Shown piece after piece: positions 1-52,765 of a stretch of DNA of 52,765 nt (within the stretch, counting starts at the first letter, position 1; the number at the start of each line of letters is the position of its first letter). The position numbers and the translations under genes were made by a program. The notes beneath the pieces are model-generated. The model was not told the DNA's origin, made no database searches, and saw nothing but the letters and a program-made list of their open reading frames with translations. Origin of the DNA: Candidatus Kapaibacterium sp. (GTDB lineage: Bacteria; Bacteroidota; Ignavibacteria; Kapaibacteriales; UBA2268). Location: NCBI GenBank assembly GCA_026390695.1, contig JAPLFL010000042.1, positions 1-52,765 of the forward strand, given 5' to 3'.

Positions 1-334
1 AAGATTGGCTTAAAAAGATCAGTTGAGAAGCTAAAAAAATGGAGCTTTTAAAAATTCCGAACCCTGAATTTTTAAAAGCTAAAAAAAAACTGTCTCAGGT
101 GAAAAAAAGCTTGGAATTCAACATAAAAGACAGCCTCAAACTCATTCGCGGAAATGACAATTTCTTGAAAATTTTGAAACAACATCAATCTTCGAATTTA
201 TTTTTCTGTGTGGAAGTGTTTATAAATAATACTTAATAACAAAATACCTTTGCCAGATAATTTTTTTTTACAGGAAGTTAAAATACATTTTTTATTGGTT
301 CGTTTATATGTTTGTGAATATTTTTTTTGGGGAA
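1..334. other. AT-rich stretch with no recognised gene
   Basis: No gene can be supported here. A 65-codon open frame (39-236, + strand) begins with an ATG that lacks a ribosome binding site, is rich in Lys and Leu, and resembles no family I know. The sequence just before 335 is poly-T rich and probably holds the promoter of the following gene, but I could not place a promoter with confidence. Confidence 0.4.
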
Positions 335-958
335 ATGATTAGCAAACTCAGACATATTACAACTATTTTACTTCTGGTGGTTTTTCCGCTGGCTTCTCTT
401 AATTTGCAGTTCTCTGTTCGCAAGTGTAACCGCAGAGGATTATTGCAGTTAAGAATATTTAATTCTGAGATTAATTTAAACCTGTTATCATTTAATCCAC
501 TTGCATGTTGCGAGATTAATCCCAAAAATAATTCAGGTAAACAAGAAAAAAATAGAGATTGCTGCAAGCCGAACGGCGCAGCTAATGCTGGTAGCGAAGA
601 TGATGGTTGTGAGTTTTGCAAAAAATCTGATAAAAGTTCAACCAATGAAAATTCAGATTCTGATGATAATATTTTAGAATATAAAACCATCAAAACTGGC
701 TGCTGCTCAAATTCTATTGTTAGTAATACCCTTCAGGGATCGTTTGTTAATTCCGATATTCAAATATCTGCTAAAATTTTTAACTCCGCTACTATTGCTG
801 ATATTCAAAGAAAATATATCCCTATTTCTTATCAAGGCGATGAAGGTTTTAAAGATATATTCTATCCGCTTAAAGAACCGATAAGCCAGATAATCTCCTT
901 TATACATTTCACTTCCAATGCCGAAGACTGCTCAGACGCAACAGATGCTATTTGTTGA
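335..958 (+). CDS. Cysteine-rich exported protein of unknown function
   Basis: I do not recognise the family. The start at 335 is preferred over the in-frame ATG at 308 because a GGGGA ribosome binding site sits just before it and the protein then begins directly with a signal-like segment (MISKLRH followed by a Leu/Val stretch). The mature part is rich in cysteine, often paired: CC in 'ACCEIN' and 'DCCKPN', C-x2-C in 'CEFCKK', CC in 'TGCCSN', and a C-terminal Cys ('DAIC'). It also has a Ser/Asp/Asn-rich linker. Paired cysteines in an exported protein suggest metal binding or disulfides. It lies just upstream of the cytochrome/cupredoxin genes on the same strand, but a hairpin (961-1009) separates it, so it may be its own unit. 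A role in metal sensing or binding is inference only. Confidence 0.6.
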   Translation: MISKLRHITTILLLVVFPLASLNLQFSVRKCNRRGLLQLRIFNSEINLNLLSFNPLACCEINPKNNSGKQEKNRDCCKPNGAANAGSEDDGCEFCKKSDKSSTNENSDSDDNILEYKTIKTGCCSNSIVSNTLQGSFVNSDIQISAKIFNSATIADIQRKYIPISYQGDEGFKDIFYPLKEPISQIISFIHFTSNAEDCSDATDAIC

Positions 959-960
959 TG

Positions 961-1009
961 CAAATCTGATTTAACATTTCCACTTATTTTTCGTTTAAAT
1001 ACAGATTTG
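961..1009 (+). terminator. Inverted repeat between the Cys-rich gene and the redox cluster
   Basis: Perfect 8-bp outer arms CAAATCTG (961-968) and CAGATTTG (1002-1009), with further TTTAA/TTAAA complementarity inside. It begins two bases after the stop codon of the preceding gene. There is no clean T-run after it, so it could be a terminator, an mRNA 3' stabiliser or a binding site for the downstream promoter region. Confidence 0.4.
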
Positions 1010-1099
1010 TAAACAACAAATTAGCTTTTGTTATGTACCTATTGATTTAGGCTCATACTGTCTGAAATAACATTCAATTAAAATAAATAAAGGAAAATT

Positions 1100-2383
1100 A
1101 TGAAGAAATCAATCATCTATTTAGCATTCGTAGCAATAATAGTAATGCTCAATATCCAAAATGCAAGTGCTATACCGGCTTTTGCGCGTAAATATCAAAC
1201 TTCTTGCGTTACCTGCCATACAATTTTTCCACAATTAAACGCATTCGGAGAGGCTTTCCGAATAAATGGCTATCAATTTCCTGTTGATGACGAGGAACAA
1301 GTTAAAGAAAAGCAAGTAGCACTCGGCGCAGAGGCAAACAAAAAAGTATTTCCCGATGCAGTCTGGCCAAATTCCATACCTTCGTCGATGCCGGTCTCCT
1401 TCCGCGGTGAAACTGCTTATCAGGTATCAACCGATATGGCAGGCACGACAAGTTCTCAATTTATGATCCCCGCCCTCCAGATTATTGGTGCAGGCACATT
1501 TGGACAGGATATAAGTATCTGGGCAGGTGCAACCCTATTTAACGACGGAAAAGTTGGGAATCTTGACAACTTTTTTATTAAGTTCGATAATCTTTTTACA
1601 AGTCTCCTACCAGAAAAGGCTCTTTATTTTAGATTAGGGCAGTTCATTCCGGAGATTGTACCATTTGCTTCACATCACCGCGGATTAACAATTGCTCCTT
1701 ATGCAATGAATACTTACAATCCCGACGATCCAATGATGCGTAAAATGTTTATGGCTGGTCATTCTCATGGAGGAGCAACAGCATTTGGTATTGAAGGTTT
1801 CCAAATCGGTGCAGAAGCAAGCGGAGTTATGGCAAGTCGTATCCGTTGGGTTGCCGGAGTGCTCAATGGTGGCGGAACCGAAGACGATGTTAATTCCAGC
1901 CGAGATTTTTATGGACGTTTAGCATATAAAATCGGTGGATTAGCTTATGACGGCACCAGCAAAGACAGCATATATAATAACGAAGAAACTTCCTTTGCTC
2001 TTGGAGTTTTCGGATATACCGGAACCGGAACAGGCGCTGATACATTGGATTATAGTTTCTACAGAGCAGGTTCGGATTTCAATTTAACTTATAAAAGGCT
2101 CAGTATAATCGGAGGAATAATTACCGGAAAAGATAATACTGGTGATAAAGAATTTTACACCCTCTTATTTGGAGAAGCCGATTATTTGTTCTATCCTTGG
2201 CTGATGGGAATTTTGCGCTATGAACAGGTAAATGTTAGGGGTTTAACTCAGCCACTCCGCCAAATTGTTGTTCATGGCAGTGCTTTGGCAGTTGCAAATA
2301 TCAAGTTCAAACTCGAAACACGCCTAAATCCTGACGATATGAAAGCATATAATATGTATGTGGGAGTGGATTTTGGATTTTAA
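1100..2383 (+). CDS. Cyc2-like fused monoheme cytochrome c-outer membrane porin
   Basis: A 427-residue exported protein. It has a signal peptide (1-24, ending NASA) and a single heme c site C36-V-T-C39-H40. The heme site sits inside a block that matches my memory of the Cyc2 signature: P-x-FAR (26-30) before it, and P44-x-L46-x-x-FG (49-50), F53 and GY (57-58) after it. The remaining ~360 residues alternate polar and hydrophobic/aromatic residues and end in '...GVDFGF', a C-terminal Phe typical of outer-membrane beta-barrels. Cyc2 proteins carry electrons across the outer membrane from Fe(II), but related cytochrome-porins occur in non-iron-oxidisers, so the substrate is not proven. AAAGGA precedes the ATG. 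It heads the row of copper and heme proteins that follows, which supports an electron-transfer role. Alternative: a porin with a heme of unrelated function. Confidence 0.72.
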   Translation: MKKSIIYLAFVAIIVMLNIQNASAIPAFARKYQTSCVTCHTIFPQLNAFGEAFRINGYQFPVDDEEQVKEKQVALGAEANKKVFPDAVWPNSIPSSMPVSFRGETAYQVSTDMAGTTSSQFMIPALQIIGAGTFGQDISIWAGATLFNDGKVGNLDNFFIKFDNLFTSLLPEKALYFRLGQFIPEIVPFASHHRGLTIAPYAMNTYNPDDPMMRKMFMAGHSHGGATAFGIEGFQIGAEASGVMASRIRWVAGVLNGGGTEDDVNSSRDFYGRLAYKIGGLAYDGTSKDSIYNNEETSFALGVFGYTGTGTGADTLDYSFYRAGSDFNLTYKRLSIIGGIITGKDNTGDKEFYTLLFGEADYLFYPWLMGILRYEQVNVRGLTQPLRQIVVHGSALAVANIKFKLETRLNPDDMKAYNMYVGVDFGF

Positions 2384-2571
2384 TATCTAATTGCTATTTA
2401 ATTATGAGAGTGAAACACTTTTTTATAAACACAGCCCCTTACCGCCTCTTTTCAGTGGTGGGATTGACTGGAGGATCGCTTCCATTCTTATTAATCAAGT
2501 CAGATTTATATGAATCGACTTCTTTGAAAAAAAACAAATAATTTAATCATTTAATATAAAAGGACCAAATC

Positions 2572-2967
2572 ATGAAAAAATCAATTATAATATTGCTAAA
2601 CTGCCTTGCAGTTATTTTTACCACTTTATTAATTTCATCCTGCGATAAGACAAACACCGTAGATCCGATGAATCAAGCAAGTGTCGCTTTTACATACTCT
2701 CCAAATCCAATTGTGAAAAATATTCCAACAACTTTTACTTTCACCGTTAGCGATGGAATGAGTATGATGACCGATGTAACTAATTATACTTGTTCTTACA
2801 AGCCAATGATGGCTTTGTCATCTACAAATTTAACTCTTGCTCGTACTGCAACCGGAACATATTCTGGAACTTGTACTTTTAAGGACGCAGATTCCGTTAT
2901 GTTCACATTTAACTGTATGTATTCGATGTCGAACTTGACAAAGAATTTCAATTGTGTTGTCAAATGA
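2572..2967 (+). CDS. Small lipoprotein, single beta-sandwich-like domain
   Basis: A 131-residue predicted lipoprotein: signal peptide with lipobox L-I-S-S-C24, so anchored in a membrane after processing. The mature part reads like one immunoglobulin-like or YtkA-like beta-sandwich ('FTYSPNPIVKNIPTTFTFTV', then a 'TGTYSGTC' turn). It has several Met residues (MSMM, KPMM, MYSM) and four Cys (in NYTC, SGTC, FNC, FNC), which could bind copper or form disulfides. An AAAAGGA ribosome binding site precedes the ATG. Its place between the cytochrome-porin and the cupredoxin suggests an accessory role in the same system. Function is unknown. Confidence 0.65.
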   Translation: MKKSIIILLNCLAVIFTTLLISSCDKTNTVDPMNQASVAFTYSPNPIVKNIPTTFTFTVSDGMSMMTDVTNYTCSYKPMMALSSTNLTLARTATGTYSGTCTFKDADSVMFTFNCMYSMSNLTKNFNCVVK

Positions 2968-3084
2968 GTTTGTAAAGAAGAATAAATAATTAAAAAAATA
3001 GAATTAAAATCCCTCTGGGGTGAAATAATATTTCTTTTGTTATACTCAAAAAAATTTATCTATTTATAATTTAAAAGGAATCAA

Positions 3085-3684
3085 ATGAATAAAAATCAAA
3101 TAATAAGCGCGATAATTCTATTTGCAGTAATCTGCTTGAATCTCTCAATTGCAGCGGATATTAAAGGTCATGTCGATACTGATGCAAATAAAATAAAATA
3201 TAAAGCAAATACCGTGGTTTACATTGACAAAGCAGAAGGTAATTTTAAAGTTCCGATGAAAAATCCTGAAATGAATCAAACAAAATTAACTTTTGTTCCT
3301 CATGTTCTTCCGGTGTTAGTTGGAACAACAGTCAATTTCCTCAATAATGACGATGTGCTTCATAATGTCTTTACTCCTGATGCCTGTGCAGGGAAATTTA
3401 ATCTCGGTTCATGGAAAAAGGGTGAGATTAGGTCGCATAAGTATGATAAAGCTGGATGTAATTCTGTACTTTTATGCAACGTACATCCTGAAATGGAAGG
3501 CTATGTCGTTGTTTTGCAGAATCCATATTTTGCATTAACTGATAAAGACGGAAATTTTGTTATTAAAAATGTTCCGGCAGGGAAATATACAATTAAAGTA
3601 TGGAATGAGAAATTAAAAGCAGCCGATCAACAAATTACTGTCGGGACTGGAAAGAATGAAGTAGTATTTAAGATTGCAAAGTAA
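3085..3684 (+). CDS. Periplasmic type-1 copper (cupredoxin) protein with carboxypeptidase-regulatory-like tail
   Basis: A 199-residue exported protein (signal peptide 1-23). The core is a plastocyanin/azurin-like cupredoxin. Ligands are visible as H93 in 'DDVLHNVF' and C131-x2-H134-x2-M137 in 'LLCNVHPEMEGY', the classic blue-copper set. Residues ~148-199 ('ALTDKDGNFVIKNVPAGKYT') form a carboxypeptidase-regulatory/SpaA-type beta-sandwich. Proteins of this build are often annotated 'methylamine utilization protein' or plastocyanin-like. It is expected to shuttle single electrons in the periplasm. Placed after a Cyc2-like cytochrome-porin and before heme and CuA proteins, it occupies the position rusticyanin has functionally in iron oxidation; that comparison is inference. 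AAAAGGA precedes the ATG. Confidence 0.85.
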   Translation: MNKNQIISAIILFAVICLNLSIAADIKGHVDTDANKIKYKANTVVYIDKAEGNFKVPMKNPEMNQTKLTFVPHVLPVLVGTTVNFLNNDDVLHNVFTPDACAGKFNLGSWKKGEIRSHKYDKAGCNSVLLCNVHPEMEGYVVVLQNPYFALTDKDGNFVIKNVPAGKYTIKVWNEKLKAADQQITVGTGKNEVVFKIAK

Positions 3685-3696
3685 ATGAAAACCAAG

Positions 3697-3776
3697 AAAT
3701 CCCCCTAATCCCCTTTTTCAAGGGGAAACTGGAATCAGATTCTTAACACTCCTTTGAAAAAGGGGGCAGGGGGTTT
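3697..3776. repeat. Imperfect palindromic repeat, G5-run family, copy 1
   Basis: Two arms, AAATCCCCCTAATCCCC followed by TTTTCAAGG, and CCTTTGAAAAAGGGGG followed by CAGGGGGTTT, form a long imperfect hairpin about 80 bp across. A single-arm relative lies at 10445-10476, so this is a dispersed element. It sits between the cupredoxin and cytochrome genes and may also terminate or attenuate the transcript. Confidence 0.75.
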
Positions 3777-3832
3777 CTCTTATCATGTACATTGTTAAAT
3801 TTTGAGCTTAAAAAGTTATTAAGGATACAAAA

Positions 3833-4216
3833 ATGGAAAAGATTAGTATTAAAAACAGAGTTACGCAATTTATTGGAATAATTATTCTGTTAATTTCCTT
3901 TGAATTTGCTTTGAATTCATGCGAAAGAGATTTAGTAATCGCTCCCGCTCCTTTAAAAATTGATAATAGCTGTGATACGGTTAATGTCTCATTTTCTAAA
4001 ACTGTATATCCGGCAATAAGTAAATGTATATTATGCCATAATAATTCCAACTCAACACGTGATGTGAACCTTGAAGGCTATGAAAATGTCCGCGATCTTG
4101 CTATTAAGGGAGAACTTTTCGGATCAATCTTAAGCAATATGGGGATGTACATTGAAAGCGAATGTGACAAAGGAAAAATTCAGGCATGGGTTAAACAGGG
4201 TGCTAAAAATAATTAA
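3833..4216 (+). CDS. Monoheme c-type cytochrome lipoprotein
   Basis: A 127-residue predicted lipoprotein with lipobox L-N-S-C30. It has one heme c motif, C65-I-L-C68-H69, preceded by 'VSFSKTVYPAISK', as in small cytochromes where the domain opens with 'V.P.I...C..CH'. Met residues in 'SNMGMY' could supply the axial ligand. Probably a periplasm-facing, membrane-tethered electron carrier. Its stop codon overlaps the start of the next gene by one base (TAATG), so the two are probably co-translated. The ATG at 3833 follows an AAGGA ribosome binding site. Confidence 0.8.
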   Translation: MEKISIKNRVTQFIGIIILLISFEFALNSCERDLVIAPAPLKIDNSCDTVNVSFSKTVYPAISKCILCHNNSNSTRDVNLEGYENVRDLAIKGELFGSILSNMGMYIESECDKGKIQAWVKQGAKNN

Positions 4217-4740
4217 TGAAAAATATGAACATAAAAAAAGTCGTAATAATAATTACAATAACTTTGACAGGCGCTTTAGCAGGAATCCTCTACTTCAATT
4301 CCTCAGCAAAACCGATCAGAAGGGATATTGTAATCAAAGCTCGTCAATATTCTTATGAACCAAATAGAATGGAAGTCAACGTCGGAGATACATTGTACAT
4401 AAAACTGCTTGCATTGGACGTTATGCACGGCTTTTATCTTGAAGGTTATGATATCGATGCAGAAATTCCGGCAAATCTTAGTAATTTCAAGGTTAGAAAA
4501 CCATCCGATGGTTTTAATTGGAAAGATACTAATGAAATTGTCATTATTGTTACAAGAGGTGGAAAATTCCGTTATCGCTGCTCACACACTTGCGGAACCA
4601 TGCACCCATTCATGCAGGGTGAAATGATAGTACATCCGAATCATTTGTTTAATGGAGGAGTCGGAGCTGTTATTGGATTTGTATTTGGTCTGTTATGGCT
4701 TATTTACAAAAAAAATAAGAAAGGGCACGATAATGAATAA
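4216..4740 (+). CDS. Membrane-anchored CuA-type cupredoxin (cytochrome oxidase subunit II-like)
   Basis: A 174-residue protein with an N-terminal membrane segment (~8-27), a cupredoxin domain and a C-terminal membrane segment (~145-163). The CuA site is complete: H71 in 'DVMHGFYLEGYD', then C122-x3-C126-x3-H130-x2-M133 in 'CSHTCGTMHPFM'. The residue equal to the COX2 Glu (a backbone ligand) is His124 here. CuA centres are found in heme-copper oxidases, some NO reductases and NosZ, where they take electrons from cytochrome c or cupredoxins. No subunit I lies nearby. The reading frame starts inside the stop of the preceding cytochrome gene and ends inside the next gene (8-base overlap), so these three form a tight translational unit. 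Confidence 0.82.
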   Translation: MKNMNIKKVVIIITITLTGALAGILYFNSSAKPIRRDIVIKARQYSYEPNRMEVNVGDTLYIKLLALDVMHGFYLEGYDIDAEIPANLSNFKVRKPSDGFNWKDTNEIVIIVTRGGKFRYRCSHTCGTMHPFMQGEMIVHPNHLFNGGVGAVIGFVFGLLWLIYKKNKKGHDNE

Positions 4741-6181
4741 AATGGAAAAAGAATCAGGAATCAAAATTCCAATGGATGTTAAAAATGGTAAAAATACGGA
4801 TTTATTGACAAAATTTCCTTTATTAAAACGGATACTGAAAGCACGTTCCTTTCAATTTATAATAATTCTACCAAATTTATTCGTGTTTTATGTAATAATA
4901 TTGGCTGGTATAATCGGCTCGCCTGTAGGAAATCGGAATATAGCAATAGTTTTTATCTGGATTTTATGGTGGTTTCTATTAATTGCAATTATGGTTCCTT
5001 TTGCGTCAAGGGTATGGTGTACTATGTGTCCACTGCCATTTTTCGGAGATTTGTTTCAACGAATGGCATTTATTAAAGTCAGATTAGGCAAAACAGCTTA
5101 TCTTAGAAATAAAATGTTCGGACTAAATAAAAAATGGCCTAAATATTTAACCAATATCTGGATTCAAAATATCGGATTTCTCACATTATGTACATTTAGT
5201 GCTGTTCTTGTTACCCGGCCTTTTGTAACCTCGATAGTTTTAGGTCTGATGTTGCTATTAGGGACAGTCATGTCAATGATATGGAAGCTACGTTCATTTT
5301 GTAGCTATATTTGTCCGGTGAGTGGATTTTTAAGTTTGTATTCTTCGGCTGCTACCATGGAATTGAGACGGATTGATAATGATGTTTGCTTGAAATGTAA
5401 GGACAAGGGCTGTTATAAGGGCAACGAAAAAGGATATGGCTGCCCTTGGTCGGAATACATGGGAACTATGGAACGGAACAACTATTGTGGATTATGCACC
5501 GAATGCTTAAAAACCTGTCCTAATGATAATATTGGATTAAATACTCGCTCCTTTGCAAGTGAAACGATTATAAAAGGTTATGATGAATCCTGGAAGGGAT
5601 TTATTATGTTAGCACTTGCCATGGCATATTCTGTAATTTTATTAGGAACAAACGGAACGATAAAAAATTGGGCTAATGCACCAGAAACCGGCAATTGGGG
5701 TGGATTTTTTATTTATGCGGCAATACTCTGGTCCTCTGCTCTTGTGGTTGTACCTGCCGTATTTTATTTCTTTGCATATTTATCAAAATTAATAACCAAG
5801 TCCACTCAGAGCGTTAAGGAAATATTCAAGACATTTTCATATATATTAGTTCCATTGGGGCTTCTGGCATGGATAGCCTTTAGTTTTCCTCTTATTTTCG
5901 TAAATGGTTCATATATTATTTCAGTAATTTCTGATCCACTCGGTTGGGGATGGAATCTATTCGGAACAGCAGGTTTTAAATGGCAACCTCTTGTGCCTGA
6001 TTATTTAGGTTATGTCCAATTAATTTTACTATTAACCGGATTAGGTTTTGCAATTAGTCGAGGTTATAGAGTCAGTTTAAATATTTTCAAGGACGAACAT
6101 ACTGCATTAATGGGATTATTGCCTATGGCGGGTTTTGCACTATTAGTGACTTTGGCATTTTTAACATTTTTTATAGGATAG
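4733..6181 (+). CDS. NosR/NapH-like membrane polyferredoxin
   Basis: A 482-residue integral membrane iron-sulfur protein. The start at 4733 is chosen (a longer open frame begins at 4652 inside the previous gene) because AGAAAGGG lies about 7 bases before it; ATG 4742 is also possible. Membrane segments are visible near 43-62, 70-90, 146-160, 165-185, 290-305, 325-350, 370-392, 428-440 and 460-481. Cys motifs are C96-x2-CP, C190-x3-CP, C219-x2-C...C227...C237P and C252-x2-C-x2-C-x3-CP262; the last two groups resemble a 2[4Fe-4S] ferredoxin. This is the plan of the NosR/NapH/CcoG group, which moves electrons between quinone or flavin and periplasmic carriers. No N-terminal FMN domain is present. 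Flanked on both sides by CuA proteins. Confidence 0.83.
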   Translation: MNKMEKESGIKIPMDVKNGKNTDLLTKFPLLKRILKARSFQFIIILPNLFVFYVIILAGIIGSPVGNRNIAIVFIWILWWFLLIAIMVPFASRVWCTMCPLPFFGDLFQRMAFIKVRLGKTAYLRNKMFGLNKKWPKYLTNIWIQNIGFLTLCTFSAVLVTRPFVTSIVLGLMLLLGTVMSMIWKLRSFCSYICPVSGFLSLYSSAATMELRRIDNDVCLKCKDKGCYKGNEKGYGCPWSEYMGTMERNNYCGLCTECLKTCPNDNIGLNTRSFASETIIKGYDESWKGFIMLALAMAYSVILLGTNGTIKNWANAPETGNWGGFFIYAAILWSSALVVVPAVFYFFAYLSKLITKSTQSVKEIFKTFSYILVPLGLLAWIAFSFPLIFVNGSYIISVISDPLGWGWNLFGTAGFKWQPLVPDYLGYVQLILLLTGLGFAISRGYRVSLNIFKDEHTALMGLLPMAGFALLVTLAFLTFFIG

Positions 6182-6189
6182 GTGGAAAA

Positions 6190-7161
6190 ATGAAGAAAAA
6201 TATTAAAGAAATTATCGCATGGGCACTTGTTCTTGTAATTCTTGTCGGAACTCCGATAATAATAATGTATTATTCTCATACGAATAACCATACTCAAAAA
6301 AGAATGATTCATCTGACAGGTGTAGCTTCGCAAGGTGTTTGGACTGAGGATGAAGTCGAAGCGGCGGATTTAACTTTTAAAACTTTTAAAAGAGCAAACA
6401 TTGTTCTGACTCAAGGTGAAGAAGTAATTTTCAGATTCACAAGTGCTGATGTTACACACACGTTTTATGCTCCTGAAATAGGCTTGGGACCTATTGTTGT
6501 TGAAGCAGGTCATTATTACGATATTCCTTTCACCCCGAAGCTAACAGGAAAATTTACTTATTATTGCACTGTTTTCTGCGGCCATTGTCATAATTTTATG
6601 CGGGGTAATATCGTTGTTCTGACTTCGGAACAAGCAGCTAATCGTTCTTTAGCGGCATCAATTACGATGGATACGATACGTCCAACTTGTTGTGCACCTT
6701 ATAGGGAATTGACTGATGGTACAAATCTACCGTTTCTAAAGCGCGGGAAACTTCTATTTCTTGACAATGGATGCTATACCTGCCATGGAGATTCAGGCAA
6801 AGGTGGGGTCTATAATCCTAATTATGTGAACAGAACAATCCCTGACCTGATTACTCTTGCAAAGAAACTGAAAATCGGAGATAAACAAGAAGCCGATAGT
6901 TTGATTAAAATACTTGAGACTGGCACTGAACTTGACAAACTTAATGACAATCCCCCATTTGCCAGCTATTGCCGGTTTTATGCTCAGTATAATTCGATTT
7001 CAACAAAGATAAAGGACGGAGCTCCGATTGTATTAAAGGCAGACTCTTTATCCTTTAATCCGCCACTTACAATGCCATCATGGAGTGCTAATCTATCGAA
7101 AAGGGATATTAATTCTATTATTGCTTATTTTATTAGTATCTATAATTGGGATAATGATTGA
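6190..7161 (+). CDS. CuA domain-cytochrome c fusion protein (COX2-like)
   Basis: A 323-residue protein: one N-terminal membrane anchor (~9-28), a cupredoxin domain (~60-150) and a C-terminal cytochrome c domain (~183-318). CuA ligands are H90 in 'DVTHTFYAP' and C126-x3-C130-x3-H134-x2-M137 in 'CTVFCGHCHNFM'. The heme site is C195-Y-T-C198-H199, and M295 in 'TMPSW' is the likely axial Met. This is the caa3-type subunit II plan, but without subunits I or III. Oddly, C130-G-H-C133-H134 is also a perfect CxxCH inside the CuA loop. An extra CC pair (167-168) lies in the linker. The gene begins 8 bases after the polyferredoxin with a GGTGG-type ribosome binding site, so the two are likely co-transcribed. 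Confidence 0.85.
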   Translation: MKKNIKEIIAWALVLVILVGTPIIIMYYSHTNNHTQKRMIHLTGVASQGVWTEDEVEAADLTFKTFKRANIVLTQGEEVIFRFTSADVTHTFYAPEIGLGPIVVEAGHYYDIPFTPKLTGKFTYYCTVFCGHCHNFMRGNIVVLTSEQAANRSLAASITMDTIRPTCCAPYRELTDGTNLPFLKRGKLLFLDNGCYTCHGDSGKGGVYNPNYVNRTIPDLITLAKKLKIGDKQEADSLIKILETGTELDKLNDNPPFASYCRFYAQYNSISTKIKDGAPIVLKADSLSFNPPLTMPSWSANLSKRDINSIIAYFISIYNWDND

Positions 7162-7233
7162 GATTAATGTTAGTTACTAAAGAAAATATTAAGGAAGTAG
7201 TGGGAGACGCAGAAGTAACATATTTGCCAAAAG

Positions 7234-7293
7234 TGTCATTTGTGCGCATGCTGGAATCCTATTCATGTACTACTTTTGGAGATTCCTGCTTGA
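7234..7293. repeat. Degenerate copy of the TCATTCC...GGAATCC palindromic repeat
   Basis: The stretch reads GTCATTTGTGCGCATGC, then TGGAATCC, a spacer, and GGAGATTCCTGC. It lines up with the fuller copies at 8263-8333 and 17618-17650. It explains a short + strand open frame (7158-7355), which I do not regard as a gene. The rest of 7162-7425 is AT-rich and presumably carries the promoter of the next gene. Confidence 0.55.
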
Positions 7294-7425
7294 GGATTAA
7301 TATATTAGGCATAACTAAATATATTATTAGACTACATTTGGATTTGTATTATTAGTTTATTATTTTTGTATTGGGGTAGTTTCACTAATTTAGATTTTTT
7401 TATTATTTATTATATAAGGTGTACC

Positions 7426-8163
7426 ATGAACAACTCTACTAATCCACGCTCCAGCTCACGCTTAACAGCACTTGTAGCTATCGCAGCATTTATCGCTCTC
7501 AATTTGGTTATTTCTTCCGAATTGTTCTCACAAACGGTGACTCAGCCTGTAGCCGGTGTCACAGCAAATTTCAAGAAATATATTTACACCGAAATTCTCT
7601 CAAAATCTACAAAGAGAGACATTGAATATGTTTGTATTTTATCTTCAAAGGGCGAGGTAAAAACTTGTTTAAATGCCTGCGATGTTTGTTACGGTGCTCA
7701 TAAGGGCTATTCAAAATCCGGTACTACACTTGTGTGCAATAATTGTGGCAATAAATTTGCTATTGATGGTTTAGGGACACAAGGCACAGGTGGCTGCAAT
7801 CCCGGTTATTTGCCGCATACAATTGTTGGCGACAGTGTTGTTTTTCAGATTGCAGATTTTCTACCTAAAGGAGAACTTTATTTTTTAATAACTCCTTATT
7901 CAAGTGCTGTTGAAGATAAATCAATAGCCTCTGCATCAAATTTTAATTTATTAATTCAAAATGATAATTTAAAAATTAGCTTTGAGGACATTAATGTTCA
8001 TAACTGTTCAATTTTTAATATCAACGGTGAAATTTGCAAGACATTTTCTGAAAATTCTTCGGAATTAAATGCAGATATTTGCGATTTGAGCGCAGGCTCT
8101 TATTTAATAAAAGTGGAAGAAAATGGGAAATATGTATCCAAAGTTTTTTCGATAAGTAGATAA
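7426..8163 (+). CDS. Secreted DUF2318-like cysteine protein with T9SS sorting tail
   Basis: A 245-residue protein starting at ATG 7426 (AAGG ribosome binding site); the longer open frame from 7366 is not used because the signal peptide starts here (membrane-like 14-30, cleavage near FSQ). The middle matches the DUF2318 cysteine pattern: C85-x2-C88 ('NACDVCYGAHKGY'), C104-x2-C107 ('VCNNCGN') and GGC124NP. DUF2318 proteins are linked in other bacteria to FTR1-type iron uptake and are thought to bind a metal or Fe-S centre. The C-terminal ~70 residues ('IFNINGEICKTF...AGSYLIKVEENGKYVSKVFSI') form a type A sorting domain, so the protein is probably exported to the cell surface. This fusion to a T9SS tail is unusual. 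Role in the adjacent redox cluster is inferred from position. Confidence 0.75.
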   Translation: MNNSTNPRSSSRLTALVAIAAFIALNLVISSELFSQTVTQPVAGVTANFKKYIYTEILSKSTKRDIEYVCILSSKGEVKTCLNACDVCYGAHKGYSKSGTTLVCNNCGNKFAIDGLGTQGTGGCNPGYLPHTIVGDSVVFQIADFLPKGELYFLITPYSSAVEDKSIASASNFNLLIQNDNLKISFEDINVHNCSIFNINGEICKTFSENSSELNADICDLSAGSYLIKVEENGKYVSKVFSISR

Positions 8164-8262
8164 GGAAACTGATTAGGATGTCATTCTGAGTTGCTGTGGC
8201 TGTCGCATAAGCCTCATTTATGTCATTCCTGAGAATGAGACTTTGTGAAAGCTATCTTTTTC

Positions 8263-8333
8263 TGTCATTCCTGAGAATGCAGGAATCCCCTGATTGGTAC
8301 TGGATGGGGATTCCCGCATACGCGGGAATGACA
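8263..8333. repeat. Palindromic repeat (TGTCATTCC...GGAATGACA), full copy
   Basis: TGTCATTCCTGAGAATGCAGG at the left and CCCGCATACGCGGGAATGACA at the right form a nested palindrome with GGAATCCCC/GGGGATTCC inside. A half copy (TGTCATTCCTGAGAATGAG) begins at 8220, and relatives lie at 7234-7293 and 17568-17650. The 8164-8444 intergenic stretch is otherwise free of genes. Confidence 0.8.
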
Positions 8334-8444
8334 AAACAGTATAAGTTGTGAGTTTTTACACAAGCTCGAATACAGGAATCTCATTCTATAGCTAATTTAA
8401 TGTTAATCGTAAAATGATTTGTATAACTAATAAGTTTATTAAAA

Positions 8445-9077
8445 ATGAAAAAGATATTTTATTCTATAATCGCTATGATAGCGATTATTACAGGATGTTC
8501 TTCAGACCCTGCCGGTAATAATTCCGGCGGATCAATGACTAAACCATTAATCGTTAGTCTGACTGCTAAAAAGACTCAGATTCTTTATGGCGGTCAAGAC
8601 CCGGCTATTATCACCTGCGTCGCAACCGGTGGGAATCTGAAATACAAATGGCAGGTCGATTTGGGAGATATTATACCTCTTAATGCTGATAATTCCAAGA
8701 TCAGTTTCAACGGAGCCGCTTGTTGTGTTGGCGTTAAAGTCATCAATTGTACTGTTTCAAATGATTCCGGGAGCGTTACAAAAAGTATTGAGATTGAAAT
8801 ACTTGAAGTTATTAAGGAACCTGAAATCATCAGCATTCAATCTGATAATACCGATATTATCGTCGGTCAAACTACGGATATTGTTTGCAATGCTCTTGGC
8901 GGCCACTTGAATTATTTATGGGAAGCTGATTGCGGTGATATCGTTTTAAATCTTAAAGATAGTACTAAAATATCTTATACCGGTTCTGCGGCGTGTAAAG
9001 GGAATAGAACTATTAAATGCACTGTATCAAATGAAAAAGGTACAATAAAAGATAGCATAAATATTAACGTTAAATAA
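8445..9077 (+). CDS. Lipoprotein with two tandem Ig-like domains
   Basis: A 210-residue lipoprotein, lipobox I-T-G-C18. The mature part is an internal duplication of about 85 residues (~33-120 and ~124-210). Each copy runs 'P.I.S...K...I..G', '.C.A.GG.L.Y.W..D.GDI', 'DS.KISY.G.A.C.G', 'I.CTVSN..G...DSI.I', the look of an Ig-like (PKD-type) fold with conserved cysteines, including a CC pair in the first copy. The function is unknown; such domains usually mediate protein contacts. It is 11 bases upstream of the HMA-barrel gene, so the two are likely co-transcribed. Confidence 0.7.
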   Translation: MKKIFYSIIAMIAIITGCSSDPAGNNSGGSMTKPLIVSLTAKKTQILYGGQDPAIITCVATGGNLKYKWQVDLGDIIPLNADNSKISFNGAACCVGVKVINCTVSNDSGSVTKSIEIEILEVIKEPEIISIQSDNTDIIVGQTTDIVCNALGGHLNYLWEADCGDIVLNLKDSTKISYTGSAACKGNRTIKCTVSNEKGTIKDSININVK

Positions 9078-9088
9078 AAGATTGAATT

Positions 9089-10387
9089 ATGAAAAGCTTT
9101 TTTGCAAATTCATTGAGAATTTACTTGATTCTCATTATCATCATTTTCGCTTATAATAATGCAAAGTCTCAATGTTGCGCAGCAGGTAATCCTGTTAATT
9201 CCAATTGTTCACCTACGACCGGATTTAATCGTATCTTTGATATTTCATGGAATCAAGCTTATTCTCTCTCGAACACATATTTCGATGGAACCCGCAAATT
9301 AGATAAACAATATGCAGATATTAATTTTAATTTTTCTTCCCTTGCTTTATCTTATGGAATATCGGAGAAATTGAAATTAACTTTCGATATTGGTTTTTTT
9401 ATAAACAAATCCCAGCATTTTAAACAAAATATCATTAGCGGTGATACTATCCCCGATTTTACAAAAAAAGCTCAAGGTATTGCCGATGGAAGTATTGGTT
9501 TGGTCTTTCAGACTTATCGTAGTGAAGATAAATTATTTAATTTTATGCAATCTTTACGCATTACATTACCCTTGGGAGCTTTCAATCAGGAAGATGCTAA
9601 CGGTAATGTTTTGCCGATTGACCTGCAACCATCATCGGGAAACTATAAAGTGAATCTCGGATTTATATTTTCTAAGAAATTCGAGAATAGTGACTTTTCA
9701 ATAATGTCTGCAAATAATATTGAATTTTCTCAAATGATCGAAACTCAAAATTCTTATCAAAAATACGGCAATTTATATAATTTATCTTTAGCCGGCGTGT
9801 ATCAGATAAATCCTAATGTGCTCTCTATACTTCAAGTAAGATGTGAAATACGTGATAAAGCTTTAAACGGAGCAAAATCTCAAGGCAATTCATATTCTTT
9901 TTTAAACTCTTCCGGTGGTCAGATATACTTTGTTTCACCTCAGGTTTCTTATAGACTTGCTGATTCATGGATGCTATCATGTCAATTCAACCAGCCTATA
10001 ATCAAACATGTTTACGGAGAACAACTTACTAATAAATATTCCGTCCTTGCAACTATCTCCAAGAGTTTTGACTTCTCCGTAAAAGATGATGTAAAAATAT
10101 CCGAATCCCATGATTCCACAGAAAAATTCCTTATGATTTCAGTAAAAGGGAATTGCGATATGTGCAAAGCCCGTATTGAATATGTAGCAAATGATTCTAA
10201 ATTTGTAGAGTCTTCGGAGTGGAATTCCGAATCTAAAGCTCTTAAAGTATATTATAAGAATGGTTTACCCGATGTTGATGCAATTAAAAAATCAATTGCA
10301 GCTGCCGGACACGATACTGAACTCTATAAAGCACCTGATGATGTTTACGAAAAACTACCTAAATGCTGCCATTACCGAGAGAAATAA
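9089..10387 (+). CDS. Outer-membrane beta-barrel protein fused to a C-terminal heavy-metal-associated (HMA) domain
   Basis: A 432-residue protein with signal peptide (1-28, ending AKSQ), then CC (29-30) and C40 near the mature N-terminus. Residues ~45-330 have the alternating aromatic pattern of a barrel ('LALSYGISEKLKLTFDIGFF'), like transporter-type outer-membrane proteins. After a Ser/Asp linker, residues ~346-430 form an HMA domain: 'MISVKGNCDMCKARIE' with C356-x2-C359, 'WN.ESKALKVYY', 'IKKSIAAAGHDTE' and a closing 'LPKCCHYR', the usual end of HMA proteins in Bacteroidota. HMA domains bind Cu(I) or similar metals. A barrel with a periplasmic metal chaperone tail suggests outer-membrane metal transport or sensing. 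It fits the copper-rich proteins upstream. Confidence 0.78.
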   Translation: MKSFFANSLRIYLILIIIIFAYNNAKSQCCAAGNPVNSNCSPTTGFNRIFDISWNQAYSLSNTYFDGTRKLDKQYADINFNFSSLALSYGISEKLKLTFDIGFFINKSQHFKQNIISGDTIPDFTKKAQGIADGSIGLVFQTYRSEDKLFNFMQSLRITLPLGAFNQEDANGNVLPIDLQPSSGNYKVNLGFIFSKKFENSDFSIMSANNIEFSQMIETQNSYQKYGNLYNLSLAGVYQINPNVLSILQVRCEIRDKALNGAKSQGNSYSFLNSSGGQIYFVSPQVSYRLADSWMLSCQFNQPIIKHVYGEQLTNKYSVLATISKSFDFSVKDDVKISESHDSTEKFLMISVKGNCDMCKARIEYVANDSKFVESSEWNSESKALKVYYKNGLPDVDAIKKSIAAAGHDTELYKAPDDVYEKLPKCCHYREK

Positions 10388-10444
10388 TCTATATTTCTCT
10401 TAGATTACAATTTAGCATACGTTAATATGATTATTATTCCTCAT

Positions 10445-10476
10445 TCCCCCTTTGAAAAAGGGGGTTAGGGGGATTT
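10445..10476. repeat. Dispersed G5-run repeat, copy 2 (single arm)
   Basis: CCCCCTTTGAAAAAGGGGG followed by TTAGGGGGATTT matches one arm of the element at 3697-3776 and contains a short perfect palindrome of its own (CCCCCTTT/AAAGGGGG). It lies about 60 bases after the HMA-barrel gene and may act as a terminator. Confidence 0.7.
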
Positions 10477-10552
10477 CCCACTCCTTCATATTCCCACAGA
10501 ACTAATACATATTAGCTAAATACTTGATAATCCAGATTTATCCGTCGTGAGG

Positions 10553-10735
10553 GTAGTCAAAGAAGTCCTCCGGGTAATCAAAGAAGTCCTCCGGGTAGTC
10601 AAAGAAGTCCTCCGGGTAATCAAAGAAGTTGTTGAAGTAAGTATTTCCGACGTTGAAGTAGTCAAAGAAGTTGTTGAAGTAAGTTTTTCCGACGTTGAAG
10701 TAGTCAAAGAAGTCGTTGAAGTAAGTTTTTCCGAT
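10553..10735. repeat. Tandem repeat with 21-bp and 42-bp units
   Basis: Three 21-bp units (GTA[G/A]TCAAAGAAGTCCTCCGG) are followed by three related 42-bp units that share GTCAAAGAAGT but continue GTTGAAGTAAGTNTTTCC. All units are multiples of 3, so the + strand frame 10547-10807 stays open and would encode heptads VVKEVLR and VIKEVLR, then VVKEVVEVSFSDVE. That frame starts with GTG, has no clear ribosome binding site or signal peptide, and its end ('KWLPEHIPWIHKDIHHLYEV') is not repetitive. Whether it is translated is undecided. Confidence 0.85.
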
Positions 10736-10829
10736 CGGAAATGGTTACCTGAACATATTCCATGGATACATAAAGATATTCATCACTTATATGAAGTGAT
10801 TCTCTGATAATATAAGACAGTGATTTATA

Positions 10830-13800
10830 CTATTTCACTACTGAGATGAGTTGAAATAGCTTGGCGGATGGTGTTTCTAATTGTAATATGTATTTCCCAT
10901 CAGATATTTTATCTGTCCGTACGGAGAAATTACGCACTCCCGATGCGGAAATATTCTCACATAATATTTCTTTGATGACTTTACCGGATAAATCATAAAG
11001 CGAAAGGCGGGTTTCGCCATATTCTATCAGATTTATTTTTATATCTATTAAATCTGTGGCAGGATTGGGTGATACTGAGATTATTTCCGCACCTGCCGGA
11101 TTCGTCTGTAATAATCTCTGGCCTCCCTGATAACATATTCCTAATAATTTAAATGATCCGTTGGCTGTATCAAGAGTTACTGAATCTCCGTTTATGCGGT
11201 AATTAGTTAGCCAAAGTGCTGTTCTGTCTGCATTTCCTAAGGCGGCTTTAAATTTTATTTTGGCAATATCTGTATTTTTTATTGATAAATTATTCAACGG
11301 AATGGTTCTGATTCCATTAAGCACTGCGCCGGAGGGATAATTTAATACAGCTAATAGTGACGCATTGAAATTGAGTTCCCCGCTGAATCCTGTGGCTGTA
11401 CTGACACGTAAGGAATCCGGATTACTAATAGTTATAGGTATTTCTAATATTTCTCCGGGTGATGCCTCGCCGTTACCGACCGTTATTTTTGATGAAAATG
11501 GCGGATTAACTATTCCATTTATAATAATTTCTTGTATTTTATTACAAATAGTATCTTCCACAATTACCGTATCAGCGAATGTGCATGGTCTATCTATTCC
11601 TTTATAATGAATATTGACGGGAATAGAATCCCTTGCAGCTATTTTGAGCACATTTTTATCTATTGTAATATTAGAACTTGCGGATAAAAGAAATGTAGAT
11701 AGTATTGAGCCTGTATTAACAACGGAAATGCTCGTATCTCTAGTTACTTTCATCTTCAAATAACCGAAATCAATCAGTTGAGGGCCGGCATTGAACGATA
11801 TATTTTCTTTTGAACTTAATAGATTAAATATTTTGACTGAATCACCGAAAGCATTTGATATAACAGTTAGTTCTGCATTACTCTGACCTGTATTTTGAGG
11901 TAAATAAAGAACTATTATTTGCAGAGAACTGTCTGGCAAAACCGTTACCGGCGCTGCGGGAGATACAATTATGAAATCATTTTGCTGCCCACCTGATAAT
12001 TTAGCATCAGAAATAAATAAACTATCAAATCCAACATTGTCAATAATTATTGTATCTAATGCCGAGCTTTCACAAACAAGATTATGGACTTTCAACTGGT
12101 TTGCAACACGTATCCGCGGCCCGTTGGAGAATCCCGTACCATATAAATTAGCTTCAACAGGTTTGGCAATGTCCGCACAATAGAATGCAATGCGTCCCGA
12201 ACCGAGTCCTAATTCCATTGGAGTATATCTGATAGGCAGTGCGGCAAATTCGCCGGGTTTCAGTACGAAAGATGTATCCACCGAACCGCTTGCGAGCCTA
12301 AAATCATTGATGTTCGGACCAAGAAAAGCTATGGAGCTGACCAAGGCGGGATATGTTCCGGTATTCTGCAGAATTGCCCGGCATAAACTATCCTTGGAAG
12401 TCTTCACCAGAGTAGAATCAAATTCCACATCATTGTTGGATAATGCAATCAGATTGACGAATCCTTTTCCAAATATCTTTTGCTTGAGTGTATCGGTTTG
12501 TGTACGGATATAAATTATGGCAGATTTAACTCCTTCATCTTTGGGTTTGAATCGAAATTCTACTTTTTGAGAATCCGAACCTTCTGCGATGAACGGTGGA
12601 AAGCCGGAAACGATCTCAAAATTGGATGGATCAGCTCCCCCGAAGTATATGGAATCTATCCGCGCTTTGTATGTACCTGTATTTAATATAAAATTAGTTA
12701 GTGCGGAATCTTTTACGGTTCCTACCTCGACTGCGCCGAAGTTAATATCCAAAGATGAGAGATTCGGCGCAACTATTGACCACAGATTATCAGATTCATC
12801 GTCTTGTATAGAATAAGTGGAATCTATCAGCCATGATCTGATGGATCCATCATCTGATCCGGTGATAAACCGTCTGCCGTCGGGGCTCACTGAAATATCA
12901 TTTATGTATGATCCGGCATTAATATCAATCACTTTTATGCCATCAATGAGATCCCAGACTGATATTTTGCCAAAATTATCTGATGAAATAACCTTTGAAC
13001 CATCGGGTATGAACTTCACCTTCTTTACGGGAGATGAAGTTTTTAATCTCATGAGCGGTGAACCTGATTTTACTTCCCAAATTATTATAGTTGTATCCAT
13101 ACTACCTGTTGCGAGCTTTGCACCATCGGCGCTGACATCAATACACATTACTTTATCTTTATGCCCGGACATGGAACCGGAGAAGTACTCGCGTTCCAGA
13201 TCCCATTCAAATACTGTGCTGTCATTACCGCAACTGTAAGCGTGCCGTGAATCGGGACTGAAACATACATCATTGGCTTCGCGGCGATGCCCTAACATTC
13301 TGTTGAGATACTTGCCGGTGGAACCGTCAAAAATCTTTAGTTGATAATCTTCACAAGTTGATACGATATATTTCCCGTCGGGAGAAATGGCAACTCCCGT
13401 TGGTATTTTAGGATGATCATGCATAGTTATAAGCACCTGACCGGTTGTTAAGTCCCATAACTTGAGAGTGGAATCCAAACTCGATGATACAGCGCGCAAA
13501 CCATCGGCAGTGAAGGCTAAACCGGTTGGTTTTTGGCTATGACCACCATTGTCGGTGCCCGCACACGCGAATTTCATAAGACTCTGAAACTGTTCCACGC
13601 CTGTTCCGCGATCGAAAATATTCAAAGTATATGCGGATGAACTTTGATTAGGCAGATTTTGATAAGAAGTAACGAATGCGGCGATATTCTTACCATCTGG
13701 GCTGAACTTGCAATTGGTTACTTGACCTTTAAAATTGTTGGATAAAGCAGGAAAATTATCTACATTATATTTCATCTTTAGTACGGGATTCCCCAAACAA

Positions 13801-16800
13801 TAGGCAAGAGTATCCGACTGATGTACGAGACCAATCTGATTGAAAGAATTATAATAATTTTTTATTACGTAAGTCTTAGCATCCACAGATAAGAGTTCCC
13901 CGCCCACGGTGATGAGATAATTCATGCCGTCTGAACTATTCATGATATTAGAAATACCCGAAATATAGAAGGAAACAAGCTCTTTATGTGAAGCAAAATC
14001 AAAAACCTGGAGATAATTACCACATATACATAGAAATTTGGCCGAATCAGGACTGAAAATGATCTTAGAAACAGGATTTGCGCGTGTATAAATAGAATCC
14101 AGGAGTTTATGTTTGTGGAAATCCCATATATAAATCATTCCGTCGGATGCTCCACCTGATATGATATACTTATAATCTGGTGACATGGCAAGTGCATAGC
14201 TTTTGTGATCCATATAAGTTCCGGATGTACCAAGGAGAGCGCCGGTACTATCATCCATACTCCATACTCTGATTATCCCATCGTCGGCACAGGTAAGAAA
14301 AGTTGTTGATGGACTTGTAATAGATATAGAACCGGAATAACCGGATATGTAACTACCCGACGGACCTATAGCAATGGCTGTCAATTTTGTTTTGCTGACT
14401 GCCGGATATGGTGAAGCATGTGAAACATTGCCGTCGGTATTCCATATAACGACGGATTCATTAGTATTATTCTGTGCATTAGTTAGAATAAACCTTCCGT
14501 TAGGATGATAAAGTACATTTGTGATCTTCTGATTGACTACTGAGAGAATATTCAGCAGAGAATCGCCCGGAAAATCCCAGAGATTGACCTGCCCATCGCT
14601 GCGAAGCAAACATAATGTACTATCGTTAGGACTTGGAATAATAGCTGTAATAGCCGTATTAGTTCCCATTTTAAGTGTATCGGAGATTGGTCTGTGCTCG
14701 GTTGTATCTATCAGACAAAACTTAAAGCCATCGTGAGTTAAAATCTTACTTCCATCAGGCGTAAACGAGGAACAATAACTATTAGTATAGAGATTACGAA
14801 TAAACTTGCCGTCGGACAAATTATACAGTGAGATCGGAATAAATCCGGATGTAAGAACTTTCCAATCAGGGCTGATTGCTGCACGCGAAGACTGTCCGGC
14901 AATAGTATAAGTAACGCTACGGGCAGGAACATTAATCAGACTTGTGCCATTACCGCTGCTAATTATTTTCGATCCATCGGGAGAGAAAACCGTAGAAGTA
15001 ACTTGAACAGTATAAAGATTGGAAATAACTTTAAATGTCTTAGCATTTATTAACGAAGTATTATCGCTATTACCGCAAGAGATAATTTGTCCATCTGGGC
15101 TAATATCCAAACAAGTTCCAAGCCCGATATTTGTTGACTGAGTGATTTTTCCTGAATAAGTATCCCAGACTTTGAATTTATAATCATTTCCGGCAGTATA
15201 AATCTGGCTATTATCATTTTTAATAGCAATTCCATTCACATTAAAAGCGGTACTGCGGTAAGTATTAATGAGTTCCCCTGTGAATGAATCAAAGATACAG
15301 ACCTGCCCATCGTTTGTTCCGGCAACAATCCAGGTATCATCTGTATTCCAAGCATAAGAGAGGAAATATGTACTGATTCCTTTCAGTTCTTTATCATAGC
15401 TTAGAGTTGTTGCATTATAGATGAACAATTTCCCATTAACGAGATAAAGAAAGCGGGTGCTATCGTGAGAATAATTAAACCTCGTAGCAGCAGAACTATA
15501 ACCGATAAACGATTCCGTCTGCCAGTCATTCGAGGCCGACTGAGTTTGGTTGGCATGTATAAGGCAATTGCTACTGGGAGTTTTAGGGATATTCTTCCAA
15601 TTATAGGAAAGTCCTCTGCCATAATGATTAATCAAATGCCACGAATTGCCGGAATCATAACTATACTCAAGTCGGACAGTATCAGCTTCGGAGATTCCTG
15701 TCCATTTAATTAAAGTATCGGAACCTGCAACTAATTTTTCACCACCATTCGGGAAGATAACTTTTAGCGTATTTTTGACAGGCTTCTTACCTAAATAGCC
15801 GCCGGAAACATAAAATATTTTTGGACAAAGTGCATTAATAATTTTAACTTTGGAAAATGAATAAGAGCTATCCGTAGGTGCAAAACTTACCTTAATATTG
15901 ATAGAATCACCTTTGGCGAGCTTGAAAGCAGTGGGACTTGCAAAAAAAAGAGGATTATCAGATACGATGTCCGTTACATCAAAGGTATCGTTAAAAGCTT
16001 TAATCTTTATTGTTGTATCTTTTTGTTTACCTGGCACAACATTTCGGAAAATCACAGTACCGGGGCTGATGGTGAGATCGCTTACAGAATTTTTCGGTGC
16101 ATCGTAATACTGAGTCGAAGAGCTATTATTAATTAAATTTGTTACAATTAGTTTACGGGTCTCAAGCATACAGCTATTGCCGCTAATCCACTCAATTGTA
16201 CAGGAAGAATTGCGCTGGACAATCCTTAGAATACGATTATAAATCTCTCTTGCCTGATTTACGGTTGTTACATTCTCAAAATACTCCGCACCAGTAGCAC
16301 TTGCTATGCTTTTAAGTACATCGGGACAAGGCATACCGAGAGTAACGCAATAAATTGAAATTGAATTAGTATTAGCAAGAGCAATTATTTTATTCACATC
16401 GGGCTTGAAATTAGGCAATCCATCGGATAGGAATACAATTACTCTTTTATATTTACCGCGGGAATCAATTTTAATATTCCCACAAATGGGATCAAGGAAA
16501 GCTTTGTCGTAGTTGGTACCATCCATGGTTTGGAAAGTCTCAATCTTTTTTAACAATAATTGCTTGTCGTTTGTGAAATCCTGATTAATATATTCATTAT
16601 CACTAAATGAAGTTATAGCGCATTCTGAAATATTTGGAGGCATACCCTCAACCCAAGCTTTGGCAGCTTCCTTAGCTAATTTGATATTAGTCCCAAGCAT
16701 AGAACCTGAAATATCCATCGATAAAACAGTCGAAGTGGCAATTGGCGGCCTTGGAGCTGGACAACTAACATTTGTAACCGTTCTTGATACTCCATTTTCA

Positions 16801-16979
16801 CTAATATCAAAATTGGATTCGGATAAATTCAGAATTTGATTGCCCACTGCATCAATAGCATAAAATTCGGCTCTCATCAGTGGATATTTAGAAGGATCAA
16901 TGTTGAAAACAGACAGGTTCTGAGCACTCAAGTTAAAGTAAAATAGTAGAATCGAAAGACTTAAAATATATTTCTTCAT
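10830..16979 (-). CDS. Giant secreted vWA/WD40-repeat protein with T9SS sorting domain
   Basis: A 2049-residue protein with signal peptide 1-20 (LSAQ). A von Willebrand A domain follows (~80-258) with an intact MIDAS: D89-I-S91-G-S93, Thr155 region 'DGTNYD', and D186 in 'FLSDG'. Next come an Ig-like segment (~290-400) and a 'PNGGE...G....IKW' module (~405-480). A long run of WD40 blades spans ~500-1393, with motifs such as 'FSPDGSKIISSG', 'LKLWDLTTGQ' and 'IIIWEVKSGS'. ASH/choice-of-anchor-type repeats lie at ~1400-1815, a cohesin-like domain at ~1830-1960, and a type A sorting tail at ~1965-2049 ('VSPNPATDLIDIKI...GKYILQLE'). It is expected to be a large cell-surface binding or adhesion protein. 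Convergent with the upstream cluster. The partner is unknown. Confidence 0.9.
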   Translation of the reverse strand: MKKYILSLSILLFYFNLSAQNLSVFNIDPSKYPLMRAEFYAIDAVGNQILNLSESNFDISENGVSRTVTNVSCPAPRPPIATSTVLSMDISGSMLGTNIKLAKEAAKAWVEGMPPNISECAITSFSDNEYINQDFTNDKQLLLKKIETFQTMDGTNYDKAFLDPICGNIKIDSRGKYKRVIVFLSDGLPNFKPDVNKIIALANTNSISIYCVTLGMPCPDVLKSIASATGAEYFENVTTVNQAREIYNRILRIVQRNSSCTIEWISGNSCMLETRKLIVTNLINNSSSTQYYDAPKNSVSDLTISPGTVIFRNVVPGKQKDTTIKIKAFNDTFDVTDIVSDNPLFFASPTAFKLAKGDSINIKVSFAPTDSSYSFSKVKIINALCPKIFYVSGGYLGKKPVKNTLKVIFPNGGEKLVAGSDTLIKWTGISEADTVRLEYSYDSGNSWHLINHYGRGLSYNWKNIPKTPSSNCLIHANQTQSASNDWQTESFIGYSSAATRFNYSHDSTRFLYLVNGKLFIYNATTLSYDKELKGISTYFLSYAWNTDDTWIVAGTNDGQVCIFDSFTGELINTYRSTAFNVNGIAIKNDNSQIYTAGNDYKFKVWDTYSGKITQSTNIGLGTCLDISPDGQIISCGNSDNTSLINAKTFKVISNLYTVQVTSTVFSPDGSKIISSGNGTSLINVPARSVTYTIAGQSSRAAISPDWKVLTSGFIPISLYNLSDGKFIRNLYTNSYCSSFTPDGSKILTHDGFKFCLIDTTEHRPISDTLKMGTNTAITAIIPSPNDSTLCLLRSDGQVNLWDFPGDSLLNILSVVNQKITNVLYHPNGRFILTNAQNNTNESVVIWNTDGNVSHASPYPAVSKTKLTAIAIGPSGSYISGYSGSISITSPSTTFLTCADDGIIRVWSMDDSTGALLGTSGTYMDHKSYALAMSPDYKYIISGGASDGMIYIWDFHKHKLLDSIYTRANPVSKIIFSPDSAKFLCICGNYLQVFDFASHKELVSFYISGISNIMNSSDGMNYLITVGGELLSVDAKTYVIKNYYNSFNQIGLVHQSDTLAYCLGNPVLKMKYNVDNFPALSNNFKGQVTNCKFSPDGKNIAAFVTSYQNLPNQSSSAYTLNIFDRGTGVEQFQSLMKFACAGTDNGGHSQKPTGLAFTADGLRAVSSSLDSTLKLWDLTTGQVLITMHDHPKIPTGVAISPDGKYIVSTCEDYQLKIFDGSTGKYLNRMLGHRREANDVCFSPDSRHAYSCGNDSTVFEWDLEREYFSGSMSGHKDKVMCIDVSADGAKLATGSMDTTIIIWEVKSGSPLMRLKTSSPVKKVKFIPDGSKVISSDNFGKISVWDLIDGIKVIDINAGSYINDISVSPDGRRFITGSDDGSIRSWLIDSTYSIQDDESDNLWSIVAPNLSSLDINFGAVEVGTVKDSALTNFILNTGTYKARIDSIYFGGADPSNFEIVSGFPPFIAEGSDSQKVEFRFKPKDEGVKSAIIYIRTQTDTLKQKIFGKGFVNLIALSNNDVEFDSTLVKTSKDSLCRAILQNTGTYPALVSSIAFLGPNINDFRLASGSVDTSFVLKPGEFAALPIRYTPMELGLGSGRIAFYCADIAKPVEANLYGTGFSNGPRIRVANQLKVHNLVCESSALDTIIIDNVGFDSLFISDAKLSGGQQNDFIIVSPAAPVTVLPDSSLQIIVLYLPQNTGQSNAELTVISNAFGDSVKIFNLLSSKENISFNAGPQLIDFGYLKMKVTRDTSISVVNTGSILSTFLLSASSNITIDKNVLKIAARDSIPVNIHYKGIDRPCTFADTVIVEDTICNKIQEIIINGIVNPPFSSKITVGNGEASPGEILEIPITISNPDSLRVSTATGFSGELNFNASLLAVLNYPSGAVLNGIRTIPLNNLSIKNTDIAKIKFKAALGNADRTALWLTNYRINGDSVTLDTANGSFKLLGICYQGGQRLLQTNPAGAEIISVSPNPATDLIDIKINLIEYGETRLSLYDLSGKVIKEILCENISASGVRNFSVRTDKISDGKYILQLETPSAKLFQLISVVK

Positions 16980-17135
16980 TTCGATTCCATTAACTCAATC
17001 AAAAAATTTATTATCAGCTATTAAATTATGATTTTTTTTTGATATATGCAAGTATAAAATATGCAAAAATTAAAATTAATTTAATTATCCCGAATTAATC
17101 AATAGAAATTTCGATCTAACCCTTCAGGGATTGTA

Positions 17136-17353
17136 TTATGGCTGACTATGATATAATGTTTCGTATATTTTAACAATTTCTTCAAAATCTACACCTTGCT
17201 ATCGCTACACCCTGCCATTATATATTTTCTGTCTGTAGAATATTTCACAAAAGTATAATAGATCGGATTCGTTACTTTACTGAGAATATCTTTGGCATTA
17301 GCAGCAGCGTATAGAGCGAATAAAAGCATTAATATTCGGATTAAATCACTCAT
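17136..17353 (-). pseudogene. Decayed start of a secreted WD40-type protein
   Basis: Reading on the - strand from ATG 17353, a 54-codon frame gives a signal peptide (MSDLIRILMLLFALYAAANA) and then 'VKYSTDRKYIMAGCSDSKV', the opening of a WD40 blade. It ends in TAG at 17189-17191. A +1 shift continues with 'DFEEIVKIYETLYHSQ' to a TAA at 17136-17138, again blade-like. I read this as the 5' remnant of a WD40 gene broken by a frameshift and deleted beyond. It lies just upstream of the giant WD40 gene on the same strand, so a shared origin is possible. The call rests on motif resemblance only. Confidence 0.5.
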
Positions 17354-17567
17354 CCCAAAACGTCACTATTTCCAAAATTACACATTAGCTAATAATAATG
17401 ATCTACTAAAGCGGAATTAGTTGCCACGAAACTTTTCTCGAAACTATTTCGTGAGTCGTTTTTGAACGACGTAGTTGACAGTAAAAATTTGAGGAGCTAA
17501 TTTTGTAAAGTTCTTTGAAAGTTTATCATGGTAAGAATGAAATCTAAAATTAGTGCTACTTTCATTA

Positions 17568-17645
17568 GGGGATTCCTGCATTCGAGACTGTGTGAAAACA
17601 CGAAATAATAAGGTATCTGTCATTCCTGCGCATGCAGGAATCCCC
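17568..17645. repeat. Inverted repeat with 14-bp perfect arms (palindromic repeat family)
   Basis: GGGGATTCCTGCAT (17568-17581) pairs perfectly with ATGCAGGAATCCCC (17632-17645). The right half (TGTCATTCCTGCGCATGCAGG, from 17618) matches the repeat at 8263-8333. The inner GAGACTGTGTGAAAA resembles GAGACTTTGTGAAAG beside the half copy at 8220, so the element is dispersed. Confidence 0.75.
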
Positions 17646-17798
17646 TTCGGTTACAATGTAAAATTACTGAATATTGACAAATGATAGAAAAAATAATTGG
17701 AAATTCCAAAATCCCTGTAATCCGCGATTCAGAATTCCAAAAATCTCGTAATCCCTTAATCTTAAAAATCCAAGTTCAGACACGAAAAGGGCAAAAAC

Positions 17799-17923
17799 TA
17801 TGCAAATTTATGCAAATGGCTTTTGGAAGCGCTGCTGGAGCAGCCTCACGATGCATAATGCGCTATGCAAATTTATGCAAAAGACTGCATTTTTACATTA
17901 TAAAATGTGCAAATTATGCAAAT
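17799..17923. repeat. Direct repeats of TATGCAAA(T)
   Basis: CTATGCAAATTTATGCAAA occurs at about 17799 and again at about 17863, and a looser form (TGTGCAAATTATGCAAAT) at about 17907. Between the first two is a small hairpin, GCTGCTGGAGCAGC. The spacing of the first two pairs is about 64 bases. The role is unknown; protein binding sites or decayed repeat units are possible. Confidence 0.55.
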
Positions 17924-18049
17924 ATAAAAAATCTCAGGTCAGACAAATAATTCGTAATTATTTTCGTCTTCCTTGAAAACATTCTTTGTTTATATTAAAT
18001 AATTGAGTTAATTTAAATATGTAATTTCCATTAAGAAACATGATTAATT

Positions 18050-19456
18050 ATGAAAATATATTTCCTACTTTTATCAATAATTTGTGCGACATTTTTTGAA
18101 ATGGCTGCTATGGCTAAATCTCCTATTGATTCTAACTACATAATAAAAAATTATTCGGAAATCTCAAAAAAGATTATCGAAGCAGTTATGTCTCATGAGG
18201 GTTCATGGGATCGACTTGCTTATATGTGTGATACATATGGCCCGCGTTTAGCAGGGTCCGAAGGATTGAATCAAGCACTGAATTGGGCTTTTGAGGAGAT
18301 GAAAAAGGATAAATTGGATAATGTCCGTACCGAAGAAGTTATGGTTCCGCATTGGCAGCGTGGGAATGAATTTTGCGAATTGCTTATCCCAAGGAAAACT
18401 AATATACGTATGTGCGCTTTAGGAGGAAGTGTGGCTACACCAAAAGACGGCATTACTGCTCCGGTTGTAGTATTTCATAGCTTTGATGAGTTAAAAGCAA
18501 ATCCTGAGAAAGCTAAGGGTAAGATTGTACTTTTCCAATATAAATATGAAAATTATGGACAAGCCGTACAATTCCGTGTTCGAGGCGCTTCAGAGGCAGC
18601 ACGGGCTGGTGCAGTAGCAAGCATCATCCGCTCAGTTACCCCCGAATCCATGAAGAATCCTCATACCGGAGTTATGTTCTATAATGACAGTATCCCTAAA
18701 ATTCCTCATGCTGCCATACCGGGTGAGGATGCCGACATGTTGGAACGTATGTACAATCGCGGTCAGAATCCAACGGTTCATCTTTACATGGAAGCTGAAA
18801 CCTTGCCTGATGCGCCATCAATGAACGTTATGGGTGAAATCACAGGTAATAATTTAAAAGATGAAATCGTGGCTTTAGGTGGTCACTCGGATTGCTGGGA
18901 TCTGGGGCTTGGTGCTCAAGACGATGGCAGTGGGATGGTTGCTTGCTGGGAAGCAGTAAAGATATTAAAAAATATGGGACTGAAAGCCTCGCGTACACTG
19001 AGAGCTGTTCTATGGGTGAACGAAGAAAACGGTACTCGTGGCGGAAAAAAATATGCAGAACTTCATAAAGATGAAAAACATGCCCTCGTTTTTGAAATGG
19101 ATATCGGTGCATATCCGCCAGAAAAGATAGCTTTTACCGGAACCGACGAAATTTTTGATATACTCAAAGGATTAGAGCCATTGGTGAAATCTTTGGGTAA
19201 TATAAAAGTTACAAAAGGTGGCGGAGGTGTGGATATTGGACCGATGATGCATGATAATGGAACTTATGGAATGAGCATTAATACAGATGACAAAGGTGAT
19301 TATTTCCGCCATCATCATTCAATTACCGATACTCCCGATAAAGTAAATCCTGAAGATTTCAAAAAGTGCATTGCAGTTATAGCTGTAGCTGTATATATTT
19401 ATGCAGATCTACCAATTGATTTGGTAACTCATCCGACATTGCATAATTCAAAATAG
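18050..19456 (+). CDS. Exported M28-family zinc metallopeptidase (carboxypeptidase Q-like)
   Basis: A 468-residue exported peptidase (signal peptide 1-22). A protease-associated (PA) domain lies at ~130-245, inserted as in plasma glutamate carboxypeptidase relatives. The M28 dizinc site is complete by motif: H279 in 'LGGHSDCWD', bridging D291 in 'GAQDDGSG', the catalytic/binding pair E325-E326 in 'VNEENG', D351 in 'EMDIGA', and His in 'RHHHSITDTPDKV' (421-423). It probably releases amino acids from peptides in the periplasm or outside the cell. It is followed by a hairpin at 19467-19500 and appears to be transcribed alone. Confidence 0.93.
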   Translation: MKIYFLLLSIICATFFEMAAMAKSPIDSNYIIKNYSEISKKIIEAVMSHEGSWDRLAYMCDTYGPRLAGSEGLNQALNWAFEEMKKDKLDNVRTEEVMVPHWQRGNEFCELLIPRKTNIRMCALGGSVATPKDGITAPVVVFHSFDELKANPEKAKGKIVLFQYKYENYGQAVQFRVRGASEAARAGAVASIIRSVTPESMKNPHTGVMFYNDSIPKIPHAAIPGEDADMLERMYNRGQNPTVHLYMEAETLPDAPSMNVMGEITGNNLKDEIVALGGHSDCWDLGLGAQDDGSGMVACWEAVKILKNMGLKASRTLRAVLWVNEENGTRGGKKYAELHKDEKHALVFEMDIGAYPPEKIAFTGTDEIFDILKGLEPLVKSLGNIKVTKGGGGVDIGPMMHDNGTYGMSINTDDKGDYFRHHHSITDTPDKVNPEDFKKCIAVIAVAVYIYADLPIDLVTHPTLHNSK

Positions 19457-19466
19457 ATTGAATCAG

Positions 19467-19500
19467 ACTCATCTGATGACTTGGAAATCTTCGGATGAGT
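19467..19500 (+). terminator. Hairpin after the M28 peptidase gene
   Basis: ACTCATCTGA pairs with TCGGATGAGT (one G-T pair), loop about 14 bases, 11 bases after the stop codon. The following sequence is T-rich but has no continuous T-run, so termination is likely but not certain. Confidence 0.5.
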
Positions 19501-19600
19501 GCATAGATTTTAATTTTGCTCCGTCTTAAGAAGGTACAAACTAAATAATCAAGATTTATTATTTAATTTTGTAATTATTAATAATTATTAAGAGAAAACG

Positions 19601-20050
19601 ATGGAAATGAGTCACACCGATAGTCAGGGAAAAGCAAAAATGGTCGATGTTTCAGAAAAAAATATTGTTCATAGGACAGCTAAGGCGCAGGGCAAGGTTT
19701 TTTTAAATTCTGAAGCATATTTATCACTCAAGAATAATGATTTAAAAAAAGGAGATGCGCTTGCTGTTGCTAAAATAGGAGCAATACAAGCAGCTAAGAA
19801 TACATCGGGGTTAATTCCTCTTTGCCACAATATTCCGATAAATCAAGTTGATTTAAGTTTTGATTTAAATGACGATGAAAATTCTGTAACAATCAACTCT
19901 TTCGCAATAACCGATGCAAAAACCGGTATTGAGATGGAGGCATTAGTTGCTGTTAGCCTTGCCGGACTGATTATTTATGATATGTGCAAAGCAATAGACA
20001 AAAAAATTCGTATCACAGATATTCGGCTAATAGAAAAAACAAAAATATAA
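19601..20050 (+). CDS. moaC: Cyclic pyranopterin monophosphate synthase MoaC
   Basis: A 149-residue protein, near the normal family length (~160). MoaC makes cyclic pyranopterin monophosphate from the MoaA product in molybdenum cofactor synthesis. Diagnostic motifs are 'MVDVSEK' (14-20), K50-G-D-A, 'LIPLCHNIPI' (71-80) and 'GIEMEALVAVS...IYDMCKAIDK' (109-134) with D127 and K130. An ATG at 19601 after AGAGAAAA is used; Met3 is an alternative. It stands alone; no other moa/moe genes are in the window. It is convergent with fusA. Confidence 0.95.
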   Translation: MEMSHTDSQGKAKMVDVSEKNIVHRTAKAQGKVFLNSEAYLSLKNNDLKKGDALAVAKIGAIQAAKNTSGLIPLCHNIPINQVDLSFDLNDDENSVTINSFAITDAKTGIEMEALVAVSLAGLIIYDMCKAIDKKIRITDIRLIEKTKI

Positions 20051-20127
20051 AAGTAATAAAGTGGGTTACTTTATCATTATCCCCTTTAATCATTAATAAT
20101 TAACCATAGACAATTAACAATTATTTA

Positions 20128-22212
20128 TTATTTATTCTTCTTCCTGTATTCATCAATAATTTCATCTTGAACAGATTTAGGCACAGGCACATATTTCAAG
20201 AATTCCATAGTAAATTCACCCTTACCTTGAGTAACACTGCGAATATCAGTTGAATAACCAAACATTTCTTTCAAAGGAACTTCTGATTCGACTGTGACAT
20301 ATCCAAGCTCAACACTTGCATTCATAATAATTCCGCGACGCTGATTAATCTGCCCGATAACTACACCCTGAAACTCTTCAGGAGCAGAAACTTCAAGTTT
20401 CATAATAGGCTCAAGTATAATCGGTTTTGCATGACTGACAGCTTCCTTCATTGCAGCCTTTCCGCATACCTTAAACGCCATATCAGATGAATCCACAGTA
20501 TGAGTGGATCCGTCGTTAATAGTGGCTTTAATGCCAACCAACTGCTGACCAATAAGATAACCTTCATGCAATTGCTCTTGAAATCCTTTATCAACTGCCG
20601 GTATATATTCACGTGGAATAACGCCACCAACAATTTTATTATCAAATTCATAAGTTTCAGTAGAAATAAGCGGCATAGGCTCAATAAAACCGGCAACCCG
20701 TGCGAATTGCCCCGATCCACCTGTTTGCTTTTTATGAGTATAATCAAACTCAACACGTTTGGTAATAGTTTCGCGATAAGCAACTTTTGGCTTACCAACT
20801 ACTATTTCGCAGTTATATTCTCTTTTAATTCTCTCAATATATATTTCGAGATGAAGTTCACCCATTCCTCTGATCAATGTATCGCCGCTCTCCTCATCGA
20901 AATTCACCTGAAATGTTGGATCTTCTTTTCTGAAACGGTTTAAAGCCTTAGAGAAATTAACCTGTCCTGCTCGTTCTTTTGGTGAAACAGCAAGCTCAAT
21001 AACAGGATTCGGAACAAACATTGATGTCATTGTATAGTTTAAACGGCCATCATTAAAAGTATCACCCGAAGCACATTCCACGCCAAATAAAGCAACAATA
21101 TCACCTGATTGAGCAGAATCAATTTCATTCAATTCATTTGCATGCATACGAACCAAACGGGGAATCTTAACTTTTTTCCCATTTGCTATATTATAAATAA
21201 CATCTCCTTTAGCAAGTTTTCCCTGATAAATTCGTGTATAAGTTAACTGTCCATATTTACCATCTTCAAGTTTGAAGGCCAGAGCAATTAATGGTAGAGT
21301 GCTATCGTGATGAAGAAGAACTTTCTCTTCATGATTATCGCGGTCAAGAGCAAAATTTTTCTTCTCTGAGGGATTAGGCAAATATCGACATACTGCATCC
21401 AAAAGCGGTTGAATACCAATGTTCTTTTTTGCAGTTCCGATATACACAGGAGTAATATGAAGAGCGATAGTTTGCTTTCTTATCGAATCATTAATCTGAT
21501 CCACAGGGACATCTTCTTCATTTAAAAACTTTTCAGCAATATCATCATCATAATCAGCAAGAATTTCGATAATTTTCAATCTGCGTTCTTTAGCTTCATT
21601 AATCAGATGAGCCGGAATAGCTTTTTCGATAACATTTTCACCGTTACTACCTTCAAAATAAAGTGCTTTCATTGAGAGTAAATCAATAATACCTTCAAAA
21701 CGATCTTCCAAGCCAATCGGCATAGTCATCATAATTGGCCGGTGCTTTAATTTTTCTTCAAGCTGAGAAACAACTCTATCAGGGTTAGCACCTGAACGAT
21801 CAACTTTATTGATAAAAGCAACACGAGGAACACTATAACGCCGCATCTGGCGATCAACCGTTAAAGATTGACTCTGCACTCCTGCAACACCGCAAAGTAC
21901 AAGAACAGCACCGTCCAAAACACGTAGAGCACGTTCAACCTCAACTGTGAAGTCAATGTGCCCGGGAGTATCAATCAGGTTAATCTGATAATCATTCCAA
22001 GTGCAATAAGTAGCTGCAGACTGAATGGTAATACCTTTTTCACGTTCAAGATCCATTGAATCCATTGTAGGCCCGGCACCACCTTTACTGCGTACTTCAA
22101 TAATCTGATGAATTTTACCTGTAAAAAACAAGATACGTTCACTCAGAGTTGTTTTTCCGGAATCGATATGAGCAGCAATTCCAATATTTCTTAAATTTAG
22201 ATTCTCAGCCAT
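20128..22212 (-). CDS. fusA: Elongation factor G, mitochondrial EF-G1/spdEFG1-like type
   Basis: A 694-residue translocation GTPase. ATG 22212 ([11 protein letters not shown]) is preferred over a TTG at 22227. G motifs: AHIDSGKT (14-21), DTPGH (81-85), NKVD (135-138). Later domains are complete ('[14 protein letters not shown]', '[19 protein letters not shown]', '[19 protein letters not shown]'). The sequence follows mitochondrial EF-G1: '[15 protein letters not shown]', '[19 protein letters not shown]', '[16 protein letters not shown]' where classical EF-G has 'HIDAGKTTTTERIL' and 'MDWMEQERERGITITSAAT'. Such EF-G1 copies also occur in spirochaetes, planctomycetes and deltaproteobacteria beside a second EF-G. 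It is downstream of rpoC but separated by a hairpin (22259-22296). The usual rpsL-rpsG neighbours are missing. Confidence 0.93.
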
Positions 22213-22258
22213 TTTATTAACACACAATAAAAAATTTACAATTCATAATTTAAATTTA

Positions 22259-22296
22259 AATCCTCACGCTATAAAATCTTTTAAAGCGTGAGGATT
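22259..22296 (-). terminator. Terminator-like hairpin between rpoC and fusA
   Basis: A perfect 12-bp stem AATCCTCACGCT/AGCGTGAGGATT with a 14-base loop, followed on the - strand by T-rich sequence (TTTAAATTTAAATTAT). It lies after the rpoC stop codon and about 45 bases before the fusA start. It may terminate or attenuate transcription from the rpo operon, so fusA may have its own promoter or be lowered relative to rpoC. Confidence 0.6.
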
Positions 22297-22351
22297 ATTT
22301 TCGAATCGGTTAAATATAAATAATCACCGAATTTTCATTAAGTTAAATAAA

Positions 22352-25300
22352 TTATTTAACTTCTAAAACTAATTTTGCTTCATCCATATCTACTTCTAAC
22401 TGACGTTTTGGAGTATGATGTTTTTCATTTGATTCAGATTTCTCAGTTTTTTCGGGACGCCCGAAGATATTTCCAACGTCACTGATTACATTCATTTCCT
22501 GATAGAATCTGATTCCAGTTCCGGCAGGAATTAACTGACCAAGAATGATATTCTCCTTCAAGCCGTGCATATTATCAATTTTTGCAGATACTGCAGCGTC
22601 GGATAGAACACGGGTAGTTTCCTGGAATGATGCGGCGGAAAGCCAGCTTTCAGTTGTTAAGGAAGCCTGAGTGATACCGAGTAAGATAGGTTCACCAATT
22701 GCAGGATCAGCAGGTCGTGAATCAACTAAAATGGCTCCTTTTTTCTTAAGGTCATTATTAACTTCACGCACTTTCTTCTTGGGCACGAGAGCACCGGTTT
22801 TAAATTTGCTATCACCTTTATCTTCGATTACAACCAAGTTCTTCAATCTCGTATTTTCATCGAGGAAACGAATTCTGTCAATATGATCATTCTCGAGGAA
22901 GTTGGAATCACCTGAATCAATGAGTTTGACCTTTTGGAGCATTTGACGAACGATAACCTCAATATGTTTATCGTTAATTTTCACACCCTGCATACGATAA
23001 ACTTCCTGAATTTCATTTACAAGATATTCCTGTACAGCATTCGGACCTTTGATTCTTAAAATATCATGTGGATTGATCGAGCCTTCTGTCAATCGATCTC
23101 CGGCACGAACAAAATCATCTTCCTGAACTAAGATATATTTTCCAACTGGTACCGAATATTCCATCTTGGTTTTTGTATCCAAACTGGTTACGGTTATTAC
23201 ACGTTGGCCACGTTTTTGTTTTTCAAAATTAATAATTCCATCAATATCTGAAACTGTTGCAGGATTCTGTGGAGCACGTGATTCGAATAATTCGGTAACA
23301 CGTGGTAAACCTCCTGTAATATCACGCATACGGCCAAGATCACGAGGAATTTTAACAAGGGGCGATCCTACTCCTACTAAATCATTGTCATCAACTCTGA
23401 TCTGAGCACGTGTAGGAATATTATATGTTTTAAGTACTTTTGCTTCATCATCAACAATTTCAATCATCGGTGACTTTGTTCTATCGCGGGAATCAATAAC
23501 AACCTTTGTAATGTGGCCTGTTTGTTCATCATTTACTTCACGATAAGTGATGTTTGGCTGTAAGTCACGATAGCGAACACGTCCAGAAACTTCAGTAATA
23601 ATTGCTGAGTTATACGGATCCCATTCGTAGATCATCATTCCTTTTTTAACCATGTCATTTTCTTGTACTTTAAGAACAGCGCCATAAGTTGCATCGTATT
23701 TGTTCAAAATTCGGTTCGAATCAGGATCAACGATATTGATCACGCCACTACGGCTTACGACAATACTTATTTGTCCTTCATCACCTTCATAACTTACTAT
23801 TCTCATATTTTCAAATTGTACCTGTCCGTCGAATTTTGCTACTACCGAAGACTGTGAGGCTACCAATAGAGCAGTACCACCGGTATGGAATGTACGCAAT
23901 GTTAACTGAGTACCAGGCTCACCGATTGACTGTGAAGCAACTGTTCCGACAGCTTCACCTGAATCTATTAATCTTCCTGTTGCAAGGTTTCTTCCATAAC
24001 ATTTAGCGCAAACTCCACGTCTTGATTCACAAGTCAACACCGAACGGATAAGAACAGAATCAAGAGCAGATTGCTCTATTTTTTGTGCAATTTCTTCATC
24101 AATTACATTTTTTGCCTTAATAATCATTTCACCGGTAATCGGATCAATAACATCAACAAGAGCAACACGTCCCAAGATACGTTCGTATAAAGGTTCTTTT
24201 ACTTCTTCACCGTCTTTTAAAGCTGTCATATCAACTCCGCGGATTGTTCCGCAGTCAACTTCAGATATAATAACGTCCTGTGCTACGTCATGCAAACGAC
24301 GAGTCAAATAACCGGCATCAGCAGTTTTCAAAGCAGTATCGGCAAGACCTTTACGAGCACCGTGAGTAGAAATAAAATATTCGAGAATCGATAATCCTTC
24401 TTTGAAGTTAGCAATGATCGGGTTTTCGATAAGTTCGCCTGTTGAACCGGAAAGAGATTTTTTAGGTTTTGCCATCAATCCACGCATACCTGCAAGCTGA
24501 CGAATCTGCTCTTTAGATCCACGTGCCTGAGAATCCAACATCATCCAGAATGTATTGAATCCCTGATCAATTTGAGATAATTCCGAATATAACTTGTCAG
24601 CAACACGATTAGTAGCAGTTGACCAGTTATCAATAATTTTATTATAGCGTTCACCACTGGAGATAACACCATTTTTATATGCAAATTCTATTTCATCAAT
24701 TTTCTTTTGGGTTTTAGCTATGATGGCTTCTTTTTCCATTGGAACAATAACATCAGCTATGGATACTGATAATCCACCTTTAGAAGCATAGAAAAATCCT
24801 GTATCTTTCAAGTCGTCCAAAAACTCAACTGTACTGGCAAGTCCGGCTTTTCGGAAGCAGATACCAATAATCTGGCGTAATCTTTTTTTAGTCAAAACTT
24901 CATTGATGTATCCCATTTCTTTAGGGACAATGAAATTAAATAATACACGGCCAGCGGTGGTTTCAATAAATTCCTTACCATACCGGACTTTGATTCTTGC
25001 ATGAAGATTCAAAACTCCGCTATTTACTGCTATGTTTACTTCTTCAGGATTAGAGAAAGTTTTATTTTCTCCCATCACACCTTTTTTGGCTTTAGTCAGA
25101 TAATAAACGCCTAAAACCATGTCCTGCGAAGGAACTGCAATAGGGTCACCATTCTGAGTGTGCATAATATTATGTGGTGCAAGAATAAGGAGCAAAGCTT
25201 CAAGCTGCGATTCAAAACTCAAAGGAATGTGAACAGCCATCTGATCACCGTCAAAGTCAGCGTTGAAAGCCGTACATACTAAAGGATGCAATTGAATGGC

Positions 25301-26659
25301 TTTTCCTTCGACTAAACGGGGCTGGAATGCCTGAATACCGAGTCTATGAAGAGTAGGAGCACGGTTAAGCATGATTGGGTGACCTTCGATTACTTTCTCA
25401 AGTATATCCCAAACTTCTGTTGTTTTGCGCTCAACCATCTTTTTGGCACTTTTCACGGTTTTAACGTGTCCGCGCTCAATTAGTTTTCTAATGATAAATG
25501 GTTTGAAAAGCTCAACAGCCATATCTTTTGGCAAACCGCATTCATGAATCTTTAGTTCCGGTCCCACAACGATTACCGAACGACCAGAGTAATCGACACG
25601 TTTACCAAGTAAGTTCTGGCGGAAACGACCGGTTTTTCCTTTAAGCGTATCGGCTAAAGATTTGAGGGCTCGTTGTGATTCAGAGCGAACAGCGCGGCGG
25701 CTGTTGTCAAACAATGCATCAACTGCTTCCTGAAGCATACGTTTTTCATTACGCAAGATGACTTCAGGAGCCTTAATATCAATTAATCTTTTTAATCTGT
25801 TATTACGTATAATTACTCGGCGATATAAATCGTTAAGATCTGAGGTAGCAAAACGGCCGCCCTCAAGTGGGACCAGTGGTCTTAAATCAGGTGGAATAAC
25901 CGGAATTACATCCAATACCATCCACTCTGCTTGATTTACGTTATCACCTTTAAGACTTGAACGGAAATTATCTAAAACTCTTAATCTTTTGAGTAAGTCG
26001 GCTTTTTTAAGCTGAGAGGTCTCATCTTTTAATAAAGTTTTCAGATGGAGGTATTCTTTTTCAGGATCAACCCGTTTTAAGAGTTCTTTAATTGCATCTC
26101 CACCAATTAAAGCTATGAATTTATTCGGATCTTCATCGTCGAGATCATGATCACTACGAGGAAGTGAATCAAGAATATCCAAAAATTGTTCTTCGGTTAG
26201 AAGGTCTTTTGTCTGAAGACCAGTATTGCCGGGCTGAACAACAATATATGATTCATAATAAACAATTCTTTCAATATCTTTAGTAGGCATACCGAGAATT
26301 GCACTTATTTTACTTGGCAATGTGCGCAGAAACCAAATATGGACTACGGGAACAGCCAACATAATGTGTCCCATTCTTTCGCGGCGAACATTTTTCTGAG
26401 TTACTTCAACTCCACATCTGTCGCAGACAATACCCTTGTAGCGAATCCTTTTATATTTTCCGCAGGCACATTCCCAGTCGCGAATCGGGCCGAATATTTT
26501 TTCGCAGAAGAGACCATCTTTTTCCGGACGGAAAGATCTGTAATTGATAGTTTCTGGCTTTGTAACCTCGCCACGTGAACGATTTATAATATCGTCCGGC
26601 GATGCTATTTTAATCGATATTTTTGTGAATCCTCTTCTTGGAATCGCATGAGATTGCAT
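22352..26659 (-). CDS. rpoC: DNA-directed RNA polymerase subunit beta'
   Basis: A 1435-residue beta' subunit of RNA polymerase, full length. The N-terminal zinc site is C64/C66/C79/C82 ('[19 protein letters not shown]'). The catalytic loop N466-A-D468-F-D470-G-D472-Q holds the Mg2+ aspartates. A second zinc site appears later in 'CGTIRG' and '[11 protein letters not shown]', followed by '[21 protein letters not shown]' (bridge helix/trigger loop area). The C-terminus ends in a charged tail. It starts 35 bases after rpoB, so the two are in one transcript. ATG 26659 follows a GAGGT ribosome binding site. Confidence 0.98.
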
Positions 26660-26694
26660 GTTTACCTCAATCTATTTAATTTATTTATTTCAAA

Positions 26695-29600
26695 TTAATC
26701 TATCTGAACATCTAAGCATAAACCTTGAAGTTCACGGATCAGAACGTTAAATGACTCAGGAATATTCGGTTGCGGAAGATTATCTCCTTTAACAATTGCT
26801 TCATAAGTTTTGGCACGTCCCTGAACATCATCCGATTTTACAGTTATCATTTCCTGCAAAGTATGAGCAGCACCATACGCTTCAAGAGCCCAGACTTCCA
26901 TCTCTCCGAGACGTTGTCCACCGAACTGTGCTTTACCGCCCAATGGCTGCTGAGTGATAAGAGAATATGGCCCTATGGAACGAGCATGGATCTTATCTTC
27001 AACAAGGTGAGATAATTTAAGCATGTATATTATTCCAACAGTAATTTTCTCCGTGAACTTCTCTCCGGCACGGCCATCAGTAAGTTCAATCTTGCCATCT
27101 CTTGGTAATCCTGCTTTATCAAGATACTCCCCTACTTCTTCCCATGAAGCGCCATCAAAAATCGGAGTTGCAAAATATTTGTGCATCTTTTCACCTGCCC
27201 AGCCAAGTGCTGTTTCAAACAACTGACCAAGGTTCATACGAGAAGGTACACCAAGTGGGTTTAAAACTATATCAACTGGCTGTCCATCGGGCAAGAACGG
27301 CATATCTTCGACGGGTACGATTTTTGAAACAATTCCTTTGTTTCCGTGGCGACCTGCCATTTTATCACCGACCTGAAGTTTTCTTTTCTTTGCTACATAA
27401 ACTTTAGCCATTTGAAGAATTCCCGGTTGAAGTTCATCCCCTGCAGCGAGTTTATTGCGTTCTGCACGGTAGCTGGCAATGATATCGGCACGTTTTGCAA
27501 TATAATTTATATATATTTCCCGTACCAGATCCATTTTTTCATTTGCAAGAATATCAAATTCAATATCAATTCTATCTGGTTTTAAAATCCCATCCAAATA
27601 TTTGGTTTTGATATCGTTGGGACCGATTTTTGTCCCCGAACGGAAAATCGAAACACCGTCAAGAAGACGCAATCCAAGCACTGTTTCGCCTGTTAAAGCT
27701 ATGCCCAATCTACGGATCAACTCTTCGTCAAGGTCTTTCAAAGTATGACGTTCGCGTACATCAAGTTGTTCCTGACGTTTCTTTTCTTCGCTGCGAGTTT
27801 CTTTATCAGAACTGAGTAAACGACGGGAAAATAATTTTGTATTAATTACAATACCTTTTAATCCGGGAGTTGCCTTCAAAGAAACATCTTTTACATCACC
27901 GGCTTTATCGCCGAAAATTGCGCGCAAGAGCTTTTCTTCAGGTGTAGGATCGGTCTCACCTTTTGGAGTAATTTTTCCAATTAAGATATCACCTTCACGA
28001 ACTTTGGCTCCCAAACGGATTACACCGTCTTCGTTCAAATCTTTTGTAGCCTCTTCGCTCACATTTGGAATTTCACGTGTAAATTCCTCTTCACCTCGTT
28101 TTGTATCTCGTACCTGAAGAGTAAATTCCTCAATATGTATGGAAGTAAATGTATCATTAGCAATTAATTTTTCAGAAATAATAATAGCATCTTCAAAGTT
28201 GTAACCGCGCCAGGGCATAAATGCAACAAGGATATTTTGTCCTAATGCGAGTTCTCCTGTTTGAGTTGCGGCTCCATCAGCCAGAGGCATACCATTAACA
28301 ACCCGATCACCCGTACGGACGATAGGTTTTTGATTTATACAAGTATCTTGATTGGTTCTGAAGAATTTTAACAAAGGATAAGTAACAACTTTTTTAAAGT
28401 TGAAATCCGTCAAACGATCGTGGTCTGGTCTGGTATCTTCATATCGAACCTTAATCATTTCACTGCTCACATATTCTACCACTCCATCACCTTCAGCAAG
28501 TATGAGTGTACGAGAATCTTTTGCAATACGAGCTTCCATACCTGTTCCAACTACGGGAGCACTTGGACGGAGCAGTGGTACTGCCTGACGTTGCATGTTC
28601 GATCCCATAAGTGCACGGTTAGCATCGTCATGTTCCAAAAATGGAATTAGCGAAGATGCCGCAGATGTGATCTGATCAGTTGAAACATCCATATAATGGA
28701 CTTCTTCCGGTTCAACGATCATAAAGTCACCTGAAAAGCGGGCTTTAACTTTAGGTCCGACTATTCTTGATTTCTTATCAATTGGTGTGGAAGCAGGAAC
28801 TATATAGCATCCGTCTTCTTTTTCTGCCGTTAAAAACACCCAATCCTTCATTACAACACCTTTTTCAACTTTATGATAAGGTGTTTCGATAAATCCTAAT
28901 TCATTAATACGGCCATGTATAGCCATGGAAGAGATTAGACCGATGTTCGGACCTTCAGGTGTTTCAATCGGGCAAAGACGACCGTAATGTGTATAATGAA
29001 CGTCACGAACTTCAAATCCGGCACGTTCGCGGGTTAAACCACCCGGTCCTAAAGCCGATGTTCTACGTTTATGAGTCAGCTCGGCAAGTGGATTTGTTTG
29101 ATCCATAAATTGAGAGAGCTGATTTGTTCCGAAGAACTGATTTACTACAGAGGTAATTGTTCTTGCGTTGACCAAATCAGCAGGAGTATAAGACTCACCG
29201 TCATGTATTCCAAGGCGTTCACGTATAGTACGGGACATACGGGAAAGACCAACATTGAATTGAGCAGTAAGCTGCTCTCCTACTGTACGAACGCGTCGAT
29301 TACCTAAGTGATCGATATCGTCTCCGGTTAATTTTTTATCGTGCAAATAAATCAAATGTTTGATGATTGCGACTATATCAGTATCAGTAAGAGTGGTAGT
29401 CTCAAACGGAATATCAAGATTAAGTTTCTGATTAATTCGGAAACGCCCTACGGATCCTAAATCATATCGTTTCGGATTGAAAAATAATTTTTCAAGCAAA
29501 GCTTCAGCAGTTTCAATATCCGGTGGCTCACTTGAGCGTAACTGACGATAAATGGCTTCAAGAGCGTCTTCTTTAGTACGTGTTGTATCTTTAACAATTG

Positions 29601-30549
29601 TTTTTGCTATAACAGGTTCGTCATTTGGATCACGATATATAAAAACACGAAGCCCGATAAAATCTGTTTCTTTCAATCTGTCATAAAGTGGCTGATCAAG
29701 AATAAAATCACGATTAGCAATAATTTCACCGGTTGTCATATCAATAACTTCAGAAGCAATCCGGCGACCAATCAGATCTTCAGTCAATTCGGATACCATA
29801 ATATCTTCGGCAAGTTCAAATAAATTCAGCAATGTTTCATCACTTGAATATCCCAAAGCGCGGAGAAGCGTAGTTACCGGAAATTTCTTTTTTCTGTCAA
29901 TATAAGCATACATCACATCATGAATATCCGTTGTAAACTCAATCCATGAGCCACGGAACGGGATTATTCTTGCTGTATATATTCTTGTGCCGTTCGGATG
30001 CACTGCATCATCAAAGAAAACGCCGGGTGAGCGGTGAATCTGGCTAACGATTACACGTTCAGCACCATTGATGATAAATGTCCCGCGAGGAGTCATAGCC
30101 GGTATATTACCAAGATAGACTTCCTGTTCGATTGAATCTATATAATCTTCTGAATCGCGGTCAGCTTTGGAAGATAGTCTGAGTTTAGCTTTTAGAGGTT
30201 TAGCAAATGTAAGTTCGCGCTCTCTACACTCTGACTCGGTGTATTTAGGTTTTTCGATTGAATAATCTAAAAATTCCAATTGATAAGTGCCAGAGGCATC
30301 TTCAATAGGAAAATTGATTAAAAAAGTTTGCTGAAGACCGACTAATTTTCTTTTTGTAGGAGGCACACCTTCCTGCAAAAAATCTTTATAAGAATCTAAT
30401 TGCATATTGAGCAAATCGGGGTAAGTGGTGAACTGCCGCGATTTGGCAAAATTCACTCGCTTACGTAATCTGATAAGTTCAGGTACGCTTTCTAAAATTA
30501 ATTCTTCGTGTTTTCCTTGAATAGCATTAGGAGCCGTGTTTGCACTCAC
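26695..30549 (-). CDS. rpoB: DNA-directed RNA polymerase subunit beta
   Basis: A 1284-residue beta subunit, full length. It carries the rifampicin-region block ('GTNQLSQFMDQTNPLAELTHKRR...LGPGGL'), 'CPIETPEGPNIGLI', 'MAGRHGNKG' and the C-terminal 'GGKAQFGGQRLGEMEVWALEAYGAA'. The rifampicin core looks wild type (Gln-Phe-Met-Asp and His-Lys-Arg retained). The start codon is GTG at 30549, preceded by AAGGAG; GGAG and CTCC around an AAAA loop could pair just before the start (30551-30562). The gap to rplL (203 bases) holds two hairpins that may attenuate rpo expression. Confidence 0.98.
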   Translation of the reverse strand: MSANTAPNAIQGKHEELILESVPELIRLRKRVNFAKSRQFTTYPDLLNMQLDSYKDFLQEGVPPTKRKLVGLQQTFLINFPIEDASGTYQLEFLDYSIEKPKYTESECRERELTFAKPLKAKLRLSSKADRDSEDYIDSIEQEVYLGNIPAMTPRGTFIINGAERVIVSQIHRSPGVFFDDAVHPNGTRIYTARIIPFRGSWIEFTTDIHDVMYAYIDRKKKFPVTTLLRALGYSSDETLLNLFELAEDIMVSELTEDLIGRRIASEVIDMTTGEIIANRDFILDQPLYDRLKETDFIGLRVFIYRDPNDEPVIAKTIVKDTTRTKEDALEAIYRQLRSSEPPDIETAEALLEKLFFNPKRYDLGSVGRFRINQKLNLDIPFETTTLTDTDIVAIIKHLIYLHDKKLTGDDIDHLGNRRVRTVGEQLTAQFNVGLSRMSRTIRERLGIHDGESYTPADLVNARTITSVVNQFFGTNQLSQFMDQTNPLAELTHKRRTSALGPGGLTRERAGFEVRDVHYTHYGRLCPIETPEGPNIGLISSMAIHGRINELGFIETPYHKVEKGVVMKDWVFLTAEKEDGCYIVPASTPIDKKSRIVGPKVKARFSGDFMIVEPEEVHYMDVSTDQITSAASSLIPFLEHDDANRALMGSNMQRQAVPLLRPSAPVVGTGMEARIAKDSRTLILAEGDGVVEYVSSEMIKVRYEDTRPDHDRLTDFNFKKVVTYPLLKFFRTNQDTCINQKPIVRTGDRVVNGMPLADGAATQTGELALGQNILVAFMPWRGYNFEDAIIISEKLIANDTFTSIHIEEFTLQVRDTKRGEEEFTREIPNVSEEATKDLNEDGVIRLGAKVREGDILIGKITPKGETDPTPEEKLLRAIFGDKAGDVKDVSLKATPGLKGIVINTKLFSRRLLSSDKETRSEEKKRQEQLDVRERHTLKDLDEELIRRLGIALTGETVLGLRLLDGVSIFRSGTKIGPNDIKTKYLDGILKPDRIDIEFDILANEKMDLVREIYINYIAKRADIIASYRAERNKLAAGDELQPGILQMAKVYVAKKRKLQVGDKMAGRHGNKGIVSKIVPVEDMPFLPDGQPVDIVLNPLGVPSRMNLGQLFETALGWAGEKMHKYFATPIFDGASWEEVGEYLDKAGLPRDGKIELTDGRAGEKFTEKITVGIIYMLKLSHLVEDKIHARSIGPYSLITQQPLGGKAQFGGQRLGEMEVWALEAYGAAHTLQEMITVKSDDVQGRAKTYEAIVKGDNLPQPNIPESFNVLIRELQGLCLDVQID

Positions 30550-30550
30550 C

Positions 30551-30562
30551 GGAGTTTTCTCC
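30551..30562 (-). promoter_or_regulatory. Possible Shine-Dalgarno-occluding mini-hairpin before rpoB
   Basis: On the - strand the ribosome binding site reads AAGGAGAAAACTCCGGTG. GGAG can pair with CTCC across an AAAA tetraloop, hiding the Shine-Dalgarno two bases before the GTG start. It is short (4 bp), so the effect would be mild unless another factor stabilises it. Confidence 0.3.
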
Positions 30563-30580
30563 TTAAAAATGAAAAAAACA

Positions 30581-30625
30581 GGATTTTTTGATATTACTTT
30601 CCCTCGAAAGCATTATCAAAAAACC
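30581..30625 (-). promoter_or_regulatory. AT-rich hairpin in the rplL-rpoB gap
   Basis: GG(A)TTTTTTGATA pairs with TATCAAAAAACC, one unpaired A, loop about 20 bases. It is the second hairpin after rplL and may be an RNA processing or pausing site between the ribosomal protein and polymerase genes. Confidence 0.4.
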
Positions 30626-30698
30626 CCAAATTATTGTCAAATAAATCATCAAATTTTTACCGTTCCGTTCAAAAAAAGAAAAGGTCACTAATATAACT

Positions 30699-30734
30699 CA
30701 AGGGTTAGGCGGTAAAAATTACCGCTAACCCTTG
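30699..30734 (-). terminator. Attenuator-type hairpin between rplL and rpoB
   Basis: CAAGGGTTAG(G)CGGTAA pairs with TTACCGCTAACCCTTG, a 16-bp stem with one bulged base and a tiny loop. It begins 18 bases after the rplL stop. No T-run follows on the - strand, so read-through is expected; the same place carries the rplL-rpoB attenuator in other bacteria. Confidence 0.6.
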
Positions 30735-30752
30735 TTTCAAAGCGCTTAATTG

Positions 30753-31136
30753 TTACTTCAATGTAACTTTTGCACCGGAGTCTTCTAATTTCTTTTTGAT
30801 TTCGGCGGCTTCATCTTTGTTGCAAGCTTCTTTAACTACTTTAGGTGCGCCTTCGACTAATTCTTTAGCTTCTTTTAAGCCAAGATTTGTAATTTCGCGG
30901 ATAGCTTTAATTACTTTAATCTTTTCTGCACCGGCTTCGGTTAATTCGACATCAAATTCAGTTTTTTCTTCTTCCGGTTCAGCGGCTGCGGCTGCTGCAC
31001 CTGGCATTGCTGCCATCATCATCGGTGCGGCTGCTGTAACGCCGAATTTTTCTTCTAATGCTTTTTTTAATTCCGAAGCTTCAACCAAGGTAAGTGCGGA
31101 AATTTTTTCAACAAGTTCTGCAACGTTTGCTGACAT
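30753..31136 (-). CDS. rplL: 50S ribosomal protein L7/L12
   Basis: A 127-residue stalk protein. The N-terminal dimerisation helix region ('[25 protein letters not shown]'), Ala-rich hinge (~35-53) and C-terminal domain ('[27 protein letters not shown]', ending 'AKVTLK') are all present. It recruits translation GTPases such as EF-G to the ribosome. It lies 69 bases after rplJ in the same operon. Confidence 0.98.
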
Positions 31137-31205
31137 TTTATTTCTCCAAATTTAATTTAAAATAATTTTCAATTTTTTTAATAATCCGAACCATTCGGCT
31201 TATTT

Positions 31206-31727
31206 TTATGCTGCTCTTTTAGCAACTTCTTCGATAACTGATGCGAGATCACGAATGACCGCATTGATTGACCCGACTATTCCGGAGACCGGAGCATCTA
31301 AGCTCGACAGTATTCCGGATATCAAATCCTCGCGTGTTGGCAAGGTTGATATTAGAGCCAGTTGAGAGCCGTCATAGACCTGGCCTTCGATTATTGCAAC
31401 TTTTAAAGTTGGGAACTCGCGTTTTTCGGTAAACTGTTTAAATATTTTTGCTGGTGCAATCGGATCGCTTGATCCGAGAGCAAGTCCGGTTGGAAGCTCA
31501 AAATATTTATCCGGTACGTTAAAACCGCCGATTTCCTCCATAGCGCGGCGTATCAAAGTATTTTTTGCTACTCTGTAAGTCACACCTTTTTCTTTAAATT
31601 GCCGACGCATGTTGATTGTATCGGCTACCTTCATTCTTGCAAAATCGATAAAATAAACACCAGATGCGTTTTTGAGCAATTCAACTAACTCTGCGTATTT
31701 TTTTACTTTTTGTTCTTTAGATACCAT
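31206..31727 (-). CDS. rplJ: 50S ribosomal protein L10
   Basis: A 173-residue L10, normal length. It has the L10 opening ('EQKVKKYAELVELLKNASGVYFIDFARMKV'), the rRNA-binding core with 'YRVAKNTLIRRAMEE', and a C-terminal helix ('IRDLASVIEEVAKRAA') that holds L7/L12 dimers. L10 with L12 is expected to repress its own mRNA through the leader just upstream (31765-31806). Confidence 0.97.
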   Translation of the reverse strand: MVSKEQKVKKYAELVELLKNASGVYFIDFARMKVADTINMRRQFKEKGVTYRVAKNTLIRRAMEEIGGFNVPDKYFELPTGLALGSSDPIAPAKIFKQFTEKREFPTLKVAIIEGQVYDGSQLALISTLPTREDLISGILSSLDAPVSGIVGSINAVIRDLASVIEEVAKRAA

Positions 31728-31764
31728 CGTTTTGCTTGTAATTTATTTAACTTCAGCGTTAAAT

Positions 31765-31806
31765 GTTAGCAGCCACCGGTTTGAACCGAAGGAGAAGCCT
31801 GCTGAC
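31765..31806 (-). promoter_or_regulatory. L10 leader-like RNA structure upstream of rplJ
   Basis: In the 143-base gap between rplA and rplJ, the - strand folds as GTCAGCAG...CTGCTAAC (one mismatch) enclosing CGGT-TCAA-ACCG, with asymmetric internal bases between the stems. A bent stem of this kind before rplJ fits an autoregulatory L10(L12)4 binding site. The assignment rests on position and fold only. Confidence 0.5.
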
Positions 31807-31870
31807 TTTGCGCTTTCAGTGCGTAATAGACAATTTTTACTTATTAGTTTGAACTTAATAATCAAACTAT

Positions 31871-32575
31871 TTAACTTATAACTTTTTCAAAGGACAATTC
31901 GTTGATTTTAACTCCACCACCCATTGTTGATGAAAACGCAACGTTTTTAATATATTTTCCTTTAGCCGTTGTTGGTTTTGCTTTTAATACGCTTTGATAA
32001 AATGTATTGATATTCTCTTGCAATTTTATTGCATCGAATGAGCATTTGCCAACTGCAGCATGGACATTTCCGGTTTTATCAACACGGAATTCAATTTTAC
32101 CGGCTTTGACCTCGGTTACCGCTTTTGCCACATCAAATGTAACTGTTCCGCTTTTAGGGTTTGGCATCAAGCCACGTGGGCCAAGGATTCTACCAAGCTT
32201 ACCAACTTCGCCCATTACATCGGGAGTAGCAACTATTACATCGATATCAGCCCAGCCACCCTTAATTTTTTCTACATATTCTTCCATACCGGCATAATCA
32301 GCACCTGCATCAAGTGCTTCTTTATCTTTTGGTGATTTGCAGATAACAAGAACTCTTACTTTTTTACCAATACCATGAGGCAATGATACCGTACCACGAA
32401 CCATCTGGTCTGCTTTACGTGGATCAACACCAAGTCGGATAGCTACCTCAAATGATTCGTCGAATTTTGCAGTTGCATTTTTCTTCACCAAGTCAACAGC
32501 TTCCTGAAATGTATAAGCTTGCTTTACATCGAAGCTTTTTACAATTTTTTTAAATCTTTTACTAAACTTTTTCAT
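31871..32575 (-). CDS. rplA: 50S ribosomal protein L1
   Basis: A 234-residue L1, full length, with '[32 protein letters not shown]', '[18 protein letters not shown]' and '[19 protein letters not shown]'. It forms the L1 stalk on 23S rRNA and commonly represses the rplK-rplA mRNA. It is 33 bases after rplK, in the same operon. Confidence 0.98.
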
Positions 32576-32608
32576 GATTTAAACTTTAAATAATTCAAAA
32601 ACGCTTTA

Positions 32609-33034
32609 TTAGCCTTCAACCAAAATACCCATACTACGTGCAGTTCCTTTTATCATACTTACGGCACTGTCCATAGTATCACAGTTCAGATCAGGCATTT
32701 TAATTTTGGCTATATCAACGCACTGAGCATGGGTTACTGTGGCAACTTTTTTCTTATTTGGCTCTGGAGAGCCTCCTTTGATACCTGCGGATTTAATTAA
32801 TAAAACCGGCGCCGGTGGCGACTTTATAATAAAAACAAAGGATTTATCGGTGTAGTAGGTAACCTGAACAGGTAGAATCATACCGATTTGCTTTGATGTT
32901 TTGGCGTTAAATTGTTTAACAAACTCCATACCGTTCAGACCACGTTGACCGAAAGCTGGACCAACAGGAGGCGCCATTGTGGCTTCGCCTGCTTTTAACT
33001 GAAGTTTGAACACACCTGCTAATTTTTTTGCCAT
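32609..33034 (-). CDS. rplK: 50S ribosomal protein L11
   Basis: A 141-residue L11, normal length: '[25 protein letters not shown]' (N-terminal domain) and the RNA-binding '[29 protein letters not shown]' C-terminal domain. It binds the GTPase-associated centre of 23S rRNA, next to the L10/L12 stalk. It follows nusG by 53 bases. Confidence 0.98.
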
Positions 33035-33087
33035 TTCTTACTCTTGTATTTTATATTAAAATAACTGTCTAAATTTTTTATATCAGA

Positions 33088-33660
33088 TTAATGATTTTCC
33101 ATCTCTACTTGACTAAAATCGAGCTCTACAGGCGTTTTGCGTCCTAATATCCCGATTTCAACTTTTAATTTTTGTTTTTCGTTGTTTACTTCCTTAACAG
33201 TTCCGTTAAAGTTTGTAAAAGGTCCTTCGATAACCTTGATTGGATCGCCAATCTGGAAGGTTGTCTCTATAGTTGTAATGTTTTTGCGTTCCTCAACGCG
33301 TCCGATGATTCTCTCTACTTCGTGCATCTGTAGTGGCTGTGGTTCAAGCTTTCTACCAACAAAGCTAACTACCGATGATAAAGTTGAAATAACCTCATGT
33401 ATTTTCTTATCCATAATCATATAGACAATCACATAACCCGGAAGGAAATTTTTGATTCTTGTTCTGCGTTTTCCGCTACGAACCTCAAAAACAGTTTCCT
33501 GTGGAATGATTATCTGGCGAATTTTTTCTTCAAGGTTCAACCTCTTGACTTCCGCTTCCAAAGCGAGTTTAACCCGCTGTTCATGTCCCGTAAAAGTACG
33601 TATAGCATACCACTTGGGTTCGATGTTTTTTGGAATATTTATTAGTGCCGGTTCACTCAT
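33088..33660 (-). CDS. nusG: Transcription termination/antitermination protein NusG
   Basis: A 190-residue NusG. The NGN domain opens with 'KWYAIRTFTGHEQRVKLALE' and the C-terminal KOW domain holds 'GDPIKVIEGPFTNFNGTVKEV'. It binds the RNA polymerase clamp and affects pausing, Rho termination and coupling to ribosomes. It follows secE by 42 bases in the usual order secE-nusG-rplK. Confidence 0.97.
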   Translation of the reverse strand: MSEPALINIPKNIEPKWYAIRTFTGHEQRVKLALEAEVKRLNLEEKIRQIIIPQETVFEVRSGKRRTRIKNFLPGYVIVYMIMDKKIHEVISTLSSVVSFVGRKLEPQPLQMHEVERIIGRVEERKNITTIETTFQIGDPIKVIEGPFTNFNGTVKEVNNEKQKLKVEIGILGRKTPVELDFSQVEMENH

Positions 33661-33702
33661 GGTCGGTATTTTTTGTGTAAAAAAGGTTGGATAAATGAAG
33701 GT

Positions 33703-33897
33703 TTAGTGAGATAACCAAACCAAACCCTTTGATACAATAGTCATAATTGTATCTATAAAAAAAGCAAATACTGTAAATATCATGGAAGTAACGATGACAA
33801 CTATAGTTGATTCACGTAACTGATCTTTAGTAGGCCAAGAAACTTTTTTCATTTCAGCCACTACTTCATTTGCAAAATCTTTTATTTTCTTAATCAT
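33703..33897 (-). CDS. secE: Preprotein translocase subunit SecE
   Basis: A 64-residue short SecE with one membrane segment ('STIVVIVTSMIFTVFAFFIDTIM', ~30-52). The amphipathic start 'FANEVVAEMKKVSWPTKDQL' contains the conserved 'KVSWPT'. It is an essential part of the SecYEG channel. It lies between tRNA-Trp and nusG; no rpmG (L33) is seen before it. Confidence 0.96.
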   Translation of the reverse strand: MIKKIKDFANEVVAEMKKVSWPTKDQLRESTIVVIVTSMIFTVFAFFIDTIMTIVSKGLVWLSH

Positions 33898-33922
33898 AAT
33901 TTAATCTTTCATTTTTCAAAAG

Positions 33923-33995
33923 CACGGGTGGTAGGACTCGAACCCACAGCCTACGGTTTTGGAGACCGTCGCTCTACCAATTGAACTACACCCGT
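33923..33995 (-). tRNA. tRNA-Trp (anticodon CCA)
   Basis: A 73-base cloverleaf: acceptor ACGGGTG/CACCCGT, discriminator G, D-arm GTTC..GAGC, anticodon loop CTCCAAA (CCA), T-loop TTCGAGT. CCA is not encoded. It is the last tRNA before secE. Confidence 0.97.
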
Positions 33996-34009
33996 AGAAC
34001 CGTTTTCAG

Positions 34010-34082
<73 letters not shown>

Positions 34083-34114
34083 AAATATCAAATAACTATT
34101 TCAAATCCACGCTG

Positions 34115-34187
34115 AGCGGGAAACGAGGCTCGAACTCGCGACCCTCAGCTTGGGAAGCTGATGCTCTACCAACTGAGCTACTCCCGC
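34115..34187 (-). tRNA. tRNA-Gly (anticodon CCC)
   Basis: A 73-base cloverleaf: acceptor GCGGGAG/TTCCCGC, anticodon stem TCAGC/GCTGA with loop TTCCCAA, T-loop TTCGAGC, discriminator T. It is nearly identical to the tRNA-Gly(TCC) 192 bases upstream, pointing to a tandem duplication followed by an anticodon change. Confidence 0.95.
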
Positions 34188-34260
34188 GTTTTAGAGAAAA
34201 AAACAATCAGGCTCATACAATTTCCTCCCGTAAAAGCCTAATTTTCCCTCTTTTCTCACT

Positions 34261-34290
34261 CTCGAAGTACATTTGAAGCACTTCTTCGAG
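34261..34290. repeat. Small inverted repeat between the two tRNA-Gly genes
   Basis: CTCGAAG at one end and CTTCGAG at the other, with a further GAAGT/ACTTC pair inside. The 192-base gap between the tRNA-Gly genes is otherwise plain AT-rich sequence. It may be an RNA processing site in the tRNA precursor. Confidence 0.35.
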
Positions 34291-34379
34291 TATTCAGATA
34301 ACCTTTTAATTTTGTTTTGTTCTAAATTTTTTATAATTTTGAATTGTCAAAATTTCGGTAAAGTTATCTTAAATTCTTG

Positions 34380-34452
34380 AGCGGGAGACGAGACTCGAAC
34401 TCGCGACCCTCAGCTTGGAAGGCTAATGCTCTACCGACTGAGCTACTCCCGC
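34380..34452 (-). tRNA. tRNA-Gly (anticodon TCC)
   Basis: A 73-base cloverleaf: acceptor GCGGGAG/CTCCCGC, anticodon loop CTTCCAA (TCC), T-loop TTCGAGT, discriminator T. The anticodon stem TTAGC/GCTGA contains a T-G pair. This is the usual glycine tRNA of the Tyr-Gly-Thr cluster. Confidence 0.96.
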
Positions 34453-34462
34453 ATCAATTTTG

Positions 34463-34546
34463 TGGGAGGGGAAGGATTCGAACCTCCGTAAGACGTTGTC
34501 TAGCAGATTTACAGTCTGCCCCGTTTAACCACTTCGGTACCCGCCC
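34463..34546 (-). tRNA. tRNA-Tyr (anticodon GTA)
   Basis: An 84-base class II tRNA: anticodon stem GCAGA/TCTGC with loop CTGTAAA (GTA), long variable arm with stem AGAC/GTCT, T-loop TTCGAAT, discriminator A. The acceptor pairs GGGCGGG with CCCTCCC, leaving a C4-U69 mismatch. First gene of the tRNA-secE-nusG-rpl-rpo series. Confidence 0.95.
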
Positions 34547-34752
34547 AAAATTTAGCCTACAAAATTACCAATTATTTTTGATTTAGTCAAGTATTATTTT
34601 TTTTTATTCGTATATTTCTATTTTTATAATTCCAACTGTACTTATATATCCCATTATAATCCAAGCACTTATCTACTATATTTCTTACTGTATTAATTTA
34701 TATTAATTTACGATTATTTGTAAAATTTACGCTTTTTCATTGGAAATCTATT

Positions 34753-36561
34753 CTAAGTATTGGCTTTTATTTTGCGAATTTTATCTCTTACTTCCTGCAA
34801 ATAGATTGATCTGGGAAAACGGTTAAGAATTTCGTTATATTTTTGTGTTGCTTCTGATTTTTCATTTGTCGAGTAATAGCTGTTACCAAGCAGTAGAAGC
34901 GCTTTATCAGTGTATATAGATTCGGGATAATTCTTTAAAAAATCTAATAAATTTAACTTTGCTTTTTCAATATCTTTGATTCTGATAAGAAATTCGCAAA
35001 TCTGTATTTTAATTCTTTCCGAAAGTGGCTCTCCTTCGCAATAACGAGCAGCAGACTCATATAAATGGAATGCGGAATCTGCTTTGAATCTGGCTTCAAG
35101 GTATTCAGCCTGCGAATAGGCTACTAAAGCCTTTATCAGACTTTTATTTTGTTCAAGTAGTATATATTTATCTAATGCTTCACTTGCAACTGATGAAGAA
35201 TAATTTCTTGCAACTTTCTCAAAAATAGCTCTGGCTGAATCTAAATTACTGCGGTAATACTCAATTTTTGCAAGAGTGAATTCTGCTTTTTCATACTCTT
35301 TAGGATTTGTTGTTTTATACCTCTTATTGATTATTTTAGCAAGTGTAGCAGCAGCTTCATCCAAATTATCAGCTTTGATCTGAATAGAGGCTAATTGATT
35401 TAATGCTTCAGCAATAAGGGGTAAATTGGTAAATAACTTAAGAACTGTCTCCAGTTCTGCCTTTGCAGCAACCTCATCATTTAAATAATTAATTTGAATA
35501 TTTGCAATGGATAGCATTGCATCTGCTGCTATTGCATCATTCGGAAACTCTTTTATAGCTTGTCTATATTTCCCAATTATTTTCTGAGCTTCAGCTTTGT
35601 CAGGTTTCTCTCCGTTCAAAGCTCGTAACTCTGCTGTGCGTGCAAATCCCAACATTGCTGAGGCTAAAAAACGAGACTTTTTCCCCATATCAATAATAAG
35701 TGAGTATGCTTGTAGTGCAATTTCATATTGACCATCTGAGCGGGACACATCAGCGAACTGCAGTAGCTCACGACCTTCGGCATTTGATATTCTATCAATT
35801 CTTTTATAAACGTCAAGCGCATCGGTAAATTGCCCAGATGTTCTTAAATACCAAGCATACAGCATCTGAAGAATTAAATTCCCATCCTCATCTTCAGTTC
35901 TCTTTTTTAATAAATTTTTTAAAAATTCTTTTGATTTGGAATCGCTCATTAGTGCATAAATCTGACCTTCAGCAAGTGGTAAATCATGTGATTTACTCAG
36001 GTAATCGAGTATTTCCTGACTTCCTTCAATATAATTTCCGGTTGCAATAAATAATTTGCTCAAATTAGCAGAAAATAAAAATTCATTATTTAATTTATTT
36101 TCCCCCTTTTTGTAGGTCTGAATCGCTTTTTCAAGCTGATGAACCTGAATTTGGGCTTCTGCAACGTATTTATAAACATCTTCCGTTTTGGAATACAAAT
36201 TTAGTGCTGCTTCCCAGTTTTCATTTGCTTCTTTTATTTTACCTGTTCTCCAGTATAACTCACCAAGAAGTGAGTACTGCTGCATATTCTGAACAAGTTT
36301 TTGCCGATCTTCGACAATGGTGAGCAACTCAGAATATTGATTAAGATTTTTCTCATTTCTTACAAGGGCGTTGAAGTAATCAGCATTTTTCAGATTAGTT
36401 TGATAGAGATCTTTTATAAGTCTGAGAGCGGATTTATAATCTCCATTGCGTTCATAAGATTCTGCTAATTTATATTTATCCTGATTTATATTCTGAGCAT
36501 GCAATAAGCACGAAACTATTGAAAAATTCGACAGAATAAAAAAGATTAATCTATATTTCAT
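34753..36561 (-). CDS. Exported tetratricopeptide-repeat protein
   Basis: A 602-residue exported protein (signal peptide ending LLHAQ, ~23; a Cys at 18 in 'SIVSC' makes a lipoprotein possible). Nearly the whole length is TPR-like helical pairs, e.g. 'YKLAESYERNGDYKSALRLIKDLY', 'EDVYKYVAEAQIQVHQLEKAIQTYKKG' and the last, 'ALLLLGNSYYSTNEKSEATQKYNEILNRFP'. TPR proteins are scaffolds for protein complexes; in this phylum some take part in gliding or secretion, but nothing here shows that. It is divergently placed from the next gene (137 bases apart), sharing a promoter region. Confidence 0.85.
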   Translation of the reverse strand: MKYRLIFFILSNFSIVSCLLHAQNINQDKYKLAESYERNGDYKSALRLIKDLYQTNLKNADYFNALVRNEKNLNQYSELLTIVEDRQKLVQNMQQYSLLGELYWRTGKIKEANENWEAALNLYSKTEDVYKYVAEAQIQVHQLEKAIQTYKKGENKLNNEFLFSANLSKLFIATGNYIEGSQEILDYLSKSHDLPLAEGQIYALMSDSKSKEFLKNLLKKRTEDEDGNLILQMLYAWYLRTSGQFTDALDVYKRIDRISNAEGRELLQFADVSRSDGQYEIALQAYSLIIDMGKKSRFLASAMLGFARTAELRALNGEKPDKAEAQKIIGKYRQAIKEFPNDAIAADAMLSIANIQINYLNDEVAAKAELETVLKLFTNLPLIAEALNQLASIQIKADNLDEAAATLAKIINKRYKTTNPKEYEKAEFTLAKIEYYRSNLDSARAIFEKVARNYSSSVASEALDKYILLEQNKSLIKALVAYSQAEYLEARFKADSAFHLYESAARYCEGEPLSERIKIQICEFLIRIKDIEKAKLNLLDFLKNYPESIYTDKALLLLGNSYYSTNEKSEATQKYNEILNRFPRSIYLQEVRDKIRKIKANT

Positions 36562-36698
36562 TGACTTATATTTAGGTATATAAAATTTAATCTATAATGA
36601 CGTTTAAAATGACAAATATTTTTTTGGAAGACTTTGAAAATATAGTTAAATTTAAGATTAGTATTTTTCAAATTAATATTGTTAAGGTAAAATTGAAC

Positions 36699-37514
36699 AT
36701 GAAATTATATGTTGCATTAATTATTTCCACATTTTTATTTTTAAATAATCTTTTTTCCCAATCAACGGTATTGGTGCAGGGGAAGGTAATTGATTCAAAA
36801 ACGAACAATCCTTCTGCAGGGAAAATTCATTTTAAAACAAATGGTGGGATTACCAGTAATTCATTAATAAACTCTAAAGATGGCGCGTATTCTGTGGTTT
36901 TGAAATCCGGTGAAACATATAACGTGGACGTAGATAATTCTCTGATTTTGTCAAACAATAACATGTTTTCTCTTCCAAAATCCGATGAATACAAGGAAGT
37001 TATTATAAATTTTACTACAAAAAAACTGATTCTAAATGAAGAAATATTTTCATTCAATTTCTTTGCAGCAAACAAATCCTTGATCGTGAAAAATTCGGAA
37101 AGAAGTTTCGAGGATATTAAAGAATTTACCGAATTATTTAAAAATATTAGAATAAAAGTTCAGGTTAGCTGCGAGGATTCTAAATTCAAGTCATCAAGTA
37201 AAAAAGTATTGGACTCTACAACTTTAAATTCTAAAAAGAAAAAATATACGAAAATTACGATTAGCGCTGACGATAACGCCAGAAAACTTGCATCTGAAAG
37301 AATTGAGACTTTAAAATTACAGTTTGCGGCTATGGGTATGCCTATCAATAAATTTATTTTTGAATATACACCTAACTTCGCCGTTCAGTCAGCACCTAAA
37401 GCTACTGACAAATCAGATACGGTTGCTGACAATAAGAAAGTTAAAAGCGAAAATAAATCTTCAAAGCAAATAAAACCTAATGTTAAGCTATTTGTAGCAG
37501 CAATACTAAATTAA
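36699..37514 (+). CDS. Exported protein with carboxypeptidase-regulatory-like and OmpA-like parts
   Basis: A 271-residue protein from ATG 36699 (AAGGT upstream; signal peptide MKLYVALIISTFLFL ending LFSQ). A longer frame from 36597 only adds sequence before the signal peptide. Residues ~22-95 ('VLVQGKVIDSKTNNPSAGKI') look like a CarboxypepD-regulatory beta-sandwich. Residues ~180-230 ('ITISADDNARKLASERIETL', 'FAAMGMP') resemble the helix of an OmpA C-terminal, peptidoglycan-binding domain. The lysine-rich end follows. A link between outer membrane and cell wall is plausible but the OmpA match is weak. Confidence 0.6.
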   Translation: MKLYVALIISTFLFLNNLFSQSTVLVQGKVIDSKTNNPSAGKIHFKTNGGITSNSLINSKDGAYSVVLKSGETYNVDVDNSLILSNNNMFSLPKSDEYKEVIINFTTKKLILNEEIFSFNFFAANKSLIVKNSERSFEDIKEFTELFKNIRIKVQVSCEDSKFKSSSKKVLDSTTLNSKKKKYTKITISADDNARKLASERIETLKLQFAAMGMPINKFIFEYTPNFAVQSAPKATDKSDTVADNKKVKSENKSSKQIKPNVKLFVAAILN

Positions 37515-37617
37515 TTGCTTTTTCAGACTACATAAATTATTTTTACAGATTAAGTTCCAGGTTGAAGAATTTTGTTTAATTTAAATTTTTTATAATGAAT
37601 TTTCGGAGAGTTTACTC

Positions 37618-38799
37618 ATGAATCTTACTGCAATACAAACTGCACTTAAAGAAGCAGGTATGGATGGATGGCTGTTTTACGACTTTCATAACCGTGATGC
37701 TATCGCTGCACGTATTCTTAAAATGGATTTAAACAGAATCGCAACAAGGCGCTGGTATTATTTCATTCCAGCTAATGGAGAACCTAAAAAATTAGTACAC
37801 AAAATCGAATCCTGGCGATGTGATCATTTACCTGGCGGAAAATATGTTTATCTGCCATGGCAGCAGCAACATGAGTATTTAAAAACAATTCTCGGCGATT
37901 CAAAAAATGTTGCTATGCAATATTCACCTAACAATGCAATCCCATATACTTCCGTCGTAGATGGCGGTACCATTGACTTAGTGAGGAGTTTGGGTGTTGA
38001 GGTTGTTACAAGTGCAAATCTTGTCAGCATGTTTGAATCTCATCTTTCAATGGAAGATTGGGATAGTCATGTGGAAGCATCAGAAATTATGCAGAGAGTT
38101 AAAGACGAAACTTTCCGTGAGATTGGGCGCCGTATTCGTGCAGGTGAAAATCCAAGCGAATTTGAAATGCAGCATTTCATGCACCTTTTAATGAAAGAAG
38201 GTGGAATGCGCTGGGACGACGGACCTATTGTGGCGATTAACGAACACGCAGCGGATCCTCATTTCGAGCCAACTGCCGAAAATAGTTTTAAAATGAAAGA
38301 AGGCGATCTTGTTCTTCTTGATTTATGGGCAAAGAAAATCCGCACTGGCTCTATCTTTTATGATATAACTTGGATGGGTTATATTGGGAAGGAAGTTCCG
38401 GAGCATCTTGAAAATATTTTTCAAGTTATAGTCCGTGCTCGTGATGCTGCTAAAGATTTAGTGACCGAAAGATTTGCGACAAATACTCCGGTTCATGGTT
38501 GTGAAGTTGATGATGTATGCCGTAAAGTCGTTATAGATGCCGGTTACGGAGAATATTTTTCTCATCGGACGGGTCATAATATAGGCGAAGAAGTTCATGG
38601 GAATGGTGTAAATATTGACAATCTCGAAACCCGCGATGAACGCCAGATTATTCCCGGAACTTGCTTTTCAGTCGAACCGGGAATTTATATAGAAGAACAG
38701 AAAATCGGCTTCCGTACTGAGATTGATGTATTTGTAACCGATGAATGTAAGGTAGAGGTTGCAGGAGCAATACAAAAAAATATTCTGCCACTATTATAA
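37618..38799 (+). CDS. M24-family metallopeptidase (Xaa-Pro aminopeptidase-like)
   Basis: A 393-residue cytoplasmic enzyme: an N-terminal creatinase-like domain (~1-145) and a pita-bread catalytic domain. The dimetal ligands are visible: D235 in 'LLDLWAKK', D249 in 'FYDITW', H320 in 'HRTGHNIGE', E353 in 'VEPGIYIE', and E368 in 'FRTEIDVF'. It probably removes N-terminal residues before proline. No export signal. A GGAGAG ribosome binding site precedes ATG 37618, and a rho-independent terminator follows at 38822-38856, so it is transcribed alone. Confidence 0.9.
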   Translation: MNLTAIQTALKEAGMDGWLFYDFHNRDAIAARILKMDLNRIATRRWYYFIPANGEPKKLVHKIESWRCDHLPGGKYVYLPWQQQHEYLKTILGDSKNVAMQYSPNNAIPYTSVVDGGTIDLVRSLGVEVVTSANLVSMFESHLSMEDWDSHVEASEIMQRVKDETFREIGRRIRAGENPSEFEMQHFMHLLMKEGGMRWDDGPIVAINEHAADPHFEPTAENSFKMKEGDLVLLDLWAKKIRTGSIFYDITWMGYIGKEVPEHLENIFQVIVRARDAAKDLVTERFATNTPVHGCEVDDVCRKVVIDAGYGEYFSHRTGHNIGEEVHGNGVNIDNLETRDERQIIPGTCFSVEPGIYIEEQKIGFRTEIDVFVTDECKVEVAGAIQKNILPLL

Positions 38800-38821
38800 A
38801 AATACTTTCATAGTTAAAAAA

Positions 38822-38856
38822 TCCCGTAACTTCCGAATAGCTGCGGGACTTTTTTT
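38822..38856 (+). terminator. Rho-independent terminator after the M24 peptidase gene
   Basis: TCCCG(TA) pairs with (TG)CGGGA around a 13-base loop, followed by ACTTTTTTT. It starts about 22 bases after the stop codon. Confidence 0.8.
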
Positions 38857-38965
38857 ACGAATTATTTCGATAATCTTTTACCATAATTATTCAATTGAAC
38901 TTGGTTAAAAAATGGAAACAGATATACTATATTAACAGAAACTTTATAAATTTTATAAACTTATT

Positions 38966-40003
38966 TCATCTGCCGGTAATCGTTTTTGAAACAAAATCTA
39001 CCAGAGACATCATTTTTGAATAGTCCATTCTTTTAGGGCCGATTAATCCTATTGAACCGTGTGCAGATCCAATTCTGTAGGAAGTCACAACCATACTATA
39101 ATCATTCATTAGTTCATTTTCCATTTCCGTTCCTATTAGAACCCGCATCTGCTCACGATTATCATCGTTTTTATCTAAAAGATGCACAATTACATCTTCA
39201 TTTTCGATTATCTCAATAACGCTTTTTACACGCTTCAAATCATCAAATTCGGGCGCTGACAGCAATTGTCTGGCTCCAGCGATCAAAATTTTATCTTCCT
39301 GCTGACGTGAATCAAATATTTTATCGGCTGAATCTATAAAAAGTCTGAATAGCGGCTTGTTAAGCTCATTTATCTCAAATAATATTTCCTTAAAATTTTC
39401 ACGAATAAAATTCAAAGATTTACCACTGATACGTTCATTTATATAGGAAGTAATTTCACTAATTTTGGAATATTCTATTTCAAAATGCGCTTCCAGATTG
39501 ACTGTACGAACAATATTCGATTCAAGTGCCAGTATAAGGAGCACGCGAGTTGAACTCAGTGGAATTATTTCAATTTTCTGTACATTAATATCTTGAAAAT
39601 GTGGGATCTGTACTATTCCGAGATAGTGTGAGAGCAGACTTAATATTTTTGAAGCATCCTTCAGAATTTCATCGGAATTTGCATTGAGTAAATTGTCCTG
39701 TACCGTCAATAATTCTGCGGGCTGCAATTGCTCAAATTCCTTAAGAGAGTTGACAAAATATCTGTAGCCCTTATCAGTAGGGATTCTTCCGGCAGATGTG
39801 TGCGGATGGCAAATAAATTCCATTTCCTCCAAATCCGACATGACATTCCTTATGGAAGCGGGACTCAGATTGAGAATCGGTTCCATATAGCGGGCTAAAT
39901 AACGTGATCCAATCGGATAATTATTAAGTACATAGAGCCGGATAATTGATTGTAGAATACATTGCTCCCGCTCATTTAATCGTCTGTCAAGTTTAATCCC
40001 CAT
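38966..40003 (-). CDS. hrcA: Heat-inducible transcription repressor HrcA
   Basis: A 345-residue HrcA, typical length. The N-terminal winged helix ('YVLNNYPIGSRYLARYM...SPASIRNVMSDLEEMEFI.HPHTSAGRIPTDKGYRYFV') is diagnostic and is followed by the GAF-like dimerisation part and 'IGSAHGSIGLIGPKRMDYSKMMSLVDFVS'. HrcA binds CIRCE inverted repeats upstream of chaperone genes. Here it stands alone: no grpE, dnaK or dnaJ follows, and I find no CIRCE (TTAGCACTC-N9-GAGTGCTAA) in the 137 bases upstream, so self-regulation is not evident. Confidence 0.95.
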   Translation of the reverse strand: MGIKLDRRLNEREQCILQSIIRLYVLNNYPIGSRYLARYMEPILNLSPASIRNVMSDLEEMEFICHPHTSAGRIPTDKGYRYFVNSLKEFEQLQPAELLTVQDNLLNANSDEILKDASKILSLLSHYLGIVQIPHFQDINVQKIEIIPLSSTRVLLILALESNIVRTVNLEAHFEIEYSKISEITSYINERISGKSLNFIRENFKEILFEINELNKPLFRLFIDSADKIFDSRQQEDKILIAGARQLLSAPEFDDLKRVKSVIEIIENEDVIVHLLDKNDDNREQMRVLIGTEMENELMNDYSMVVTSYRIGSAHGSIGLIGPKRMDYSKMMSLVDFVSKTITGR

Positions 40004-40149
40004 GTTGTATGATATAATCAGAAAAATTTAAAATTAATACTTTTTTTAATCTATTTATAGTAAAATGTATGAACATTCTGCAATTGGCTTTGATTCTACA
40101 CTTTTTCTTGTAAATATTCGTCTTTTAAATGAATATATAAATGGAATTT

Positions 40150-40995
40150 ATGAATAAAAAAATAAACATCTCTTCCTTAGGGTTTATTGCAGCACTTTTT
40201 GTCGCATCCTTTTTTTTCCTTGGATTATCAGATTCTCATGTAAAGAATAAAAATAAGCAAGATGATAAAACTGCCACTGATCTTCGTTATTTAAAAAATG
40301 AAGCTTATGGATTCGGAGAGAGATTAGATTATAAAGTCGGTTATAAATTTATAACAGCGGGCTATGGCTCTTTTGAGATAATGCCAAAGCCTTTGATAAT
40401 TTTTGGAAGAAATTGTTATAACATTCAATTCGAGGTGCACTCACTGCCATCTTTGGAGTTCTTGTATAAAGTGCGGGATAGGTATAGTTCGGCTGTTGAT
40501 TGTGGTGGAATTTTCCCTTGGGCCTTTGAGCAGCACATACGAGAGGGTAAATATTCACTTGATTTCAGAGCGGATTTCGATCATTGGAATAACTATGTCA
40601 AGGCGAATAATAAGTACTATCCTATTCCAAAATATACTCATGACGTTGTATCAGCTTTTTTTTATGTCCGTACATTAAATTTGTCATCAATGCGTACAGA
40701 TTCAGTGCTGGTTTTAAAGAATTTTTTCGGAGATACAACTTATTCATTAGCTGTTAAAATCAAGGGTAAGGAAGAAATTGAGGTTGAAGCAGGGAAATTC
40801 CGCTGCATTGTAATTGAACCGATTATGACCAAAGGTGGCTTATTTAAAAATGAAGGGAATATTCGGATTTGGCTGAGTGATGATGACAGGAAAATTCCTG
40901 TAAAAGTTGCATCAAAAATTCTGATCGGGTATGTAGGTGCGGAATTAACTAAATATAGTGGCTTACGCGGGCCACTTACTGCAAAACTTGATTAA
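40150..40995 (+). CDS. Exported DUF3108-family protein
   Basis: About 281 residues from ATG 40150 (a GGA lies 5 bases before; ATG 40141 is in frame and possible). It has a signal/anchor segment (~9-28), then 'GFGERLDYKVGYKFITAGYGSFEI', 'VRDRYSSAVDC', 'KGKEEIEVEAGKFRCIVIEP' and 'IRIWLSDDDRKIPVKVASKI', the DUF3108 pattern. The family is exported and of unknown function, thought to fold as a beta-barrel-like lipid-binding shape. It lies 31 bases before a LolA-like gene, so a joint envelope role is plausible. Confidence 0.8.
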   Translation: MNKKINISSLGFIAALFVASFFFLGLSDSHVKNKNKQDDKTATDLRYLKNEAYGFGERLDYKVGYKFITAGYGSFEIMPKPLIIFGRNCYNIQFEVHSLPSLEFLYKVRDRYSSAVDCGGIFPWAFEQHIREGKYSLDFRADFDHWNNYVKANNKYYPIPKYTHDVVSAFFYVRTLNLSSMRTDSVLVLKNFFGDTTYSLAVKIKGKEEIEVEAGKFRCIVIEPIMTKGGLFKNEGNIRIWLSDDDRKIPVKVASKILIGYVGAELTKYSGLRGPLTAKLD

Positions 40996-41026
40996 TACTT
41001 ATCTAAAAACAAATTAAATAAAATAT

Positions 41027-41641
41027 ATGAAAACGATCCTTCTGATAATACTAATGCTTTTTATCGCAGTTAATGCTCTGCCAGCCCAATATGACAAAGA
41101 TTTACTTTATAAGAATATCTCAGAGAAATATAAAAATCCTAAATCATTAATTCTCAAATTTAAATTAAAGGAAATGAACGTAAACGGTACGATTCATGCG
41201 GCTGCAGGCAATAAATACATTCTTGATTTGTCAGATAGAATCATCGTTTCAAACGGAGAAACAATCTGGAATTATGACAAATTCAAAAATAGTGTGATGA
41301 TTAGTACATTTGAATCACTCAGTTCTGCTTCATTAGAAAAATTCTTTTTTGAAATTTTAGTAAAATATTACCCAGTTAAAGTTAGTAAAGAAAATTCATC
41401 GAATAAAAGACCAGCTTATTTAATGCTTCTTGAGCCAGCAAAGCCATCTGATGCTATCGAAGGTGTTAAACAGATTAAACTTTGGGCATCCGTTAAAAGT
41501 TTGGATATTGTCTCACTTGCAATCATTTCAAATTCTCAAACTCAGACATTTGATATTGAGAAAATAGAGATTAATCCTAAGTCTTTGCCAAGTTTCTCAT
41601 TCACTGCCCCGAAGGATGCTAAGATTATAGATCTTAGATAA
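41027..41641 (+). CDS. LolA-like outer membrane lipoprotein carrier
   Basis: A 204-residue exported protein (signal peptide ending LPAQ, ~21). The fold pattern is LolA/LolB-like: 'ISEKYKNPKSLILKFKLKEM', 'GNKYILDLSDRIIVSNGETIWNYDKFKNSVMIS' and 'IKLWASVKSLDIVSLAIISN'. LolA ferries lipoproteins through the periplasm to the outer membrane. Follows the DUF3108 gene closely. The gene symbol is withheld because several LolA-like paralogues exist in this phylum. Confidence 0.8.
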   Translation: MKTILLIILMLFIAVNALPAQYDKDLLYKNISEKYKNPKSLILKFKLKEMNVNGTIHAAAGNKYILDLSDRIIVSNGETIWNYDKFKNSVMISTFESLSSASLEKFFFEILVKYYPVKVSKENSSNKRPAYLMLLEPAKPSDAIEGVKQIKLWASVKSLDIVSLAIISNSQTQTFDIEKIEINPKSLPSFSFTAPKDAKIIDLR

Positions 41642-41793
41642 ATCATCGCATTAATTGTAATATTTTCTGAACATTTACATATTTCATGTGTATTTATTAT
41701 TAGTAATTTAATGATTGAGAGGTATAATCGGGAAATTTTACTTAATTTTGATAGCTTATGCTATGTTTATGGATTCATTATATTTGGTGCTTT

Positions 41794-44316
41794 ATGAAAT
41801 TCTTTATAAATAATTTTTTAATACTTGTAATCTCACTATCAACGCTCGTTGCCAAGGATTTTACAAAGTTAAATTCGTCACAAATCTTTTCTAATTATAA
41901 ACAAAAAGTGTTTAAATCTGATAAAGCCGATTTGCAAAATGTACAGAAATCCGTAACAACTTTTCAACTCAATAAAAGTTCAGCAGATGCCATTTTTACA
42001 GACAATTCATTAATAATAAATGACTTCCCGGTTAGCTTGAATGATAAAGAAACAATCGTTCTTGAGAAAATAGCTCCTATTGTCGATCAGAACACAATTT
42101 GGCTTGAGAATACAGAAAATGGAATCAGGCGATTCAAAGGCCCGCAACTTCGATCTTTCACAGGATATGTGGCTGCACATCCAGACAGAAAAGTATTTAT
42201 TAATTATTCCGAGGGCTTTATAAATGGATATTGTGAAGCAGCAGACGGAATATCTTATGATCTTAGTTCAGCCGCAGCAAATGCCGAAACAGACGATTAT
42301 ACCGTTACAATTTCAGAACAAAATATAAATGCAGCCATCGAAGAATCCCAGATATTTAATTGTATGACAACTGAACCGGATTTATCAAACTTCAAATCTG
42401 AGAGTAAGGATAGTCAGGCAGAGTTATTGGGCAAATCCACAAATTTGATTGAATGCAAAATAGCGATTGAAGGAGCTTATAATTATTATAAAATTATGGG
42501 TTCTAATTTACCCAAGGCTTCTGCTTATATCGCCTCTGTCATGGCTCACGTGTCCCATTTATATGAAATTGCAATTAATGTAAGAATTATTTTAGGTGCT
42601 GTCCAGATAAATACTTCACTCACAAGTGACCCTTATGAAGGCAAATATAATAACCTTCAAGAAAGATTATCAGCAATGCCCTCTATTTGGTCAAATAAAA
42701 TTCCAAGCGGTTCCACTTTAGTTTGCCTTTTTTCCAGCTTAACAGCGCAACCAGCAGGAGATGTGGTTGCAGGTATATCTTTTGGCGGTTATCCGGGAAC
42801 TGGCTCTATTTGCTCCAAACAGCGCGGTTATAGTGTTTTCGGGATAACCGGAGACAGCAAATATCCAAACTATAATTATACTTGGGATGTAAGTGTCAGT
42901 GCACATGAAATCGGGCATAACTTTGGTGCTCCACACACTCATAACTGTGATTATTATCAACCTGCAATTGATACATGCGTAACAAGATCGGGTTCTATGC
43001 CGGTTGGAGATGCTTGCACGGTTGGTGCACCTAAGCCAATTAAGGGTACAATAATGAGCTACTGCCACGTTACAAACAGTACACGTTCAGTTGAACTTTA
43101 TTTTCATCCGAGACAGATACCTGATATGCGTATAGCTGCGGCTAAGGCTTCGTGTATGGCATTAGCAAGCAAACCTTATATATCAATAATCGGACCTCTT
43201 GAACTTAACACTTATCGTGGTGGTTCCACGATGAACATCTGCTGGACATCATCTGCTGTTACAAATGTAGCAATAAAATATTCCTTTGATAATGGAAGTA
43301 CCTGGAATACAATCCAAAGTTCATTTCCAGCAGTAGATTCTTTGTACAAGTGGATAACTCCAATTTTAAATACAACAACTGGAAAAATATTAGTATGCGA
43401 TGCCTCAAACAGCGCTACTGCTGATACTACCGATGTTACATTCACTAATGTTGTACCTGAAATAACTTTTTCTGCACCTGCAATCAATAGAAAATACGGG
43501 CAGCATGAGAGTTTTAATATTATTTGGGCTTCTAATTATAGTAGTATATTTAAGGTCGAATATACCTCTGATGGCGGAGTTTCATGGAACATACTAAAAA
43601 ATAATTATAATTCATTCGAATATCTCTGGACTTTACCAGATATTATTTCAAATAATTGCCGTATAAGAGTCACAGATGCAACTGATAATACAATTGTCGG
43701 TCTCAGCCCTACTTTTTCAATTGGCTTGGAAAAATTTGAGATAATTACTCCCATTGCTAATCAAAAACTCTGCATGGGACAGCAATTTACAATTAATTGG
43801 ACTTATGATAATGTTAGCGGAGTATTTCTCTACTATTCGACTGATTCAGGCTCAAACTGGAAGAAAGTTGTTATAATACCTCTTGATGCCACATTGCAGA
43901 CTTACACATGGAATGTTCCTTCTATTTCCGCTCCTAATGTAATTATACGGGTTTGTTTACAATCGGATGTTACTTATGAAATTACCAGAACCGCTTATAC
44001 TTTTGCCATAGATAGCTGCGCTACAAATGTTCATGATGTTAAAATAGACGGATTTGATATTATTTCAATCGATCCTAATCCAGTTAAAAATATTGCAACC
44101 ATCAAATATAATTGCTCAAATAATACAATGAATCAATTGCATTTCTATATTACTGACCTGAATGGCAGAATAGTTCTTGATAATGAAGGATTAAAGGCTG
44201 ATTGTGCTAATTCCGAAATTAGCTTTGATTGTACGGGTCTCAGCACTGGTTCATATATTTTCTATGCTCAATCAAATAACAAAGTTAATAGCTTCCCGTT
44301 TCTAATTGTCAGATAG
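41794..44316 (+). CDS. Secreted reprolysin-type metzincin protease with T9SS sorting tail
   Basis: About 840 residues from ATG 41794 (the longer frame from 41758 adds 12 residues before the signal peptide MKFFINNFLILVISLSTLVA). A pro-region (~20-210) precedes the catalytic domain, with the zinc motif H371-E-I-G-H375-N-F-G-A-P-H381 and a Met-turn in 'TIMSYCHV'. Several cysteines after the zinc motif suggest disulfides. Then come three modules of ~85 residues ('I.GPLEL..YRGGSTMNICW', 'SAPAINRKYGQHESFNIIW', 'TPIANQKLCMGQQFTINW'), and a type A sorting domain (~775-840, 'SIDPNPVKNIATIKY...TGLSTGSYIFYAQSN'). It is expected to be exported to the cell surface and to digest proteins. Confidence 0.92.
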   Translation: MKFFINNFLILVISLSTLVAKDFTKLNSSQIFSNYKQKVFKSDKADLQNVQKSVTTFQLNKSSADAIFTDNSLIINDFPVSLNDKETIVLEKIAPIVDQNTIWLENTENGIRRFKGPQLRSFTGYVAAHPDRKVFINYSEGFINGYCEAADGISYDLSSAAANAETDDYTVTISEQNINAAIEESQIFNCMTTEPDLSNFKSESKDSQAELLGKSTNLIECKIAIEGAYNYYKIMGSNLPKASAYIASVMAHVSHLYEIAINVRIILGAVQINTSLTSDPYEGKYNNLQERLSAMPSIWSNKIPSGSTLVCLFSSLTAQPAGDVVAGISFGGYPGTGSICSKQRGYSVFGITGDSKYPNYNYTWDVSVSAHEIGHNFGAPHTHNCDYYQPAIDTCVTRSGSMPVGDACTVGAPKPIKGTIMSYCHVTNSTRSVELYFHPRQIPDMRIAAAKASCMALASKPYISIIGPLELNTYRGGSTMNICWTSSAVTNVAIKYSFDNGSTWNTIQSSFPAVDSLYKWITPILNTTTGKILVCDASNSATADTTDVTFTNVVPEITFSAPAINRKYGQHESFNIIWASNYSSIFKVEYTSDGGVSWNILKNNYNSFEYLWTLPDIISNNCRIRVTDATDNTIVGLSPTFSIGLEKFEIITPIANQKLCMGQQFTINWTYDNVSGVFLYYSTDSGSNWKKVVIIPLDATLQTYTWNVPSISAPNVIIRVCLQSDVTYEITRTAYTFAIDSCATNVHDVKIDGFDIISIDPNPVKNIATIKYNCSNNTMNQLHFYITDLNGRIVLDNEGLKADCANSEISFDCTGLSTGSYIFYAQSNNKVNSFPFLIVR

Positions 44317-44351
44317 CATTTATAAACAATTTCTTGGCTATTATTATTTAA

Positions 44352-44385
44352 CTATTGATCCCAAGCTCCTGTTTGGGATCAATAG
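44352..44385. terminator. Bidirectional hairpin between convergent genes
   Basis: CTATTGATCCCAA pairs perfectly with TTGGGATCAATAG (13 bp) around a short loop (GCTCCTG-T). It lies between the stops of the + strand protease and the - strand GIY-YIG gene and probably ends both transcripts, though no T-run follows on the + strand. Confidence 0.65.
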
Positions 44386-44422
44386 CCTTAAATGACTTGT
44401 TCAGAAAACATGAAGAGATTTA

Positions 44423-44815
44423 TTATAATATCTTGATTAAATGCGCCATACATGTCTTACAGTCAGATGATCCGAATCCTGCGATTGGGAATGAAATGCC
44501 TGCTTGATTCGCAATATTTTGATTGAGTTCACATTCCATACGAGTTTCCGAAGGGAATGAATCTATTTTGATTACTTGTACATATTTATTTGACAGTAAA
44601 TAATCAATATGCCAATGTATCTTTTTCTCTGCTCGTTTATGGCGATCAATGCGTTGGCTGAGGTTTTTCATTGCAGAACCAGTATAAATATAATAACCTT
44701 TTTCAAGATTATAAATACCAAAAGCTCCAATTAGAATTTTTATTCGTCTTGATATTTTAATATGAATTTGGTAAGCACCGCAATTAGTGGGCATTTTGAT
44801 ACAAGTAATTTGCAA
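44423..44815 (-). CDS. GIY-YIG (DUF123-type) nuclease-domain protein
   Basis: A 130-residue protein. Motifs: 'GAY' (13-15) and 'GYYIYTGSA' (40-48), R55, H59, 'HWHIDYLL' (67-74), E94 in 'ECEL', and a closing 'GFGSSDCKTCMAHL'. The last is typical of the DUF123 subset sometimes found with endonuclease III. It may cut DNA in repair; the exact target is unknown. It lies 17 bases after the membrane spermidine-synthase-like gene and may be co-transcribed. Confidence 0.85.
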   Translation of the reverse strand: MQITCIKMPTNCGAYQIHIKISRRIKILIGAFGIYNLEKGYYIYTGSAMKNLSQRIDRHKRAEKKIHWHIDYLLSNKYVQVIKIDSFPSETRMECELNQNIANQAGISFPIAGFGSSDCKTCMAHLIKIL

Positions 44816-44832
44816 TGAAAAATATTTTTAGT

Positions 44833-47076
44833 CTATTTTCTAACTTTTATAGTTCCTAATAGAAAATATGAAACTGTATAAATGAGTGCCGCTATGGCCA
44901 AGCATACACTGAACCCATAAGCGAACGCAATCAACATAATTATAACAGAGCCAAAAACAGAAGCCGCACCATTTACAGCAAATCCCCAATCAATTAAGTC
45001 ACCGACTTTTCTGGCTGCATACGGGAATGGCGCTCCCATAAAAAAACCGACTGGGAATATTAATATCGCTGTCAGAGCTATTCTCGGAGCCAATGTAAAA
45101 GATCCGAAACTATATAGCAAATGTCTGAAAACAAATATATCTAATAGTAGCCATGTTACAATTAAAATAAAAGGAAGATATTTTGGAAAATTTTCAGAAT
45201 AACGAGCTCCTATGCCGGTTGCGAGCAAGAGAGTGACCAGCACGGTTATAAAACTATAAATGGAAGCACCAATGAAAAGTGTATATTTTTGGATCAAAAC
45301 CACTTCAATAATCATATATCCCATCCCGATTGCAAAGAAGTAGAGCCATGCTGATATATTTAATTTTTTCTCTTTTTTTCTGAAATAGGGAATTAAATTA
45401 ACAGGAATGACAATCAGCAAAAATATTAATAAAATGATCACAATTAACGCTTTGGAAAGAGGGAATCCTGAGAACTCAGTTTTCTCAACAGAATTGGCAT
45501 TCTTCATCGAAAAGTTTTTCCAAAGACCAAGCTGTGCAATGAAGGGGCGATCGTCATTTGTAGGAGATAAATCTATATGTACTTCTTTTTGAATTTCCTG
45601 CCAGCCTTGCAAAACTATTTGATTTAAAGTTTGATTTTCACGCCCTGGACGAGCCGGATAGACCAATTCCAGAATGTTCTTTGGGGTTGAATCCAAATTC
45701 ATAAAAGCATTATTGATAATTTCATTTGTTAAAGGTGCCTTGGATACCAGGATTATCTCCCTGTGCCATTCTTTTGATTTATACATTGCAAAATGGTTCT
45801 TGTAATCCTTGATATTTAATTCTTTTAAAGCACTGATAAGCTCAGATACCATGCGTGGTACATAAAATTGATGCTCAACCATCAAAAATCCATTTGGCGA
45901 AAGTGCTTTCCAATAATCTTTAAATGCTTCTGTTGTAAATAAATAATTTTCTGCTAATGCAAATGCCCCGGAAGCCAGTGCAGCATACGTATTTGCACTA
46001 TGTGAGAAGATATAATCGAACTTATTATCGAAACGACGAATATATGAACGTGCATCCTCGTTTACAACTATCACACGTGGATCATTGTAAATACTACCGG
46101 AAAAAGCTGCTAATGAGCCCTCAGTCATCAAATAATTTATATATGAATTAACTTCAACGGCATGAACTTCCTTTGCTCCGGCTAATAATGCCTGAAGAAC
46201 ATCCTTGCCACCTCCTGCTCCCAAAGCAAGGAAAGTGCAGTTTTTGTTGAATTTTTTTACCAAATACTCTGCATTTATGCCAAAATCATATTTAATAGAA
46301 TCCGGCCGGTTATAATTACCATCGAAACCGATTACCGTTGAACTTGATGAATTGTCAGTATGCAAGCCACGATACATATCGTTGTATTTATAAATCTTCA
46401 ACTTTGCCAGAGCGTCCCAATGTGTAAATATAAGTTGAGCTTTTTTCTCATCTTTAACTCCGAGTATATTTTCTGAAAACATTGCAAGAAGTAGCATCAG
46501 AGCTACAAGAGCAGATGGAAATATCTTGTTCTTTGAGTCCTTAGAAATAATATTAAGAGCTAATAAGGGGAATGCAATCAGGGTGGATGCGAGTGGAGTT
46601 TGGAGTAAATTCATTGCAATTATTGAAACAACGGCACCTAATCCAGCACCAAGCATATCATACATGTAAAGTTTTGGCATATCCTGATTATTCTCTTTGA
46701 ATAACTTAGCCAGAGCCACACCAGCGAAAAAGAATGTTGAACCGAGTATCAGAACAAGAAAAATTATTCCGATAAAACTAAATAGGGAACTGAAAATTTT
46801 ACTAAAATCAACATCTAAAATAAATACGAGAGGCGGCCCAATAAGAACACTCAATGCCGTTAGATTAAGCATTAATTCAAATTTTCCATTGCCGGAATAA
46901 AATTTGAATAGTCTCAATGCAAGTCCACCGAGGCTCAAGCCAAACACTGAAAGCGAGAGTATCAAAAAAGCAAAGGTATAGAAGAACTCAGCAGAAAATA
47001 TTCTTGTCCAGATTGTTTCAATTGAAATAACTGTGAGTGAGAGCGCGAAAATAGTCCAGTACTTGTTGATTTTCAT
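44833..47076 (-). CDS. Membrane protein with a spermidine-synthase-like methyltransferase-fold domain
   Basis: A 747-residue protein: about six N-terminal membrane segments (~10-205), a central SAM-binding-type domain with 'LALGAGGGKDVLQALLAG' (283-300) and 'VHAVEVNSYINYLM' (304-317), then about six or seven C-terminal membrane segments (~535-747). Fusions of a spermidine synthase (SpeE-like) fold with membrane segments are common in this phylum but their reaction is not settled. A polyamine role is therefore a guess. ATG 47076 is followed by a typical first membrane segment. Confidence 0.8.
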   Translation of the reverse strand: MKINKYWTIFALSLTVISIETIWTRIFSAEFFYTFAFLILSLSVFGLSLGGLALRLFKFYSGNGKFELMLNLTALSVLIGPPLVFILDVDFSKIFSSLFSFIGIIFLVLILGSTFFFAGVALAKLFKENNQDMPKLYMYDMLGAGLGAVVSIIAMNLLQTPLASTLIAFPLLALNIISKDSKNKIFPSALVALMLLLAMFSENILGVKDEKKAQLIFTHWDALAKLKIYKYNDMYRGLHTDNSSSSTVIGFDGNYNRPDSIKYDFGINAEYLVKKFNKNCTFLALGAGGGKDVLQALLAGAKEVHAVEVNSYINYLMTEGSLAAFSGSIYNDPRVIVVNEDARSYIRRFDNKFDYIFSHSANTYAALASGAFALAENYLFTTEAFKDYWKALSPNGFLMVEHQFYVPRMVSELISALKELNIKDYKNHFAMYKSKEWHREIILVSKAPLTNEIINNAFMNLDSTPKNILELVYPARPGRENQTLNQIVLQGWQEIQKEVHIDLSPTNDDRPFIAQLGLWKNFSMKNANSVEKTEFSGFPLSKALIVIILLIFLLIVIPVNLIPYFRKKEKKLNISAWLYFFAIGMGYMIIEVVLIQKYTLFIGASIYSFITVLVTLLLATGIGARYSENFPKYLPFILIVTWLLLDIFVFRHLLYSFGSFTLAPRIALTAILIFPVGFFMGAPFPYAARKVGDLIDWGFAVNGAASVFGSVIIMLIAFAYGFSVCLAIAALIYTVSYFLLGTIKVRK

Positions 47077-47103
47077 TTTAATTCATCTGTTAAATTTAAA
47101 TTA

Positions 47104-49653
47104 TTAATGCTCTATTGCCAATTTAACCATCTGAGGAAATTCTTTCAATAAGTCATCTATTTTAGTAATATCTTTGCCTCCTGCTGTTGCAAGCTGAGGC
47201 TTGCCACCACCACCACCACCAAGGCGTTTAGCTGCTTCTCCTACCAATTTTCCGGCATTTGTTCTCTTAAGTAAATCGTCGCTTACAACACAGACTAATT
47301 GCGCTTTTTCGTTTAAAATGCAAGAAATTAAACCAATTGATGAATTCCCCATCATCGTTCGCAATTCTTCGGCAGAATGACGCATAGTTTCGATTGAATC
47401 AAAAACAGCGAATGCAGCAATAACTTTGACATCGTCTATATTTGCCGCAGAGCTAATCCATGTTTTCATAGTTGATTTAAGGTTTTGCATTTTAAGAGCT
47501 GCAATTTCCTTTTCTAATTGTTTAATTTTATCTGTGAGTGTACCAGCATGGTCATTTTTTTCAGTAATTTTATTATGTAACCCTTGAATAAATTTCTCAA
47601 TTCCGAATCCTGACACCGCTTCCACACGGCGTACTCCGGCTGCAATTGAAGATTCCGAAATAATTTTGAAAAAGCCAATTTCGCTTGTATTCTTCACATG
47701 TGTACCTCCGCAGAGTTCCAAAGAATACTTCTCATCCATAACAACTGCACGGACTATTTCGCCATATTTATCACCGAAAAACATTTTGATTTTACTATTT
47801 TTTCTGGCTTCATCGATAGACAGGATGCGAGTTTCTACATTGATTGCATCCATGATCTTTGCATTAACAATTTTTTCGATTTCCGCAATTTTCTCTTCAC
47901 TTACTCTTTCAAAATGGTTGAAATCAAAGCGTAAATATTCAGGTGAAACAAGTGAACCTGCCTGCTGAACATGCGAGCCGAGTACTGTTCTTAATGCTTC
48001 ATGAAATAAATGGGTTGCGGAATGATTTCTCATTATTGCACGACGACGCTGCTGGTCGATCTTTGCAAGTGCTGTCACCCCAATTGTAGGCTCAACTTCA
48101 GTGGAACAGATGTGCAGATATGCATTTCCATGCTTTTTAACATCAATTACTTCATAGCTTATTCCATTTATTATTAAATTACCGGTATCTGATATTTGGC
48201 CACCACTCTCAGCATAGAAAGGTGTTCTGTCTAAAACAACCATATTATCTTTTATAAATATGACTTCGGCTTCGGAAAGTGTATTTTCATATCCGACAAA
48301 TTCTGTTTTTGTTTCTACAATTGGAATTTCAACATCCTGACTAATATTTTTACGGGCAGCTCGTGAACGTGCACGCTGGGCTGCCATATTCTCCTGAAAT
48401 CCTTCCGTATCAACGCTAAAGCCATTCTCGCGAGCAATCAACTCCGTCAAATCAAGAGGAAATCCGAATGAATCATACAGAAGAAAAGCATCAGCTCCAT
48501 CTACTGCTGTTTTATTCTCATTTTTTAGTTTTGTAAATATATCATCAGTTTTATCCAAACCGCGTTCGAGTGTAGCAAGGAAGCTTTCTTCTTCAGCTTT
48601 TATCACACGTTCGATAGTATTGAATTGGTTTTGCAATTCTGGGAAAACATATCCCATTGTATCTATAAGAACAGGGAGTAATTTGTAAATCACTGGATCA
48701 TTCATCCCCAACTTTCTTGCAAAGCGGCAAGCACGGCGCAGAATACGGCGAAGTACATAGCTACGACCTTCGTTTCCGGGCATAGCTCCATCAGCTATAG
48801 CAAAAGACAGAGTTCGCACGTGATCTGCAATTACACGCATTGCTATACTGTCAGGATCAGTAAGACCACCATTATAAGATATTCCTGATAATTTTGATAT
48901 TTCATTAATAATTGGTGAGAAAACATCGGAATCATAATTGGAATTTTTTCCTTGAATTACAGCGCAGATGCGTTCAAAGCCCATACCTGTATCCACATGT
49001 TTGGATTTAAGTTCTTCGAGAGAACCATCTGTTTTTCGATTGAACTGAATGAAAACCAAATTCCAAATTTCAATCACTTCGGGTGAACCTGCATTTACTA
49101 ATTTTCCACCGGATAAATCTGAAGTCCGGTCAAAGTGAATCTCGCTACAGGGGCCACATGGTCCGGTTTCACCCATTTCCCAGAAATTATCCTTTTCATC
49201 AAAACGATGTATTCTATCGCTTGGTAAAAATTCCTTCCAATATTCCATTGCTTCGTCATCAGTTCTGTAAACAGTAGCATGAATACGTTCAGTTGGTAAG
49301 TTCCACACTTTTGTAATTAATTCCCAAGCCCATGAAATTGCTTCTTTTTTATAATAATCTCCGAAACTCCAGTTCCCAAGCATCTCAAAGAAGGTATGAT
49401 GATAAGTATCAACTCCTACTTCTTCCAAATCATTATGCTTGCCGCTTACACGGATACATTTCTGAGTGTCGGCTGCCCGACTGTATTCCCGGCTTCCGGA
49501 ACCAAGAAATACATCCTTGAACTGATTCATTCCTGCATTGGTAAATAGCAGAGTTGGGTCTCCGTGTGGGATGACAGGTGCACTTGGAACTATTTTATGT
49601 TGTTTGGACTCGAAAAAGTCCATAAAAGATTTTCTGATTTCGTTTGATGTCAT
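47104..49653 (-). CDS. alaS: Alanyl-tRNA synthetase
   Basis: An 849-residue enzyme that charges tRNA-Ala. N-terminal catalytic core: 'HKIVPSAPVIPHGDPTLLFTNAGMNQFK' and 'GNWSFGDYYKKEAISWAWE'. Editing domain zinc site: H544-S-A-T-H548 and C648-G-G-T-H652. C-Ala domain ends with 'KRLGGGGGGKPQLATAGGKD'. Full length, no insert. It is transcribed with a 27-base gap to the membrane protein gene, so both could share a transcript. Confidence 0.98.
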   Translation of the reverse strand: MTSNEIRKSFMDFFESKQHKIVPSAPVIPHGDPTLLFTNAGMNQFKDVFLGSGSREYSRAADTQKCIRVSGKHNDLEEVGVDTYHHTFFEMLGNWSFGDYYKKEAISWAWELITKVWNLPTERIHATVYRTDDEAMEYWKEFLPSDRIHRFDEKDNFWEMGETGPCGPCSEIHFDRTSDLSGGKLVNAGSPEVIEIWNLVFIQFNRKTDGSLEELKSKHVDTGMGFERICAVIQGKNSNYDSDVFSPIINEISKLSGISYNGGLTDPDSIAMRVIADHVRTLSFAIADGAMPGNEGRSYVLRRILRRACRFARKLGMNDPVIYKLLPVLIDTMGYVFPELQNQFNTIERVIKAEEESFLATLERGLDKTDDIFTKLKNENKTAVDGADAFLLYDSFGFPLDLTELIARENGFSVDTEGFQENMAAQRARSRAARKNISQDVEIPIVETKTEFVGYENTLSEAEVIFIKDNMVVLDRTPFYAESGGQISDTGNLIINGISYEVIDVKKHGNAYLHICSTEVEPTIGVTALAKIDQQRRRAIMRNHSATHLFHEALRTVLGSHVQQAGSLVSPEYLRFDFNHFERVSEEKIAEIEKIVNAKIMDAINVETRILSIDEARKNSKIKMFFGDKYGEIVRAVVMDEKYSLELCGGTHVKNTSEIGFFKIISESSIAAGVRRVEAVSGFGIEKFIQGLHNKITEKNDHAGTLTDKIKQLEKEIAALKMQNLKSTMKTWISSAANIDDVKVIAAFAVFDSIETMRHSAEELRTMMGNSSIGLISCILNEKAQLVCVVSDDLLKRTNAGKLVGEAAKRLGGGGGGKPQLATAGGKDITKIDDLLKEFPQMVKLAIEH

Positions 49654-49762
49654 AAGATTTCTTAAATCGTGAATACAATAATAACTTTAATTTTTAAGTA
49701 ATTAGAAAATAATAAAGCTCAAAATTACGGAAAATTCGCGGATAAGCAAAGCTGAGAGCAGT

Positions 49763-50332
49763 TTAATCATTGTAGGAATTATCTCGCCACTGAGATATTT
49801 TCCATGAATCTCGTGTATTGGAGCGGATTATTGTAAACTCTGCCGTACCGTGAAATGATTCGTGATAATTTGCATTAAAGTAAATGGAAAGCTGAAAACC
49901 CCGTCTGATTGTCATTCTCAAAGAATCACCATCAGAATTCAAATCTTTATACCAAATCAAATCAATAACGTCAGCAGCCTGAAATAATCTCCATGTTATA
50001 ATCATGTCCTCTTGTCTGTCCCAGCTAATATCTGCCTGACGATCATAATTTTTAGAAATAAAAATAAAATCAGGACTGAGCAAATTGCTGTATGAGACAG
50101 TGTCTTTTAATGTATAAGCATAACGGAAATTTTGAAATATCCCGTCGATTGTGGTCTGATCAGAAAGTACATTTGAACATTCAGAGCAAGTTCTGAGGGC
50201 TGGTGCAAATGGATTTTGGCAGGACAGTAGCGTTATGAGAATAAGCAGGTACCATCGGATTGGAAAATATTTATTTATTTCCAAATTTAAAAATATCTTA
50301 CTTATTTGCTCTTTTAATAAATCAAATTTCAT
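49763..50332 (-). CDS. Lipoprotein, NTF2-like (paralogue of next gene)
   Basis: About 189 residues from ATG 50332 (a longer frame begins at 50413 inside the preceding gene). A late lipobox 'L-L-S-C' follows a hydrophobic stretch. The mature part ('FQNFRYAYTLKDTVSYSNLLSPDF.F.S', then a 'W' and 'AEFTIIRSN...WKISQWRD') resembles NTF2-like lipoproteins and lines up with the gene just upstream. It starts 4 bases after that gene stops, so the two are one operon. Function unknown. Confidence 0.65.
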   Translation of the reverse strand: MKFDLLKEQISKIFLNLEINKYFPIRWYLLILITLLSCQNPFAPALRTCSECSNVLSDQTTIDGIFQNFRYAYTLKDTVSYSNLLSPDFIFISKNYDRQADISWDRQEDMIITWRLFQAADVIDLIWYKDLNSDGDSLRMTIRRGFQLSIYFNANYHESFHGTAEFTIIRSNTRDSWKISQWRDNSYND

Positions 50333-50336
50333 TTTT

Positions 50337-50954
50337 CTAATTAAAAAATTGTGCTTTAAGAAAACTGAAACTAACTTGTGTTGTATCGGAATTTTGATCA
50401 AGCCACGAATCAATATACCATAAATTTGATTTGCTGTTTCGCATCAGATGAAATTGCAATTTACCTGAAAAGTATGTCTTAAGTTGAGCATCCTGATAAT
50501 TTAAATTGATTGAATAATTTGAAGTATATAAAGCTGATTCAGCCGTATTATCGCTTATTGTCACATTCGTAAAAGTCAGTATAGGTATAGTTCCTGACTG
50601 TTTTGTTTTCATTGCATTAAAGTATTTTCTTTCAGCACTTAGCGACCAACTATCATACATGGCCGAATAAACAGATTTTGCATCTGATGAAGGAATGAAA
50701 TTATAAATTACTCCACTTAAATTGTTTGAATCAGCAAAACATTGAATGTAATTATCTACATTTTGATCGACAAAAGCATTTTGAAAATTTTTAATTACCA
50801 GGTCGTAGGAAACTGGTTGTTCAAAGTTGGAGCGGCTGCTGTTGGGATTTTCAGGCGAGCGTGTCTCAAACAAATTACATGCGGTAAAAATCCACATTAA
50901 GATAAAAAATATAATTTGCTTCTGTATTTTTGAATTAGAGATTTTCTTGTACAT
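50337..50954 (-). CDS. Lipoprotein, NTF2-like
   Basis: A 205-residue lipoprotein: lipobox 'I-F-T-A-C26', then 'YDLVIKNFQNAFVDQNVDNYIQCFAD', 'SWSLSAERKYFNAM' and 'LQFHLMRNSKSNLWYIDSWLD', an NTF2-like cone fold by pattern. It shares the 'NFQNAF...Y...F' start and 'W.I..W.D' end with the next gene, so the pair is a tandem duplication. Function unknown. Confidence 0.68.
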   Translation of the reverse strand: MYKKISNSKIQKQIIFFILMWIFTACNLFETRSPENPNSSRSNFEQPVSYDLVIKNFQNAFVDQNVDNYIQCFADSNNLSGVIYNFIPSSDAKSVYSAMYDSWSLSAERKYFNAMKTKQSGTIPILTFTNVTISDNTAESALYTSNYSINLNYQDAQLKTYFSGKLQFHLMRNSKSNLWYIDSWLDQNSDTTQVSFSFLKAQFFN

Positions 50955-51137
50955 AATAAAAATTTTAATAGAATTTTACAGATCATTTTCTATGATGCTG
51001 AAGTTTAAACAAATTATTGCAATTAATAAATAATTAAAATAACGAAAGTTAATTAAATAAATTTTACTTCATTGAGAGTAAATTTTTTTATATTGCAAAG
51101 TTATGTAATCCAAATTCAAAATAAAATTGATAATCAA

Positions 51138-52091
51138 ATGAAGATATTGTTTAAATCTATGGTTGCTTTAATTGCAATAATAACTTTTTCATGCAGCAAT
51201 ACTAATAATCCACAAAATTGTCAAAAAATTTTAGATCCTCAATTAGCCATATTTTATGACTGCCAGCCTAATCCTTCCAATTGCACTGAAGGTTCGGTTA
51301 CAGCAGCTGAAAAGACCAAGGTATTGAATAGATTGAATCAAATCAGAACGATTCACGGGCTTCCAAAAGTTACATATAATTTTGCTGAAGATAATTTGGT
51401 GCAAAAAGCGGCTCTGCTCACTTTGGCAAATAAAGTGATGACTCATCAGCCATCAAGCGTTGCTCATTGTTTCTCCGATGATGCTTATAATGGCTGTGAC
51501 CAATCTAATTTATGGCTTGGCACTGCAAGTGCAATTTACCAATTTAGCTCAGAGCAAATGGTCGATTCATGGCTTATTGATAAGGATGTGCTCTCTTTAG
51601 GTCACAGGCGCTGGATGTTAAATCCATACCTTAGCAAAATTTCTTTTGGACGAGCTGACGGTTTTGATGCAAGTACAAAATTAACCTGTGCAGGTGTAAT
51701 TAAAATATTCGATAGAAAGAATCAGGAGATTAAAACAAGTTTTAGTGGAAATTATGTCGCTTATCCTGTAAACGAATATCCTAAATCACTTTTTAACTCC
51801 AAATGGTATTATTCTTTTTCGGTAGTTATCGATCCTAATAATCTGTGGGCATCTCAGTCTGTCGATTATTCAAGTGCAAGCGTTACTATGGTTGATGAAG
51901 GAGGTACAGCACTATCTGTTAGCGGGATAAAATATGATAATGAAGGTTACGGTGTACCAAATTCCTTGCAGTGGCTTGGTGGATCAAGCATTCAGGAAAG
52001 TGTCAAATACAACGTTACTATAAAGAATGTAATTGTAAACGGAATTTCCAAAAATTATTCATATTGGTTCAAAATCAATCCGACGAATTGA
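51138..52091 (+). CDS. Lipoprotein with a CAP (SCP/PR-1-like) domain
   Basis: About 317 residues from ATG 51138 (a frame from 51072 only extends upstream of the signal peptide). Lipobox 'I-T-F-S-C'. The CAP domain is seen in 'VLNRLNQIRTIHGLPKVTYNFAEDNLVQKAAL', 'MTHQPSS..HCFSDDAY', 'SSEQMVDSWLIDK', and 'LGHRRWMLNPYLSKISFG'. CAP proteins bind or cut diverse ligands; His residues of the usual cavity are present. The C-terminal part is a separate beta-rich segment. Divergent from the lipoprotein pair; its end overlaps the trpF remnant by 17 bases (opposite strand). Confidence 0.82.
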   Translation: MKILFKSMVALIAIITFSCSNTNNPQNCQKILDPQLAIFYDCQPNPSNCTEGSVTAAEKTKVLNRLNQIRTIHGLPKVTYNFAEDNLVQKAALLTLANKVMTHQPSSVAHCFSDDAYNGCDQSNLWLGTASAIYQFSSEQMVDSWLIDKDVLSLGHRRWMLNPYLSKISFGRADGFDASTKLTCAGVIKIFDRKNQEIKTSFSGNYVAYPVNEYPKSLFNSKWYYSFSVVIDPNNLWASQSVDYSSASVTMVDEGGTALSVSGIKYDNEGYGVPNSLQWLGGSSIQESVKYNVTIKNVIVNGISKNYSYWFKINPTN

Positions 52092-52632
52092 TATAATTTT
52101 GTAATTCAAATTCAGTTTTGGCATTTTGAACAAATTTCAAAATTTTATCATAATTTTTATTTCCGAATTCATCTTCGACTCCGCTGTGGCTATCAACTCC
52201 AAATGGCCGAACTTGGATTATAGCATCACGGATATTTTCGGACTTAAGACCACCTGCTAAAATAATTGGATTGGAACTATGATCGGCAATAAATCTACTT
52301 TTCGACCAATCGTGAGTTTTGCCTGTGGCACCGCATGCTCCGGTTGTTTCGTCTAAAGTATCGGTGATAAAGTAATCAACAAATGGACTATATTTTTGTA
52401 TGAACTTGATAAAATGATCTTTTGATTGTCTGCCAATTATTATACTTTTAATAATTAGCAATTCAGGATTATTTATTCTTAATGATTTCAATTCATTGAG
52501 GGATATATGGCCATGAAGTTGAACCGATGATGTGTGAATAAAGTTACAAAGTGAGCTAATTTCATTTGATTTACAAAGATAGGTTATTAAACATGTTTGT
52601 ATTTTATTATTTAATTCATTGATAATTTTGGG
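52075..52632 (-). pseudogene. trpF: 5'-truncated phosphoribosylanthranilate isomerase (trpF)
   Basis: The - strand frame encodes the C-terminal ~185 residues of TrpF, which isomerises phosphoribosylanthranilate in tryptophan synthesis. Recognisable: 'SVQLHGH', 'TDTLDETTGACGATGKTHDW', 'IILAGGLKSENI' and 'GVDSHSGVED'. The first ~45-50 residues, including the catalytic Cys motif (usually KICG.T), are missing: upstream the frame runs to a TGA at 52633-52635, exactly where insertion-sequence DNA begins. Only a TTG (52491) could start a shorter protein, with no support. I read this as trpF disrupted by a transposon. Confidence 0.8.
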
Positions 52633-52765
52633 TCATGTCAAATTTTTGGGGATTAAGCAAAAAGTTTAGCTAATCTAAAGAGGAAAAACTTAGTATCAAT
52701 CACCCCTCTGAGATTAGCTCTAAATAGTTTTACCTTCGCGTTAAAAGATTCAGCATTTGCATTGG
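52630..52765 (-). mobile_element. End of an insertion sequence (ISL3/ISAon1-like), runs off the window
   Basis: The boundary is placed near 52630, where TrpF coding ends and GGGTCATGTCAAATTTTTGGG, a plausible terminal inverted repeat, begins. About 20 bases inside is the stop codon of a transposase. Only one end is in the window, so the target duplication cannot be checked (a candidate 8 bases, ATAATTTT, precedes it). Confidence 0.7.
52653..52765 (-). CDS. Transposase, C-terminal 36 residues (partial at window end)
   Basis: Reading in from the window edge on the - strand: 'NANAESFNAKVKLFRANLRG', then 'VIDTKFFLFRLAKLFA' and TAA. This is the characteristic end of DDE transposases I know from Bacteroidota (annotated ISL3-domain or ISAon1 family; family name from memory). 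The catalytic Asp/Glu and start lie outside the window. Confidence 0.75.
   Translation of the reverse strand, partial: NANAESFNAKVKLFRANLRGVIDTKFFLFRLAKLFA

Follow-up and report, generated by a model that had tools for sequence, protein, structure and literature searches.

A Cyc2-like cytochrome-porin encoded with two CuA proteins and a NapH-like polyferredoxin: a candidate electron conduit without a terminal oxidase

We describe a gene cluster at positions 1100-7161 of a window of 52,765 nucleotides (the whole stretch of DNA analyzed) from Candidatus Kapaibacterium sp., in which a Cyc2-like fused cytochrome-porin is encoded together with a type-1 cupredoxin, a monoheme c lipoprotein, two CuA proteins and a membrane polyferredoxin, and whose gene set and cofactor-ligand motifs are conserved across phyla. 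We consider it reasonably probable that the cluster forms an electron conduit between the outer and the inner membrane, whichever way the electrons run, and it is best read as a NapH/NosR-like quinone-reactive module with a CuA periplasmic partner, copper-wired to the Cyc2-like porin. The initial annotation of this DNA had named these parts, all on one strand, and every one of them was found among the ORFs of the plus strand. Its remark that no such system was known also agrees with the literature searched, in which we found no published description of this pairing of parts.

Gene Content and Organization

All genes described here for the window lie on the plus strand. The porin gene (1100-2383) is followed by that of a lipoprotein (2572-2967), which the earlier parts list lacked; it has homologues at the equivalent position in three related loci (L018, L019, L020), and its homologue in the related genome G014 is weakly YtkA-like, under the Pfam cut-off. 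Then come a type-1 (amicyanin-like) cupredoxin with a C-terminal carboxypeptidase-regulatory-like domain (3085-3684) and a monoheme c lipoprotein with a single CxxCH (3833-4216; weakly LIC11213-like, below the cut-off), a homologue of which is located upstream of the porin in G014. CuA1 (4216-4740) is a membrane-anchored periplasmic CuA domain (CSHTCGTMHPFM) with hydrophobic helices at its N- and C-terminus. The NapH-like membrane polyferredoxin (4733-6181) and CuA2 (6190-7161) complete the cluster, the latter consisting of an N-terminal helix, a CuA domain (CTVFCGHCHNFM) and a C-terminal cytochrome c (CYTCHG). The genes of the heme lipoprotein and CuA1 overlap by 1 nt and those of CuA1 and the polyferredoxin by 8 nt, and CuA2 begins 8 nt after the latter, so that these four genes look like one transcription unit; the porin end is set off from this tight core by spacings of 117-188 nt. 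Promoter and terminator scans gave results near chance. Pfam and NCBIfam models matched the cluster only partially (CoxB, NapH, plastocyanin, cytochrome c), several of them under the curated cut-offs.

The Cyc2-like Porin

Cyc2 proteins are defined by a motif AXPXFAR[Q/K][T/Y] that shortly precedes their only CXXCH, and by a PXL that follows it (PMC8406198). In the window porin the signal peptide is followed by AIPAFARKYQTSCVTCHTIFPQLNAFGEAFRINGYQF, and AIPAFARKYQTSCVTCHTIFPQL obeys this rule, i.e., AIPAFARKY stands before the heme site CVTCH, with PQL downstream; the last residue of the protein is, by eye, a Phe, and its length of 427 residues exceeds the Cyc2 minimum of 365. The label Cyc2-like given by the initial annotation is thus justified by motif and length, and from its sequence we regard the protein as a Cyc2-like cytochrome-porin with a putative barrel, which in Cyc2 is an outer-membrane one of 16 strands. 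A profile search of PDB sequences with the porin retrieved no porin above chance (sole match at E 7.7), and a test of the beta moment showed no difference from shuffled sequences. With Cyc2 of Acidithiobacillus and Mariprofundus the protein shares the single CXXCH, both flanking motifs and a length above 365 residues in a single polypeptide, as well as a cupredoxin partner gene, comparable to that of rusticyanin; it differs in its downstream genes, which code for a CuA/polyferredoxin module and not for a coxBA-type oxidase. Out of 41 porin rows tried, three (L081, L140, L143) failed the motif filter and were excluded from the tree, which consists of homologues without tested function and in which the porins of the clusters do not form one clade.

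CuA Proteins and Cupredoxin

The ligands H, C, C, H and M are invariant in both CuA1 and CuA2 (10/10 aligned rows each), as are H93, C131, H134 and M137 of the cupredoxin (13/13 rows), and judged from the sequences the metal ligands of all three proteins are evidently no chance matches. Among PDB sequences, both CuA domains match cytochrome oxidase subunit II best, and the cupredoxin matches amicyanin and plastocyanin. The loop H...C-x3-C-x3-H-x2-M is found in CuA1 of 15 of the 16 loci having the gene (L134 is without it; a cross-hit in L022 was dropped) and in CuA2 of 13 out of 15, with L023 and L121 deviating and with L024, which is cut off, and L134, which has no CuA2, dropped from the count. 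An extra Cys (CxxxCGxCHxxM) is present in 11 of the 13 intact CuA2 loops, and the cytochrome part of CuA2 is absent from L023, L025 and L027.

The window proteins share the canonical ligand set H-x(n)-C-x3-C-x3-H-x2-M with CoxB of caa3/ba3 oxidases and with NosZ, and the fusion to cytochrome c in CuA2 recalls subunit II of caa3 oxidases; unlike in heme-copper oxidases and NosZ, however, there is no catalytic subunit. To our knowledge, CuA sites are known almost only within terminal enzymes, with PmoD as an exception. This dimeric protein of methanotrophs likewise has a periplasmic CuA domain that is anchored in the membrane and not part of an oxidase; the canonical motif is reported to be absent from it and the CuA site to be formed between two monomers (PMC6189053). 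Membership in the PmoD family was ruled out, since the canonical loop is preserved in both CuA1 and CuA2, whereas PmoD has non-canonical ligands in a homodimer.

The NapH-like Polyferredoxin

Three cysteine motifs (CX2CP, CX3CP and CX2CX2CX3CP) and an extra membrane part of ∼200 residues characterize the polyferredoxin. The first motif reads C97-x2-C100-P and the second, C191-x3-C195-P, fits CX3CP; these residues and the ferredoxin cysteines C253/256/259/263 are invariant in 10/10 rows. No His is invariant in this ten-row alignment, and a cofactor that would join the periplasmic CuA to the Cys motifs is not evident from it. The NCBIfam NapH/MauN model gives 27.7 bits where its cut-off is 213.05, so that the protein falls far short of an equivalog assignment; the match spans only residues 85-270 of 483. 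The polyferredoxin resembles NapGH, NosR and RdhC in that its membrane core has both paired CX2-3CP motifs and a Cys cluster of the ferredoxin type, and in a periplasmic redox partner that is fused or encoded adjacently (in L026, L121 and L134 a single reading frame spans CuA1 and the polyferredoxin), but it differs in its first motif (CX2CP), in the extra membrane part, in the low NapH score and in the partner itself, which is a CuA domain rather than the Fe-S protein NapG or a covalently bound FMN. NapH has been described as a quinol-oxidizing module, and a NapH-NapG fusion has been reported (PMC5928378, PMC5449189). In the two loci scanned that hold CuA-less relatives of the polyferredoxin (L122, L128), NapH-like proteins adjoin it, in L128 together with two NapG-like proteins.

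Oxidases and NosZ

The initial annotation had stated that the cluster has no terminal oxidase, and indeed neither an oxidase subunit I nor NosZ was found among its ORFs by ORF list, Pfam or NCBIfam. Sixteen related loci (5-21 kb) likewise yielded neither COX1 nor a complete NosZ, the matches to the NosZ profile there being only the CuA genes themselves, and COX1 was not found in L005 and L006 either. Elsewhere in its genome the host encodes an aa3-type oxidase that has a CoxB of its own (CSEYCGMNHSSM) and cbb3-type oxidase genes, and on another contig a NosZ with its own CuA (oxidase subunit types were named by eye except for COX1, COX2 and NosZ matches). Since the aa3-type oxidase and NosZ each have their own CuA, the CuA proteins of the window seem to be surplus. 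That the cluster is a piece of a larger oxidase or nos operon, which the annotation had itself put forward as a refutation of its proposal, was rejected, the host oxidases and NosZ being encoded elsewhere and none having been found in the related loci. A point against this rejection is the Lindowbacteria genome G470, where a COX1 lies on the contig of the cluster, ∼12 kb from CuA1.

The rus operon of Acidithiobacillus ferrooxidans encodes an outer-membrane monoheme porin, cytochrome c, a blue copper protein, a CuA subunit and an oxidase. A monoheme porin, cytochrome c, a blue copper protein and CuA subunit-II-like proteins are present in the window too, but subunit I is missing, there are two CuA proteins and a NapH-like polyferredoxin, and the cupredoxin carries a carboxypeptidase-regulatory-like domain. 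The cluster looks neither like a rus-type operon, with its oxidase subunit I, nor like a nos operon, with its NosZ. The suggestion that an oxidase has been replaced here was not upheld, as the NapH-like module that makes up the inner-membrane half is not a former oxidase operon.

Conservation Across Genomes

The order porin-cupredoxin-CuA1-polyferredoxin-CuA2 recurs in eight loci of four phylum-level groups (the window, L018, L019, L020, L026, L131, L132 and L133), so that the synteny for which the annotation had proposed to look does exist. The five proteins co-diverge, with pairwise identities over these loci correlating at r = 0.91-0.98; for porin versus polyferredoxin in six de-duplicated loci r is 0.97, and 2 of 720 permutations, identity included, reach as high. 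In keeping with a link between the parts, a type-1 cupredoxin adjoins the porin in 16 of 36 short-flank porin loci, including all six of L072-L077, and in L007. Ten loci from several phyla were obtained by a contig scan of genomes that is incomplete because it used two short peptide patterns only, and samples around three of them contained the polyferredoxin in 3/199, 10/297 and 7/195 genomes, known ones included; a reading as lineage-local noise was dropped on account of these loci and matches. Of the 10 matching genomes in the set of 297, seven (L122-L129) show no CuA, being of another kind; with G841, which lay outside that comparison, they make up eight of the 10. Among 99 other relatives, only G014 has the polyferredoxin; a phylum sample yielded five distant matches (24-29% identity) with no adjoining CuA motif, and plasmids gave two (23-26% identity) and no porin. 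In the Myxococcota set (195 genomes, the phylum of G467), the porin is present in 6 of 7 genomes with the polyferredoxin and in 34 of 188 without it (Fisher p = 3.2e-4, genomes being counted as independent despite their kinship). Two of these six are weaker cases: the porin of G467 is represented by a short match only, and that of G1036 belongs to the other main clade and is accompanied by a degenerate CuA1.

It could be that two independent modules lie side by side, the core giving quinol electrons to periplasmic acceptors and the porin-cupredoxin pair being otherwise occupied. The CuA1-polyferredoxin-CuA2 core indeed occurs without a detected porin in G468, G469 and G472, which indicates that a partner in the outer membrane is not always involved and is a counterpoint to the conduit. 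Porin-cupredoxin pairs, in turn, stand without core genes within the short flanks of L072-L077 and in L007. The lack of a single clade of cluster porins and the wider spacing of the porin end point the same way. Yet the shared order in eight loci of four phylum-level groups, the co-divergence of all five proteins and the co-occurrence in the Myxococcota set argue against this explanation, and we regard it as improbable.

Neighboring Genes and Metal Homeostasis

Three genes whose membership is uncertain follow the cluster. They encode an FtrD-like protein (PF10080) with a type IX secretion C-terminal domain (7423-8163), a lipoprotein (8445-9077) and a barrel-like protein (9089-10387; Phenol_MetA_deg match under the cut-off) with, by eye, a CxxC metal-binding-like C terminus. 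The first two have homologues in a metal island of G014, in which a multicopper oxidase, an RND pump (by eye), a CusB-type adaptor and an FtrD-like gene come after the cluster. FtrD-like and NosL proteins are encoded downstream in L026, and a protein with a heavy-metal-binding domain upstream in L131. A Cys-rich protein encoded ahead of the porin in the window (308-958), without Pfam or NCBIfam match, has one homologue in G014, where it likewise precedes the porin, and another in G032. The contig itself starts at base 1 of the window.

Copper-handling neighbors in several loci, and the roughly five copper ions needed by the cluster's proteins with all sites filled, would also fit an envelope copper or iron redox system for detoxification, uptake or cuproprotein loading rather than for respiration. 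We nevertheless hold such a role to be unlikely: the metal neighbors vary by genome while all eight full loci retain the same five core genes, none were noticed by eye among the ORFs of L019, L020 and L132, and two electron-transfer CuA domains with a cytochrome c and a polyferredoxin suit electron transport better than chaperoning.

A Putative Conduit and Its Direction

We infer the following wiring for the conduit. The polyferredoxin, being of the NapH/NosR/RdhC type, would form the inner-membrane end and exchange electrons with the quinone pool, with CuA1 as its periplasmic partner in the position of the ferredoxin NapG in NapGH or the covalent FMN in NosR/RdhC. Electrons could pass between CuA1 and the CuA2-cytochrome c and/or the heme lipoprotein, between these and the cupredoxin, and between the cupredoxin and the porin heme in the outer membrane. 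The shared gene order, the co-divergence, the fused reading frames, the invariant copper ligands and the co-occurrence of porin and polyferredoxin speak for such a conduit; the cores without a porin, the weaker cases G467 and G1036, the CuA2 proteins lacking the cytochrome part, the COX1 of G470 and the lack of an evident linking cofactor weigh against it. Homologues of the two halves run in opposite directions, the inner-membrane half suggesting outward and the Cyc2 half inward flow. Neither electron entry into a ferredoxin pool nor a direction of flow, both raised by the initial annotation, was borne out.

We lean slightly toward outward flow, which is a tentative choice. CuA sites normally accept electrons from lower-potential donors, NapH is described as a quinol-oxidizing module, and a Desulfobacteraceae MAG with the full cluster yielded no heme-copper oxidase. 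Menaquinol would then donate its electrons either to an acceptor of high potential located at the outer membrane or outside it, or to a copper enzyme of the periplasm, for which the multicopper oxidase adjoining the cluster in G014 is a candidate.

The same conduit might instead work in the opposite direction, which we hold to be slightly less likely: the porin would oxidize dissolved Fe(II) or another one-electron donor, cupredoxin and CuA2-cytochrome c would feed terminal oxidases or NosZ, and CuA1-polyferredoxin would act as an uphill quinone arm. At CuA potentials, a reduction of quinone driven by Fe(II) would indeed run uphill, which counts against this direction, as does the failure to find COX1 or a complete NosZ in the Desulfobacteraceae MAG and one Neomarinimicrobiota MAG, although MAGs are incomplete. 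In favor are the resemblance of porin and cupredoxin to Cyc2 and rusticyanin, the aa3-type and cbb3-type oxidases and NosZ of the host as possible sinks, and an FAD/Fe-S oxidoreductase (of the NAD(P)-binding glutamate-synthase-subunit type) encoded after the cluster in L020, where Rieske and cytochrome b genes follow it, and after the core in L023. Those Cyc2 proteins that have been assayed oxidize Fe(II) (PMC8406198), but no assay of porins of the present sequence type was found in the literature searched, and Keffer et al. rate the function of Cluster 3, to which these porins may or may not belong, as most uncertain.

Implications

We put forward, at somewhat less than an even chance, that CuA represents a third type of periplasmic partner for the NapH-type core, beside the Fe-S protein NapG and the FMN of NosR/RdhC, and that CuA1-polyferredoxin-CuA2 is a new respiratory complex, an oxidase-free quinone:copper oxidoreductase across phyla, in several of them connected to a Cyc2-like porin so as to open a new way for extracellular electron transfer. 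If this is true, the stand-alone CuA pair with a membrane polyferredoxin would imply that a NapH/NosR-type core accepts copper partners, and it would mark a route from the surface to the quinone pool that is not defined by searches for cyc2 and multiheme cytochromes alone. It would also caution that a Cyc2-like porin need not always be an iron oxidase.

Gene Content and Conservation of the Cluster

The window represents an entire contig (G000:C5, 52,765 bases) of the 4.63 Mb draft host genome. All cluster parts named in the initial annotation were found on the plus strand between 1100 and 7161: a cytochrome-porin at 1100-2383, a cupredoxin bearing a carboxypeptidase-regulatory-like domain (3085-3684), a monoheme lipoprotein (3833-4216), a membrane-anchored CuA protein (CuA1, 4216-4740), a NapH-like polyferredoxin (4733-6181) and a CuA-cytochrome c fusion (CuA2, 6190-7161). 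The same strand also encodes a lipoprotein absent from that annotation, between porin and cupredoxin (2572-2967), and a Cys-rich protein upstream of the porin (308-958). The four genes from the monoheme lipoprotein to CuA2 are tightly coupled, overlapping by 1 and 8 nt and then separated by a gap of 8 nt. Genes for an FtrD-like protein, a lipoprotein and a barrel-like protein follow CuA2. The protein at 7423-8163 combines the FtrD-like domain (PF10080) with a type IX secretion sorting domain. This combination suggests export to the cell surface of a domain whose name comes from an iron-transport protein. Elsewhere in the window, a housekeeping stretch on the minus strand (31206-34546) encodes ribosomal proteins L10 and L1 and five tRNAs (Trp, Thr, Gly, Gly, Tyr).

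Few relatives have the polyferredoxin: a search of 100 genomes found it in the host and in G014, a member of the same family and the sole other relative found with the cluster, while a sample of 395 genomes of the phylum held distant matches only (24-29%) in five further genomes, with no CuA motif found near them. Scanning genome contigs with two short peptide patterns returned 10 loci from Ignavibacteria, Neomarinimicrobiota (3), Myxococcales, Chthonomonas, Deltaproteobacteria, Lindowbacteria, Desulfobacteraceae and Bacillota, and profile searches around three of these were positive in 3/199, 10/297 and 7/195 genomes (known ones counted). The full order porin-cupredoxin-CuA1-polyferredoxin-CuA2 occurs in seven of the 24 loci covered by six-frame scans (L018, L019, L020, L026, L131, L132, L133), or eight with the window. 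As L019/L020 and L132/L133 are close pairs, these eight amount to roughly six lineages spread over four phylum-level groups, with L121-L134 placed only by the phylum of the titled genome around which they were sampled. The six-frame scans also covered eight loci from seven genomes (L122-L129) with a polyferredoxin relative lacking CuA. Leaving these out and counting the window, the core CuA1-polyferredoxin-CuA2 is present in 15 of 17 loci; the exceptions are L022, which begins within the polyferredoxin, and L134, where CuA1 is a degenerate fusion and CuA2 is missing. L024 and L121 have only part of CuA2, and CuA1 and the polyferredoxin share a single reading frame in L026, L121 and L134. A small gene lies between these two in L021 (636-1133) and L023 (351-842), rubrerythrin-like by Pfam in L023 and similar by eye in L021.

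No Oxidase or Nitrous Oxide Reductase Genes Found in the Related Loci

The cluster had been described as lacking a terminal oxidase, and this holds beyond the window: COX1 was not found in 16 related loci (5-21 kb) or in two further loci (L005, L006), with positive controls (L154, L156), and NosZ profiles matched nothing but CuA genes in the same set. On these grounds, and because the host has these enzymes elsewhere with their own CuA, a placement of the cluster within an oxidase or nos operon was rejected. Genome-wide, COX1 is present in nine of the 11 genomes with cluster or core (not found in G465 and G471), the closest copy on any cluster contig lying ~12 kb from CuA1 in G470, and NosZ exceeds the cut-off in two (the host and G014). 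The search for a distant subunit I or NosZ in the host located both on other contigs: an aa3-type oxidase operon on C115 carries its own CuA subunit with CSEYCGMNHSSM, and NosZ on C20 has its own CuA (CTDFCSALHQEM) and apparent accessory genes alongside; cbb3-type genes lie on C108 (subunit types other than COX1, COX2 and NosZ matches were assigned by eye). Since both enzymes have their own CuA, the CuA proteins of the window are surplus to them. Matches to PF00116 in the host at E ≤0.1 comprise C115 and the two window genes, CuA1 scoring under the cut-off. In the other genomes distant oxidase or NosZ partners are conceivable, because contigs are short and MAGs incomplete.

Cofactor Sites

H71, C122, C126, H130 and M133 of CuA1 and H90, C126, C130, H134 and M137 of CuA2 are invariant in ten-row alignments, and profile searches of PDB sequences matched both CuA domains to oxidase subunit II (best E 5e-20 and 4.2e-20). 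Of the 16 loci having CuA1, 15 keep its loop intact (exception L134; the L022 row, a cross-hit, left out), and the CuA2 loop is intact in 13/15, with an insertion in L023 and no Met in L121 (L024, ending before the loop, and L134, without CuA2, left out). Eleven of the 13 intact CuA2 loops contain an extra Cys (CxxxCGxCHxxM; 6565-6600 in the window), creating a CxxCH that overlaps the CuA loop; this residue may tune CuA, bind heme or form a disulfide. CuA2 lacks the cytochrome part in L023, L025 and L027. The cupredoxin retains H93, C131, H134 and M137 in 13/13 rows. In the polyferredoxin, ten cysteines (C97, C100, C191, C195, C220, C238, C253, C256, C259, C263) and no His are invariant across 10 rows; its NapH match spans residues 85-270 only, at 27.7 bits far under the curated cut-off of 213.05, and its profile found no match among PDB sequences.

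Porin Affiliation and Modularity

With AIPAFARKY, CVTCH, PQL and 427 residues, the porin has the motifs and length by which Keffer et al. (PMC8406198) define the Cyc2 family (AXPXFAR[Q/K][T/Y], CXXCH, PXL, at least 365 residues); the barrel is putative, and a comparison with PDB sequences gave nothing exceeding chance. Homologues are frequent (60/198 relatives at E ≤1e-8, own genome counted). The host itself has a paralogue of 35% identity adjoining another cupredoxin on G000:C98 (L007, 5664-7583), a second porin-cupredoxin pair followed by a sensor histidine kinase, and no CuA or polyferredoxin genes were noticed among the ORFs there. In a tree of 38 porin rows (41 tried), with no assayed Cyc2 among them, the porins of the window, G014 and two Neomarinimicrobiota form one clade (100/99) inside a more weakly supported 19-row group (87/95) of cluster porins and many cupredoxin-paired porins. 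The cluster porins of the Myxococcota set group apart in a clade of their own (100/100), and that of L026 is a long branch, so that cluster porins overall are not monophyletic. One relative has a broken porin gene with three in-frame stops (L071, G032:C1:1391180-1391713); the Cys-rich protein and the heme lipoprotein both have homologues next to it, and the locus is probably a remnant of the same cluster.

A less likely explanation is that porin-cupredoxin and core are independent modules. A cupredoxin of the cluster kind adjoins the porin in 16/36 porin loci with short flanks, including all six of L072-L077 as well as L137, L138 and L151, and none was found in the short flanks at L139, L140, L141, L143 and L152; outside this set, L007 has one too. 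Of 11 core genomes searched, eight have a porin (short or weak matches in G467 and G470) and in three none was found (G468, G469, G472). Within a sample of 195 genomes from the phylum to which G467 belongs, a porin occurs in 6/7 with the polyferredoxin vs 34/188 without (Fisher p 3.2e-4, uncorrected for kinship), although two of the six are poor cases: G467 has a short match, and the porin of G1036 falls in the other main clade. Both this co-occurrence and the joint divergence of the five proteins speak against independence: across the eight full loci, their pairwise identities correlate at 0.91-0.98; for porin and polyferredoxin in six de-duplicated loci r is 0.97, with permutations as high in 2/720.

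Neighbors of two CuA-less polyferredoxin relatives were scanned (L122, L128): NapH-like proteins adjoin both, and in L128 two NapG-like proteins are also present, together with a NapA/formate-dehydrogenase-type molybdopterin enzyme (under both cut-offs). In the literature, the membrane segments of NapH are proposed as a quinol-oxidising domain whose CX3CP motifs are common to NosR and RdhC (PMC5928378), and a NapH-NapG fusion is described (PMC5449189). Because of these neighbors and papers, the core is most simply read as a NapH-like module whose periplasmic partner is CuA. In L123 (7582-9801) the CuA-less relative begins with a region that contains two CxxCH and matches cytochrome c weakly; this region may be another type of periplasmic redox domain attached to the same membrane core.

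Genomic Context and Possible Function

Four loci (L019, L024, L132, L134) have a sigma-54 response regulator in the vicinity of cluster or core, and in L072 the porin-cupredoxin pair is adjoined by a sigma-54 activator whose front is cut off. Downstream in L020 and L023 we find an FAD/Fe-S NAD(P)-type oxidoreductase, accompanied in L020 by Rieske and cytochrome b genes. Near the Lindowbacteria cluster (L025, 15678-18395) a large protein resembles, by eye, arsenite-oxidase-type molybdopterin oxidoreductases. A role in metal homeostasis is a less likely alternative: G014 has a multicopper oxidase, a CusB-type adaptor and an RND pump (the pump assigned by eye) as neighbors, L131 a heavy-metal-binding domain, L026 FtrD-like and NosL proteins, and the window the FtrD-like protein. 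These copper/iron neighbors differ between genomes and the five cluster genes are constant.

No published description of this gene set was found in the open-licence literature, where synonyms would be missed; the texts, covered in part, include PMC8406198, PMC5371394, PMC6189053, PMC9040806, PMC10654088, PMC5928378, PMC5449189 and PMC10367259. For an organism from a biocathode, PMC5371394 mentions a polyferredoxin alongside three hypothetical proteins. Judged from sequence, we consider it reasonably probable that the cluster is an electron conduit between the quinone pool and the outer surface. Inward flow through the same conduit is nearly as likely as outward flow, since assayed Cyc2 proteins oxidise Fe(II). 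Electron flow outward, from the quinone pool to the surface, is slightly favored, as NapH is described as quinol-oxidising and the Desulfobacteraceae carrier yielded neither COX1 nor a complete NosZ.
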